This document shows, one piece after another, positions 1 to 64,000 of a DNA stretch of 64,000 nucleotides. The position numbers and the translations under genes are program-made. Source of the DNA: Siphonodentalium dalli. Taxonomy: Eukaryota; Mollusca; Scaphopoda; Gadilida; Siphonodentaliidae. The stretch spans positions 84,046,324-84,110,323 of the forward strand of contig CP136061.1 in assembly GCA_032622095.1 (NCBI GenBank). Direction: 5' to 3'. How positions within the stretch are numbered: position 1 is the stretch's first letter; every line of letters starts with the position of its first letter. The notes under the pieces were generated by a model. It was not told where the DNA came from. It saw nothing but the letters and a program-made list of their open reading frames with translations, and searched no databases.

Positions 1-158
1 CTTACAAGGACAGGGTAAATATTGTTAGGCCAATGCATTCTCTTATATATGGGCGACTCGCATATATCAGAGAATCCATTGGCACAGGGTTTTTTGCAAA
101 AATTCAGGAAGCTCCAGTCATGACAGTGTTAAACCTGCTTCAACCATTACTTATTAAT
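1..158. repeat. Fragment of TTAA hairpin MITE plus flank
   Basis: Positions 1-128 are the right part of a hairpin MITE with arms of the type GCATTCTCTTATATATG. It ends at TTAA (129-132), followed by 26 bp of flank. The whole stretch matches 39678-39832 almost base for base, so it is a paralogous copy of that locus. The match stops at about 158, where the LINE 3' end begins. Confidence 0.75.
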
Positions 159-302
159 TCAAATTCAAATTCAAAATTCTTTATTGGATATGACCATATT
201 GTAGCGTAATCCAAGAATAAAATAAAAATAACATATAATATAATACATAAATAAGTATAGTCTCACATATAATATAATAGTACTGCCTATAGACTACATT
301 AA

Positions 303-323
303 TATATATATATACATATATAC

Positions 324-399
<76 letters not shown>
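303..399. repeat. (TA)n microsatellite
   Basis: An almost pure TA dinucleotide run in the 3' untranslated part of the LINE, with a short TATACATATA interruption near its start. Confidence 0.95.
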
Positions 400-402
<3 letters not shown>

Positions 403-493
403 TTAATGTGTTGGCTAACTCACCCTATACCAACCTCTTGTTAATATTTCGTAATATGAGCTATAGCTCTAGTCGTTAATATATAATAATAGA

Positions 494-2896
494 TTAATTC
501 GAGGGTATGTTTGATTTACGTTTATCTAGGGCTTCTTTGATGAAATTACATATTTGCTTTGTTGCAGAGAAGGTTTTTGGATTCAGCAGCATCTTGGGGT
601 TGTTAATATTTTCTCCCAGTTGAAATATGTCATATTTTCTTCTCAAGTCTTTATACATAGTACAATAGTATAAAAAAGTGTATTTCGTCTTCAACTTGTT
701 TGGGACAAAAGTTGCACAATCTGTCCGAAACATCTTTTTTGGTCTAGTATATCTTCCTGTTTCAATATGTAGGCCATGAGCACTAATCCTCAATTTAGTC
801 AATTCTCTTCTATTTGCCTTTGGAATGTTATATGTGAGATAGTCTTGGAGTTTGGTGGTTCCATAAATTTTGCTGTAAAACCTTAGTTTACCTTCATTGA
901 GATTCATCATTCTTTTATAATAATTTTCAACTTTTAAGTTATATGTAACTGTTATAAAGTTTTTTAATTCCGATCCATTCATAATTGTGAGTTTTTGGCC
1001 CACAAATTTCTCTATTTGAGTCAACGAATTAGCCCATGACATTTTTGGCCTGATTTTCTGAATTAGGTTATCTTCATTGAATGCAGAGATTAATAATTTA
1101 TGTCTATAAGATGAGTCCCCAGATTTACTGACCTCCATCAACCTCCTCTGAAATTTGAATGCTGAGTGAAACATTTTTAAGCATGTTGGTATAGTATTGA
1201 GTTCTGAGTATACTGCAATATTTGTAGCTTTACTGTTAACACCTAGTATGTCTTTCATGATTGAAGTATAAGTCTTATCAACACGTGAACTAAATATGTG
1301 TTTCATTGAGTTAGGGTTAATATTTAAATCAGAAATCCATATTTCTGATCCATATGTCATTATTGGAATTATCATAGAATTGACTATTTGCATCCATGTT
1401 TTCACTGATAAATTTGGGTAATCCTTTAGTTTGCTTTTTATGGCATAATATGCTTTCTTAGCTTTGTCTGATAAGCTATCAGCAGCTTTGATTAAGGTTC
1501 CACCTTTGTGAAAAATAATACCTAAATATTTATATTCATCCACCATCTCCAATTCAAGAGGTCCAAAATAGAAATGTTGTTCACTGTGATCTATATTAAC
1601 ATTTTTTGAAAATATCATTGTCTTAGTCTTATTAGTGTTAACAGTTAGCTTCCAATCATTGCAATATCTTTCAAGACTATCAAGGCAGTTTTGCAGACCA
1701 TCTTGAGTCTCAGAAATGAGGACCAAATCATCTGCATATAGTAGATGGCTAAAGTTAGTTTCATGTAATAATATTGGTGCAGACAGATGGGAGTGCATAT
1801 ATTCTGTGATATCATCAACATATAAATTAAATAATATTGGACTAAGACTATCACCTTGCTTCACACCAATATTTGCTTTAAATGGTTCACTGTAACCATT
1901 GTCCAATTTACAAGCATACATAGTGTTAGAGTACATGCTTGTTATTATGTTATAAAATTTCCCGTTTATACCTTTCGCTTGTAATTTTTTGAATAATAAT
2001 GGTCTTGATACACTATCAAAGGCTTTCCTCAAGTCAACAAATGCAGCATATAATTGCTTTTGATCACATAAAATGTATTTATTTAAAATTGTTTTCAGAA
2101 CAAATATGTGGTCACTTGTTCTACTTCCTTGGCGGAATCCTATTTGGTTCATAGATAACTTATCTTCAGTTTCCAAGTATTCACTGAGTCTCTTTTGTAG
2201 AATATTTGTGAACAATTTACCCAAACAGCTGGTTATACTTATTCCCCTATAATTATTACAGTCAGTTGGGTCACCAGATTTTTGGATAGATGTGAGTAAA
2301 GACAGGTTCCATTCTTCTGGAAAAGTTCCGCAATCAAGTATTTTATTAAATAGTTTAGTTATAGTTAGTGACAGAATGTCTGAACTGCTTTTTATGAATT
2401 CATTTAGTATAAGATCGGGTCCTTCTCTCTTGCCTGATTTAAGGTTTTTTATTCCTTTCTTAATTTCAGAACATGTGAAGGGTTTATTTAGAAATTGATT
2501 TTCTATTGGTGTATCTTTATCGACTTGAATTGTATCAGATATATTTTTTTCAGTAGATATTTGTTCAGATGTCATTGATTGATCATCATGGGTAGTTAGT
2601 AATTTGGTGTAGTGTTCTATCCATTGTTTGTCTGTAATTGGCGATTTTGCTACAGTTTTTGTTTTCTGTAAATTATTAAATACTTTCCAAAATTGTTTGG
2701 AGTTGTTCGGATTTATGTTGTTCATATCTTCAGTTAGAGACTCAGTGAATTTTTTTCTCAGTTTCTTTCTTAATCTGTTATATTGTCTACGTGTGGAGCA
2801 AAATGATTGTCTTAATGCATAATTCTGTGGTTCCTTTTGTAATTTTTTCCCAAGTGATCTTACCTCTCTTCTTGTACTGAAACATTCATAGTTCAT
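494..2896 (-). pseudogene. LINE reverse transcriptase ORF2, C-terminal part
   Basis: An 800-codon open frame encoding the reverse transcriptase of the LINE. RT blocks appear in order: 'GPDLILNEFIK', 'NYRGISITSCLGKLF', 'AAFVDLRKAFDSV', 'GVKQGDSLSPILFNLYVDD' and the catalytic 'LLYADDLVLI', followed by the thumb region. The extension after the RT has no clear RNase H motif. The frame is open throughout, but it is cut off from the endonuclease by frameshifts, so no full ORF2 protein can be made. The listed N-terminal Met is an internal residue, not a true start. Confidence 0.85.
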
Positions 2897-3997
2897 CCAC
2901 TCTTTTTTGTATTTCTTAAGTATTTCTTTTTCTTCTGATTATTAAATTGAACAAAATGAATACAAGCATCTGCAGTAGTTTTTAAAATGTCTCCAAGTTC
3001 AGAAACAAGTAGGTTTATATTTCTTTCATTTTTATCTTCAATCATATCATTAAGGTTGAGAATTTTTTCAATGTTATCTGAGGTAGCAAACGCCCTCTTG
3101 AAGTTATTTGTGGATTCACAATCCCAAATATATTTTCCAGGTAAGATGAAATTTGTTAAGTTTGAGTTAATGACATCTTTATTACGTGTTTTCAAAATAA
3201 CTGATATAATAATATTTTGGCGTGTGATCAGAATATTCATTTGGTGGATGAACTTTGAAATGTAAAACTCTGTAAAATAAATTGACAGATGCAATCATGT
3301 AGTCAACAGTACTTTGCCCATTCGTGCTGAAAAAGGTATTATATCCCAAAGAGTCCCCAATATATCTACCATTCAATATTCTTAGCTGCATATTCTTACA
3401 TATGTTAGTCAAGAGTTCACCATGTATATTATTCTTTTCATCCATGTTGTATCGTTCAATTTCATGATCTGGTACATAATAGTCAGTAATTAGTTGTTCA
3501 TTTGAAACGTGCTTTATAGAATCATTTTTGATGAAATCATGTAAACCAGCTGTTCTAGCATTAAAATCACCACAAAGAAGAATTTCGCCTTGATTTTGAA
3601 AAGATAATATTTCATCACGGATGCCTTCAAAAACACATTCGGATGTAGTTCTATTGATGATCGGTTGTATATACATAAAACCGATAAAAATAGGCTTATC
3701 AGAATCATTTTCAAGTTTTAACCACATGGAATTGTCTGTTAGTTTTACTTGTGTGATATGTTTCCTTAAAGATGGTTTACAATACACTAACATGCCACCT
3801 GAATTTCTTCCTCGCTTCTTTTTTCTTTTGGATGTAGAGGAAAATGGTGTACAGAAACCATCAATATTATCAGGTGACCCATTATACATGGTTTCTGTCA
3901 GACAAATTACATCATATTTTTTTTAAACTGAAATGAAACTATTATCAGATAGTTTCTTGCCTAAGCCATGAACATTCCAATAACCAATTGTGATCAT
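2893..3997 (-). pseudogene. LINE AP-type endonuclease domain, frameshifted
   Basis: An exonuclease/endonuclease/phosphatase (EEP) domain that nicks the target DNA in non-LTR retrotransposition. The probable ORF2 start is the ATG at 3997 ('MITIGYWNVHGLGKK'). A frameshift and stop fall at the A-run near 3917-3924, after which 'YDVICLTETMYNG' brings in the catalytic Glu. The 3889-3182 frame contains 'LLCGDFNART' and ends with 'EYSDHTP', the usual EEP SDH box. A second shift near 3240 moves the reading to the 3294-2893 frame, which leads into the RT. At least two or three lesions are present. Confidence 0.8.
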
Positions 3998-4017
3998 ATT
4001 TCATCCAAATTAAATCG

Positions 4018-5496
4018 GTGGGGAGATGCCTTGAAATGAATAACGTTAAATGTATTATCATTAAAGATAAACCAATATAACTTAGATTTTCAAGTATAAT
4101 TCTGAATCAAGTAATGTTATAATAGTTATTTGACTTTCATAGATCTGATATCTCAACTCCAGTACATTTAATTCTTGAAGTAAAAATTATGAGTTATTAT
4201 CTTTTGTTTTAGATATGTGTATATACTGCCAGTTTCATATATATTATGATTAAAGAATCTTCACAAATATGTGTTTCACAAATAACTGATAAATGCATAC
4301 TATGTTGTAATTTGGATCTGTAGTAAAAACCATATACTACTTTTTAATTTATAACACAATGCGTAACTATGGAACAATAGTAATAAAGGTAAATGTATTG
4401 TTCTGTCCCATGTATGGATACTTTAACATTCGCATACGACTGATTGAATGAATTTGAAAGTAAAGCTGAAGCTCTGAAAACAAATGTGATCTTATGATGG
4501 ATCATGAACTAAATGCTTTGTGTATAAGTGAGTGATTATATGGAACCATGAATGATGGTGTGGGATTGGAGGGTGGGGGAGTTGTAAACTCTGTATTTAT
4601 CTAGTGAGCTCGGTTGACAAATCCCGAACAAAACAGTAACTCATTTGAGATCCTCTATATACACATACATACACACATACATATATCCACACATTACACA
4701 TACATATACATGCACACACATCCTTACCTACTTACACACATACCTTCATATACATACATACACACTCTCACAAACATACACACACCCTCCCTCACACACA
4801 CACACACACTCACATACCCACTATTATACCCACATACATACTTACACACCTTCATATACATACATACACACTCTCACACACATACATACCTACTATTATA
4901 CCAACATACATACACATACATATGTATACATATACATACACACATATACATATATATTTATTTTTTTTAAAGGAAAAAAAATAAGACACCCACACAGTCA
5001 GTCACTCATGAGACAATTGTTGTATTCACTCAAAAACCATAGATAAATATTCTTTATGAATAAGATGTATTAAACTGAAGAAGGAGAAAAAGGTGATTGG
5101 ATATACTTACTACCGGCTCAATGAAGTTCTTAATGGTGTTGATGAGTCTAATGTAACGATGCAAATTGAATAATGAAATGTGCCAGCCGCATCTGAACAA
5201 ACATAAGAATCAAGTTGAGATGAAAATGTGTTTTGCAAGTCCAAGTGAGAATATTGAACTATATTGAAATTGTCTGATTATTAATTTCTATAACTTTGAT
5301 ATCATATCTTAGTTTTCATTTGTTATGTGACAGTTTTGAAAAGTTAAATTTGAAATTAGTTTATATGCAAACATGTAGACGCATGTAAATTCCTCTAATT
5401 CATTGAGACCATTAGAGAGCCTTTTATTTATCTAACAAATCATGTGTACACAAAATCAAAACTTACAGTATCCATACATGAGAACAAACATAAATA
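4018..5496. other. LINE spacer without a gene; microsatellite inside
   Basis: No coding feature is recognised between the endonuclease start and the ORF1 remnant. The stretch is AT-rich and holds the ACATACAC-type simple repeat described separately. Confidence 0.5.
4655..4960. repeat. ACATAC / ACAC simple-sequence tract
   Basis: About 300 bp of degenerate CA/TA repeats (ACACATACAT, CTCACACACA). It keeps several frames open and makes spurious His/Tyr/Thr-rich ORFs, which are not genes. Confidence 0.95.
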
Positions 5497-5937
5497 TTAG
5501 TATTCTCTATATGAAAGATTTTTGTTTCTGATGTTCCCTGAATTCTTCATATGTAAAAATTCAAGAAATTCAGAGTGTACATTATTGCCATTATGATTAT
5601 CAAACATATAATTTGTAGATAGATTGTTGTTGTCAACATTTGGATAGTCATTAATCCTTGAATTTGTGTTGAATCTTTGACTTAGAACTTCCGGCCTGTC
5701 ATACTCGTCATAATTTTTCATTCCTAAACATGGATTGAGGTGTGACTTTAACATTCTAACAATATATTTTCTTCCTTTGGCATTAAAATGAATGCCATCT
5801 CCGACAAACAAGCTTGAATTTGCGGAGAAAATGTAACTGTTTTGTATAAAGTGAATGCATTTATATCTCTCAATTAAGTTTGCAACCTTGCTGTTGTATT
5901 CGGCCACTTGATTGTTATAATCATCCTGATGTACCAA
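5497..5937 (-). pseudogene. LINE ORF1 remnant, SGNH/GDSL-esterase-like C-terminus
   Basis: A 146-codon open frame with 'VGDGIHFNAKGRKYIVRML', which fits block V (Asp-x-x-His) of SGNH hydrolases. Such esterase domains occur in ORF1 proteins of CR1- and RTE-like LINEs, and the position just upstream of an endonuclease/RT ORF2 fits that. The N-terminal part, with the Ser-containing block, is missing because the frame starts at the junction with the tandem repeat near 5933. It continues into an Asn-rich tail. A host GDSL gene exon is possible but less likely. Confidence 0.55.
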
Positions 5938-7110
5938 TTAAAATGCTGATCAGCAGATTTCCAAATTTCAGTTTAACTCAAATATACCGACGGTAGTCGG
6001 TCGCGGGTTGTGTAAATGATACGTAATATAAGTGTTATACAGGAAGGGGACACATTTTGACCGCCTGCCATGCCCCTTCAACAGTTCAAAATCCCGTTCA
6101 GCAGTACGGCGGCTGCAGTTCGACATGGTCGTTCAACAGTTCAAAATCCCGATCAGCAGTAAGGCGGCTGCAGTTCATCAGATTATCGCGAACGCAGTTT
6201 ATCTCAATTATAACAAAGTTAGTCGAGTTTAATGATGACTTGTAATCGATGGGCCATAACCATATACAGGGGAGGAAAACCATTCGACGGACATTCACCC
6301 CCAGTTTAGCAGTTCAAAATCCCGTTCAGCAGTTCATAAGGAGCAGCTCATGCAGCTGATTCCCCGAACGCAGTTTAACTAAATTATAAAGAAGTTATTC
6401 GGGAATAGTTTATGCAAACGACATGATCGACGTGCCTTAACTAAATACAAAGAGAGAACACCATTTGACCGACCTCCACCCAGGTAGTTCAACAGTTCAA
6501 AATCCCGTTCAGCACGTTATTCAGCAGATTCCACCGAACGCAGTTTAAACGATTTTTAACGAGGATTGCCGGGTATATGTTGTGCAAATGACTATCGATG
6601 GAACATAACCAAATACAGGGATGGAACACCATTTGTCCCATTTTGCTGGGACAGACACACAGACATGCTACTATTTTGTGTCTATTTTGGAACGATCTTG
6701 GTAACCTGTCGTTAACCAACATGGATTACTGTACCCTACAGTAGATCAAGATTCATCATACTAGTAATTATGCATGATATGATCCAGCGATGTATATATG
6801 TATGCATGTCGTGCATGATCTAATAAAAGTTAAACCTACCTTCTACAATTTTTGGAAATACCAATGTGCTATCTGCATCGCTACCAACACATTTTTGGTT
6901 GACTGTTACCCATTCATTCGGCCTATCTCTTGGAGACAAGAACGTTCCAGCATAATATTTCGCGGAAATGTAACCACGTGATACCGATTCCTGGTATTTC
7001 CAAGTGAAAGTGAAAGTGAATGCATATAACGGGAGTACCTAAAACCAGCGATGTATATGCGTCCATGCTAAAACGCTGAATCAGCTGCTGATAAGCAGGT
7101 TACCAATTAA
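5933..7110. repeat. Tandem ~1.17-kb repeat, copy 1
   Basis: Begins at 'taccaattaaaatgctgatc' and returns to the same sequence at about 7106, giving a period near 1170 bp. It is built from smaller blocks containing 'gttcaacagttcaaaatccc'. The same sequence resumes at 27935-29004. This copy holds the uninterrupted target site 'gtttATCTcaatt' (about 6198), which is split in copy 2 by the LTR retroelement. No coding potential is recognised. Confidence 0.85.
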
Positions 7111-7541
7111 AATGCTGATCAGCAGATTTCCAAATTTCAGTTTAACTCAAATATACCGACGGTAGTCGGTCGCGGGTTGTGTAAATTGTCATGTATTGAT
7201 CTGGGCTTCCGTACTTTTGTACTGAGTTTGTGACGTCATCGAGCTGGTTGTATGTTATGAGCTGAATAGAATAAATCGATCTCTTTCGCTCTAAACTGTG
7301 TCGCTGTCAACATGTCCAACAATTACAATCAGGGACCCAATATGTAACATAAATGACACGTAATATAAGTGTTATACAGGAAGGGGACACATTTTGACCG
7401 CCTGCCATGCCCGTTCAACAGTTCAAAATCCCGTTCAGCAGTACGGCGGCTGCAGTTCGCCATGGCCGTTCAACAGTTCAAAATCCCGATCAGCAGTAAG
7501 GCGGCTGCAGTTCGTCAGATTATCGCGAACGCAGTTTATCT
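7111..7541. repeat. Tandem ~1.17-kb repeat, copy 2, left part
   Basis: Follows copy 1 directly and matches it up to 'gcagtttATCT' (7538-7541), where the LTR retroelement begins. It also carries a 163-bp solo LTR (7187-7349). The rest of this copy lies on the far side of the retroelement, at 27935 onward. Confidence 0.85.
7187..7349 (+). mobile_element. Solo LTR, 163 bp, TSD taaat
   Basis: The insert starts TGTCATG and ends TGTAACA, and is flanked by direct repeats taaat (7182-7186 and 7350-7354). Copies of the host repeat at about 6015 and 28893 lack it and give the empty site. Inside are TGACGTCA (a CRE-like palindrome near 7231) and a GAATAAA polyadenylation-like signal. No internal retroelement sequence remains. 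Orientation is inferred from the polyadenylation-like signal only. Confidence 0.8.
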
Positions 7542-7914
7542 TGTAGTGTTTTTGGGTATCAATTAATTATCGTGGATGACAAACAAAACACCGAAAAGCC
7601 CGTGATCGGAAGATATACAAATGAGGTCACATTTGACCCCGTCAACAACCGCGGGAGAGACAATCACGAAGTCAAACGAACACGGCTCGGCCAATTCCGG
7701 AACTGCACGGCGATGCTCTCCCGATGACGAACTTCCATCACTCGATCCACAATCTCCAAACCAACAACATGTCTTACAAATATCGTCTATTCTATTGCCT
7801 GTTATTCTACATGTAAATGTTCCTGTTATATTATAAAGGTTAGTTAAACTTGTATGTTCGTATTTAATTAATAATGTAGTAATATACAAATAACCCCTCT
7901 TTAAAAATACGACA
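7542..7914 (+). repeat. 5' LTR of the large retroelement
   Basis: 373 bp, TG...CA ends, preceded by target duplication ATCT. It matches the 3' LTR with only a few differences (for example one substitution near 7652 and one indel near 7683). It makes short antisense and sense ORFs that recur in the 3' LTR and are not genes. Confidence 0.8.
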
Positions 7915-8442
7915 ATGGCGTTGTTAGCTAAAAACGAACACGTGCGAGGAATTAGACGATCATGGCGGAAAATATTTTGAAGTGGACCCCCACGTGGGTT
8001 CAGTCAAAAAATCGCCGCCGGCGATTCCAAATGATTCCACATCATGGAATTAATCGTACTTTCTTGGCTACGACAAATTGTTAGTATTTTCTGGAAAATT
8101 TATGTATTTTTGACTGTTTGATTAAAATTTCACAAACATTTTTGCTTTATATCAAAATAATTTTTCCATTTTTATGCCCAATTATTGAATGTTATTTTTG
8201 CCATAATTATATCCCTATTTCAAAAATAGTTGTTAATTTAATTACCTTTTGATTAAAATTATATCATTTTTTTATTTTTTTTATTTTCACCTGTTCACAT
8301 TTTTTCATAAATATTTCGTTTTTGATTGAATTTCTCCAGTTTTTGTCCTATATTGCATTAATTAAATCTTTTGTTATAAATTAATATTTTTCTTGTCACT
8401 TTTTGTTGAAATATCCATATATTTGATACATTGTCCACTTTT
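7915..8442 (+). other. 5' untranslated region of the retroelement
   Basis: Lies between the 5' LTR and the LINE insertion and continues at 16534-16652. A TGGCGTTG starting one base after the LTR is a possible primer-binding site, but no matching tRNA could be checked. The rest is T-rich with no open frame of interest. Confidence 0.5.
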
Positions 8443-8631
8443 GGTTGGTTGGTGTATCTTTGAAGTTCTTTAAAGGAGACTTCGCTCTGTAAGGTAGCTC
8501 CAAGGTCACTGGTGCAATTGAGCCCTCAATGCTTATTCCACTTTAGTGCTGTACACTGTTGCTAGAGTGTGTGACGTCAGATGGTGCTGTAAAAAGAACA
8601 GTACCCATACAGTGAATGAAGCTGAGCTTTC

Positions 8632-9789
8632 TTATAGTGAAATGTTTGTATCACTGATGAACCGGAGTACTTCCATAGGAGTGTTTGGGTTGGTTTGGTA
8701 ACCCACAAGTGTCTGAAGGTCCATTAATGAGTTTGTAGAATTGTCTTTTGTATCATTTAGAGAGGAAATGTTACTATACAGGGCTTCTCTTTGTGTGGAA
8801 TATAACTGGCAGTCAAAGAAGAAATGTTTAATAGTATCAGCATAACCGCATGCACATTTTGGAGATTCTGATAAGCCTAGTTTGTGTGCATTAAGTAATG
8901 TATGTCCAATAATGATTCTGTTGATCATTATTTCAGTCTTTCTGTTAGGATGCTGCTTAGCCAGGAGACCCTTAAAGTCATGTTGAACGGAAGGAAACAG
9001 GTCGTATGAATGTCTGGCAGTTTCACTTAGATCCCATTTAAATTGCCATTTGTTTTTAATGACTTCAGATACAAACAACTTGAATTCCTTTACAGATTTT
9101 CCGTCCGATGGTACAAGGTCCTTGTTTGAAATGTGTGTGTTTTTTGCTGCTCTTTTAGCAGCCTGATCGGCTAGTTCGTTGCCTTTAACACCAATATGAC
9201 TGTTAGTCCATTTAATCTTGATAGATATTAATGGCTTGAGGAGTTCCAATTGGTGAATAGTGTGCCAGCAGTCGCGTATAATTGAATAAGATTTGTCACT
9301 AGGTTTGAATTCGAAAATGGATGTGATAGCCAATTGAGAGTCACATAATATGTGCGCAGTGTTGATTGATGCTGATTTGGAACCTTCTAGTGCCATTTCT
9401 ATGTGTTTTAATGCTAGAAGAATGCCCTTGATTTCAGCGCTATTGTTGAGACCATCAGTGTGAATGGTTTCCGAGATAGTTATGGGTTCACTAAGAATAC
9501 CGGATGGATAGATCACAGCTGATGCTCCACTAATAAGAGAGTTGGGAAAAGTAGAACCATCAGTGAAAATTATTATATCTTGATCCAGAGTTTGCTCAAG
9601 ATATGTTAAGATGTCCTTCACTGCATTGTCACGAGAAACTGATTTGGATGAGCAGGGTCCAATATCACCGGCTGGAGAAGCGTATATAGTGACACTGGTG
9701 TGAAAATTGTAGCACTCAAGTTCATATTGTGGTTCATCTATCACTTGAGTGAAGTTCTTGCTCAATAAATATTTATTGTCTTGGAACAT
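8632..9789 (-). pseudogene. LINE ORF2 C-terminus: RNase H domain
   Basis: A 385-codon frame. The RNase H type I motifs are visible: 'IIFTDGSTF' (first Asp), 'NSAEIKGILLAL' (Glu), 'HILCDSQLAI' (Asp) and 'HIGVKGNELADQAAK' (His/Asp). A downstream Cys/His cluster, 'KCACGYADTIKHFFFDC', is typical of I- and Jockey-related ORF2 ends. In an active element this would degrade the RNA template. It is separated from the RT by a frameshift at about 9790-9830. Confidence 0.85.
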
Positions 9790-9830
9790 CCTTTTTATAG
9801 GGGTTTCATATGATTTATTTATGGCACTGA

Positions 9831-10919
9831 TTAGGATGACTTATTGTTTTTTGATTTGAGCCTGAGGTACTCTAAACAGTTCACCTCCTTCATTTTGAGG
9901 AGAAGTGGTGGTGTGCTACATAAAACTTCCATTGCCTCTGTACTGGATGAATGAATAGCCCCAGTTGTGTTTAGTAGGGCAGATCTTTGAACATTCAGAA
10001 GCTCCTGGATCACACCCTCTTTGACGGTACACCATGATGGGTATCCATAAAGTAGAATGGGAACTATAGCTGCTTTATACAGTCTAATAGATTTGTCCAT
10101 GTTTATGCCAGATTCACTAACAAATTTCCCAATCTTGTATAGACCAGCACGAGCTTTTAAAACAGTTTTTTCAATGTGTGGTTTAAATGATAAATCACTA
10201 TCAATAGTAACACCTAGAAGTTTTTTGTCGTTTATCAGTTCTATTGGTTTATTGTTTATGAACACATTGGGAATGAAATTCGCCATGCAGTTATTCACAG
10301 GAGGGATGTGCATGAAGTCGGTTTTGTTGGTATTGAGACATAGGTGCCATCTGTTGCACCAAGAAGTGACTGATTGTAGGCATTCATTCATCTCTTTCTC
10401 TGCTTGTTTCGGGTCGTAGTTAGTGGTGATTATGGTAATATCATCGGAGTATCGGAATTTTGCTCTGAACGACCAGACATAATGCTATCAGTATAGAGAG
10501 TGAACAGAATGGGACTGATGACAGATCCATGTGGTGCCCCTATTTCAGTTGGAATCCAGTCGCTTTGGTATGTGTTTACAAAGTTTTTGCTCGTTCGGTT
10601 AGTTAGGAAGTTGTGGATATATTTTAGGATTCTTCCATCAAGGCCATGTTGGAGGAGTTTATATACAATGCCTTCTCTCATGATGGAGTCAAAAGCACCT
10701 TCGAAGTCAATATATGTGACGAGAGCATGCTTCCCTTCGTTTTTGGCTGTGATAAGGGATTCAGTTACTTCAACTAGTGCACTTGTGGTACTGCGGTGCT
10801 TACGATAAGCATATTGGGCATCGTTCAGCCATTCGCACGTCTCGCTTTTCCATATCAATCTCCAAGTTATGATTTTCTCGAAGGTTTTACCAATAATAGA
10901 GCTCAAGCTGATTGGACGA
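9831..10919 (-). pseudogene. LINE ORF2 reverse transcriptase, frameshifted
   Basis: Two frames carry the RT. The 10927-10430 frame has 'DYRPISLSSIIGKTFEKII', 'VTYIDFEGAFDS' and 'GAPHGSVISPILFTLYTD'. The 10391-9831 frame has the thumb region 'CLNTNKTDFMHI'. Between them, near 10440-10460, a third frame reads a YSDD catalytic box (usually YADD), so an indel falls right at the active site. The upstream end is cut by the foldback element at 10920. The frame's apparent start lies at the insertion junction. Confidence 0.85.
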
Positions 10920-12277
10920 TAGTCCAAGTCTTCTCGTACTAAAGCCGGCTAAGATATTGGGATGGAGGTGCCGGTCTTTAGTCCGAGTTCGTCCCGTATA
11001 GTCTCTTGTGACACGACTTAAGCGTTATTGACCCGCTCAAATAAAACCACAATTATATGAAATAAAATATCACAATTGCGACAATAAACGGATATTTTCA
11101 ACAGAAGACATGCTATTTGATCTGAAACCCACATCAGTTGTGAATTGAAAGCGGTAATTTAATGCGAAAAGAGACATTTATCGCAATGTTTACAATTTTT
11201 TTTTTAAAGTATGCGAACTCAGTTGACCTCGCGAACTGTGTTCGGCATTTTCCGTTGAAAATATTCCGTAGATTTTGGACTAACAACGCAAATTACGATG
11301 AATTCTCCATTGTAATCGTAATTATGTGTGTCAATAAATAAAAAATAAATAGATTAATTAAACATTGGAGATATAAATGTAATACATTAAATAAATTACG
11401 GGAATTATAACCCTCTCAAAGTTTAAAACAGTGTAAACACAACGAGCATTAGAATAAATAATATGCCTTATATGGTGCTACATTTCACCCACATTTGGTG
11501 GACTTCCGCGAAATTAAGATATATACTAAGCGAACAGGGCAATATATTGCTCTTGTTATGCACACAAAAAATCAAACAAAATTTGTATAAATTTTGAACC
11601 ATAAGTTTGAAAAGTCCCACTGAAACGGAAGAACTATATTTCGAAACTGTGTGATTCGGTTCTCCGATTATGTTATCAACACACAAATCAAAATGCACAT
11701 CACACGCATGGCAAGTCAGACATAAGAGTTCAAATTTGCTCCAATTTTGACAAGTTGCTTGCGAAAATTGTCAACAAAACTACCGTTCTGATCCTCCATT
11801 ATGTCATTAAGTTTTTAGTGCGGGAATTGTTCTCAAAGCACATAGGAAACTGGACTTTGGGGCGATCGGTTTTCGCCATTTTGTTCGGAAAACCCCGCGC
11901 TATATATAGAAACGGAAACTAGAATACCCAGCGGACAATGCCGGAATTCTTCGGAACCTGACTTCGGCTTTCAGTTAAGTAAACAAAATATAAAAACAGC
12001 GATGTTGGTGACAATCAACCGGAATATTCTATGCGTAATGTAACATGAAAGTTAGATTATTATACACCATTATGACCATAAGATGTCTCTCTTTCCGATG
12101 TATATAGCATCATGTATTGATTTATTAAGTAAATCGAGTAAAATACAACACAGAGTCCCGCCACAGATCGTGGGCGTAAGTCGTGTCATAAGAGACTATA
12201 CGGGACGAACTCGGACTAAAGACCGGCACCTCCATCCCAATATCTTAGCCGGCTTTAGTACGAGAAGACTTGGACTA
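10920..12277. mobile_element. Foldback (MULE-like) element, 9-bp TSD, copy 1
   Basis: Terminal inverted repeats of about 100 bp start TAGTCCAAGTCTTCTCGTAC at both ends. The flanking 9-bp direct repeats attggacga (10911-10919 and 12278-12286) fall inside the LINE RT. Long inverted repeats with 9-bp duplications fit the Mutator-like superfamily. The 1358-bp body has no transposase and only small AT-rich ORFs, so it is non-autonomous. A second family member lies at 29733-30666. Confidence 0.85.
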
Positions 12278-12286
12278 ATTGGACGA

Positions 12287-13881
12287 TAGCACTTTTCAGA
12301 GTCGTACACTGATTTTCCGGGGTTTTTTATGTAGATTTTATTGTCCTTTTTGAAGGCTGATGGAATGTCACCTTGTTCCCAGAAATATTGAAATAACAGA
12401 TGGATGCATTTAACCATGATGTCCCCAGATTTAGTGATCATTAGAGGATGAATATCATCCGGTCCAGGAGCAGAACTGTTGTTCATGGCTTTCAGAGCAC
12501 TCAGCACTTCACTTTCACTGATATCACTATTTTCTGGTTTTTCTATGTTATTTTTGAGAATATTATTGTTGTCAGTGATGTTAGTTTTAATTGAAGTATT
12601 TATTACTTCTTTCCACTGCATGTCAAAACCTGATGTATCTGCGTGTTTACGGTCAATGTGCACATATTGCAGTCTTTTTGATATGTCTTCATCAGAACGT
12701 GCGTAGTCTTTATCAGCATTTTGAATTTTAATTGGCTGAATGGTGTTGTCTTGGTTGTGTTTATGATCGCTATTAAGTTGAATAAGTTTCCAGAAATCGC
12801 GTTGATTTGCTCTGCTTATTTTTTCACATGTTTGGTCCCAGTGTGTTGATTTTTCTTTCTCTATGGCTGATCGGAGTTCGCAAAGAGCATTGTCAAGAAT
12901 GGCTTTATTGTGTGGATCAGATCGTTTGTGGAACATCTTATTCGCTTTTTTACATTCAATTGATTTTAGTTTAATATCCTCGTTCCATACATGTTTTGAA
13001 TGTTTTGTGATGTGTTTTTTACCAATGTGGGTTTCTGCAGTGTTGAGAATAACTTTGCAGAAGCTGTCGTATTTGGAATCTGCGCCTTCAAATGTTTTGA
13101 ACTGTGTACACCAGTTGTTTAATTCGCCATTGATTGCAGATTTCCAGTCTGTCCAGTCACAGTTTTTGAAGTTCCATAATGTTTTATCTACGGATTGTTC
13201 TGAATCTTTGAGCACAAAATTTATAATGGAGTGGTCTGTGCGAACATACCCCTCCCGATCAATAAACCAAGTGGTTTCTACATTATCTAGACCACGTGAA
13301 AAAGTTATGTCAATAGCGCTATGGTATTCATTTCTTGTCCAAGTGTATAAGCCGGCATTGTGTGTTTTGAGGTTGTGGCTGTCTGTTATATTAAGTAGAG
13401 TTTTTCCCATACGAGCCGATTGAGATTTCCTATTTAGCTTGCAGGTATCATTTTGTATTTCCCAGGCAATGTTCCTACAGTTGAAGTCGCCCAGCACTAT
13501 GAGTCTACTGTTGCGAAATTTGTCCAATGCTAAATTAAGTTTGAGGATATCATTTATCTGTTTAGGCGGAATATATACATTGACGAGGACAAAACTGCCC
13601 AATGGATGCACTATTTCAGTCCAGATTGATTCGATGTCAAGTTGTGGATTGTCTATTTGTATAAACTTGATACCAGGCCTGATGATTGTGGCGACCCCAC
13701 CACCACGCTTGCCCGTTGTCCTATTTCGAAAAGCAGAGTTCCAATTTAAGAAGTTAATGGATTTATTTTTGTTCCACGTTTCCTGGATGCAAACTATGTC
13801 GACATTATTCTTCTTGACATAATTTTCCAAGAGAGTACAAGAAGTGTTGTATGAGTTAATGTTAATTTGTACAATTTTCAT
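12287..13881 (-). pseudogene. LINE ORF2 N-terminus: endonuclease and start of RT
   Basis: Starts at an ATG ('MKIVQININ', the first EEP box) and continues with 'VDIVCIQETW' (catalytic Glu), 'LIVLGDFNCRN' and 'RTDHSIINF' (the final His box). A linker follows, then the RT start 'SSAPGPDDIHPLMITKSG'. The open frame runs on into the foldback element after 12287, which replaces the next RT blocks. The start codon follows the end of ORF1 (13898) closely, as in many LINEs. Confidence 0.85.
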
Positions 13882-13897
13882 TTTGGCTAACTGGGAT

Positions 13898-14450
13898 TTA
13901 GAAGCACAGTTGGCTGCGTTTCAGCAGTAGGGTTTGATATTCTGTGAATTTAGGGCAAGTCCTTGAACGTGCATCATGTTTTCCTGAACAGTTTATGCAG
14001 CAAGGAAAAAGGCTGTTACAATCTTTTACATCATGAGAGCTGCTCGTACATTTGGCACATGTGGGTTTGTTCATACAGAGAGCTGAAATGTGACCAAAGC
14101 GTTGACATTTGAAGCAACGAATGGGTTTTATCTGATTGTATTGTTCGCACTGATACTGTTTGTCAAGAATGTTAACACCGTTTAACAAACATCTGTCAGT
14201 AAAATATTTGTCAGAGGCTGTGATTTTGATTATGCGCATTTGTTTGCCGGTGTCTGTGAAACAATATCTTTTAACTTCAGTTTTGATATTGTATTCATTT
14301 TCAATAGATTGTTGAATATCCTGAGAATCAATTTTAACGTTGATGTTTTTAACGATGATTGATTTGCCTTCCGAAGGACTATGGGCTATTAAAGTTCCAC
14401 CACTGTTGTTTAAAGCATTGTGAGGCCATTCCTGTTTGAGAAGTTTAGCA
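13898..14450 (-). pseudogene. LINE ORF1, zinc-knuckle C-terminus
   Basis: Three Gag-like Cys knuckles are seen: 'CFKCQRFGHISALC', 'CAKCTSSSHDVKDC' and 'CCINCSGKHDARSRTC'. These are nucleic-acid-binding CCHC motifs expected at the end of a LINE ORF1. The part upstream of the listed Met (about 14240-14450), with residues such as IDSQDIQQSIENE, is in the same reading direction and probably an RRM-like region. It is separated from the PHD-containing part by a stop near 14453. Confidence 0.75.
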
Positions 14451-14452
14451 GA

Positions 14453-15715
14453 TTATTTGTCTTTTACATGAACGGCAATTCCACCTCGGGGAAGGGAATA
14501 GGCATATTCTATATTCACTTGAGGCTTGAATTTATTAATCTCTTTCTTAATGCTAGAGGAGTTTTGAAAGAGTTTTGGTTCTGTGAGTTTGTCGATTATG
14601 ATGTTAGACTCTGACCCTTGTGACACTTTTACTTGACTGAGTTTGTCATCGACTTTCCCTGCAGAGATGATTGTCTTCTGTACACTGTTCACGTTCTTCC
14701 TGGTGGTGTTAGTTTTGGTTTTCTTCCCAGTCTTGATTGATTTTGGTGTCTCGATGTTAGAGGTAGGTGATTTGGTTTGGAGTGGTTTTTGTGGACTTTG
14801 TTTGGATTTGCATGTTTTTGATAGTGTCAACCACAGATTGTTGTTAGATTGCAATTGAGATATGTTGCAGAAAATACATTTGAAATTGATATTGTGTTTG
14901 TTGAGCTTTTTCTTGTCTGCCGCTTCAAAACTGGAACACTTGATATGCCAAGCTTGGTCGCAGAGATTATTGGTCCCACATGGACACTTAATTTTGCTGT
15001 TTACTATATCGCACTCTTTGCATAAGAAAGATCTCTTTTCTACGAGTTTATCCCGATTGTTCGATTCTCGAAATGTTTTGGATTTTAACAGGTTGGAACA
15101 CACATAGTGGGACCATTTGTCACATGCTAGGCATTGAATGCCCCTATCTTCAGGTGTCACGCTTTTGTCACAGACTGTACATTGACAGTTAGTAAGAAGA
15201 TCATCTATGTCAGATTCAGAGAAGGTATTTTCATTAATGACAGTTGAGTGTATGCTTTCTACATGCGGTGATGAACCTCCTTTATTGATAGATGTAGAGG
15301 AGTTTATGGCATCTGAGTAGCTAGCTTTCCTTGGAGAAATGATTTTAATTTCAGGAGTAGAGTAAATTTCGTTATCACTTCCTGGAGATTCTGGAGTGGC
15401 AGATTGAATGATCTGCAGCGTAATTGGGGTCCTGTTTCTGTTTTCACTTTCAGTGTAAAGTTTTGTGTGGCATGGGCCAGTTTTTAGTTTGGTGGTATCT
15501 GATACGACATTAGCACAGTGTGCATAGCAGGCTGCATCTTCAAGTTCAATGTTTGTTTTTGAGTTTTTTGTTTTTGAACTTTTGCCAGATTTTGGTGTTT
15601 CAACGATAGAATCAGGAATTGTTTTGACATGTACCTGTTTATCTTTCGATCTAGTATTGTATTTGTGATTTCCGCAATCTTCTCGAGGCGATAGAGCGTT
15701 GTTTTGTTTAGGCAT
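14453..15715 (-). pseudogene. LINE ORF1, PHD-finger N-terminus
   Basis: A 420-codon frame with an ATG start 'MPKQNNALSPRED'. The middle holds a PHD-like zinc finger: 'CQCTVCDKSVTPEDRGIQC', then 'CDKWSHYVCSNLL', then 'FLCKECD'. A second Cys/His cluster (CPCGTNNLCDQAWHIKC ... CIFC) follows. The rest is Ser/Lys/Thr-rich and probably disordered. PHD fingers are known in ORF1 of some CR1/L2- and I-like elements, so a host chromatin gene is not needed to explain it. The frame stops just before the zinc-knuckle part. Confidence 0.75.
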
Positions 15716-16522
15716 ATTCGCAAAACACTGGAACGGTTTCCATTTTGAAAGAAATATTGGTTTTCACTTCCGGTGGAATGAATAATTGGAACAATTTCCG
15801 TTGCAAACGAAACGAAACGCACAGAAACGCACAAATTAAAATTCCATCGAACACCTAGGAATTACCGAATTTACACACGCGTGTAGTGATGCACAATCCT
15901 TAGAATTAGGTTACTTATACATATTCGCGCACAGATTGAATGAGATTTTCGCGCACAGACAGATTTGGTTGGTTGAGAAGTGGCTCCCCTTTTCGCCTCC
16001 CTGCATGTACAAGATGTTGTCATCTGCTGCTATCAGAATGAACTATTTTGTATAACAGGGGGATATTGTTGGCCTCCCCGGTACAGCCTTAATTGCACAA
16101 GAGCCTACCGCGATTTACAGAGTTAGCCCTCTGCTTGGCGATCATGGTGAATTTCTCTTCATTAGTTAATTGGGGTACACGGGAGGGTTTTATTTAGCCA
16201 CCTGCTCCCACTGGCTCTGAAATTCCTCTTTGAAAGACACAAGAATATGTTCTAATACCACTTTAATTATTGTGTGTGTGTGACCTAAAACTAAATTAAC
16301 TGAGTTGTCAGCTTCTTTTCCAGCAGTGTTTTGCAGGAAAATTCATCTGCTTGTCGAAACATTTTCGAGCACGTGATCGTCCGAAATTAGAAGTCATGCA
16401 GACGACTATTCATTATTAATTTCCATATAATTGATTAATTTTTACTCTCAAATTGTTTGATATAATATTTTTGTCATTTTCATTGCCAAATGCCCATTTA
16501 GGTAATGACGTGGATGCTCTAG
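15716..16522 (-). other. 5' leader of the LINE
   Basis: No ORF of interest. It holds the presumed internal promoter and 5' untranslated region of the LINE and ends at the 11-bp target duplication (16523-16533). Confidence 0.5.
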
Positions 16523-16652
16523 TGTCCACTTTTTAGAAAAATAATTCCATTTCTTGGAGTTTGTTTTGTATTCAACTAGTGTACTTTACTTTTTGGATCA
16601 AATGAAAGAGGGTGTAGGTGTGATCACTGAAAAATAAATCAACATCAACAGA

Positions 16653-18329
16653 ATGAATGATCAGCCACCACATTATAATCAGACTGTGTGTCTGAAATAC
16701 ATGGACTGTAGTCAAAAGGAGAACAAAAGTTCTTCATTAACATCGAATGGTCAAATGCAATTAGTTTTTGCTCAGAACAAACCACATCATAATTCACAAG
16801 AACAGTCCCCATATTATCATGACATTAGACCAGAAGGTTCGAATTGCCAAACCTCAAACTGGTGTCTTCAGCAACCTATTCAAGGCCAAAATGTCACAAG
16901 TCAATATTTAGTAGATGCAACAGTAGCATCAAGCTCACCAAAAGTCACCCAGTGTTTTCAACAAAATGTTCAAATTCAACAAGGGTTTCAACCAAATATT
17001 CAACCCCAAATAACACCTCAACCGGGTGTTCAATTTCAACAAAATATTCTACCCCAAATAACATCTCAACCAGGTGTTCAATTTCAACCAAACAATCAAC
17101 CCCAAATAACACCCCATCTGGGTGTTCAATTTCTAAATAATGCTCAATTGCAAATAACACCCCAACCGGGTGGTCAATTTCAGAATAATGCTCAACCACG
17201 GATAACACCCCAACCAGGTGTTCAATTTCAACAATATGTTCAACCGAAAACAACACCACAACCAGTTGGTCCATATCAAAGTCAAACTCAACCAGTTCCT
17301 AATCAGGTTCAACCTCAACCAGTTGCTCCAAATCAAGGTCATTCTCAACCAGTGACTCAACCACAAGTGAACACTCAAACAGGTGTTCAAAATCATCAAT
17401 GCATATCTCAAATAGGTATGCAGTTTCAGGCTATGCCACAACCACAATACCAACCACAGTACCAACCTCAACCAGGTACTCAATATATGTCCCAGCAACA
17501 TATTCAACCTCAAATAGTACCTCAACCTCAAACTATTTTCCAACAAGGTACTCAAACAACTCAACCTCAAATAGTACCTCAACCAAGTGGTCAACATAAA
17601 AATATGTTCCAACAAGGTACTCAAACGTCTCAATCTCAAATAGTACCTCAACTAAGTGGTCAATCTCAAAATGTGTTCCAACATGGTACTCAAATTCAAA
17701 TGGCTCAACATAATGGGCAACCCCAATCAACTCAAAAAGGCACCCAAAATCAATCCATACCTCAACCAGGTATGCAGGTTCAACCAAATTCTCAACTGAG
17801 TAAGCAATTTCAAATAATGCCCCAAAAGGGTATTCAAACTCAACTATTGTTCCACCAGGGTGTTCAAACTCGTGGAATGCAACAACCTCAATTTGTTCAA
17901 CCTCAATTTTCTCAAACTCAAGTTGGTCAACCTCAAGTTATCCAACAACAAATGTGTTCCCCAAAGGTACACAATCAAATAATTATACCAGAGGTACATC
18001 ATACAGTTCAGACTCAAAAAGCACCTCTTGATATTGAAATCCAAAAATCACAGACTGAGAATGTGATACCAGAAGTTGACTTACATGTTCATAACCATTC
18101 AAGTTGTACAAAAAATGAACAACTGCCCCAAAATATACCACAACATCTAGTTTATGATGGTATAGAAGACTGGCTGAAATACAGACTCAGATTTTCTAAT
18201 TTTGTGATCGATGCCAACTTCAGTGAAAATGAGCGAATAAACGCTCTTCGTCATTGTTTGTCTCAAGATGATTTCAAGATTTTTAATGCCATTAACAACC
18301 CTGGCTTATCAACAACTTATATTCTGTAA
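16653..18329 (+). CDS. Gln/Pro-rich Gag-like protein of the LTR retroelement
   Basis: A 558-codon ORF starting at the first ATG after the element's 5' leader. Residues about 95-400 are an array of 14- to 16-residue repeats of the type 'QPQITPQPGVQFQQN', a very Gln-rich, low-complexity and probably disordered region. The last ~60 residues ('LVYDGIEDWLKYRLRFSNFV' ... 'ALRHCLSQDDFKIFNAI') resemble the start of a retrotransposon Gag capsid-like domain (pattern YDG..W..F...F). The frame then stops at TAA 18327 in the middle of what looks like that domain. Placement between LTRs supports a structural role, but no CCHC knuckle or protease is seen. It does not resemble a known host gene. Confidence 0.55.
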   Translation: MNDQPPHYNQTVCLKYMDCSQKENKSSSLTSNGQMQLVFAQNKPHHNSQEQSPYYHDIRPEGSNCQTSNWCLQQPIQGQNVTSQYLVDATVASSSPKVTQCFQQNVQIQQGFQPNIQPQITPQPGVQFQQNILPQITSQPGVQFQPNNQPQITPHLGVQFLNNAQLQITPQPGGQFQNNAQPRITPQPGVQFQQYVQPKTTPQPVGPYQSQTQPVPNQVQPQPVAPNQGHSQPVTQPQVNTQTGVQNHQCISQIGMQFQAMPQPQYQPQYQPQPGTQYMSQQHIQPQIVPQPQTIFQQGTQTTQPQIVPQPSGQHKNMFQQGTQTSQSQIVPQLSGQSQNVFQHGTQIQMAQHNGQPQSTQKGTQNQSIPQPGMQVQPNSQLSKQFQIMPQKGIQTQLLFHQGVQTRGMQQPQFVQPQFSQTQVGQPQVIQQQMCSPKVHNQIIIPEVHHTVQTQKAPLDIEIQKSQTENVIPEVDLHVHNHSSCTKNEQLPQNIPQHLVYDGIEDWLKYRLRFSNFVIDANFSENERINALRHCLSQDDFKIFNAINNPGLSTTYIL

Positions 18330-18332
18330 GAA

Positions 18333-18851
18333 ATGGAACAAATAATGCCAAAGTCTGAGAATACTCAGATGGCATTTGATGATGAAGAAAATTACTGTGA
18401 TAGTGATTCTACTGATACTTGTCTAAATGAGACAAAATCTGCAAGCATAGGGAACAAACAATACCAACCACATATGGTTGAAGCACCAGTAAACAATGAA
18501 TTTGAAAATCTCATTCCTGGAATACCAACTCTGGACTCAAAAAGTAAGGAATTATCAATTGAAAATCCTCCACGGCACATGGACCTGGGATATCAACAAG
18601 AGTTGTCGGATATTACCTACCCAGAGTCAAAAGTCAACCCCCATAAATTATCAGATAAATACTTGTGTTCAAACTCATATTACTCAGAATATCCATCCGT
18701 TTTTGAAGACTCAGATTCACATGGTGAGTTATCTGACAAAACATCTCCAGGTAAGGAGATGGAAACGTGTATATCAAACCCTGATATATGTGATAATAAG
18801 GTTGACAACATATCCGAATTGTACCATGAAATAATCACAACGACAGCATGA
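18333..18851 (+). CDS. Acidic ORF 2 of the LTR retroelement, unknown function
   Basis: 172 codons, in the same frame as the Gag-like ORF and separated from it only by the TAA at 18327 and one codon. It may therefore be the continuation of that protein after a nonsense mutation or a readthrough stop. The product is acidic and Ser-rich ('DDEENYCDSDSTDTC', 'FEDSDSHGELSDK') with no recognised domain. Its stop overlaps the next start as ATGA (18848-18851). Confidence 0.45.
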   Translation: MEQIMPKSENTQMAFDDEENYCDSDSTDTCLNETKSASIGNKQYQPHMVEAPVNNEFENLIPGIPTLDSKSKELSIENPPRHMDLGYQQELSDITYPESKVNPHKLSDKYLCSNSYYSEYPSVFEDSDSHGELSDKTSPGKEMETCISNPDICDNKVDNISELYHEIITTTA

Positions 18852-19164
18852 ATAATATCCCACATGTGAACGATTACATACCATTAAATGACGCAGATAA
18901 CTCGTGTGGGATAGCCTCATCTGAATCAAACACCACATACTTCAGCCACTCCACAAATAATGTCAATGAAAAGTGGGAATGGTTAGATATTTTAATAGAG
19001 ATTTCAGAAACTATTCCCAGTGAAGACATTCATGAAATTGAAGTTATTCATCCAATAGAAGGTGGTATACTCAATGGCACAAGGGAAGCACTAAATATGA
19101 TTGAAATAACAAGCCATGATAGCAAGACTATCGCAAACTATGACAAAATGTGTCATATATGATC
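18848..19164 (+). CDS. ORF 3 of the LTR retroelement, 5' part
   Basis: Starts in an ATGA overlap with ORF 2 and encodes about 104 residues, acidic and unknown ('EWLDILIEISETIPSEDIHE'). The reading frame is broken by the hAT insertion at 19165. A compatible frame resumes at 25957-26157, so the original ORF was probably about 170 codons. The overlap could instead mark a frameshift in a formerly longer ORF. Confidence 0.4.
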
Positions 19165-21543
19165 CAGGGGCGTAGGAACCGGGGGGGGGGGGGCAATTAC
19201 CCCCCCCCCCAATATTTTCCAAAGGTTAGTAAAAATATTTGGCAAACCAATGAAGTATCGCTGACGATCGCGGCAAAGCGGAAAATAAATAGAAGAAGAA
19301 GATTTGTGTTGTGATTACGAAAAGTAAAAACGTAACCAAAATGCGCCTCGCTCTATTTTCGTATTCGTAAACGGAAGTTAGTAATACAAGTCGTCAATGT
19401 CAATATGTTTGAAAATGCCGAAGTCAAAATCATCTTACAAAGGACAGTCAACAAGTTCTGAAACATCGACTAGGCCTAAACAAATAAAATTTACATCTTT
19501 GTTTTGCGTCAGAGAAACCGACAATGACACTACAACTTCTAGTAGCGAACAAAACAACAATTCTTCTAGGACTTCTACTTCATTCACGACGCCAATCGTT
19601 CCACCGGCACCAGAACTTGAAATTGAACCTCAGGACGAACGGCTCGAACCTGAACCTTCACTGACTTCAACCTCGTCAGATCAGACAGTGAGAAGTCAAC
19701 CAAATCAGCCGGACAATTACACATTTCCTCAGCGTGTATTCAAAAAATCTGATCTGTCTAATGGCAATGATGACGGAGATCCCCCAGACCGGCCAGATGA
19801 TCATGCTGATAAATCAACTAAGAAAAAAGATTCCAAGCAAGCTGGTTCCAGAAATGGCGGTGGTTGCACTACCTCGAATCGAATGATGCGGTGCTGTGCT
19901 TTTACTGTTCGAAGGCCGACCAGATGAATTTATCATGCGAATCCAAAGGTGAATCAGCGTTCGTCACTGATGGCTTCTACAATTGGAAACACGCTACCGA
20001 ATCTAAAAAAGGATTCAACAAACACGAACATTCCAAATATCATGCGCTTGCGGTTCAAATGGTGACCATTCCGAATACGTGTGAGGATGTCGGCGAACTG
20101 CTCTCACAAACACACAAGGTTGAAAAGGAACTCAATCGGACAATCTTGATGGCACTCCTGACAACCACCAGATACCTCGCTCGTCAAGGGATAGCCTATC
20201 GCGGGCACAAGGAGATCGACTCAAACTTTCTACAACTGTTAAAACTCAGGTGTGACGACACTACCGGTATGGACAGTTGGTTAGAACACAAACGGAAATA
20301 TATATCATCTCAGATCCAAAACGAATTTCTCGAAACGATGGCCTTAAATGTGCTTAGGCAGGTGGTGGCTGATGTCAGGACATCACCGTTTTATTCGATT
20401 CCCGCGGACGAGACGACAGATGCATCCAACAGACAGCAGCTAGTCGTCTGCTTAAGATGGATCGATGATCAACTGCATCCACAGGAGGACTTTGTCGGAC
20501 TATATGGAATCGAGAGGGCGGACGCCAAAATGATCAGCAGTCTTATCCGGGATGTCCTTGTTCGATCACACATGACACTAGCGAAATGCAGAGGACAGTG
20601 CTATGATGGGTGTAACACCATGTCGGGACAAAAGAATGGAGTTGCGGCGAACATCAAGCGTGATGAACCAAGAGCGTTATACACTCATTGCTATGGGCAT
20701 GCCCTGAACCTGGCATGCAGCGATGCTATAAAGAAAAGTAAAATAATGGAAGACGCATTAGATACCGCAAATGAGGTGACTAAACTCGTCAAGGCATCTC
20801 CAAAACGGGAGAGCGAATTTAGACACATCAAGGATGACCATACTCAAGCAAGTCAAATGAAAACGCCAAATGTCCGACTCTTATGTCCAACTCGATGGAC
20901 TGTACGCCACAAATAGCTGGATAGTATTCTCGAACTACAAATCGTTGTTAAACTTGTGGGACTGGACACAAGCAACAACTGACAACACAGAGACCAAGGC
21001 CAAGTTCCAAGGCGTTGACTGCCAGATGAAGAAGTTCGATTTTTTCTTTGGTGTCTCTCTTGCTACACTAGTGCTCTCCCATGCAGAATCTCTCAGCGAG
21101 ACACTCCAGAAGCGCAGCCTGTCCGCATGTGAGGCTACCATGACAACAACGGCATTGTCGTCCACCAGGACTGATGATGCATGGAAGTTATTCTGGGCCA
21201 AAACATGTAAATTGGCGAAAACCATCGAGGAAGTAGGGAGCCTGTGTTACCCCGACGGCGACAAGCACCTAAGAGGCTAGAGGAGTGTCTAGGTATGTAA
21301 ACAATATGGCAACATAAAACCTACAAAACAAAAAATAATTGTTATTGTAAAATTACCTCTCCACAATGATATCAATTTAACACAACATTATTCAAGGCAT
21401 AGTCTTAAATGTGAAATGTTCCATCATAAAATCCATCCAAACAAAATATGACGTCACTGTTATATGCAAAAACCCACACTTTTGTTGATTTACTGTAGGA
21501 AATTAATTTATAGTTATGACTTGTCATATAATCCATTTCTTAA

Positions 21544-22135
21544 AGGGGTACTGTACCCAAGATGTTGTTGTTGGTTTCTATAATCCCCGAGTCGGAGAAT
21601 AATGTAACAACTTTTCAATTTTTTGAAAGTTTGTTGAGTACGAAGTATTGTTACGGATGGCAAATTTACCGGAATGCAAAAATACAAATTGTCGTTGTCG
21701 AGTAATTTTTGTAAAGTTTTCAACCAAATGAATCAAATAAACATTATATTATATGGTTAGTAGTCCCATATACTCATTTAAGTTAGTGTACCGTCACTAG
21801 TCAATGAATGGCTTGGGTTTTCTCCCCGTATAAGCATAATGTTTCAAACGATCGTGTGTGCAATTGTTTTCCTAATCCGGTATCCCTCAATTATAATTTG
21901 ATTACGTTTTGTACACGGAAATTCGAATTTTAAGAGACGCCATTTTATGGCTGGAGCCATAAAATCAATTTATATTAAATTATTAACTTTTAAATTATTA
22001 AATTTTAAGATAGCCTATTAACCTGAGCGTTTACAGAATACATCTTCGACTCAAATTACTTATATTTCTATATAGTATCGATAATAGATCGTTGTTATCA
22101 CCGGGAATTTATTGAAAATGGCGTACAGTACCCCT
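21544..22135. mobile_element. TTAA MITE, AGGGGTACTGTAC family, copy 1
   Basis: Inverted ends AGGGGTACTGTACCC and GTACAGTACCCCT flanked by TTAA (21540-21543, 22136-22139), as for piggyBac-type transposition. 592 bp, no coding capacity. Another full copy lies at 27209-27850, and a right-end fragment near 41385-41397. Confidence 0.85.
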
Positions 22136-22154
22136 TTAAATTCTTATTTTCTAA

Positions 22155-23288
22155 TCTACTATATATTTTGAGAACTACGTATAGTTGTTTGTATATTTGT
22201 GTATTCGTCCATTATAAAATCGGAAACGGCTGGACGGATTGAGCTCAAACTTCCCATCTAAGGGTAAATTCCCACGAACTGCGTCGTGTCGCCTTTTCGA
22301 GAAGCTCAGATAACTCCTTGACCCTTAAAGTGCTACCTTCGTTGGATACAATGGGTTTCGCTATCGATTTACGAGCGATCCAAGAGGCGTAACTCTACAT
22401 TTTTTTTATATCTGTATATATATTTGATATCCAAATTGACTTCAAAACTGCTAAACATGTTGAGCCAAAACTTTCTAATACCTTCCAAAATATAGAATTT
22501 ACAATTTCTGATATATACATTTTTTTTGTTACAGCTGAAAGTCTATTTTGGATACATTCATATTTTAATGCTATAATTTTCCACCCCTCAATTAGTGCTA
22601 ACTCGTGCAGACTTATCTGGCTGGTGAAAGTTCACTCATTACGAGGCCCCGATGATGGTATAATCTGACGGGACTTCCACTGCCTTGGGAGGACGATTGG
22701 TCCTGACTGACCATCTCGTAAGGGTGGGTCATCTCTGACAGGGTGCTCAGTCGATAAGAGTCGTCCGCAAAGCTCCGGGTTACTTAAAAAATATCCACTG
22801 TCTAGGTCTGGAATTGGATCAATTTACCTCGGATGGCTTCCAGAATGGCCGAAATTTTTGTTAAAGCTGTGTAACTGATTTTTATGTTTCTTGGCTACAA
22901 GTTTAGTTTATATTCGTTGAAGTTGGTTAATTGGATCCTCTTAAAGTGTCATAATTAATGAGCGTGGGCTATTAAAGAGCGTTTATCTACTTGAGAGAAA
23001 TTCAAATCGGGTGAAACTGGCGGATTTCGACGGACGAAATTTGATACGTATGGTTACTTTTGTCCGGGCAGTGTATTGGACGGGTGAAATCGTTATCCCG
23101 AAGTGATCTTCAAAATGGTCAATTCAAGGTCAAATCGGTTCAAATTTCGCATGCGCCCGTGTCCTTGCTCATATATGCTCATATACGCTTAATAGAGTCA
23201 TGTTTTTGTCAAATAACTTCCTAAATAGCCCTGACGTTCTGTAACAAAGCCATGGGACGAATGCCGCCAGTGGCGGCTAACCTGCTAG
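22155..23288 (+). mobile_element. Non-autonomous Helitron
   Basis: Starts TCTACTATATAT and ends with the hairpin GCCGCC-AGT-GGCGGC, then taacctg and CTAG. It is inserted between A (22154) and T (23289) with no target duplication. These are the diagnostic features of Helitrons. 1134 bp without Rep/helicase sequence. Confidence 0.85.
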
Positions 23289-24098
23289 TAATTAATATTT
23301 ATAACAAAATTTGATCAAATTGTGTCTCATGTAGTACTATGTAGACATCCGAATTGTATCCATGACATGTATTTCTCTTTTTCAGAACATTACTGGTCAA
23401 CATGTATGTACATGCTATATAGCATGTACTATTATCAGTATTATGGGCATGATATATCTAAATAAATTATTATTATTGAATATTATTATTTTATTATAGG
23501 TGGAACAGCAGCTGCTGAATTCCCGGATACCGTGGATGATCACTTCAGACGAATCTACTTCGAGGTGATCGATCTTGCCACCACGTCGATTACCGGACGC
23601 TTTACCCAGGCAGACTATGAAATATATTCGAAATGTGAGAACCTCTTGTTGGCGGCATCAAAGGGTGAGGAGTATGACGCTATGCTTCATAGTGTCTGTG
23701 ACTTTTTCGGCGACGACTTCGCACGGACAACTCTAAGCACTCAGCTGGGAATCTTCAAATGTGCTTATGATGGTGACTCAGAAACAATTCATGATATTTT
23801 CAAATATTTCCAGCAATTAGGACGCGGCCAATGGCAGTTAATGGGAGAAGTCGTGAAGGTAGTGCAGCTTCTGATGGTGGCTCCTGCCACAAACGCAACC
23901 AGTGAACGTTCTTTCAGTACATTGCGGAGAATAAAAAGTTATCTCCGATCGACAATGAACCAATCTCGCCTGAACCATTTGATGATTTGTGACATTTACA
24001 ATGAACGATTAGACATGCTTGACATGAAGGCGATTTCGAATGAATTCGTTCACAGTTCTGAGAGTCGTTCAGAAGTGTTTGGTCTATACAAACTATAA

Positions 24099-25956
24099 AA
24101 GGACACTCTTATTGTTGTTGTGATGAAATGTTTTGTTGTTTCACAAATCACAAGTTATAATGTATGTATTATACAGTATTATTATTATAATAGATGAGAT
24201 GATATTGTTTTAGTTATCAGAATTATGCAAATAATGATACAGAAAGCATATGACAAAGTAATAATAAATATAACAATTCTGTATTGAATGGATATTAGGT
24301 AAATGTCAGCCATCTATTACATTATACATAACATGATAACACATATGCAAAGTAAACATTTCATTTCCTTCTGGCTCATGACATGTCACAGGTCTGCTTT
24401 GTAGTCATGTATACCACGGTATTGCTATATAGTTATTGTAAAGTTCTAATTATACCAGTAATTCCCTTCATATCTAGTCCAAAACTTATTTAACTATACA
24501 ACTTTAAATTACACATGAAACTTATTTAAAAATAATGTTAGCTTTGAATTGCTATGATTATTACACTGTAATTTATACAATTTGCATTATAAATAATATG
24601 TTCACTTAAGTCATAGCAGTGAACATCGGTGTGTCACTTTATTGACTTTATAACTTTTAACAGTACTAGTACTGAAGCTCACCTCCACTTTATTGTTCAA
24701 CTTTCAAACTTGTTTAGTATTATTTTGCTGTTTTTAGTGTGCATCTCAAGAAGGTTGGTGGTGTAATACTTCAAGTCTTACATTAATTAATTATGCCCAA
24801 AAATAAGTCATTTTATAATGCAGAATACTTGTTTGATTTTATCACAGTTGTATTTCAAGTTTCTATTTACTATGAATTCCAAGTTCTATCTTGCATTATT
24901 ATTAACATTTTCGTCTTACAATTCCAAAAGATTTAAATTAATTCTCAAATTTCAATCAATTATTATTATTCAGTTGTTATTAAATATGTGTTTATTCATG
25001 TAGCATGTGCCAAACAAAATAGAATGTTCATATTTTCAATGTTTATTCCTGCCAAATGTGTGTTGATTTATGTGTTTACTTTTCTCCAAATAGCATGTGC
25101 CAAACAAAATAGTGTGTTATTAATAAGCGTTTCTCCATATAACATGTACTAAACAAAACAGTATGTTCATATTTTCAATGCCTATTTCTGGAAATTGTGT
25201 GCTGAGTATTTTTATTTTCTTTTTGTTATCCAATAAATGTAAATGAACATTACTTACCTCTTTTCAATGTAGGCTCCTGTGTATATTTAGTCAGGTTTAA
25301 TAGCCTTAACTTCAATAAAGTATGCTGTTGTCAGAAAATTATAATGACATTGACACATATTTAAAGATGTACTGTATTTACAACCTAGTCATTCCATCTA
25401 TAGCCTACCAGCTGACAGAGCTCTGTTTCTGGTGATTTATGTGACAATAGAATTTATAGAAATTCCATCTTCTGTTTATCACTTGGCCATTCCTGGTCTT
25501 TCAAGCTTCTTCTGGTGATGTGTGTATCCATGTAGTCTACTTTATCATGGTTGTTTGTGACATATTTACTTTCTGAATATCTGATCCCAGTTATGGGAGT
25601 AATTTCACATCATTAATGACTTGATAATAACACAACATGAATTCCCATATACATATTTGTTCATTACATTTTCAATCGGCCGACCATTTTATGAAATTAC
25701 AATTGATAAATGATAAGAATGTTGATCTAATCTATGATAATGTAGTGGTGGGAAAACAATGTCAGATGGATCAGAAGCCACCAGAGAGCCACTTTAAGCT
25801 TCCAATGTCAGAAAATTTTCCCGGGGGTGGACCCCCGGACCCCCCCCTAAGAGAGGGGCCGACCCCCTCTCGTACTCTTCCCCCATCGACGTCGGGTCAT
25901 CGCTTCGCGATGAATGGTTATACCCCCCCCAATAAAATTTGCTTGCTACGCCCCTG
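24099..25956. other. 3' non-coding part of the hAT element
   Basis: AT-rich, no gene recognised. A short direct repeat is present ('agcatgtgccaaacaaaata' at about 25003 and 25092). The last 140 bp are C-rich and lead into the right terminal repeat. Confidence 0.5.
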
Positions 25957-26157
25957 GATATATCTATACCAAGGCATCAATCAGAAGCTCATCATTTTCC
26001 CAATAGCTTCCCAAATGATAAACTTCGCAAAATAAGAAGTTATGACTGTTTGAATGGAAATATCAGCCAAGTTGCCAACCACCATGCAAATACATCCAAA
26101 TGTGATGAATGGCTGTTCACTTTAAATTGGAAGAAAAAACATAATTGGTCAATATAA
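25957..26157 (+). CDS. ORF 3 of the LTR retroelement, 3' part after the hAT
   Basis: The frame reading 'ISIPRHQSEAHHFPNSF' continues 67 codons to TAA at 26155-26157. It has no start of its own: the listed 25939 start lies in the hAT terminal repeat. The frame is compatible with that entering the hAT at 19164 if the target duplication is removed. Function unknown; the end is basic ('NWKKKHNWSI'). Confidence 0.4.
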   Translation, partial: DISIPRHQSEAHHFPNSFPNDKLRKIRSYDCLNGNISQVANHHANTSKCDEWLFTLNWKKKHNWSI

Positions 26158-26903
26158 CAATGCCAAAGTATTTGAGGAAACATCATGAATCTTACTTTTA
26201 TTTAGACTGCACCTAAAGTAAATGAAATCATTCACATTGTGAATGTTAATTGTTATATGAATGGTTACTAGATCATTTCCCAAAATATGGTAACATCAAG
26301 GAGATTAAATCATTTCATATTGGTGCAATTCTCAAGTCAATCCAACTGAACGTCACGTATGATATCATAAGTACTATCTTTTTCAGTTTGAAATTAAATG
26401 GAAAAGACTAAACCATGAAAGATTCTAACATTGAATAAAAAGATGCAAATAGGCTACCCATAGGTAGTCCACATACCAGTGTTAAAAATAGACTGCATTA
26501 TGTAGTCCACATGACAGAAAATACATCTTTTTCACATTATTCAATATACAATCTTATTTAATAAAAGGTTTAATATTTTATTGGCTAGGCCAATTACAAT
26601 AGGCTCATATTAGTGAGCCCCTCAAATTCAATTGTTCGTATATAGGGCATAAATTTATAAAATACAGCGTTACGATCCATTTGGCTAATAGGATTGGCTT
26701 TCTTACTTCTAAATTTAGTAGTCATTGTGAGTTTTTGCTGGATCATAGAAACGCTCACTTTTGGGTGTGGTTTAGCAACACCTTAATCCTAATTTTGCGT
26801 GACTAGGGTTTTTGAGCTCTTATAGTTCAGACTTCTCACCCTTTCTTGGTTCAAAGGTTATGGACCTTCGGATCATATCTTTTCAAAATAAAACAGGGTG
26901 TAG
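26158..26903 (+). other. 3' internal region of the LTR retroelement
   Basis: No ORF or domain recognised in 746 bp. An A/G-rich stretch (about 26885-26897) just before the 3' LTR may be the polypurine tract. Confidence 0.5.
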
Positions 26904-27934
26904 TGTAGTGTTTTTGGGTATCAATTAATTATCGTGGATGACAAACAAAACACCGAAAAGCCCGTGATCGGAAGATATACAAATGAGGTCACATTTGACC
27001 CCGTCAACAACCGCGAGAGAGACAATCACGAAGTCAAACGAACACGCTCGGCCAATTCCGGAACTGCACGGCGATGCTCTCCCGATGACGAACTTCCATC
27101 ACTCGATCCACAATCTCCAAACCAACAACATGTCTTACAAATATCGTCTATTCTATTGCCTGTTATTCTACATGTAAATGTTCCTGTTATATTATAAAGG
27201 TTAGTTAAAGGGGTACTGTACCCCAATTTCAATAAATTCCCGGTGACAATAGCGATCTAATATGAATATTATATTATAAAATAACTCATTTGAGTCGACG
27301 ATGTCTACCGAAAACGTTCCGGTTAACAGGCTATCGTAAAAGTAAAATTGAATTATTTAATATAAATTCATTTATGGCTGGAGTCATAAAATGGAGAATT
27401 ATGCCATTACGAGTTACCGTTCTTGAAATCGCATATGTTGCGTGTCTTTTATCGACGGCCGTTCGCGAACATTATTGAGTTGCAAACAAAACATGTTACC
27501 TGCAAAAGAAGGCCCGTTATATCCGATTCGGAAAAAAGGAGAAAGAAACAAGAGTCATAGAGCGTCAAGTATTGTATAGGGAGTGAGATTGTTGGATGGA
27601 AGAGATTGAATGCATCAATCGAAGCTGTGAGCAATGAACTTCCGGTTCTTCCTGCGACCTGCGTCTTCTCCGGTGAAGGTCAAAAACATGGCGCGTAGTT
27701 TGAAATCGTAATATTTTGTTTCCAAGATCAATATTTTCTTCGCTAAATTAGGTTTATACGAAACTCATATAACACGAACACAATCTAACTTGAAAGTTAT
27801 TTCAATGGGAGTAAATAAAAATAACGCCTATCTTTGTGTACAGTACCCCTTTAACCTTCAAATTATTAATTGTATGTTCGTATTTAATTAATAATGTAGT
27901 AATATACAAATAACCCCTCTTTAAAAATACGACA
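26904..27934 (+). repeat. 3' LTR of the large retroelement, with MITE insertion
   Basis: Matches the 5' LTR from TGTAGTGTTTTTGGG to AAATACGACA, interrupted by the TTAA MITE at 27209-27850. It is followed by target duplication ATCT (27935-27938) and the rest of the tandem repeat. About 12 extra bases after the MITE are not in the 5' LTR. Confidence 0.8.
27209..27850. mobile_element. TTAA MITE, AGGGGTACTGTAC family, copy 2
   Basis: Flanked by TTAA (27205-27208, 27851-27854) with the same inverted ends as the 21.5-kb copy. The 5' LTR (7838-7848) supplies the empty site 'ggttagttaa'. Non-coding. Confidence 0.85.
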
Positions 27935-29004
27935 ATCTCAATTATAACAAAGTTAGTCGAGTTTAATGATGACTTGTAATCGATGGGCCATAACCATATA
28001 CAGGGGAGGAAAACCATTCGACGGACATTCACCCCCAGTTTAGCAGTTCAAAATCCCGTTCAGCAGTTCATAAGGAGCAGCTCATGCAGCTGATTCCCCG
28101 AACGCAGTTTAACTAAATTATAAAGAAGTTATTCGGGAATAGTTTATGCAAACGACATGATCGACGTGCCTTAACTAAATACAAAGAGAGAACACCATTT
28201 GACCGACCTCCACCCAGGTAGTTCAACAGTTCAAAATCCCGTTCAGCACGTTATTCAGCAGATTCCACCGAACGCAGTTTAAACGATTTTTAACGAGGAT
28301 TGTCGGGTATATGTTGTGCAAATGACTATCGATGGAAGATAACCAAATACAGGGATGGAACACCATTTGTCCCATTTTGCTGGGACAGACACACAGACAT
28401 GCTACTATTTTGTGTCTATTTTGGAACGATCTTGGTAACCTGTCGTTAACCAACATGGATTAATGTACCCTACAGTAGATCAAGATTCATCATATATACT
28501 AGTAATTATGCATGATATGATCCAGCGATGTATATATGTTATGCATGTCGTGCATGATCTAATAAAAGTTAAACCTACCTTCTACAATTTTTGGAAATAC
28601 CAATGTGCTATCTGCATCGCTACCAACACATTTTTGGTTGACGAATGTGAATATAAAGGTAATAATATTTCGCGGAAATGTAATCACGTGATACCGATTC
28701 CTGGTATTTCCAAGTGAAAGTGGAAGTGAATGCATATAACGGGAGTACCTAAAACCAGCGAGGTATATACGTCCATGCTAAAACGCTGAATCAGCTGCTG
28801 ATAAGCAGGTTACCAATTAAAATGCTGATCAGCAGATTTCCAAATTTCAGTTTAACTCAAATATACCGACGGTAGTCGGTCGCGGGTTGTGTAAATGACA
28901 CGTAATATAAGTGTTATATAGGAAGGGGACACATTTTGACCGCCTGCCATGCCCGTACGTTCAACAGTTCAAAATCCCGTTCAGCAGTACAGCGGCCATG
29001 GCCG
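27935..29004. repeat. Tandem ~1.17-kb repeat, continuation after the LTR element
   Basis: Resumes at ATCTcaattataac and matches 6198-7110 with few differences, then starts another copy at about 28818 that breaks off near 29004. Non-coding. Confidence 0.85.
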
Positions 29005-29732
29005 TAACTATTTATTTGGCTTCGGGGGTGAATATATTTGATTCGAGTCGAGGAACCCACCCATCAAAGTTCAGAGTGATCTGATATCGATTTTTAAAAT
29101 TTGTCATTTCTTGAAATGTGTAATCATTTGTGGCCCAGAAACGAGTCGTCAAACCGATTGTCTTGGATAAAATAACTCTAAAATCAAGTGGTAGTTCGGC
29201 CAAATTTAGTTGAACAACATGTTGATAAATAACACGTTTTGGGAAATTTTATACCATAATTGACAGACTGACAGCGGTTAGCATTATTTTGTTGTAATCA
29301 ATCGATTCTGATAACAAAAGCATATTTTAAAGAAATATTGTTGTTGTTCTAAGGGGGCACTGATCTGATTTAGTACCTTTAATTTAGAACATCTTAAATG
29401 TATCCATTTCTTACAGACATTACAGAACATCCTAAACGGGTTTACATCATTTGGAGGATTTGTTTTATTGGCATCACAAACAAATTGATTAATTAATATT
29501 AATAACAATAATTTAATGAAAAATACAATGCAATATATAGAGTGGAGAGGAATTGCTTCATTGCAGACATTTATATTTGTCATATTTTAAATCTTATGCA
29601 TGATGGCTTTTGAAAAATAATATTTTTTTACCTACCCACCCAGCCCCAAAAGTATGGGTCGGGAGAGAGGAACACAACATGGCTCATGGTTCAGATCTAA
29701 TAAATCTTTGGTTTTTGGAAGATGGTTTTATG
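29005..29732. other. MITE relics, no gene
   Basis: 29030-29260 is a degenerate copy of the repeat with 'tttgattcgagtcgaggaac', which is also in 44325-44755 and 63526-63995. At 29284-29583 a minus-strand frame reads a short Cys-rich stretch ('MFCNVCKKWIHLRCSKL'), which looks like a decayed PHD finger of a LINE ORF1. No intact gene. Confidence 0.5.
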
Positions 29733-30666
29733 TAGTCCAAGTCTTCTCGTACTAAAACTAGCTAAGATTTTGGGATGGAGATGCTAGTATATAGTCCGAG
29801 TTCCAGGCCCATGCATTCCTATGACACGACTTAAGCGTTAGTGACCCGCTCAAATAAAACCACAATTATATGAAATAAAATATCACAATTGCTACAATAA
29901 ACGGATAGTTTCCGCAGAAGACATGCTATTTGATCTGAAACCCACATCGGTTGTGAATTGAAAGCGGTAATTTAATGTGAAAAGAAACATTTGCCGCAGT
30001 GTTTACATATTTTTTAAAGTATGCGAACTCAGTTGACCTTGCGAACTGCGTTCGGCATTTTCCGGTGAAAATATTCCGTAGATTTTCAATCAACCACGCA
30101 CGATGAATTTTCCATTGTAATCGTAATTATACGTGACAATAAATAAATAAATACATAGATTAAATACATAATGAAGATATAAATGTAATACATTAAATAA
30201 ATTACGGGAATTACAACCATCTCACAGTTTAAAACAGTGTAAACACAATGAGCATTAGAATATCATGGGGGCCGCCATTTTGTTTGTATCGAAATTCGTC
30301 TCGGCCAAAACAAACACCGGACAATGCCGAAGTTCTTTGGAACTTGAGTTCGGCTTTCAGTTAAGTAAACAAACAGAAAAAAACAACGATGTTTGTTGCA
30401 ATCAACCGGAATATTCTATGTGTAATTTAACATTAAAGTTAGATTATTATACACCATTATGACCATAAGATATGTCACTCTTTCCGATGTATATAGCATC
30501 ATGTATTGCTTTGTTAGGTAAATCGAGTAAAATACACCACAGATTCCCGCCACAGATCCTGGGCGTAACTCGTGTCATAGGAATGCATGGGCCTGGAACT
30601 CGGACTAAATACTAGCATCTCCATCCCAAAATCTTAGCTAGTTTTAGTACGAGAAGACTTGGACTA
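29733..30666. mobile_element. Foldback (MULE-like) element, 9-bp TSD, copy 2
   Basis: Inverted ends TAGTCCAAGTCTTCTCGTAC, as in the 10.9-kb copy, flanked by 9-bp repeats ggttttatg (29724-29732, 30667-30675). 934 bp, non-coding. It differs from copy 1 within the inverted repeats, but changes in one arm are matched in the other. Confidence 0.85.
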
Positions 30667-30679
30667 GGTTTTATGGTGT

Positions 30680-31375
30680 AAAATCAGACAGACCACCTTA
30701 AATGGTGTCAAATCAGACAGGACATCTTTAATGGTGTCAAATCATACATGACATCTTTAATGGTGTCAGATCATACAGGACATCTTTAATGGTGTCAGAT
30801 CATTCAGGGCATCTTTAATGGGATCAGATCATTCAGGGCATCTTTAATGGTGTCAGATCGGTCAGGACATCTTTAATGGTGTCGGATCAGACAGGGCATC
30901 TTTAATGGTGTCAGATCAGACAGGACATCTTTAATGGTGTCAGATCATACAGGACATCTTTAATGGTGTCAAATCATTCAGGGCATCTTTAATGGTGTCA
31001 GATCGGTCAGGGCATTTTTAATGATGTCAGATCATACAGGGCATCTTTAATGATGTCAGATCATACAGGGCATCTTTAATGATGTCAGATCATACAGGGC
31101 ATCTTTAATGGTGTCAGATCATTCAGGGCATCTTTAATGGGATCAGATCATTCAGGGCATCTTTAATGGTGTCAGATCAGTCAGGGCATCTTTAATGGTG
31201 TCAGATCATACATGGCATCTTTAATGATGTTAGATCATACAGGACATCTTTAATGGTGTCAAATCATACATGACATCTTTAATGGTGTCAGATCATACAG
31301 GACATCTTTAATGGTGTCAGCAGATCATACAGGACATCTTTAAAGGCATCAGGTCAGACAGGGCATCTTCAATAA
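30680..31375. repeat. 29-bp minisatellite beside DCLRE1B
   Basis: About 24 copies of a 29-bp unit of the type ggtgtcagatcatacaggac + atctttaat. It begins within 30 bp of the DCLRE1B stop codon. Read on the gene's strand, each unit contains ATTAAA, a common variant polyadenylation signal. Confidence 0.95.
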
Positions 31376-31403
31376 AAATTGGCCTGAAGCACTCAATAGA
31401 ATT

Positions 31404-32917
31404 TTAGGATATCACATTTTCTAAAGATTCATAAAAGGCTTTGAGTCTGGCCCTCTTTGTGGCCCTCCTCGATGGGACGACACTTATAGTCTGCAGGTCT
31501 GACGGAAGACTCAGAAGAGTACTATTTATATCTAAGTTAGTCATCCTCGCTGCCATCTTGCATCTAACACTTTCTGATTGGTTGAGCACATTGTTACGAT
31601 AATTTGTAACATTTAAATTTTGAGACACATCTGGTGAGGACTTGCTTGTTTTGAAATTGTCACAGATTTGTTCAGCAATTTCTTTTCCCTCTTCATCCAT
31701 ATGAGTTATAAAATCAGCATGACTCTTATGGCGTTTTGAACTTGTCTCAGCACTAGAACTGTCCCGAATACAATCCAATTTATCTTTACACGTTTTCTCA
31801 CTGGAATTTTCAACACGTTCTTCATTGTTGAAATTATAATTTTCATTGTATTTTGTCAAAAAAGAGCAGTGAGAAGTGCTCCTTTTTAATTTCAATTTTT
31901 GTTCATCACTAGAATCAATCAGAACACAGTTAGGTTTATGTTCTGCCTCATGTTCATGTTCGGAGTCAACATACTCGACACCTCTCTTCTTATGAATATG
32001 TTTCGGCAATTTACCTGATGTCCTTTTTGATTTGGAATAAACCTTCCTTCTGGTATCGCATGACTGAAATTTCATCCTATCTCTGTGATAATACTCTGGA
32101 CATTTTAAGCATGTTCTCGGTGAAGTGTTCAGGAATCTGTTGAAACATGTCAGGTCTCCAGAAAGTTGTCCTGGTTTCGACTTAACAATAGGCCTCATTG
32201 CTCTTGGCTTAATGAAGGAAATAAAGTCAGCTAATTCTGAGAAACTACTGTGGTCAGAATACGGAACTATATACACATGAGAGTAATGATGATACGGTTT
32301 GCGTTCCAGAATATGATAGAGAGCTGTAGGCCAAATGACTATGGAATCAGATTTCGTTCTTTCCAAAAAATGTTTTGACACTGCCGATTGATTTTTTATG
32401 ATGATACGGCACTGCGACTCGCATTGTTCATCTTTGAAAACATCCGGCAACTGAAGAATTTCGGCTATTTCAAGCACAGATTTCGGTACACATACCCACT
32501 GTTTGAATTTTAAGCCAATTCTGGCAAATAACTCCTCTTTTCCAAGATTTCGAGAAATGATGAACACCGTTTTATGAGGATTAGAAGAGATAATTTCACA
32601 GATTTTATCAGAAGCTTCTCCTCGACTTGGAAACAAACATTTTGGTTCGCAGTATGTATTATCGACATAGAGCATATCGATGTCTTTTAGTCTGTTCTGA
32701 ATAACATGTTCCATATTGATTTTCAGGTTTGTGGACCATCTAAAATCGCCAGAATGTAAGATCGATCCAAAATATCCTTCGAAGAGGAACATGACGGCAC
32801 CAGGACAATGATCAGCATCCAGGAGAGTCACAGTTATCGTCTGCCGTCCATCACTGTCGAGCGGAATCACGTGACCTCGCGATAACTCTAAGGAGTGAAT
32901 CAGCTCCCGAGACACAC
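31404..32917 (-). CDS. DCLRE1B: DCLRE1B/Apollo, coding exon 2 (terminal)
   Basis: Exon 2 starts after a good acceptor (tttacag, AG at 32919-32918) and ends at TAA 31406-31404. With exon 1 it gives a 566-residue protein; human Apollo is 532. SNM1 metallo-beta-lactamase/beta-CASP motifs are present: 'LLDADHCPGAVMFLFEG' with His99, 'HSGDFR' with Asp120 and 'VPYSDHSSFSEL' with His near 285. The first two share the numbering of human Apollo. Family role: a 5'-to-3' exonuclease acting in telomere end processing and interstrand-crosslink repair in the nucleus. Residues after about 310 are Ser/Lys-rich and poorly conserved; I see no clear C-terminal TRF2-binding motif like that of vertebrates. All catalytic residues look intact. 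Confidence 0.93.
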
Positions 32918-33779
32918 CTGTAAAGACACAAAATGTGGTGAAAATGTCTTGTGCTGAATATCAATTTGTTATTTTGTGTATACTGCACTTAATTAATGAC
33001 TTGCGAGAAAACTATATCCAAAAGTATTACTGGGAAAATCCTAACAGAAATAAATTCTACAGATTGCTGTCACTGCTAAATATAAGTATGTTGAAGAGTA
33101 AGTAAGAGTGAGAATTTACTTAAAATTATCATTTAAATAGTTACCATGACAAGAGTAATTTATATTATATATCATATAGAATTTTTTTTTTGCGTCAAAC
33201 AATTTAAGAATACACTCATAGCAATAGCAGCCAATTCTGATGCTTGATAGTTTCAAATCTATCTAGGGCACCTATTATACAAAAATTTAATATATGCATA
33301 TGATACTTCATAGTACCCAATATAGACCTCAGCTTCAAAAGCACACCTTTTTCAGTTATCTTCCCCTGTTCTATCAAATGACATCTGACCAGGGGCCCGG
33401 AGCAGCACCAGGGGCCCGGAGCAGTCTTGATTACAGAAAATAGCGGATGCACCTTGATTCTGGAATTTAGAACGCGTTTGCAAATGGCTGAGTGTTATTG
33501 GGTTCGCATCAATTGTGCCATTATTCAAAAGTATGTATTAGTTTAGAGGGTTTGTATTTTAAAATTAATATGGTGCAATTTTGTTCACTTCTTTCAAACA
33601 AAGAATTAGCGTAACTCGTGAGAATTCAGAATAGTGAATACCTCGACTAGTAAGAGGTTAATGAGTAGTCTATTATAGCCGTGGAGTCGATGAGATCATC
33701 TGGACCATGGGGATGTATCGGGTGATTGAATCATATTTTCAAGTTCCCAAGCAGTATATCACACATAAATTTACATTCA

Positions 33780-34335
33780 CATTTTACATTGAGTACCACC
33801 AAGTTGGTACTGCATAATACCAACATTTGGTACTACATACAATAATGCCATAAATAATCGACTCCTTAACCACAGCAGAATTATGGGTGACTTTTCAGGA
33901 TTTAGTCGGAAATATGGCTTGTTGCTATTCATCGGAAATTAAGCTCTCAATGAGAGCTTTCCGATGAATGCCAACAAGCCATATTTCCGACTAAATCCTG
34001 AAAAATTACCCATAATTCTGCTATGGTTAAGGAGTCGATTATTTAGGGTTTTACTGTACCATCAGCATTTGGTACTAGATAGTACCTATTTAGATTGAGT
34101 ACCAACAATTTGGTACCACATGGTACCAACATTTGGTACGACATGGTATCAATATAAACAATTTGGTACTATCTAGTACCAAAATTGATACTCCAAAGCA
34201 CCAAACTTGAGTACCAAGTTTGGTACTATATAGTACCCATAAGTAGTTGATGTTCTAGAGTATCAGTATGTTGGTACTCCCCACGGGTCAAGGATAGCAT
34301 CAAATGTTGGTACTATGTAGCACCCCGGTTATTAA
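33780..34335. repeat. GGTACT-rich irregular repeat around a foldback MITE
   Basis: About twenty 'ttggtact/agtacca' motifs in both orientations, irregularly spaced. They are interrupted by a palindromic MITE at 33840-34056. Non-coding. Confidence 0.75.
33840..34056. mobile_element. Palindromic MITE, CAGTAATGC family
   Basis: The arms 'ataatcgactccttaacc' and 'ggttaaggagtcgattat' form one long hairpin around 'gagctttccgatgaat'. The same family is at 36986-37151, 38426-38591 and 61274-61495, with partial copies at 41624-41730 and 60289-60368. Intact copies are bounded by TA. Confidence 0.85.
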
Positions 34336-34506
34336 GAGTGTACCAAGTGATTTATACCTTATGACTTAAACCTGAATGTATCAACATTATTTGACTTTAT
34401 TATTAATATGATGGAATCATTTATTGATTTACATGTATGTGTTGTATTGTTTGTATATACAAGTATATATATAGGTTGTAGCATGTTGCAACTTCGATGT
34501 TGCTTA

Positions 34507-35275
34507 TAAATAATAATAATAATAATAATATATAGCATTTGTATAGCGCTTCATCCCTGGTGTAGCTCGAAGTGCTTGGGACTCTATATGCAGGTTATAT
34601 ACATGTACAGACATTAGAATATTTACTATCAATGGATACGGAGAATGATGCAATGTTGCTATCTACGGCTAGTTGTGTGCGGGTAAATATTGAACAGGTG
34701 CGTCTTAAGTCGTTGCTTGAAGATGTCGATAGAGTGTGAACGACGAATGTCGAGAGGGATGGAGTTCCAGACACTTGGTGCGGCGTGTGTAAACAGACGA
34801 CGTTCAATTTTCTTATATTTACCCATGTGAACAGCCAGAAGCTGTTTTTCCTTTGAACGGAGGTTATCACGGCCTGGTACATACAACGTAAGAATGTCCG
34901 AGATATATGCTGGTGCAGATGAATTAAAGTAACGATAGCAGAACGTTGCTAACTTGAAATCAATTCGCGCGCGCAATGGGAGCCAATGTAGGTTTTTCAA
35001 AATTGGAGAGACATGGGTTGATTTCGGAACACGCACTACAATCCTCGCGGCTGAGTTCTGTAGACATTGCAGACGACTTAATTGTTCTTGTGAACTTCCC
35101 ACGAAAAGCGCATTGCAATAGTCCAATCTTGACATAATATTACAAGAAGCAACCTTTTATCGCCGCAGGCATTGTTAAGTATGAACGAAGACGACTAAGG
35201 CGCATAAGTTCAATTAGTATGGTACGGGAAATGTGTTGTACTTGAGCGTCCATGGATAACGAATTAGAAATAAAA
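34507..35275 (-). pseudogene. 5'-truncated LINE: RT C-terminal fragment and 3' UTR
   Basis: The minus frame 35135-34659 encodes the C-terminal end of a CR1/Jockey/Rex-type ORF2: 'MSRLDYCNALFVGSS', 'LQNSAARIV', 'LHWLPLRARIDFKLATFCY', 'APSVWNSIPLDIR'. A 3' UTR with 'gcgctatacaaatgctatat' (minus strand) and an (ATT)n tail at about 34507-34530 follow. Classic 5' truncation; the insertion lies in intron 1 of DCLRE1B in the same orientation as the gene. Confidence 0.85.
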
Positions 35276-35299
35276 TAAACAATTCAGTTCAATGATGAA

Positions 35300-35753
35300 C
35301 AAGCCTGCAAATAGTGTGTCTGACTGTCTGTCATTTGCAGAATGAGGTCCCCAGATGGTGAATTTATTGATACTATCCAACATAGCAGGCTAGCATCACC
35401 AAATACACCCTCTGGGAACTTCACTCTGCTTAGGTTTCAACATCTATGGGAGACCTAGGATCAGATTGAAGTTCCCCAGATGAAATTGGTCATTTTCACC
35501 CATTAGTCACCTTGTATATGGATTTTATCTTCTGCAAATTAGGGGATATAGAAACTGCCCAGAAGGTGCAAAAGTAACTAAAACAATGTTAACTTGAGAC
35601 AGATACTTCCCAGAAGATGAAGCCTAAGCAGACTGAGGTCCCCAGAGGGTGAGTTTGGTTACGCTAGTCCGTGTGGGATCCCGGATAGTATGGCTAAAAT
35701 TCACCCTCGGGGGCCTCATTCTGCAAACGACAGACACACTATTTGCAGGCTTG
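35300..35753. mobile_element. Double-hairpin MITE (CAGAATGAGGTCC family), intronic
   Basis: Outer inverted ends CAAGCCTGCAAATAGTGTGT and the complement. Each end leads into its own hairpin built on CAGAATGAGGTCCCCAGAGG and the matching CCTC-ATTCTG arm, with a unique core between. It is flanked by 8-bp near-repeats atgatgaa (35292-35299) and atgatgca (35754-35761), suggesting a hAT-type relative. It ends 26 bp from the DCLRE1B exon 1 donor. Confidence 0.8.
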
Positions 35754-35779
35754 ATGATGCATAAGCTCACGAGACACAC

Positions 35780-35966
35780 CTAGTCGCATGGTCAGTAATT
35801 TTCCTGTGACTTCTGAGCAGTAAATCGGATGTTGCCATGTTGACGAGAGACCCACCGTGTGGTCGCCATGTAAATGGGTCAAGAAGAAAATTTTCTTCTC
35901 TGTTATACTTCTGATTTTCCAGTAATCGACTGCGATCGGTGTGCCAGGAATTAACACGCCATTCAT
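35780..35966 (-). CDS. DCLRE1B: DCLRE1B/Apollo, coding exon 1
   Basis: Starts at ATG 35966 ('MNGVLIPGTPIAVDYW', nearly the same as the start of human Apollo) and contains the metal-binding HxHxDH motif 'HLHGDHTVGL' (His31, His33, Asp35, His36). It ends in phase 1 at 35780 (CTA G / gtgtgt). Splicing to 32917 gives the junction codon GGT and 'LGVSRELIH'. Without splicing, the frame reads a similar 'GVSRELMHH' and stops in the MITE. Start choice: the conserved N-terminal Met-Asn-Gly. A longer overlapping frame upstream is not conserved. Confidence 0.93.
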
Positions 35967-36218
35967 TATGTCCTCTCACTTGTGTCATGAGTTCTGAAAT
36001 GTGAACAAAATATATCGTATAACATATCATTTCTTAGGCCAACATTTTCAACTGGTGGACATTTCAGTCTAAAAAAATTAATGAAAGTAGGAAGATTTCA
36101 CTCTTAGAGGGTTTCAAGTTCTTTGATGTATTCTCATGAGTATAAAATACAACTTCACGTAAGGTAAATTCATGTAACTAGAACACTGTTAATTTTAGAC
36201 AATAGATATTTCCCAGAA
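35967..36218. other. Upstream region of DCLRE1B
   Basis: No gene. It should hold the 5' UTR and promoter, but no clear TATA box or other element is identified by eye. Confidence 0.4.
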
Positions 36219-36425
36219 GATGAGGCCTAAGTAGAATGAGGTCCTCAGAGGATGAATTTACTGATGCTAGCCCACCGTGTGGGGATAGTCAATAAATTCA
36301 CCCTCTTCACCCTCTGGGGACCTCATTTTGCAAATGGCAGGCAACTAAACTCAGGCTTGGTAAGAGATATACCAACTTTAGGAATACAAGAGATTGAACA
36401 TAAATACACAAGTGTCGTTGTTTAA

Positions 36426-36945
36426 AGATGGATTATCTCTTTAAATAACAAATTTTAAATAGTTGCGTGGGTATAAAATAATAGATATGAACTGAAGACC
36501 TATGTCCGGAAAAGCTTCTATCAATTAATATTGATTTTATTTTGAATATTAAATCGGGCCCATTTATGTTACTATTTTTAGAACCGACCATTCGGATGAG
36601 ACCCTATTGCGATATAGAGCACTGGGGTGTTCCTACGGCTACGCAACGAATGTCAAATGTCACAGATTGGTTGTTTGTACTGTTTTGTTCCACATATATA
36701 AGCGATAATGAGTATAATTAACGTTTATTTGTGACGAAATTGCACAATATAATTTCTGGTCTCTGTTAACAGTAACCAATATTGTTCGTTAGCTGAACAA
36801 ACACACCTGTTTAGACCAGAAAATATTAGAAATAATATTAATATTAATCGATAGAAGCATTTCCGGACAGGAGTCTTCGATTCAGATATAATATTTTATA
36901 CCCCGGTAACTATATAATACATGTTTACAAAGAGATAATCCACCT
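36426..36945. mobile_element. TTAA MITE, AGATGGATTATCTC family
   Basis: Inverted ends AGATGGATTATCTCTTT and AAAGAGATAATCCACCT, flanked by TTAA (36422-36425, 36946-36949). Copy B has a single TTAA at 38386-38389, the empty site. Related decayed copies lie at about 44750-44870 and 57730-58135. Non-coding. Confidence 0.88.
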
Positions 36946-37213
36946 TTAAATGATTGTAAGATTCCATGCAGCTGAAACAATGATACAGTAATGCCCTATA
37001 TAATCGACTCCTTAACAACAGCAGAATGAAATATGGGTAACTTTTCAGGATTTATTCGGAAATATGGCTTGTTGCCATTCACCGACTAAATACTAAAAAG
37101 TTACCCATGATTCTGCTGTGGTTAAGGAGTTGATTATTTAGGGCATTACTGTAAGTCACCCTGGGGTTATACCAATTACCATCGTCCCAATGAAACCGGG
37201 ACATTATAGAACA

Positions 37214-37636
37214 CAATGATGTGAGACCCGATAACCCAAGGCAGGCTACACGACAAGGCCTCACAATATGATGTGAGACCCGATAACTCAAGGCAGGCTA
37301 CACGAAAAGGCCTCACAATATGATGTGAGACCCGATAACTCAAGGCAGGCTACACGAAAAGGCCTCACAATATGATGTGAGACCCGATAACTCAAGGCAG
37401 GCTACACGAAAAGGCCTCACAATATGATGTGAGACCCGATAACTCAAGGCAGGCTACACGAAAAGGCCTCACAATATGATGTGAGACCCGATAACTCAAG
37501 GCAGGCTACACGAAAAGGCCTCACAATATGATGTGAGACCCGATAACTCAAGGCAGGCTACACGAAAAGGCCTCACAATATGATGTGACACCCGATAACT
37601 CAAGGCAGGCTACACGAAAAGGCCTCACAATATGAT
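37214..37636. repeat. 52-bp minisatellite, copy A
   Basis: Eight units of 52 bp of the form gatgtgagacccgataactc...aaaggcctcacaatat. The same array with the same number of units is at 38654-39076. Confidence 0.95.
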
Positions 37637-38182
37637 GCTGGACATTTGCAGAATGAGGTCCCCAGAGCAGGCTAGCATCACCAAAGTCATCCTTTGGGGA
37701 CCTCATTCTGTATGGCCTCATCTACTATGCAAGTCCTAGACATACGTCCAAGTTCCCAGATTTTGATGATAGCGACGTACAACACCCATTGGGCACCTCG
37801 ATTATGCATTGTGTCATCTGCCAATTTGGGGATATTGAAAAACTAAACTAAAAAAGAAAAAGAAACTTTCTAAAGAAACTAAAAAAAAACTTTGATAAAG
37901 ATACAGGTACTTTCCAGATAAGATGAGGCATATGCAGAATGAGGTCTCCAGAGGGTGATTTTAGTGATGTTAGCATCACTAAATTCACCCTCTGGGGGTC
38001 TCATTCTGCAAATAACCAGCACCATGTTTTGTAGCCTGGAATACATACATGCTCATTTCTTTATTACTTCCTGTCCTTTAACTTTGGTTCATGGCCTCAG
38101 CTGAAAGTTCCATGGTTAATTGTATAGGGTCCTTAACCCTTTCATGCTGGTGCAGCATTAAACATCCTGTGACAGTGCATTA

Positions 38183-39622
38183 GATGAGGCCTAAGTAGAA
38201 TGAGGTCCTCAGAGGATGAATTTACTGATGCTAGCCCACCGTGTGGGGATAGTCAATAAATTCACCCTCTTCACCCTCTGGGGACCTCATTTTGCAAATG
38301 GCAGGCAACTAAACTCAGGCTTGGTAAGAGATATACCAACTTTAGGAATACAAGAGATTGAACATAAATACACAAGTGTCGTTGTTTAAATGATTGTAAG
38401 ATTCCATGCAGCTGAAACAATGATACAGTAATGCCCTAAATAATCGACTCCTTAACAACAGCAGAATGAAATATGGGTAACTTTTCATGATTTATTCGGA
38501 AATATGGCTTGTTGCCATTCACCGACTAAATACTAAAAAGTTACCCATGATTCTGCTGTGGTTAAGGAGTTGATTATTTAGGGCATTACTGTAAGTCACC
38601 CTGGGGTTATACCAATTACCATCGTCCCAATGAAACCGGGACATTATAGAACACAATGATGTGAGACCCGATAACCCAAGGCAGGCTACACGACAAGGCC
38701 TCACAATATGATGTGAGACCCGATAACTCAAGGCAGGCTACACGAAAAGGCCTCACAATATGATGTGAGACCCGATAACTCAAGGCAGGCTACACGAAAA
38801 GGCCTCACAATATGATGTGAGACCCGATAACTCAAGGCAGGCTACACGAAAAGGCCTCACAATATGATGTGAGACCCGATAACTCAAGGCAGGCTACACG
38901 AAAAGGCCTCACAATATGATGTGAGACCCGATAACTCAAGGCAGGCTACACGAAAAGGCCTCACAATATGATGTGAGACCCGATAACTCAAGGCAGGCTA
39001 CACGAAAAGGCCTCACAATATGATGTGACACCCGATAACTCAAGGCAGGCTACACGAAAAGGCCTCACAATATGATGCTGGACATTTGCAGAATGAGGTC
39101 CCCAGAGCAGGCTAGCATCACCAAAGTCATCCTTTGGGGACCTCATTCTGTATGGCCTCATCTACTATGCAAGTCCTAGACATACGTCCAAGTTCCCAGA
39201 TTTTGATGATAGCGACGTACAACACCCATTGGGCACCTCGATTATGCATTGTGTCATCTGCCAATTTGGGGATATTGAAAAACTAAACTAAAAAAGAAAA
39301 AGAAACTTTCTAAAGAAACTAAAAAAAAACTTTGATAAAGATACAGGTACTTTCCAGATAAGATGAGGCATATGCAGAATGAGGTCTCCAGAGGGTGATT
39401 TTAGTGATGTTAGCATCACTAAATTCACCCTCTGGGGGTCTCATTCTGCAAATAACCAGCACCATGTTTTGTAGCCTGGAATACATACATGCTCATTTCT
39501 TTATTACTTCCTGTCCTTTAACTTTGGTTCATGGCCTCAGCTGAAAGTTCCATGGTTAATTGTATAGGGTCCTTAACCCTTTCATGCTGGTGCAGCATTA
39601 AACATCCTGTGACAGTGCATTC
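38183..39622. repeat. Recent tandem duplication, copy B (1440 bp)
   Basis: Offset 1440 bp from copy A over 36949-38182 and lacks the MITE. Identical structure otherwise. It ends inside the TTAA hairpin MITE at 39577-39802, where copy A's sequence returns to the start of the unit. Confidence 0.93.
38654..39076. repeat. 52-bp minisatellite, copy B
   Basis: Eight 52-bp units, matching 37214-37636. Confidence 0.95.
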
Positions 39623-39802
39623 TCTTATATATGCGAGTCTCCCATAGGGAGCCTCGCATATATAAGAGAATGCAGTGGTTTACAAGGACAGGGTAAATAT
39701 TGTTAGGCCAATGCATTCTCTTATGGGCGACTCGCATATATAAGAGAATGCATTGGCACAGGGTTTTTTGCAAAAATTCAGGAAGCTCCAGTCATGAAAG
39801 TG
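39577..39802. mobile_element. TTAA hairpin MITE (CCCTTTCATG type)
   Basis: Flanked by TTAA (39573-39576, 39803-39806), with ends CCCTTTCATG / CATGAAAGTG. It contains two hairpins with 'gcatatataagagaatgc' arms. Its right part equals positions 1-128. Confidence 0.8.
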
Positions 39803-39967
39803 TTAAAGCTGCTTCAACCATTACTTATTATCCTCCAACAGAAAATCAATATTGTTAAGAGTGTAGACTGCATCATTATTGTTAAGAATGTAGACTGCAT
39901 CATTATTGACGGAGATGTAATGTAATTCATTAGACTAGATGCGAGTGGCTTAAACATTATGTCTGTG

Positions 39968-40228
39968 TTGGCAAGCCTTGAAATAGGGTGTCTGTCATTT
40001 GCAGAATGAGGTCCCCAGAGGGTGAATTTAGTGATGCTACCCCGCATAGCAGGCTAGCATCACCAAATTCACCCTCTGGGGACCTCATTCTGCTTACACC
40101 TCAGCATAATGAGGTTCCCAGAGGGTGAATTTGGTGATGCTAGCCTGCTATGCGGGGTAGCATCACTAAATTCACCCTCTGGGAACCTCATTCTGCAAAT
40201 GACAGACACACTATTTCAAGGCTTGTAT
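39968..40228. mobile_element. Double hairpin MITE, CAGAATGAGGTCC family
   Basis: Two complete hairpins back to back (about 39998-40091 and 40103-40190), with outer ends caagccttgaaatag / ctatttcaaggcttg. The central core found in longer copies (e.g. 35300-35753) is missing, leaving an almost perfect 250-bp inverted repeat. Confidence 0.8.
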
Positions 40229-40238
40229 ATACATTTAA

Positions 40239-40522
40239 CCCTTCAATGAGTGATCATGACTGGAGCTTCCTGAAATTTTGCGAAAACCCTGTGCCAAAGC
40301 ATTCTCTTAATATAGGCGGGTCTCCCATAAGGATCCTCGCATATATAAGATACATTGGCCAAGCCCACCTAGCAATATTTACGTTGACTTTGTAAGCCAG
40401 TGCATTCTCTTATATATGCGCGGCTCCCTATCCGTATCATATACTCGATTATATATAAGAGAATGCACTGGCCAACACAGGATCTTTAATGCTGCACCAG
40501 CGCAGCTCCCGTCATGAAAGGG
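40239..40522. mobile_element. TTAA hairpin MITE
   Basis: Starts after TTAA (40235-40238) with CCCTTCAATGAGTGATCATG and contains the 'gcattctcttatatatgcg' hairpin arms. The right end (CATGAAAGGG) abuts the 54-bp minisatellite. Confidence 0.7.
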
Positions 40523-41312
40523 TCAACAGATTATTTTCCATTATAATTACCATGTTGATTACATTGTTTGTAGAGCACATGAGTTTATTTTCCATTATAA
40601 TTACCATGTTGATTACATTGTTTGTAGAGCACATGAGTTTATTTTCCATTATAATTACCATGTTGATTACATTGTTCGTAGAGCACATGAGTTTATTTTC
40701 CATTATAATTACCATGCTGATTACATTGTTCGTAGAGCACATGAGTTTATTTTCCATTATAATTACCATGTTGATTACATCGTTCGTAGAGCACATGAGT
40801 TTATTTTCCATTATAATTACCATGTTGATTACATCGTTCGTAGAGCACATGAGTTTATTTTCCATTATAATTACCATGTTGATTACATCGTTCGTAGAGC
40901 ACATGAGTTTATTTTCCATTATAATTACCATGTTGATTACATCGTTCGTAGAGCACATGAGTTTATTTTCCATTATAATTACCATGTTGATTACATCGTT
41001 CGTAGAGCACATGAGTTTATTTTCCATTATAATTACCATGTTGATTACATCGTTCGTAGAGCACATGAGATTATTTTGATTACCATGTTGATTACATCGT
41101 TCGTAGAGCACATGAGTTTATTTTGATTACCATGTTGATTACATTGTTCGTAGAGCACATGAGTTTATTTTGATTACCATGTTGATTACATTGTTCGTAG
41201 AGCACATGAGTTTATTTTGATTACCATGTTGATTACATTGTTCGTAGAGCACATGAGTTTATTTTGATTACCATGTTGATTACATCGTTTGTAGAGCACA
41301 TGAGTTTATTTT
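40515..41312. repeat. 54-bp / 47-bp minisatellite
   Basis: About ten 54-bp units (gtttattttccattataatt + accatgttgattacat...), then about five or six 47-bp units lacking 7 bp. Because 54 is divisible by three and the unit has no stop in two frames, both strands give ~200-codon repetitive frames. These are not genes. They end where the unit changes to 47 bp. Confidence 0.95.
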
Positions 41313-41339
41313 GCACTCATTTGTTGCATACATTCTTTT

Positions 41340-41397
41340 GAGTAAAATAGGAGATAGTCCCAAAAATGGCCGGATTTAGTGTGCAGTACCCCTTTAA
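41340..41397. mobile_element. TTAA MITE fragment (AGGGGTACTGTAC family)
   Basis: Only the right end is visible: gtgcagtacccctTTAA. The left end is missing or was replaced by the minisatellite. Confidence 0.55.
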
Positions 41398-41489
41398 TAT
41401 GAGGTGATTATGTGTGGGTTTTTGTGTGGGTAGCATGTATACATATATAGGTCATTGCAGCAGGGAAAATTATTAAGTTCTTGATTCTT

Positions 41490-41735
41490 TACAGAGTGTT
41501 TCCGCTATAGGGGCAGCGGGTCCCTTTACACAGTGTTTTCATTATAGGGGCAGTGGGTCCCTTTACACAGTGTTTCCGCTGTAGGGACAGTGGGTCCCTT
41601 TACACAGTGTTTCCACTATAGGGGAGAGCTTTCCGATGAATGGCAACAAGCCATATTTCCGACTAAATCCTGAAAAGTTACCCATAATTCTGCTGTGGTT
41701 AAGCAGTCGATTAATTAGGGCATTACTGTATGTGG
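41490..41735. repeat. Short ~37-bp tandem repeat followed by half a palindromic MITE
   Basis: Four units of 'ggtccctttacacagtgttt' plus 'ccactataggggcagt' (41490-41622). Then one arm of the CAGTAATGC palindrome, 41624-41730. Confidence 0.85.
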
Positions 41736-42050
41736 TTAATTCTGGTTACATGTATGTCGCGATTATGTTCTGTTCTATGATTATATAGATACAGTCCAGA
41801 GGTCTATACAATATCAATATATATAGGCAGTGCCAAATGACAACACCTTCAGTACATTTAATTACAAATCCTTCAAATTGTTAAAAATAACACACATTTG
41901 ATGGGACTGAGATTTGTCCCCAGTGGATACAGTGGTACCGTTACCCCCAACCCCTAGCGGAAACCCTGCTAAAGCATATAATTTTTATGCACTTGCAATG
42001 TGTCTCAAGAGATTGCCTGATAAACATGGCATTGATATTAAGCCTCTTAA

Positions 42051-42308
42051 CCCTTTGAGTGCCAGATCCGATTTTTTTATCAACCCATATACCCTGTGCC
42101 AATGCATTCTCTTATAGGTCGCCTCGCATATATAAGAGAATGCATTGGCCTAACAATTTTTCATCATTTGTTATTATTTTTTACAATTTTTTACAATTTT
42201 AATAATTTTTTAAAAATCTAAAACAAAAAAAGTTTTTTATTTTTTTTAGGGCTGATTTTACAGACCGTAAATTAGGGCCGATGAGATCGGACCCTGGCAC
42301 TGAATGGG
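42051..42308. mobile_element. TTAA hairpin MITE (CCCTTTGAGTGCC type)
   Basis: Flanked by TTAA (42047-42050, 42309-42312). It contains the palindrome around 'ctcgcatatataagagaatg' and 'gccgatgagatcgg' near the right end. Sister copies: 50044-50553 and about 53902-54346. Confidence 0.85.
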
Positions 42309-42312
42309 TTAA

Positions 42313-43145
42313 AGACATATTATGGACTTGTTCGAGTTCGTGAAACTGTTAAGTTAGTATTCAGGCGTTATGCCAACCTGGAGAATGTATAATTCTACTA
42401 ACATCTCCAAAAATTTCAAAGAAATCGACCCAATAGAAAATATCATCAAAACTATGCTCAATTGTAAATATTTACATCTGGATTCGGGACGCAACAATCG
42501 GCGACAAACAAACACAAATGATTTCGCCATCCAGAGTCAGTGCAATTAATTAATATATCAGAATGACGGTGTGTGTTGGCAATTTGGATTAATATTCATA
42601 AAAAGAACAAACTTTGAGCAAGATTATTTTCCATTTCTACTCGATCACTCTACCAGAGTGTTTCACATCACTTTAATGTGTTCACTACCTTGAATTGTAT
42701 GCTTATCACAGCCTGTGATGTTGGGTCTGGTAGAATTGTTCACATTTAAAATTAATGTGCATGTGTGAATTACCATACTATATTTATATTATAAACTAGT
42801 ATTTGATACATCTCATGTGTAATTGTATGTCTAAATGACTGCTATGTGTATTATGTGTTCTATTCACATTTAATATTGATTTGTTCTTGTCATATTTTAC
42901 TTGGGTCTGTTGTTAGACTTTAAGATAAAAATGCTAATTTTCCTTATTTTCCCTAATTTGACCTTCAATTTAATTTGGCAAAATAAAAAATTCATTTGGC
43001 AAAAAAAAATTCATTTGGCAAACATTTTGGCAAGAGAATATTTTGGTCCAGCGCCAACCCTGATCACAGGCAATGAAGTCAGCAAATAAACAAGCAACAA
43101 GAAAGAACAGACTTCAACTAGGGAACTTCAATCTGATCATAGGTC
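42313..43145. other. No gene recognised
   Basis: AT-rich sequence. A stretch at 42350-42560 recurs in inverted orientation near 55260-55500 ('gtccataatatgataataat', 'gacgcaac'), so this is a dispersed repeat. Nothing coding. Confidence 0.5.
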
Positions 43146-43291
43146 TCCCATAGCAGTTGAGGCCTAAGCAGAATGAGGTTGGCAGAGGGTAAACTTGGTA
43201 ATGCTAGCCCCGCTGTGCAGGATATAATCACTAAATAACCCCTCTGGGAACCTAATTCTGCAAATGTCAGACACACCGTTTCCAGACTTGG
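43146..43291. mobile_element. Hairpin MITE fragment, CAGAATGAGGTCC family
   Basis: A single degenerate hairpin (arms 'gcagaatgaggttggcagag' / 'cctctgggaacctaattctg'). Confidence 0.7.
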
Positions 43292-44324
43292 CTATAATAT
43301 GTACATAAACAAAAATATATGCACATATTATGAAAATATAAATAAAAGAAATATTCTTATTTCAGAGACTTTAATATTTTTATTTCAAAACATACAAGCT
43401 TAAAATACTAACTCAAAACATCAACAGCAAAACAATATTCATAGATTATTATAGAACTTGAACGAACACATAGCACAGAAACAAAATATTTCATATGAAA
43501 ACATTTATTAAAAAAAAAAAACACCATAAAAAGCCCCACATAGAATGGAGCAGACAGCACTCCATACTAGTCCATAGTGCATTCTCTTATATATGTGAGG
43601 CTCTCTAAAGGGCTAATGACTGCCGATGATAATCTTATCAGATTATTAGAATTCATATCTACATACATCCTATTTTTTGGAAGCCAGGGCTTTTCCCCAA
43701 GAAAATAGCTTCCAAATACGAAGCACATGGCAGATGAAGTAAATACTCATGAGAATCGTAGTATTTATTATTAGTTTTAAAATAAGAGCGTCCCTAGGGC
43801 ATGGCATAATACGTCCATGGTAATTTCAACAAAGGGCAATAACTCTGGTGAAAATTGGCGGGCGGAACCCAAATACAAATTTGGCCTGTATTTTAACCCT
43901 TTACCCAACAGAACGCCCTGTGCCAATGCATTCTCTTATATATGCGAGTCGACCATAGGGCGTAAAAACAACAGGATGCAAACTATCGATAATGTCTCAT
44001 AGATTGCAATGAGCATAATGAATTATGAATATATTCTGTATTATAAAACATGTTTCTCTATGACTGGGATAATTCACCTCCAATTTAGCAATTTAAATAC
44101 AATGATCATGAAGCTGTGTTTGTGACTGTCATCAGCTTTTTAAGGAGACTGGATTCTACTTGCAATGAGCTGTTGCATGCGCAACCAATGAAATTAGTGC
44201 CCAGTCTGAAATATGACAAACAGAAGGAAGGAGATCCCTTTAATACAGAAATGGAAATGGCACACAAAATTATATATGTAAATGTGATAAGGTATCATCA
44301 ACTTTTTACAGATACTTAATCCGA
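43292..44324. other. No gene; partial MITE at 43893-43960
   Basis: 43893-43960 is the left part of a TTAA hairpin MITE of the CCCTTTACCCAACAGAACG type (full copy 58429-58818). The rest is AT-rich without recognised features. Confidence 0.5.
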
Positions 44325-44755
44325 TTAAGCGCCCCTCAATTACTATCTATTTGGAGTCGGATGTAAAACATATTTGATTCAAGTCGAGGAACCACCTATC
44401 AAAGCTCAGAGTTACTGTATTAGATATCAATTTTTGAAATCAATTATTTTTCACCATCAAGACTTATTAGTGGCCATATAAAAAGTCAATGAGCCCAGTC
44501 TTGGACCAAATTGCGGATGGATGGGTAACTCTAAAATCAAGAGGCTTTGTGTTGATAATAAGTCCAAATTTCATCGAACAACATGTTGGTAAAACGTTTC
44601 GGGCAATTTTATACTATAGGACAGTGGTTAGCATTATTTTTGGGCAATTAATCGATTCTGATAACTAAAGGAGCATTTCTAAAAATGTTCATGTTGTTGG
44701 AATCTGATGATATGGGGACAATCGAATTGGATTGTGTACCTTTAAAGATAGTCTG
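44325..44755. mobile_element. Decayed TTAA MITE (AGGTACTCAATCCGATC type)
   Basis: Degenerate copy of the element at 63526-63995, sharing 'ttcaagtcgaggaacc' and an end at gtgtacctTTAA. The following bases (to about 44870) start a decayed AGATGGATTATCTC-type copy. Confidence 0.65.
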
Positions 44756-45044
44756 TCTCTATATAGGTTTTATATAAATTCCAGGGTATAAAATAATAGA
44801 TATGAATTGATGACACATGTCCGGAAAAGCTTCTATCAATTAATATCAATTTTATTTAGAATTGTTTGACATTCGTGTGACAGTTTTATGTAATATTTAT
44901 TGAACAGAAATCGGCATGAAAACTTTCAGAGCGTACCAAGAGAGAGCACTCTATTTTGGTAGAAACCCCAATCTAGGCAAATAACAGATCAGCTAAGGGA
45001 TTTATAGTGAATTACGATTGAAATAAAATGTCAGCCGACCACAG

Positions 45045-45564
45045 TGTCCCCCGAAAACGTGGCAAGTCGATGCCGCTTTGTTAAAGAAATTAAAAAAAAT
45101 GTTGAAATTTTCTAAGTCGAAAAGGGTTAATAACTCCGTAAAAAAATAATTGTTCCATCATCAATATAAATGTTGCACATCTCCAATATGTGTGTAACAA
45201 TACTCTGAAGTTTCAAATATCTACGATCAAAAATGTAGGAGGAATTGATTACACCATGAAAGTACCCTCATACAGAAAATTTTAAAAAATGTTGAAATTT
45301 TCTAAGTCGAAAAAGGTTAATTACTCCGTAACAAATAATTTTTCCGTCATCTATATACATGTTGCACATCTCCAATATGTGGGTAACAATACTCTGAAGT
45401 TTAAATCTCTAGGATGAAAACTGTAGGAGGAGTTGATTACACCGTGAAGGTACTCAAAAGTGTGATGGACGGACGAACGGCACAACAGACGAATGGACAG
45501 TACAACGGACGGACGGATGGAGCCCGTTTCTATAGTACCCAGAAAATTAATTTTTCGGGGGACA
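45045..45564. mobile_element. Dispersed repeat with TGTCCCCCGAAAA inverted ends, copy 1
   Basis: Starts tgtcccccgaaaac and ends tttttcgggggaca. The inside is a ~175-bp direct repeat ('ttgaaattttctaagtcgaa' at about 45103 and 45291). Related copy at 51411-52160. Non-coding. Confidence 0.75.
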
Positions 45565-46890
45565 ATAAATAGATAGAACCGCATCATAGTAAGTTGACTC
45601 ACAATCGTACATCTCCGGTTCAGAAAATGTGAATTTAATTGAGTTTTAACGGCATTTTAAGGTTAACACAACAATCAGACAGGGAGTCTATCTGCGAGTG
45701 ACCTTGACTCATCTTTAATGATGCGTTTGAAAATAAATTCTGTGCCTCGACAAACATATTCTTGAAACGAAACTACTTGAATGAATCATCTCATCGATTG
45801 ATCGCTTATTGTTTCTTTATTGTCGTGATTGAAAAAGTAAAAATAGTAATGGAGAGAACAACACTGAATGAAATAGTTCCGTCGACAGATTGCACTGGTG
45901 CGATTCTGAGAATTATCACACGCCTGGAAACTCGTGCGATCATGCGAATTACGTTAATAGATATGTAATAAACCACTTTATTAGGTCTTTATAGACAAAT
46001 GATATACCCCATCTTCAGTTTAATATGTATTTTATTCACAATACTGTATACCCATTAAACAAGGAAATGTTAAAAACATCATCACAGAATACTAATTAGC
46101 TTATGATTCGGCTGCGGTGGCAATGTTGAAATTACCATGGTTACATCCACACATGGTTTGGTGAGCTGTGTATTAAAATAGGTTTGTCAGAGCCTCACCC
46201 AAAATAAACAATTTAAATAATGGCATTAGCTACATATTCTATATGTTATAATGCTAATTCAAATTCTGGTATCACTAAAGCCTGTTATTCTCAGTGAATT
46301 TGTGATTCTAATGAACGGGATAATAATAACGGCGGGGAATAACGTGGTTTCAAGGTTGGTGAGTACCACGCATTCAAAATGTGCAAATGTACAAAAACAT
46401 AATAAATGAGGAACTGACACAAAACATAGCAGTTTGACTCTTACGTGCATATGCTAGTTTATTTTTAAAACAAGTTGATACATTATTTGTTCAGAAATAC
46501 TCTGTGGTTTTATATAACATTCTTACAAAAGTTTCCAGTCGAGGTTCGCGAAACACAAGTCCATACATCTAGGAGAATCCTTCGACTGACAACTTTGGTC
46601 AGAATGTTAGAGCAAAGGACTGCGAGTTTGGACACAAATGAGGTTATGAGTTTGTTTGAAAAATAGTATAGCATATGCTCGTAGCTGCCAAAATACAATG
46701 TAATATATCATTATCCTAGTTTATTACTTTTTCCTCGTTTCTGGTTGGGTTTGCGGTCACTTCAGCCATTTTGAATGTGTGATACTCGTCAACTCGAAAC
46801 CACAAGATTCCCCACTGTGATAATGGTGCCAAAATACAGGTAAATAATGGTATCAAAGTAAAACGAGGTTGCAAAGATTATGCCTGAATT
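45565..46890. other. No gene supported
   Basis: Small plus-strand frames at 45762-45968 and 46475-46666 are open, and the latter follows an acceptor-like site. Neither matches a family I recognise. No repeat identified. Confidence 0.4.
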
Positions 46891-46892
46891 TA

Positions 46893-47315
46893 ATGTGTCT
46901 GATATTTGCAGAATGAGGTCCCCAGTGGGTGAATTTAATGACGCTATCCCACATAGTGGGGTAGCATCACAATATTCACCTTCTGGGGACCTCATTCTGC
47001 TTAGCCCTCATCTTCTAGGAAATATCAAAAGTCTCAAATTAACATTGTTTGTAGTAAAAAATTTCCTGGTCAGTTTCTATATCCCCTAATTGCAGAATAT
47101 ACATGTAAATTGCATTATCAAGGTGACTAAAGGTGAACATCACAAACTTCAACTTGGGAACTTCAAGCTATCCTAGCTCTCCCATAGCAATTGAGGCCTA
47201 AGCAGAATGAGGTCACCAGAGGGTGAATTTGGTGAGGCTAGCCCTCTATGCAGGATAGTGTGACTTAAGATTACCCTCTCTGGACCTCATTCTGCAAGCG
47301 GCAGACACACTATTT
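46893..47315. mobile_element. Double-hairpin MITE, CAGAATGAGGTCC family
   Basis: Hairpin 1 at about 46908-47000, a core, and hairpin 2 at about 47205-47295. The layout is as in 35300-35753. Confidence 0.8.
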
Positions 47316-47329
47316 CATGGTGCAAATTC

Positions 47330-47820
47330 AACCATGGGCAGGTGGGAACCCAAATACTGAAGTGATCACCACAGTGTGGCAAGCAACCTATATACCAACA
47401 ACACAATACTGAAGTGATCACCCCAGTGTGGCAAGCAACCTCATATACCAACAACACAATCGCTTGGGCTTGGCAAAATAAGCCCATGGTAATTCCAACA
47501 AAGGGCCATAACTCTGGTGAAAATTGGCAACTTCGAACTTGACCTGTAGTTTGAGCTAGTAAATTCACATAACAAATTTCATTCCAATCAGTTTAGACAT
47601 AAATGTACTACTAGTACAGTGATAATCCAGAAATGATAATTGAGTGAAAATTGCAAGAAAAAGGGCCATAACTGTGGTGAAAAGTGGCGTGCGGAACCCG
47701 AATTGGAAGTTGACCTGCATTTTGTGCTTGTATACCCACATACCAAATTTCATTCCATTCAATTGAGACTATTTTAAGTTATCATCGGGAAAGCAAATGG
47801 ATGGACGGACATGCATGTAC
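47330..47820. repeat. Dispersed 'gggccataactctggtgaaa' repeat
   Basis: A ~60-bp direct duplication ('actgaagtgatcacc', 47357 and 47407), then two copies of the 'gggccataactctggtgaaa' module (about 47503 and 47662). This module also occurs in 51640-52165 and near 57535. Non-coding. Confidence 0.65.
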
Positions 47821-47994
47821 AGATGAAGAGACAAATAACATAATACATGAGCGCTCCTAACGTGATGTCATCTGTATGCAGCCTTAGTCGGTAACATAGA
47901 TATGATCAGCGCTCCCAACCATCGATGTGAAACCACATGAATACTCAGCCAGTAATGACGTTGATGGAATGAGGACTAAATGTGTACACATGCT

Positions 47995-48200
47995 CAGTTA
48001 GTAGCGTAACATTGTCAGTAATGACATGGATGTAATGTGAATTACACACGCACGCATTCAGTCAGTAATGACATGGATGTAATGTGAATTACACACGCAC
48101 GCATTCAGTCAGTAATGACATGGATGTGATGTGAATTACACACGCATGCATTCAGTCAGTAATGACATGGATGTAATGTGAATTACACACGCACGCATTC
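47995..48200. repeat. ~47-bp minisatellite in the UQCC6 3' flank
   Basis: Four to five units of 'cagtaatgacatggatgtaa' plus 'tgtgaattacacacgcacgcattcagt'. The last unit reaches the UQCC6 stop codon (48199-48201), so the array lies in its presumed 3' UTR. Confidence 0.9.
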
Positions 48201-48285
48201 AGTCAGCAACTATATGGATATGGTGAGCACTTGCACTCTCTTTTTCCATCTTCTTTACTTCTTCTGCAAACATTTCATCAAGTCC
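48199..48285 (-). CDS. UQCC6: UQCC6/BRAWNIN-like, coding exon 2 (terminal)
   Basis: 87 bp after an acceptor aattgcag (AG at 48287-48286). It reads 28 codons, 'GLDEMFAEEVKKMEKESASA' plus eight more, then TGA at 48201-48199. Joined to exon 1 in phase 0, it gives '...YYKPLE' + 'GLDEMF...'. This fits BRAWNIN proteins, where an acidic, basic-charged tail follows the YY[RK]P motif. Total 60 residues; human is 71. The stop lies at the edge of a minisatellite, so the C-terminus may have been changed by the repeat. Confidence 0.8.
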   Translation of the reverse strand, partial: GLDEMFAEEVKKMEKESASAHHIHIVAD

Positions 48286-49824
48286 CTGCAATTTAATCGA
48301 ACAAAATTAATGCATGGTACTACACCCCCTGTATCCGGCTTCAGGTACATGTATGTTGTGGATACCACAAATCCGGTGTAATAAAAATAGTTTACATATC
48401 GACACGTGGTAAGTACATGTATATGACAATTTTTCACAAAGATATGAAAATTACCAAACTACTCTTTCTCGTCCGTAGATTTAGTTTGTATTCTCATGTT
48501 CAGAGATGAATTTATCAACTCAAAAATGTAGCGATTACATTATATTTCATCACAAATGTTGTCTCACACTAATTGGTTAGGGGTTTCGTCGGTAATTTAG
48601 GCTTCATTCTTGTACATAATTCCCCAAGTAGTGCTGCATTTATAGAATATTATATTCCCCAGACCCATTTTCTTACAGACATTGTTTATAAAAGCTGAAC
48701 AAGTACAATTGTTTTGACTTTGTAGAACGGTGCTGGTGCATGTAGTGGGTAAAGTGAGCGCGGGTGTGACAACTTGTTAATGGTACCACAACTTCGGTGT
48801 AGCGACTCCCTTTAGTTCGGTGCCTAATATAGGAAATACTATTTTAAAATCCCCTCACAGCGAGAAATGAATGTGAAAATGACACGTTATAGGCCCACAC
48901 AGGTATACATGTACTTTACTTGCTATTATTATCATCGTCATGATTTCATTCCGGTATACTGCACCATTATAATATAGTATTTCCAGTTTCCTCTGGTCTT
49001 CACATGTCTAATAAACCATATGCATCCCATTGCAATGCTTTGATGGCCATATATTTCAAATATCGGGAAGAACATCTATATTATAGACACGTGCATTGTC
49101 AAGATATAACCGATGTTGAGCAAATAATGCCATGTAGTTCAATCGCCATATCATCCCTTGATTATAAACTGCAAACAGTATACGCTCAATTTGGTTCCGA
49201 ATTAGGGATACATGTATTTTGGGAAACTGAAATATGGTCGCTCAGTCATGCAGGAAAAGATACTTTAATGTTCACTTTATTTGTTTCTCCCAGGCATAAA
49301 CACAATTATGTCAGTACTAGTTAGTAAGTTTCACCATGCCTTACATAACTGCATGCATGCATGGCAGTGGTTATATTAATGTAACCAAATACATTGATAT
49401 AATCGGATCACTGCAATGCGATAGCATGAACCAAACTCTCCCCTAAGTAGGAACCAAATGGTCATAATGTTGTAAATTGTACACGTAGGTGTATATTCCT
49501 CTGCCGTAAAGTAAATACTGTTTGTTGTATATAGTTTCAGTGATATATGGCTCCAAAAATTGCAATAAAGAGGTGGCTTACATGCACCCCCCCACCTCAG
49601 TGATGCATGATGTACTTACATGTATGGGGATTCATTACGCTGGTTCTGCATGGTGCCTTACATGTATATCGACAACTCTGGGACTAACGGATCAATCTAT
49701 ATATTAATACTGTATATTTACATGGGAACCAACACATTGACAAATCCATATTATCATATATGATTTGATCATGACTCCAAAAGTTGAGATAAGAAAGGTT
49801 GTGCTTATGTACACCAGAATAAGT

Positions 49825-49845
49825 CCCCCCCCCCCCCCCCCCCCT
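49825..49845. repeat. Poly-C tract, 21 bp
   Basis: An uninterrupted run of 21 C. Confidence 0.95.
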
Positions 49846-50043
49846 GTCTTTAAATCTACCTCAAGAACGAGTAAAACTGCAACTGTCAGAACATTTATAT
49901 ACAGGTAGGTAAATATTGTCGTCAATTCACGCATCAATGTGTGCGATTTAAAACAGAGCAAAAAATAATAGGTTGCAATTTAAATACCAGTAAGGCACCA
50001 TGAAATTGAGTAACTTGTTTGGACCACATGGTAATTGCATTAA

Positions 50044-50553
50044 ACCCTTTGAGTGCCAGGGGCCGATCTCATCGGCCCTAATTTATGGTCTGTAGAGTGC
50101 CCTTTTTTCAGATTGTTTTTATTTGGGTTGAATTTTTTTTGGGTATGCTTAAGCATGCTATAGCGAATTTAAAAACAAACTGGATAAAACCTTTGGGGCA
50201 TGTTATAACTCAAAACTATCACCAAGTATTCATAGTAATAATTTTGATGCCCATGATAAATGTAAGATTCCCTGGCGCTAAACCTACAAAATAAGTCTGT
50301 TAGGTAAGGTATATGAGAAAATGAATTCTCCAGGAAAAACACCAGTACAAAACTAATCCTTTGAAATAAGTCTGTTGAAGAATATAAGAAAAAATTATTA
50401 AAATTGTAAAAAATAATAACAAATGAAAAATTGTTAGGCCAATGCATTCTCTTATATATGCGAGGTGACCTATGGTCGACTCGCATATATAAGAGAATGC
50501 ATTGGCACAGGGTATATGGGTTGTTACAAAAATCGGACTTGGCACTCAAAGGG
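50044..50553. mobile_element. TTAA hairpin MITE (CCCTTTGAGTGCC type)
   Basis: Flanked by TTAA (50040-50043, 50554-50557). Ends ACCCTTTGAGTGCC / GGCACTCAAAGGG. It contains the 'gccaatgcattctcttatat' palindrome at about 50437-50505. 510 bp, non-coding. Confidence 0.88.
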
Positions 50554-51226
50554 TTAAAAGAAATTTGTGTTCTGAGAAGTGTTCTGAACACTTGATTTTA
50601 GCCAATAGCTCCACTCAGCTAACTGAACAAGCTAAACAAGAGTATCGTGGGCGTGGCTACGCCCGTTAGTTTACTTGTAAATTGTTATTAAATCAGGTGA
50701 ATTAAGTTAAAAAAAATGACTATATAATTGGAAGAAACACATATTTGAACTTGGTCTGTATTATTTGCTGAGATACATATAGCAACAGTGGTTCAGATCA
50801 AATTATCCAAACTGGAGTTATCAGTCGGAAACCAAAACGTTATGAAATGAGACAAATACTGAGTCAAAAAGGGCTGTAACGCATGTATAAAATAAGTGTA
50901 TGGAACCTATATTCGAAAGTGGCATGTATTCTTGTCTAATAATGACACAACGCAACTTTGGTTCAAATATAATGATCCAAACTGGAGTTATCGGTCAGAA
51001 AACAAAATATTTAATTGATGGATGAACGGACAGATGGTTATACCAACGATACATGTACATGTAGGTACCCACTGGAAATAACTCATATTTTGGTGCCTGT
51101 CAAAATGGTAGGCACCAATTGGTTGTCATGACGGTCATTCATAAATTTGTGCCAGTCATATATATTTTCAAAAAGAATACAATATCTGTTACAGGGCACT
51201 TTTATAGGCATTTAATAAATCAATTA

Positions 51227-52972
51227 CAGTAAAACCTCTCCAAACCGAACACCCTTCGGACCAACCCTTTTGTTTGGTTTATAGAAAATAGCACTACGAT
51301 CGGAATGTATTGATGTCATTGTCGAAGAACAACTGACTCATTATTGATTATTTAAAATTTATTCAATAAAGTACCATATCAAATATAAATAAAAGGTCAG
51401 CCGACCACAGTGTCCCCCGAAAACATGGCAAGTCGACGCCGCTTTGTTAAAGAAATTAAAAAATATGTTGAAATGTTCTAAGTCGTAAAGAAATAATTTT
51501 TCCGTCATCTATATACATGTTACACATCTCCAATATGTTGGTAACATTACTCTGAAGTTTCAAATATCTACGATCAAAACTGTAGGAGGAGTTGATTTCA
51601 CCATGAAGGTACCCTCATACAGAAAATTATAAAAAATGTTTTTCAAAGTCGAAAGGCCCATAACTCTGGGAAAAATCATTGGATCAAACTCAAATTCGAC
51701 CTTGACCTGTATTTTGATATGAACGACCCACAAAAAAAAACAGATTTCCAATTAAACAATCCAAACTTGAGTTTTCATCCAGAAACCAAAGAAAAAACAA
51801 GAATATTTAATTTTTCTATTGTCGAAAAAAGTCCATAACTCTAGGAAAAATCATCGGATCAAACTCAAATTCGAACTCATCCTCTATATTGATATGACTG
51901 ATCCACATACATTAAAGGATCCAAACTTGAGATATCATCCGGAAACCGAAAAAGTGAGAAATTTTCAAAGTGAAAAAAAAGTTGAAAAAAGGGAAATAAC
52001 TCCTTAAAAGAATATCGGATCAAACCCAGAATTGCAGAGCACCTGTGTTCTTGGTTGAGACACCTACATACCAAGTTTCAATCAAATCATTACTGGAGTT
52101 ATTACTCCGGAGGGACGGACGCGGCTGATTACAATAGTCGTCCGAAAATTTCGGGGGACAATAACAATAGATAAAACATCATGTTAAAATATGAATTAAA
52201 AACATGGTATATTAAGACATAATACATGTATAGATAAAACAGGACACATGGAAACGATAAATGTTACAGTGATTGAAAATGTCACTTAAAAATGTTGCAT
52301 CTTTAGTATACATGTAGTTGATTCGTACTCTTAAATAATCGTAACTATTAATTAGCGGTATTTTGTTCGGCGACATCTTTGAACCGGATTATAACAACAG
52401 GTGTCTGATTAGATAACTGAATGCTTATTTAACACATTGAGTGAACAATGGTGACTTCACAGCACTGACATTTTGTTTTCAAATCAATCATTGTGCTGAA
52501 TTGGACTCTTATTTTTACGACTTTTACGACTTCTGTCCAAACTAAACAAAATTAGCTAAATTTACACGATGGTAGTGTATTGTCACCAGTACAGTTTTAA
52601 TTAACCTGTCACACCAAATGAGCCATCACGAAAATGGCACTCAGAGTTGATTGTATAGACTAGAAATTTAAAATCATTAAAGATACCCAGTCTATACACT
52701 ATTTAAAGCCAAAACAAGTTCACCATCAAGTATGTCAAATCAACAGAATGTGCGTTTGATTGTTATCGCTTTCCACGTTCGGATTTCGGAGGTAAAAATT
52801 AATGTATTCGTTTTGGACTAGAAAAGCCGTCCGATGTTCGGAATAGAGAGTTTCCGGATTACAGAGGTAATTTTTAGTGAGAACACACTTTGGTGAATTC
52901 GGGACCGGACAATTTGGTCGGTATGGAGAGGGATTCGGTTTATAGAGGGTCCGGTTTGGAGAGGTTTTACTG
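51227..52972. mobile_element. pogo/Tigger-like non-autonomous element
   Basis: Inverted ends CAGTAAAACCTCTCCAAACC and the complement, flanked by TA (51225-51226, 52973-52974). This fits the Tc1/mariner pogo branch. No transposase ORF. A second repeat (51411-52160) is inserted inside. Confidence 0.8.
51411..52160. mobile_element. Dispersed repeat with TGTCCCCCGAAAA inverted ends, copy 2
   Basis: Starts tgtcccccgaaaac and ends aatttcgggggaca, nested in the pogo-like element. It contains several 'ccataactct(g/a)ggaaaaatc' modules. Non-coding. Confidence 0.75.
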
Positions 52973-53067
52973 TACCAGCACTAAACCTAAAAAAAGTAAT
53001 AGAATCTATGTGAAGAAGTTTCTATAGAAATTTGTTAAAAAAGAAACTTTCAAGAGAAGATTAGGCC

Positions 53068-53172
53068 AAAGCAGAATGAGGTCCCAGAAGGTGAATTTAG
53101 TTATGCTAGCCCGCAATGCGGGATAGCGTCACTAAATTCACCCTCTGGGTACCTCATTCTGCAAATGACAGC
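53068..53172. mobile_element. Hairpin MITE, CAGAATGAGGTCC family
   Basis: A single ~100-bp hairpin with arms 'gcagaatgaggtcccagaag' and 'ctctgggtacctcattctgc'. It ends about 40 bp from the donor of UQCC6 exon 1. Confidence 0.85.
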
Positions 53173-53210
53173 CACACTAAACTCAAGACTTCATGTGGGA
53201 TAAATCTCAC

Positions 53211-53306
53211 CTCCAGAGGCTTGTAGTACCAATGAACGGTCTGAGAACCGAGTAACATGGCCGACAGGGCTGACATCTGGAACAACAGGTAGCGAGTCCA
53301 CCTCAT
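53211..53306 (-). CDS. UQCC6: UQCC6/BRAWNIN-like, coding exon 1
   Basis: Starts at ATG 53306 and reads 32 codons: 'MRWTRYLLFQMSALSAMLLG' then 'SQTVHWYYKPLE', ending at a perfect-phase donor GAG/gtgaga (53211/53210). Family match (from memory, no search run): BRAWNIN/C12orf73 has the pattern YLKxxxASLLAMxAGxxVVHxYYRP, a single N-terminal transmembrane helix followed by YY[RK]P. Role in the family: a small inner-mitochondrial-membrane protein needed for assembly of respiratory complex III. It lies 154 bp downstream of the UQCC5 stop on the same strand. The start follows a 4-codon mini-ORF (53317-53303) that overlaps it as ATGA. Too short to be found as an ORF. Confidence 0.85.
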
Positions 53307-53460
53307 CTTGTAGTCATAGAAATGCTTGAGTGAAATTTAGTCTATTGTTCGTAAGTGTAGCCTATTGCTTGTTATTCCTGTCTAATGTTCGTTATTGTCG
53401 CTTTCTTCTAGTAAAACTCTCGATATGAATTTTGCTGTCTTTGTTGTGCCTCTTTTAGTT
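53307..53460 (-). promoter_or_regulatory. UQCC5-UQCC6 intercistronic region
   Basis: 154 bp between the UQCC5 stop (TAA 53463-53461) and the UQCC6 start (53306). It contains no ATG until the mini-ORF ATG ACT ACA AGA TGA (53317-53303), whose stop overlaps the UQCC6 ATG. An acceptor-like ctcaag occurs at about 53325. No clear promoter is seen. It could be an untranslated spacer in one bicistronic mRNA or hold a second start site or trans-splice acceptor. Confidence 0.6.
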
Positions 53461-53540
53461 TTATTGGGATTGTTGTTGTTGTTGTCTTTGTTGTACTTCT
53501 TTTAGTCTTCGTTCTAGTTCTTTGCGTTTGTAGACATTGT
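53461..53540 (-). CDS. UQCC5: UQCC5/SMIM4-like, coding exon 2 (terminal)
   Basis: 80 bp after the acceptor tttcttcag (AG at 53542-53541). With the T left over from exon 1, the junction codon is TAC (Tyr). Reading continues 'NVYKRKELERRLKEVQQRQ', then a Gln run and TAA at 53463-53461. This fits the basic, charged tail of SMIM4 ('FYDVYRRKxxERxxxRR' in human). Together with exon 1 the protein is 77 residues (human 70). The poly-Gln end is an oddity of this species. The phase match and the conserved FYxVYxRK across the splice make the join convincing. Confidence 0.88.
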
Positions 53541-53901
53541 CTGAAGAAACAAAAACAACAAAACCTGCACCCGTCAGAAAAAAAACTTTAATCTGACATT
53601 AATAACTGCATGACATAAAACCTGAGTGTTTAAATTCAGCATTATGTGAGTACAATGCTTTATATTGTGTTCATGAATACAATGTGTTAGGTAGTGTCCA
53701 GTCGAATAAATATGACTGCTTCTAACATATAACAAGCTAGAAACTACATTATTGTACACAAATTTCATGCCTTGGGGTAGAATAGCTAGATTGTGTCTTT
53801 TCAACAGCAAGCAGGACTATTCCCGCCAGAATTACAACAATTCTGGCATCGTGGCAATTTCTGGCCAGATTGTGACTTCAGCTGGAGGGTAATAGTTTTA
53901 G

Positions 53902-54346
53902 CTCTTTTCAGTGCCAGGTCCGATTTTTGTATCAACCCATATACCCTGTGCCAATGCATTCTCTTATATATGCGAGTCGACCATAGGTCACCTCGCAAAT
54001 ATAAGAGAATGCATTGGCCTAACAATTTTTCATCATTTGTTATTATTTTTGACAATTTTAATAATTTTTTCTTATATTCTTTAATAGACTTATTTTGTAG
54101 GTTTAGTGCCAGGAAATCTGACGTTTTTCATGGTCATCAAAATTATTACTCTGAATACTTGGTGATAGTTTTGAGTTATAACATGCCCCTAAGGTTTAAT
54201 CCAGTTTGTTTTAAAATTCGCTATAGCATGCTTAAACATACCCAAAAAAATTGAACCCAAAAAAATCTTTAAAAAAAAATAATTTAGGGACGATTTTACA
54301 GACCGTAAATTAGGGCTGATGAGATCGGCCCCTGGCACTGAAAGGA
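53902..54346. mobile_element. TTAA hairpin MITE (CCCTTTGAGTGCC type)
   Basis: Right end ggcactgaaaggaTTAA (TTAA at 54347-54350). The left end is slightly degenerate (ctcttttcagtgccagg). The central palindrome is at about 53954-54018. The inside matches 50044-50553 in inverted orientation. Confidence 0.8.
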
Positions 54347-55679
54347 TTAAAGACAATAGCCGGCGATAGTCGGGTATTAAATGGTCAAAACTACTTTCCG
54401 ACATGTATTAATGGTGCTTCATCCAAATAAATAAAGGACAATATGAGTATATACATTGAGTTCATTGAGTCTCAATGTACAAATGTATATAATCATTCTC
54501 GATATTTTACCCAAAGGCAGTCAACATGAATACACATGTATACTATAATACGTATATACATCAATGGTGTTTTGTTTTCCAAACACATAATGAGCCATGG
54601 TCAATGGTTAAAAACTCGCAGGTACATGTAGCTCCAGTGACCATCACGAGGCCCCAACGGGCCACAGTGCCATGCATCCATGGTGTATTTGTTTTAATGT
54701 CTGCATAACGAATCCTCGTTGACAATCACAACACCTCCATGTTACATTTGTGTTTACACACAGCCTCACCTCTCCTACATTATATAGGATATTCCAATGA
54801 TTTATGAGCTGAAAATCACAGTGCAAGATATTCGCCTACATGTATACGCACATGTCTTAGATAATGCAAAACCATTACAATTTAAATGGAATTATCAAGG
54901 GTTTTATTCAGTGCACCAATTTTTTGTTGAAAGTACCTGACTAGTGAACAGGATATCTACATACACGGCGCCATCTACACCCAATCGACGGCCTATACAT
55001 GTTTGAGAAGGGTCTCCCCACTGGGCTAATGAACAAATGTTATTATTTACAAGTCTATTATCAAGTACCATATTTACCAACTTTGTATGAGTTACTACAT
55101 TTTAATAGTAAATAAATGCAGCAAAAAATGCTCGAACCCTCATTGGAATCACTTTGGTAGGGTGATCAATAGAAAGGGAGAATAATCTTGCTCAAAGTAG
55201 TTATTGTTACAAAGAATATAGCCAAATTGGCAACATCCACTGTCATATATTAATTAAATGTAGTGACACTCGATGATGAAATTGATTTCATTCGTTTATC
55301 GCCAATAGTTGCATCCTATCGAGAAGTATATATTTACAATCGAGCATACATGTGTAATTCAGACGATGTTTTCTATGGAGTGGTACAGTCCATTTGCTTG
55401 AGATTTTCTACGATGTTAGTAGAATGCTAAATTTCTCCAGTACATGTAGGCATAGTGCCTGAATCCTAACATATCCCGAACAAGTCCATAATATGATAAT
55501 AATGATCCGTTTCTATACCGGTATGTGAACATTGATTCTATTCTGATGTGAGAAAACAATCAATCTCTTAATTAATGGAGAATATGAACAACAATCACTG
55601 AACATTTCACAGTAAATTGCATGCCAATCTGAAAAAGGATCATGCTTAAACACTGCTTTGTGTACTAAAAATATTTTCT

Positions 55680-56085
55680 AACATTTGCAGAATGAGGTGA
55701 CCAAATTTTGAATTCAGTGATGCTACCCTGCACACCGGGCTAGCAAAACACAAATTCACCCTCAGGGGACCTCATTCTGCTTAGGCCTCAATTTCTGGGA
55801 CATATCTATTTGTCACAAATAAACATGTTTTATTACTTTTTCCCTTCTGGGAAGTTTTTATAACCCATAATTTTCAGAAGATAAAATGCATAATCGAGAT
55901 GACTAATGGGTAATATCACCATATTCAACTGGGGAACTTTAATCTGATCCTAGGTCTCCCATAGTAGTTGAGGCCAAAGCAGAATGATGTTCCCAGAGGA
56001 AGGAATTTTGTGACGATAGCAGGCAGTGCGGGATACCATCACTAAATTCACTCCCTGGAGACTCGCTGTCCCAAGTTCTAGAGTC
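55680..56085. mobile_element. Double-hairpin MITE, CAGAATGAGGTCC family
   Basis: Hairpin 1 at 55688-55790 and a degenerate hairpin 2 at 55977-56070, with a core between. Confidence 0.75.
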
Positions 56086-56599
56086 AAATGTGACAAGAAT
56101 AAATTACTGTACTAGACTTATTTAAACTTTTCAATATATCATGCACCTACAAGTACACATGTATGTTAAGCCTAAAAGATGCCTTTCCCAAAATCCCATC
56201 AGCCCAATCCCATGAACAGGTATCGGATAATTTCATAAACAGTGCCCATACATAGGCGTCAATGAGCGTTGCTAGATTATTTTCACATCTAGGCTCATTA
56301 TACAACAGTGCACATACTGTCATACATTAAATTTTTATGGGGAATTGGGCTGGGGTAATTCAATATTGGCTGTGTCTGCAAGAGTGATGCGATTTATGAT
56401 CCAAATCTTATTGATAAACGAGTGATCGAGGAAGGAAAATACCATTGTTGCTGGACCAAAATTTTCTCTTGCCTAAAGATTTGACAAATTTTTTTTGTTG
56501 TAAATTTAATTGAGGGTATGGTATAATTGGAGAAATTGAAGGAAATTCTTATTTTTTTTTCATTTGTTATACAATAATACAAGAGCATCGCTAGAGCAT

Positions 56600-57015
56600 G
56601 ACCAAAATATACCCTAACCCTAACCCTAGAGTGTGACCAAAATATACCCTAACCCTAACCTTAACCCTAGAGCATGACCAAAATATACCCTAACGGTTCT
56701 AACCCTAACCCTAGAGCATGACCAAAATATACCCTAACCCTAACCCTAGAGCATGACCAAAATATACCCTAACCCTAACCCTAGAGCATGACCAAAATAT
56801 ACCCTAACCCTAACCCTAGAGCATGACCAAAATATACCCTAACCGTAACCCTAGAGGATGACCAAAATATACCCTAACCCTAACCCTAGAGCATGACCAA
56901 AATATACCCTAACCCTAACCCTAGAGCATGACCAAAATATACCCAGGGGCGCCGGAAGCATCCAAGGGCATGGGGTGGGGGCAGAGCATGACCAAAATAT
57001 ACCCTTTAGCCAGAG
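56600..57015. repeat. 35-bp minisatellite with telomeric CCCTAA motifs
   Basis: About nine units of 'agagcatgaccaaaatatac' followed by 'cctaaccctaaccct', plus two shorter units at the right end. Each unit carries two to three CCCTAA repeats, the common animal telomere motif. Short blocks of unrelated sequence interrupt it near 56696 and 56943-56983. Confidence 0.93.
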
Positions 57016-57729
57016 CATGACCAAAATATACCCTTTAGCCATTTTCAATTGTTGTACTACAAAATACAATAACAAAGAAAATCTGATGTTCCCCTAATTT
57101 CAATGCCAAAATGTGGTCTACATGTATGTCGAAAACAGGTCATAACTCATGTGAAAATATCTGCATATTGGCATAAGAGACATCAGAAAATAATATAGCC
57201 ATATTAATAGCTAAGTAGTCCAAAGGCATGGGATGGAATTGGTGAAAATATGGCTCCAAACAAATTCACCAGTACATGACAATATTTGGACCGATTTAAA
57301 CCAAATTTGGTGCGCTGACTCGGGGTACCCTTGGCGGAATTATAATAGTGTTAGTTTTTGTAATTTTGTTATTTAAATTTTTTTTTTTTTTTTAATTACT
57401 TAAAAACAAATATTTAATTATTTTGTTTTGTTATTTATTTAATTATTTTATTTAGTTTTTGTTTTGTTAGATTGAGCAAGGAATTAAATCTAATTTTTTT
57501 AATTTTTTTTTTAAGAGTGAATATTTTTTCGAAAAAGGGCCATAACTCAGTTAAAAATAGTCTGATCAAACCCATATTCGAACTCGATCTGTCTTTTACG
57601 CTGAGAAATTCATATACCGAAATCGGTCGGGAAACTAAATTTTGCGATACCGATATCTTGCCGATATCACATATATCGACCCGATTCGATAGCCGATACC
57701 AATAATCGGTACATCACTAATAAAATGAG

Positions 57730-58135
57730 ATGATAAAGTGGGACACTTTATTGATCTCTTTTTAGAACAGACCATTCAGGCGATACCATATCGCGATAGA
57801 GATCATTAGGGTGTTCCTATAGTTATGATCCGAATACCGAATGTTCCAGATTGATTGTTTGTATTCTTTTATTACATAGATGTACATGTAGTTATGGGCG
57901 ATAATGAGTCTCATTGTTTATTTGTGACACAATTACACAATACAATATCTGGTCTCTGTTAACAGTAACCAATTTTGTATGTTAGCTAAACAACCACACG
58001 TGTTTAGACCATAAAATATTCAAAATATTATCAATATTAATCGATAGACGCATTTCTAATATCTTCTAATATCTTCTTCTAATATTGTATACCCGGTAAC
58101 TATAAACACATGTTTACAAAGAGATAGACCATCTT
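57730..58135. mobile_element. Decayed TTAA MITE (AGATGGATTATCTC type)
   Basis: Shares 'agaccattc' and 'gcgataatgagt' with 36426-36945, plus the right end 'acaaagagatagaccatctt' before taaa (58135-58138). The left end is not clear. It abuts the UQCC5 exon 1 donor within 90 bp. Confidence 0.65.
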
Positions 58136-58225
58136 TAAATATATTGAAATACTGCCCAGCACAACATGATACTGGTATTATCATAGAAATTGATGTTGCC
58201 ATGCGTGTTACACAAATATACTCAC

Positions 58226-58379
58226 AGAAATTGACGTTGCCAACGTGCCAGTTAATCATCAGAAACTCGATGCCTGCTCCAATCATGAAATACAGAGGAA
58301 GGAACCGGAATACTCCGAATCTTCGCTTTCCTGGGATCTTGTAAATAATATCGCTTAATTTCTGTATAAGTTTTCTCAT
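58226..58379 (-). CDS. UQCC5: UQCC5/SMIM4-like, coding exon 1
   Basis: Starts at ATG 58379 ('MRKLIQKLSDIIYKIPGKRR') and continues 'FGVFRFLPLYFMIGAGIEFL', 'MINWHVGNVNF', ending in phase 1 at the strong donor ttTCT/gtgagt (58226/58225). The family pattern, known from human SMIM4, is a short basic start, 'PGK[QR]RFG[IV][YF]RFLP' and one transmembrane helix (about residues 25-43). Role in the family: an inner-mitochondrial-membrane assembly factor for complex III, acting with UQCC6. Reading past the donor gives a longer non-homologous frame to 58056, which is not real. Exon 2 is at 53461-53540. A possible 5' UTR acceptor (tttctttgcag) ends at 58409. Confidence 0.9.
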
Positions 58380-58420
58380 TGTATCAGGTGAAAATCTGTT
58401 TAAGAAACCTGCAAAGAAAT
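58380..58420 (-). promoter_or_regulatory. Probable 5' UTR splice acceptor of UQCC5
   Basis: Minus-strand atttctttgcag (AG at 58410-58409) lies 29 bp upstream of the UQCC5 ATG and suggests a non-coding first exon further upstream. A TTAA MITE begins 9 bp further out (58429). Confidence 0.5.
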
Positions 58421-58428
58421 TGGTTTAA

Positions 58429-58818
58429 CCCTTTACCCAACAGAACGGCCCTGTGCCAATGCATTCTCTTATATATGCGAGTCGACCATAGGTCGCCTCG
58501 CATATATAAGAGAATGCATTGGCTTAACACATTAAAAATTATAAAATTGTTAAAGAATGTAAGAAAAAATGGTAAAAAGTGTTAAAAAAGATTTTTTTAG
58601 GCCAATGCATTCTCTTATATATGTGAGGCGACCTATGGTCGACTCGCATATATAAGAGAATGCATTGGCACAGGGCATAACTGTAACTATCACAATGTGG
58701 TCAAGGAGCCGGTTCCAATGATATCCATATTTGTATGGTTCTATTGAGACAGACCGAAGATATTTTAGGCTGTTGAAGCTTTATTTGGCCGTTTTTGGCC
58801 GTTTTGTTGGGTAAAGGG
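58429..58818. mobile_element. TTAA hairpin MITE (CCCTTTACCCAAC type)
   Basis: Flanked by TTAA (58425-58428, 58819-58822). Ends CCCTTTACCCAACAGAACGG / GTTGGGTAAAGGG. It contains two full 'gcattctcttatatatgcga' palindromes (58457-58525 and 58600-58670). Non-coding. Confidence 0.88.
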
Positions 58819-58839
58819 TTAAAGCAGACCTCAAAATAT

Positions 58840-59285
58840 AGTACTGGACATCTGAAGAATGAGGTCCCCAAAGGGTGAATTTAGGGACATTACCCTGCAC
58901 AGTGGGCTAGCATAACTAAATTCACCTTCTGGGGACCTCATTCTGCTTAGGCCTCATCTTTTCTGGAAAGTATATTCATTATCAAATTAACGAGTTGTTT
59001 AGTTTCTTTTGAAAGTTTATTTTTCTTTGTCTAGTTTAGTTTCTCTATATCCCAAAATTGGCAGACGACACATAGCATAATCGAGGTTCCCAATGGGTGT
59101 ACATCAACATATTCACCATTTGGGATCTTCAATCTGAGTCTATGTATTAGCAGATGAGGCCATGAAGAATGAGGTCTCCAGAGGGTGAATTTGGTGATGC
59201 TAGCCCACAATGTTGGATAGCGTTACTAAATTCAGCCTCTGGGGAACTCATTCTGCGAATGACAGACACACTAAACTCAGACTTG
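58840..59285. mobile_element. Double-hairpin MITE, CAGAATGAGGTCC family
   Basis: Hairpins at about 58855-58945 and 59163-59260, with the core between. Confidence 0.8.
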
Positions 59286-59343
59286 ATCGAACACCTGTTT
59301 TTTAGTTGAATGCAACATTGTCTTAATCCTTGTACTCTCTTAA

Positions 59344-59514
59344 CCCTTTCATGATTGGAGCTGTGCTGGTTCTGCATTAAAGATCCTGTGCCAGTGCATT
59401 ATTATATACATTGTATATGCTAGGCTCCCCATGCCCTATGGAGACTCGCATATATAAGAGAATGCATTTGTACAGGTTTTCACAAAATTTCAGGAAGCTC
59501 CATTCATGGAAGGG
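59344..59514. mobile_element. TTAA hairpin MITE (CCCTTTCATG type)
   Basis: Flanked by TTAA (59340-59343, 59515-59518). It has one 'gcattattatatacattgta' / 'catatataagagaatgcatt' imperfect hairpin. Confidence 0.8.
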
Positions 59515-59534
59515 TTAACAGTTTGATCCATTGA

Positions 59535-60395
59535 AATAAGGGGTCCTCCTATATACATGTACCAAGCACAAAGAAAATAAGGGGTCCTACTATATACCAA
59601 GCACAAAGAAAATAAGGGGTACTCCTATATACCAAGCACAAAGAAAATAAGGGGTCCTACTATATACCAAGCACAAAGAAAATAAGGGGTCCTACTATAT
59701 ACCAAGCACAAAGAAAATAAGGGGTCCTCCTATATACCAAGCACAAAGAAAATAAGGGGTCCTACTATATACCAAGCACAAAGAAAATAAGGGGTCCTAC
59801 TATATACCAAGCAAAAAGAAAATAAGGGGTCCTCCTATATACCAAGCACAAAGAAAATAAGGGGTCCTACTATATACCAAGCACAAAGAAAATAAGGGGT
59901 CCTCCTATATACCAAGCACAAAGAAAATAAGGGGTCCTACTATATACCAAGCACAAAGAAAATAAGGGGTCCTCCTATATACCAAGCACAAAGAAAATAA
60001 GGGGTCCTACTATATACCAAGCACAAAGAAAATAAGGGGTCCTACTATATACCAAGCAAAAAGAAAATAAGGGGTCCTACTATATACCAAGCACAAAGAA
60101 AATAAGGAGTCCTACTATATACCAAGCACAAAGAAAATAAGGGGCCCTACTATATACCAAGCACAAAGAAAATAAGGGGTCCTACTATATACCAAGCACA
60201 AAGAAAATAAGGAGTCCTACTATATACCAAGCACAAAGAAAATAAGGGGCCCTACTATATACCAAGCACAAAGAAAATAAGGGGCCCTACATATTTCCGA
60301 CTAAATCCTGAAAAGTTACCCATAATTCTGCTGTGGTTATGGAGTCGATTAATTAGAGCATTACTGTACTATATACCAAGCACAAAGAAAATAAT
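59535..60395. repeat. 35-bp minisatellite, interrupted by a MITE fragment
   Basis: About 22 units of 35 bp (aaggggtcctactatatacc + aagcacaaagaaaat). Positions 60289-60368 are half of a CAGTAATGC palindromic MITE, after which the unit sequence resumes for ~25 bp. Confidence 0.95.
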
Positions 60396-61273
60396 AGGAA
60401 ATAGGTGATACAATGTGTATCTTAGGGTGTGTTGATGTGTAAATGGATGAAATTATCTATTTTTGAAATGATTTACATGTAGACTGCAATATTGGAATGA
60501 AGTGAAATAAAATCACAACAACAAAAAATTAGTGATGCTTGCCAGTGTATCAACAGGCAATATAATAGCGACTATAGCGTGCAAACTCCCTTATAGTCCT
60601 TTATCCAGCCTTGGGACCAGCCAATTTTTTTTATCAGAGAGCCTCTGTATATTCATTGTACTTTATATTAATACTTTGTGTGCTGACAAGGCCTACACCA
60701 GAAGCTAACTTGATTGACACATTGTAGTGACCTGTAACCTGTGCCTACTAGACGTAGGCCTATGTACATAAAAAAAAATTATAATCGGTTTCTATTATGC
60801 CAATTTAACTCATTTATTGCTGACGGTTTTTGTCTTGGCAAAAAAAAAATTTCTTGAAATTGCGGAAAAATGAGACATAAAATAGAGAAACCGTACTCAA
60901 TTTTGTTTGGCAAGAAGATTTTGGAGAAAAGTATACGATAGCGTCACAATTTCATTGAAAGATGACAAGATTTCTAAGGTTTATGGTCAAAATTATAGCT
61001 CTATAAATGTGTGATAATTCAATTTTATTTACAATAAATAGCATGCATTGTATACGACATCTATTACTGATAAATAAACAATAAAACAGTAAAGAGCATT
61101 TTGCTCACTTCAAGCTGTGCGGAAAATTTAAAACAGCCTGAAACAGCTTGAAAATTGTACATGTAAGTCTGGTACTACTAAGTGCTGTATTCCATATAAG
61201 GATTGTAAACTTGTACTAGTAAATGTAAAATGTAAAAGTACCACCAATGGAATCAACTATCACTACATGCTTA
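60396..61273. other. No gene recognised
   Basis: AT-rich; no ORF, repeat or RNA gene that I can support. Confidence 0.4.
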
Positions 61274-61495
61274 CAGTAATGCTCTAATTAATCGACTCCT
61301 TAAACACAGCAGAATTATGGGTAACTTTTCAGGATTTAGTCGGAAATATGGCTTGTTGCCATTCACCGGAAAGCTCTCGGGGAGAATTCTGAGAGCTTTC
61401 CGATGAATGGCAACAAGCCATATTTCCGACTAAATCCTGAAAAGTTACCCATAATTCTGCTGTGTTTAAGGAGTCGATTAATTAGAGCATTACTG
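61274..61495. mobile_element. Palindromic MITE, CAGTAATGC family, near-perfect
   Basis: A 222-bp, almost perfect inverted repeat with ends CAGTAATGCTCTAATTAATC and the complement, bounded by TA (61272-61273, 61496-61497). Confidence 0.9.
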
Positions 61496-61540
61496 TAAGT
61501 GCTAGTGAATGAGTTCACATAATACTATTAGGCATACTAT

Positions 61541-62048
61541 CAGCCCTGGGAATTAGCCTAGGCATTAGGCAATGTCTAGGTAAAAGCAGAGGCAAAATCA
61601 GTTTTCCTAGGCAATTATAGGTAAAATAAGTTCATTAGGTTACCAAAATGACTTCTTTTCGCTCTTACCATATATATGCAATAGCATACATTGGCACTGA
61701 GACATTTAGTATAAGGACTCTTGTTTTGGAGATGGTTGGGGAATTGTACACATATGTTAAGTAGTGGCCTGGAAACAAAGTTCACAAAATAACTAAGAAT
61801 TTGGATGATAATAGTTACTAGTAAGTGAATTAGATTTAGGCATACTAGTACAGTATTGTCTACAATTTATTTGATAACTAATCATAATCAAATAGAATAC
61901 ATGTACCTGGGCTGTATGGTTATTATTGATATGAGATGGCAATATTGTTGCAAAATTGCCAAAGTAAATCTGTTTTTGCCTAGGCCGATTTCTTTCACCT
62001 AGGCAAAAATATTGCCTATTAAGCATCTTTCCTTAATTCCCAGGGTTG
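61541..62048. mobile_element. MITE with CCCTGGGAATTA ends
   Basis: The ends CAGCCCTGGGAATTA and TTAATTCCCAGGGTTG are inverted. A 6-bp repeat tactat lies on each side (61535-61540, 62049-62054). The inside repeats 'cctaggcaaaa' motifs in both directions. Non-coding. Confidence 0.7.
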
Positions 62049-62309
62049 TACTATTCATGATATTTCACTAGGGTATACATACTAGGCTACTATTTAGCCG
62101 GGGATGATTTGACCCAGGTCAGATTCGGCAGGGCAGATTCGGCAGGGACAATTCGGCCGATGGTTTGGACCGAATCTTCTCACCTAAAAATGTTTTTATC
62201 AGTATGATATGACTATATATTCTATTGTATGTTATTTTATTATTATAATAAAACATTTTAAATCTTAATTTAAGTGTATAAAAGGGTATCATTGTTCTAG
62301 TTTATATTA

Positions 62310-62515
62310 TATGTTGATCTTACTTGTATGAGTTGATCTTACCTGTATGAGTTGATCTTACCTGTATGAGTTGAACGTTACCTGTGATTTGTTCTAGTTT
62401 ATTTTATATGTTGATCTTACCTGTATGAGTTGAACGTTACCTGTGATTTGTTCTAGTTTATATTATATGTTGATCTTACCTGTATGAGTTGAACGTTACC
62501 TGTGAATTGTCTGTG
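62310..62515. repeat. TTGATCTTACCTGTATGAG tandem repeats
   Basis: Three to four 20-bp units 'gttgatcttacctgtatgag' (62312-62372), then two to three ~63-bp higher-order units containing 'aacgttacctgtgatttgtt'. Confidence 0.9.
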
Positions 62516-62634
62516 AGAAGGTTGATAATAAAGTTGTACATATGTTTCTATATAGATTGATATCTACCTTGAATAGTTTAGCGTTTTTCACACTCAGAAC
62601 AGCTTCTGACGGCACAGGTTTGTTTGAACAAGAT

Positions 62635-63090
62635 ACAACGGTGACAAGCAGAATGAGGTCCCCAGAGAGTGAATTTAATGATGCTACAAGACATACATGT
62701 ACAACATGTAGTGGAGTAGCATCACTAAATTCTCCCTCTGGGGACCTCATTCTGTTTAGGCCTCATTTGCTATGGGAGACATACCCCGGTAGACTCAGAT
62801 TGAAGTTCCCAAAATGGTTAATATTGTGATATACATCCATTGGGAACCTCAATTATGCAATGTGTCGTCGGCCAATTTGGGGATATAGAGAAACTAAACT
62901 AAAAAAGAAATAGAATCTATGTGAAGAAGTTTCTATAGTAAATTTGACAATAAAGATACATCTTTCCAGAGAAGATGAGGCCTAAGCAGAATGAGTTCCC
63001 CAGAGCGTGAATTTAGTGATGGTAGCTTTGCGGGATAGCGTCACTAAATTCACCCTCTGGAGACCTCATTCTGCAAATGACAGACACTCT
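62635..63090. mobile_element. Double-hairpin MITE, CAGAATGAGGTCC family
   Basis: Hairpins at about 62648-62757 and 62985-63078, with the same core as at 37713-37930. Confidence 0.8.
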
Positions 63091-63189
63091 TTAATCACGC
63101 TTTAATGGTGATCGATCCAAGTTGAGAATCACTCAGTGGGTATCATTCATGATACAATTCGATTTATTTTCATAAGCAATTCACAACAA

Positions 63190-63342
63190 AGCCTGAGTTT
63201 AGTATGCCTGTCATTTGCAGAATGAGGTCCCCAGAGGGTGAATTTAGTGATCATAACCCGCTATGAGAGATAGCATCACTAAATTCACCCTCTGCAGATC
63301 TCATTCTGCAAATGACAAGCACACTAAACTCAGGCTTATTAA
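63190..63342. mobile_element. Single-hairpin MITE, CAGAATGAGGTCC family
   Basis: Outer ends aagcctgagtttagt / actaaactcaggctta, and one hairpin at 63217-63310. Confidence 0.85.
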
Positions 63343-63525
63343 CAACAAAGGCAGTCTGCTGCCAAAACAATTCATAATAAAACAATAATTTATAAATAGA
63401 TACATGCAAGTGAACATGATATGTCTAGCTACATGTAATTTTATTTCGTGATGGCACGCATAATATTTATTCAGAATGATTATCAAAGACGCACTGCAGC
63501 ACGTTGTACAATTTACAGCAATTAA

Positions 63526-63995
63526 AGGTACTCAATCCGATCAGAGGGTCCCCATCTCAACAGATTCCAACAACAACAATCCGATCAGATGGTCCTATAT
63601 TACTATTTCTTTGGCTTTGGGGTTAAAAAATATTTGATTCGAGTCGAGGAACCCATCAAACAAAGCTCAGAGTTATTAGATATTGATTTTTGAAATTTGT
63701 TATTTTCTCGAGATGAGTACTAATAATTGCCCTTAACTTCGTAATCTGCTCGAGATGTGTACACCAAAACACTATTCAAACAGACAAGGATGGATAACTC
63801 TAAAATCAAGTGGTAATAATAACGCAATTTTGACTGTGTTCTGGGACAGAAAGAATAGAAATAACGAAACTTCAAATATCGATATCTGATCACCCTGAGC
63901 GTTGATTGGTAGGTTCCTCGACTCGAATCAATTATTTTTTACCCCCAAAGCCAAAGAAATAGTAATATAGGACCCTCTGATCGGATTGAGTACCT
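63526..63995. mobile_element. TTAA MITE, AGGTACTCAATCCGATC family
   Basis: Inverted ends AGGTACTCAATCCGATCAGA and the complement, flanked by TTAA (63522-63525, 63996-63999). A complete copy at the window end; the inner arms share 'ttgattcgagtcgaggaac'. Confidence 0.9.
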
Positions 63996-64000
63996 TTAAT

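Follow-up and report, generated by a model that had tools for sequence, protein, structure and literature searches.

The minus strand of the window (the whole 64,000-nt stretch of Siphonodentalium dalli DNA that was analysed) carries a UQCC5 and UQCC6 gene pair, with UQCC5 directly upstream of UQCC6 and a short spacer between them. Judging from the sequence, it is likely that one mRNA carries both cistrons. We favour, with moderate confidence, the reading that this is a lophotrochozoan sloth1/sloth2 pair, with one promoter, one mRNA, a second cistron that would be reached by reinitiation or by bypass of UQCC5, and functions predicted by homology. The idea of a linked pair has been published before (Bosch et al. 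2022, PMC9681215); what is new here is the lophotrochozoan locus. The features of the locus, all on the minus strand, are as follows.

58380-58408, minus: probable 5′ UTR segment of UQCC5, within its first coding exon, with the acceptor-like TTTCTTTGCAG before it (acceptor score)
58226-58379, minus: first coding exon of UQCC5/SMIM4, which opens with the ATG at 58379 and holds codons 1-51 and one further base (translation, GT donor, PF15114)
53541-58225, minus: UQCC5 intron, 4,685 nt, phase 1, repeat-rich (GT/AG, splice scores, repeats)
53461-53540, minus: UQCC5 coding exon 2, stop TAA (PF15114 score gain)
53460-53465, minus: AATAAA overlapping the UQCC5 stop, poly(A)-signal-like
53307-53460, minus: intercistronic spacer, 154 nt, A-rich, one AUG (sequence, splice scores, folding)
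53432-53459, minus: 28-nt near-copy (25/28) of 53506-53479, which encodes part of the UQCC5 tail (local alignment against shuffles)
53303-53317, minus: minicistron of 4 codons, ending in a TGA that shares bases with the UQCC6 start (ATGA)
53211-53306, minus: UQCC6/BRAWNIN coding exon 1, ATG at 53306 (PF14990, to which it scores 45.7 bits by itself)
48286-53210, minus: UQCC6 intron, 4,925 nt, phase 0 provided that exon 2 is right (GT/AG)
48199-48285, minus: probable second coding exon of UQCC6, 28 codons ending in the stop TGA (splice consensus and reading frame only)
48014-48206, minus: 47-bp tandem repeat, 4.1 copies, spanning the UQCC6 stop and making up the adjacent 3′ flank

Identity and structure of the two genes

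The original prediction had named the two genes and proposed a profile search as a check. In the Pfam search, the 77-aa spliced product matched PF15114 (93.2 bits, E 8.8e-27, profile positions 4-64 of 67) and the 60-aa spliced product matched PF14990 (45.6 bits, E 5.5e-12, positions 7-39 of 46). Both scores are far above the curated cut-off, which is 27 bits for each family, and both gene calls are borne out by these matches. We take PF15114 (UPF0640) to be UQCC5/SMIM4, and PF14990 (DUF4516) to be UQCC6/BRAWNIN/C12orf73. When the whole genome was searched, one of the four listed matches to PF15114 (best 12 candidates scored) and one of the six listed matches to PF14990 (best 40 candidates scored) exceeded the cut-off, and in each case it was this locus. 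The weak matches below the cut-off account for the other three and five listed, respectively; in a further search two of the four matches lay off the locus (E 0.35 and 7.35). Pattern searches for UQCC5 relatives in viral and prokaryote contig collections gave 20 and 88 matches, none of which was confirmed. The peak 19-residue hydropathy was 1.58 for UQCC5 (residues 24-42) and 1.14 for UQCC6 (residues 6-24), both below the usual transmembrane threshold of 1.6.

The four predicted minus-strand exons were re-derived with the same coordinates, phases and products, and both introns are GT...AG. The UQCC5 coding sequence joins 58379-58226 to 53540-53461 (154 + 80 nt, 77 aa), and that of UQCC6 joins 53306-53211 to 48285-48199 (96 + 87 nt, 60 aa). 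The introns had been put at ~4.8 kb each, in agreement with the lengths given above. The second UQCC5 exon is backed by its profile, since the PF15114 score is 93.2 bits for the spliced product versus 71.9 for the unspliced one; its acceptor at 53540 is within the top 0.1% of AGs on the strand, and the donor within the top 6.6% of GTs. In UQCC6 the exon 1 donor is within the top 0.25% of GTs. Exon 2 of this gene lacks such profile support, gaining nothing on PF14990 (45.6 bits with it versus 45.7 without). The acceptor at 48285 ranks eighth of 268 AGs, and fourth of the 79 that open a tail of 20-60 codons; the last 28 codons (48285-48199) are probably coding exon 2. The nearest poly(A)-type signals 3′ of UQCC6 are an ATTAAA ~1.26 kb and an AATAAA ~1.5 kb downstream, distances that count against a single mRNA. 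The claim that three of the four exons are under 100 bp stands for the coding pieces, but in a bicistronic transcript the middle two would fuse into one 330-nt exon (53540-53211).

Linked pairs in other organisms

The linked sloth1/sloth2 pair is known from fly, choanoflagellate, sea squirt and lamprey, and in the last three the orthologues are described as having a similar bicistronic architecture; a single transcript has been demonstrated in fly only, by a cDNA clone and RT-PCR (PMC9681215). The accession list of that paper, in the part available, names no lophotrochozoan. The present genome is placed among the lophotrochozoans by Hox evidence; a search for molluscan haemocyanin (PF14830) gave no match, and with the controls equally blank this is no sign of absence. 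Compared with Drosophila sloth1/sloth2 (CG32736/CG42308), the two families, their order and their strand are the same here, and the products are of similar size (79 + 61 aa in fly, 77 + 60 aa here). The spacer is 5 nt in fly and 154 nt here, and both cistrons are apparently split by long introns in our locus. In human the same families are represented by SMIM4/UQCC5 and C12orf73/UQCC6, but the genes are unlinked, on chromosomes 3 and 12 (PMC9681215). The human proteins are described, in the available part of the source, as interdependent and as acting jointly early in complex III assembly (PMC8719881). By homology, both products of the present locus are predicted to be inner mitochondrial membrane proteins that cooperate at that early step.

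Of six features of UQCC5/UQCC6/sloth pairs, three were found here, namely the two profile matches and the linked order, with the UQCC5 orthologue directly upstream of the UQCC6 orthologue on one strand; two were not, namely the start contexts and the sequence similarity expected if the two products were paralogues. For the sixth, a single transmembrane segment in each product, the hydropathy peaks given above are ambiguous. For this species' pair alone, which is a weak test, no BLASTP alignment was obtained between UQCC5 and UQCC6 at E 100, the local score was 19.0 against a shuffle mean of 20.8, and the global z was 1.42, with 8.5% of 2000 shuffles scoring at least as high.

The distance from the UQCC5 stop to the UQCC6 start was measured as 154 bp, the figure originally predicted. 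The probability that an unrelated sole match would lie on the same strand and no more than 154 bp downstream is ~3e-8, and a same-strand neighbour at ≤154 nt downstream is expected by chance for ~1 gene in 1,000, assuming 25,000 genes in the 2.23-Gb genome. The linkage had been proposed to be ancestral for bilaterians. The literature supports its being ancient (PMC9681215), but the proposal is not new, and the linkage reaches below bilaterians because it is also reported in a choanoflagellate (PMC9681215). The lophotrochozoan pair adds the other large protostome branch beside fly, and fits a linkage retained from before animals.

One shared mRNA or separate transcripts

Most likely, a single promoter upstream of 58.4 kb gives rise to one mRNA, which would have three or more exons in this region (58408-58226, 53540-53211 and 48285 onward), the middle one running from the last part of UQCC5 through the spacer into the first part of UQCC6. 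The original prediction of an ancient, probably bicistronic pair holds as regards linkage; the short spacer, with no good acceptor and little RNA structure, favours a single mRNA but is no proof of one, and the AATAAA at the UQCC5 stop is a signal against it. This AATAAA, starting at 53465, would suit two tandem genes with their own promoters, UQCC5 ending at the hexamer and UQCC6 starting in the spacer, so that ancestral linkage was kept without a shared mRNA; 'adjacent separate transcripts' were allowed for the linked species by Bosch et al. 2022 (PMC9681215). However, a 3′ end, a promoter and a 5′ UTR have very little room in 154 nt, AATAAA readily arises by chance where A is so common (shuffles of the stretch are expected to contain 0.37), and the CpG content of the spacer is nothing unusual (o/e 0.89, four CpG). 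We regard separate genes as unlikely.

CpG o/e was at least 1 in four of the 36 500-bp bins of 46001-64000, those starting at 52001 (1.02), 52501 (1.10), 57501 (1.45) and 58001 (1.02). The first two, at 52001-53000, fall early in the UQCC6 intron, shortly after exon 1, and might mark a UQCC6 promoter region, which would speak for separate genes, although 53001-53500 has 0.55. CpG is a poor guide here and does not discriminate, because 57756-58140 is a repeat with a second copy at 36572-36951, and of the 20 bins that cover the 10 kb further upstream 9 are likewise at 1 or above. Raised CpG was discarded as a promoter sign, for or against.

A good acceptor, within the top 0.43% of AGs, lies 29 nt upstream of the UQCC5 start codon, and a repeat starts at 58424, 16 bp upstream of the probable 5′ UTR segment; an intron in the 5′ UTR is therefore suggested. 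One transcription unit might then yield two mRNAs, with an upstream non-coding exon joined either to 58408 or, skipping the UQCC5 start exon, to 53540, whose high rank (top 0.1%) agrees with this; UQCC6 would be the main ORF of the second form. Against it, neither ORFs nor CpG pointed to an upstream-exon candidate in the 10 kb past the window edge, and ORFs of 7 and 4 codons would still precede UQCC6 in the skipped transcript. Two such mRNAs seem to us quite improbable.

The tight head-to-tail spacing is also operon-like, as if a polycistronic pre-mRNA were resolved by spliced-leader trans-splicing in the nematode manner. The spacer offers no good acceptor for trans-splicing: measured against a cis-splicing consensus, 30% of the AGs on the strand score at least as high as its best AG, and 37% at least as high as the AG that immediately precedes the UQCC6 start codon. 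An annelid is reported to lack trans-splicing and operons in the available part of one study (PMC7854359), and a survey, in the part available, left putative molluscan spliced leaders unresolved (PMC3795323). We give this origin very little credence. A retrocopy of the joined mRNA, which would have spoken strongly for bicistrony, was sought with a 571-nt spliced query and none was found, all three genome matches being the locus itself; the result is uninformative because such copies need not exist.

Translation of UQCC6 and composition of the spacer

The start contexts are GATACA-ATG-A for UQCC5 and TACAAG-ATG-A for UQCC6, with A at -3 in both, whereas in fly the sloth1 start is weak and that of sloth2 strong. 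The weak-first, strong-second arrangement of the fly leaky-scanning model is thus absent from UQCC5/UQCC6, and simple leaky scanning is harder because neither context is weak and four AUGs lie between the two starts. If the mRNA is bicistronic, reinitiation or exon skipping would suit it better: ribosomes would translate UQCC5 first, and those that make UQCC6 would either take up scanning again over the spacer or bypass UQCC5. A more specific possibility, which we put forward tentatively and with some doubt, is that UQCC6 is made from the shared mRNA by a route other than that of fly, through reinitiation over a long unstructured spacer, with the aid of the minicistron, or by skipping of the UQCC5 start exon. 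In that case the bicistronic layout would be conserved and the means of balancing the two proteins would be different. The lack of a fly-type start asymmetry raises the question of what keeps two mutually dependent assembly factors in proportion if the first start is not weak.

The spacer RNA showed no structure beyond that of shuffles (z 0.93; 166 of 200 folded at least as well), and no Rfam match reached the gathering threshold in 46000-60000; an IRES was rejected. The spacer has a single AUG, where stretches of 154 nt in the window average 3.5; no depletion is claimed because 17% of stretches have at most one and shuffles of the spacer average 0.37. The 28-nt near-copy lies 47 nt downstream of its source and in another frame, and its score of 41 was reached by none of 2000 dinucleotide shuffles (best 40).

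UQCC5 and UQCC6 coding sequences

The UQCC5 and UQCC6 coding sequences were reproduced on the minus strand at the following window positions, with GT/AG at all four intron ends and 154 nt from the UQCC5 stop to the UQCC6 start.

58379-58226 + 53540-53461, minus strand: UQCC5 (SMIM4, sloth1 orthologue), spliced translation of 77 aa
53306-53211 + 48285-48199, minus strand: UQCC6 (BRAWNIN, sloth2 orthologue), spliced translation of 60 aa

Profile searches with the spliced products bore out both gene calls of the original prediction. The 77-aa product matched Pfam PF15114 (UPF0640; E 8.8e-27), which we take to be the SMIM4/UQCC5 family, and the 60-aa product matched PF14990 (DUF4516; E 5.5e-12), presumably the BRAWNIN/UQCC6 family. 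Against solved structures, UQCC5 matched two chains, neither convincingly (E 0.55 and 0.72), and UQCC6 gave no match up to E 1. Throughout the 2.23-Gb genome, the sole above-cut-off match to PF15114 was this UQCC5 (one of 4 rows; 12 candidates scored), and the sole one to PF14990 was this UQCC6 (one of 6 rows; 40 candidates scored). A random sole match would have a ~3e-8 chance of lying on the same strand and no more than 154 bp downstream, and the adjacency exceeds chance. We conclude that the pair is real and correctly read.

The UQCC5 intron is well supported, because exon 2 raises the PF15114 score by ~21 bits (93.2 bits spliced, 71.9 unspliced). UQCC6 exon 2 brings no gain in profile score: PF14990 gave 45.7 bits with exon 1 alone, 45.6 with both exons and 46.1 unspliced, and ranged from 44.2 to 45.7 with six alternative tails (the three ranked above exon 2 and the three ranked next, from 79 candidates). 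Between 53180 and 47000 there are 268 AGs, among which the exon 2 acceptor ranked 8th; when only the 79 leading into a tail of 20-60 codons are counted, it ranked 4th. By eye, the tails from the three better acceptors are largely hydrophobic or aromatic, and that of exon 2 is charged. In our judgement exon 2 is probably correct. A 47-bp tandem repeat (48014-48206, 4.1 copies, 97% matches) begins inside the last UQCC6 codons, so that the stop and final residues sit in a repeat copy. A short inverted-repeat element occurs many times in the window (e.g., 53055-53194, 58849-59287 and 62646-63337), one copy starting ~16 bp past the UQCC6 exon 1 donor.

One mRNA or two

A single mRNA would carry UQCC5 and then UQCC6, joined across the spacer (53307-53460), and we consider this arrangement probable. 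At 154 nt the spacer is short for a 3′ end and a promoter together, which counts for one mRNA. Within it we see no convincing splice acceptor, cis or trans, that could serve UQCC6, since 30% of the strand's AGs equal or beat its best one. The exon between the two introns was ranked by its splice sites:

Middle exon, 330 nt, minus strand: acceptor in the top 0.1%, donor in the top 0.25%

These sites do not separate the models, because both need them. Alternatively, UQCC5 and UQCC6 could be tandem genes on separate mRNAs, which we regard as rather unlikely. An AATAAA overlaps the UQCC5 stop, but 0.37 are expected there by chance, the stretch being so A-rich. Also in favor of two mRNAs, the nearest ATTAAA and AATAAA downstream of UQCC6 are ~1.26 kb and ~1.5 kb off. 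A two-gene reading might also draw on the CpG o/e of 52001-53000 (1.02 and 1.10), a stretch that lies shortly past UQCC6 exon 1; CpG is a noisy guide, with 9 of 20 upstream bins at o/e ≥1.

The UQCC5 and UQCC6 starts each carry A at -3. The stretch from one to the other contains four AUGs, two in the UQCC5 frame, one opening a 7-codon ORF and one a 4-codon ORF whose TGA overlaps the UQCC6 ATG; the -3 base is A in one of the four and T, C and T in the others. The spacer is 46% A (71/154), and its RNA folding showed no excess stability over shuffles. If UQCC6 is translated from a joint mRNA, rescanning across the spacer fits better than bypass alone, although a first ORF of 77 codons is long for reinitiation. 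In Drosophila, the sloth1 start context is described as poor and that of sloth2 as good, and reporters fit leaky scanning (PMC9681215), whereas here both starts carry A at -3.

Skipping of the UQCC5 start exon would be a further route to UQCC6, possible because an intron splits UQCC5; we hold it unlikely. An acceptor 29 nt before the UQCC5 ATG is in the top 0.43% of AGs, and a repeat starts 16 bp upstream of it, which suggests a putative non-coding exon farther upstream; none was found among the ORFs and CpG of the 10 kb beyond the window. Upstream of the pair, within the window, lies a long tandem array of 35-bp units (59534-60294; 96% matches in the scanned part, which reaches 60000).

Spacer history and ancestry of the pair

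Spacer positions 2-29 (53432-53459) lie 47 nt downstream of the UQCC5 tail coding sequence at 53479-53506 and, in a different frame, agree with it at 25 of 28 bases. The alignment score of 41 was reached by none of 2000 dinucleotide shuffles (best 40). The copy's frame is open for 16 codons to a stop and begins like the UQCC5 tail; as we read the alignment, two of the three differences are synonymous with both copies in the UQCC5 tail frame. Both the end of UQCC5 and, with it, the length of the spacer have probably changed in the present lineage, and the 154 nt should not be taken as ancestral.

A single bicistronic sloth1-sloth2 transcript was shown in Drosophila (Bosch et al. 2022, PMC9681215), and that account reports similar architecture in a choanoflagellate, sea squirt and lamprey. 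It places the human orthologues on chromosomes 3 and 12 and proposes that both ORFs came from one ancestor and were unlinked towards jawed vertebrates. The ancestral linkage predicted for bilaterians was thus already in print, but its depth needs amending, the choanoflagellate placing it deeper (PMC9681215). No account of a linked pair in a lophotrochozoan was found among the papers listed in searches of the open-licence literature, partly on broad terms, which is weak evidence of absence. The two products here have no detectable similarity (one pair only, a weak paralogy test); a similarity of 27% is given for the fly proteins (PMC9681215). Human UQCC5 and UQCC6 are described as mutually dependent inner-membrane factors of early complex III assembly (PMC8719881), and the fly proteins as regulators of that assembly (PMC9681215); by homology, the same role is expected here.

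Other loci in the window and genome

A 518-aa stop-to-stop ORF on the same strand as the pair (31407-32960, minus) matches the DNA-repair metallo-beta-lactamase profile PF07522 (E 2e-8), and is presumably an SNM1/Artemis-like gene. Retroelement and transposon ORFs lie within 497-24095, with reverse transcriptase, RNase H, endonuclease, DUF4371 and hAT dimerisation matches. Haemocyanin PF14830 gave no match in a profile search lacking a positive control.

A Hox cluster lies on contig C7 at 77.47-78.82 Mb and holds 9 of 11 homeobox matches, two of them identical copies. In one (L003), KLTGP directly follows the homeodomain, which we take as a mark of lophotrochozoan Lox5, and two others look to us like Lox4 and Lox2. 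Lox5, Lox2 and Lox4 are classed as lophotrochozoan in a review whose text does not contain the string KLTGP (PMC5831810). On these Hox genes, the genome most likely belongs to a lophotrochozoan. The identical copies, L008 and L009 (77673389 and 77720567, ~47 kb apart), are 86-aa frames with a divergent Antp-class homeodomain, and would stem either from a duplication of recent date or from a duplicate made in the assembly.
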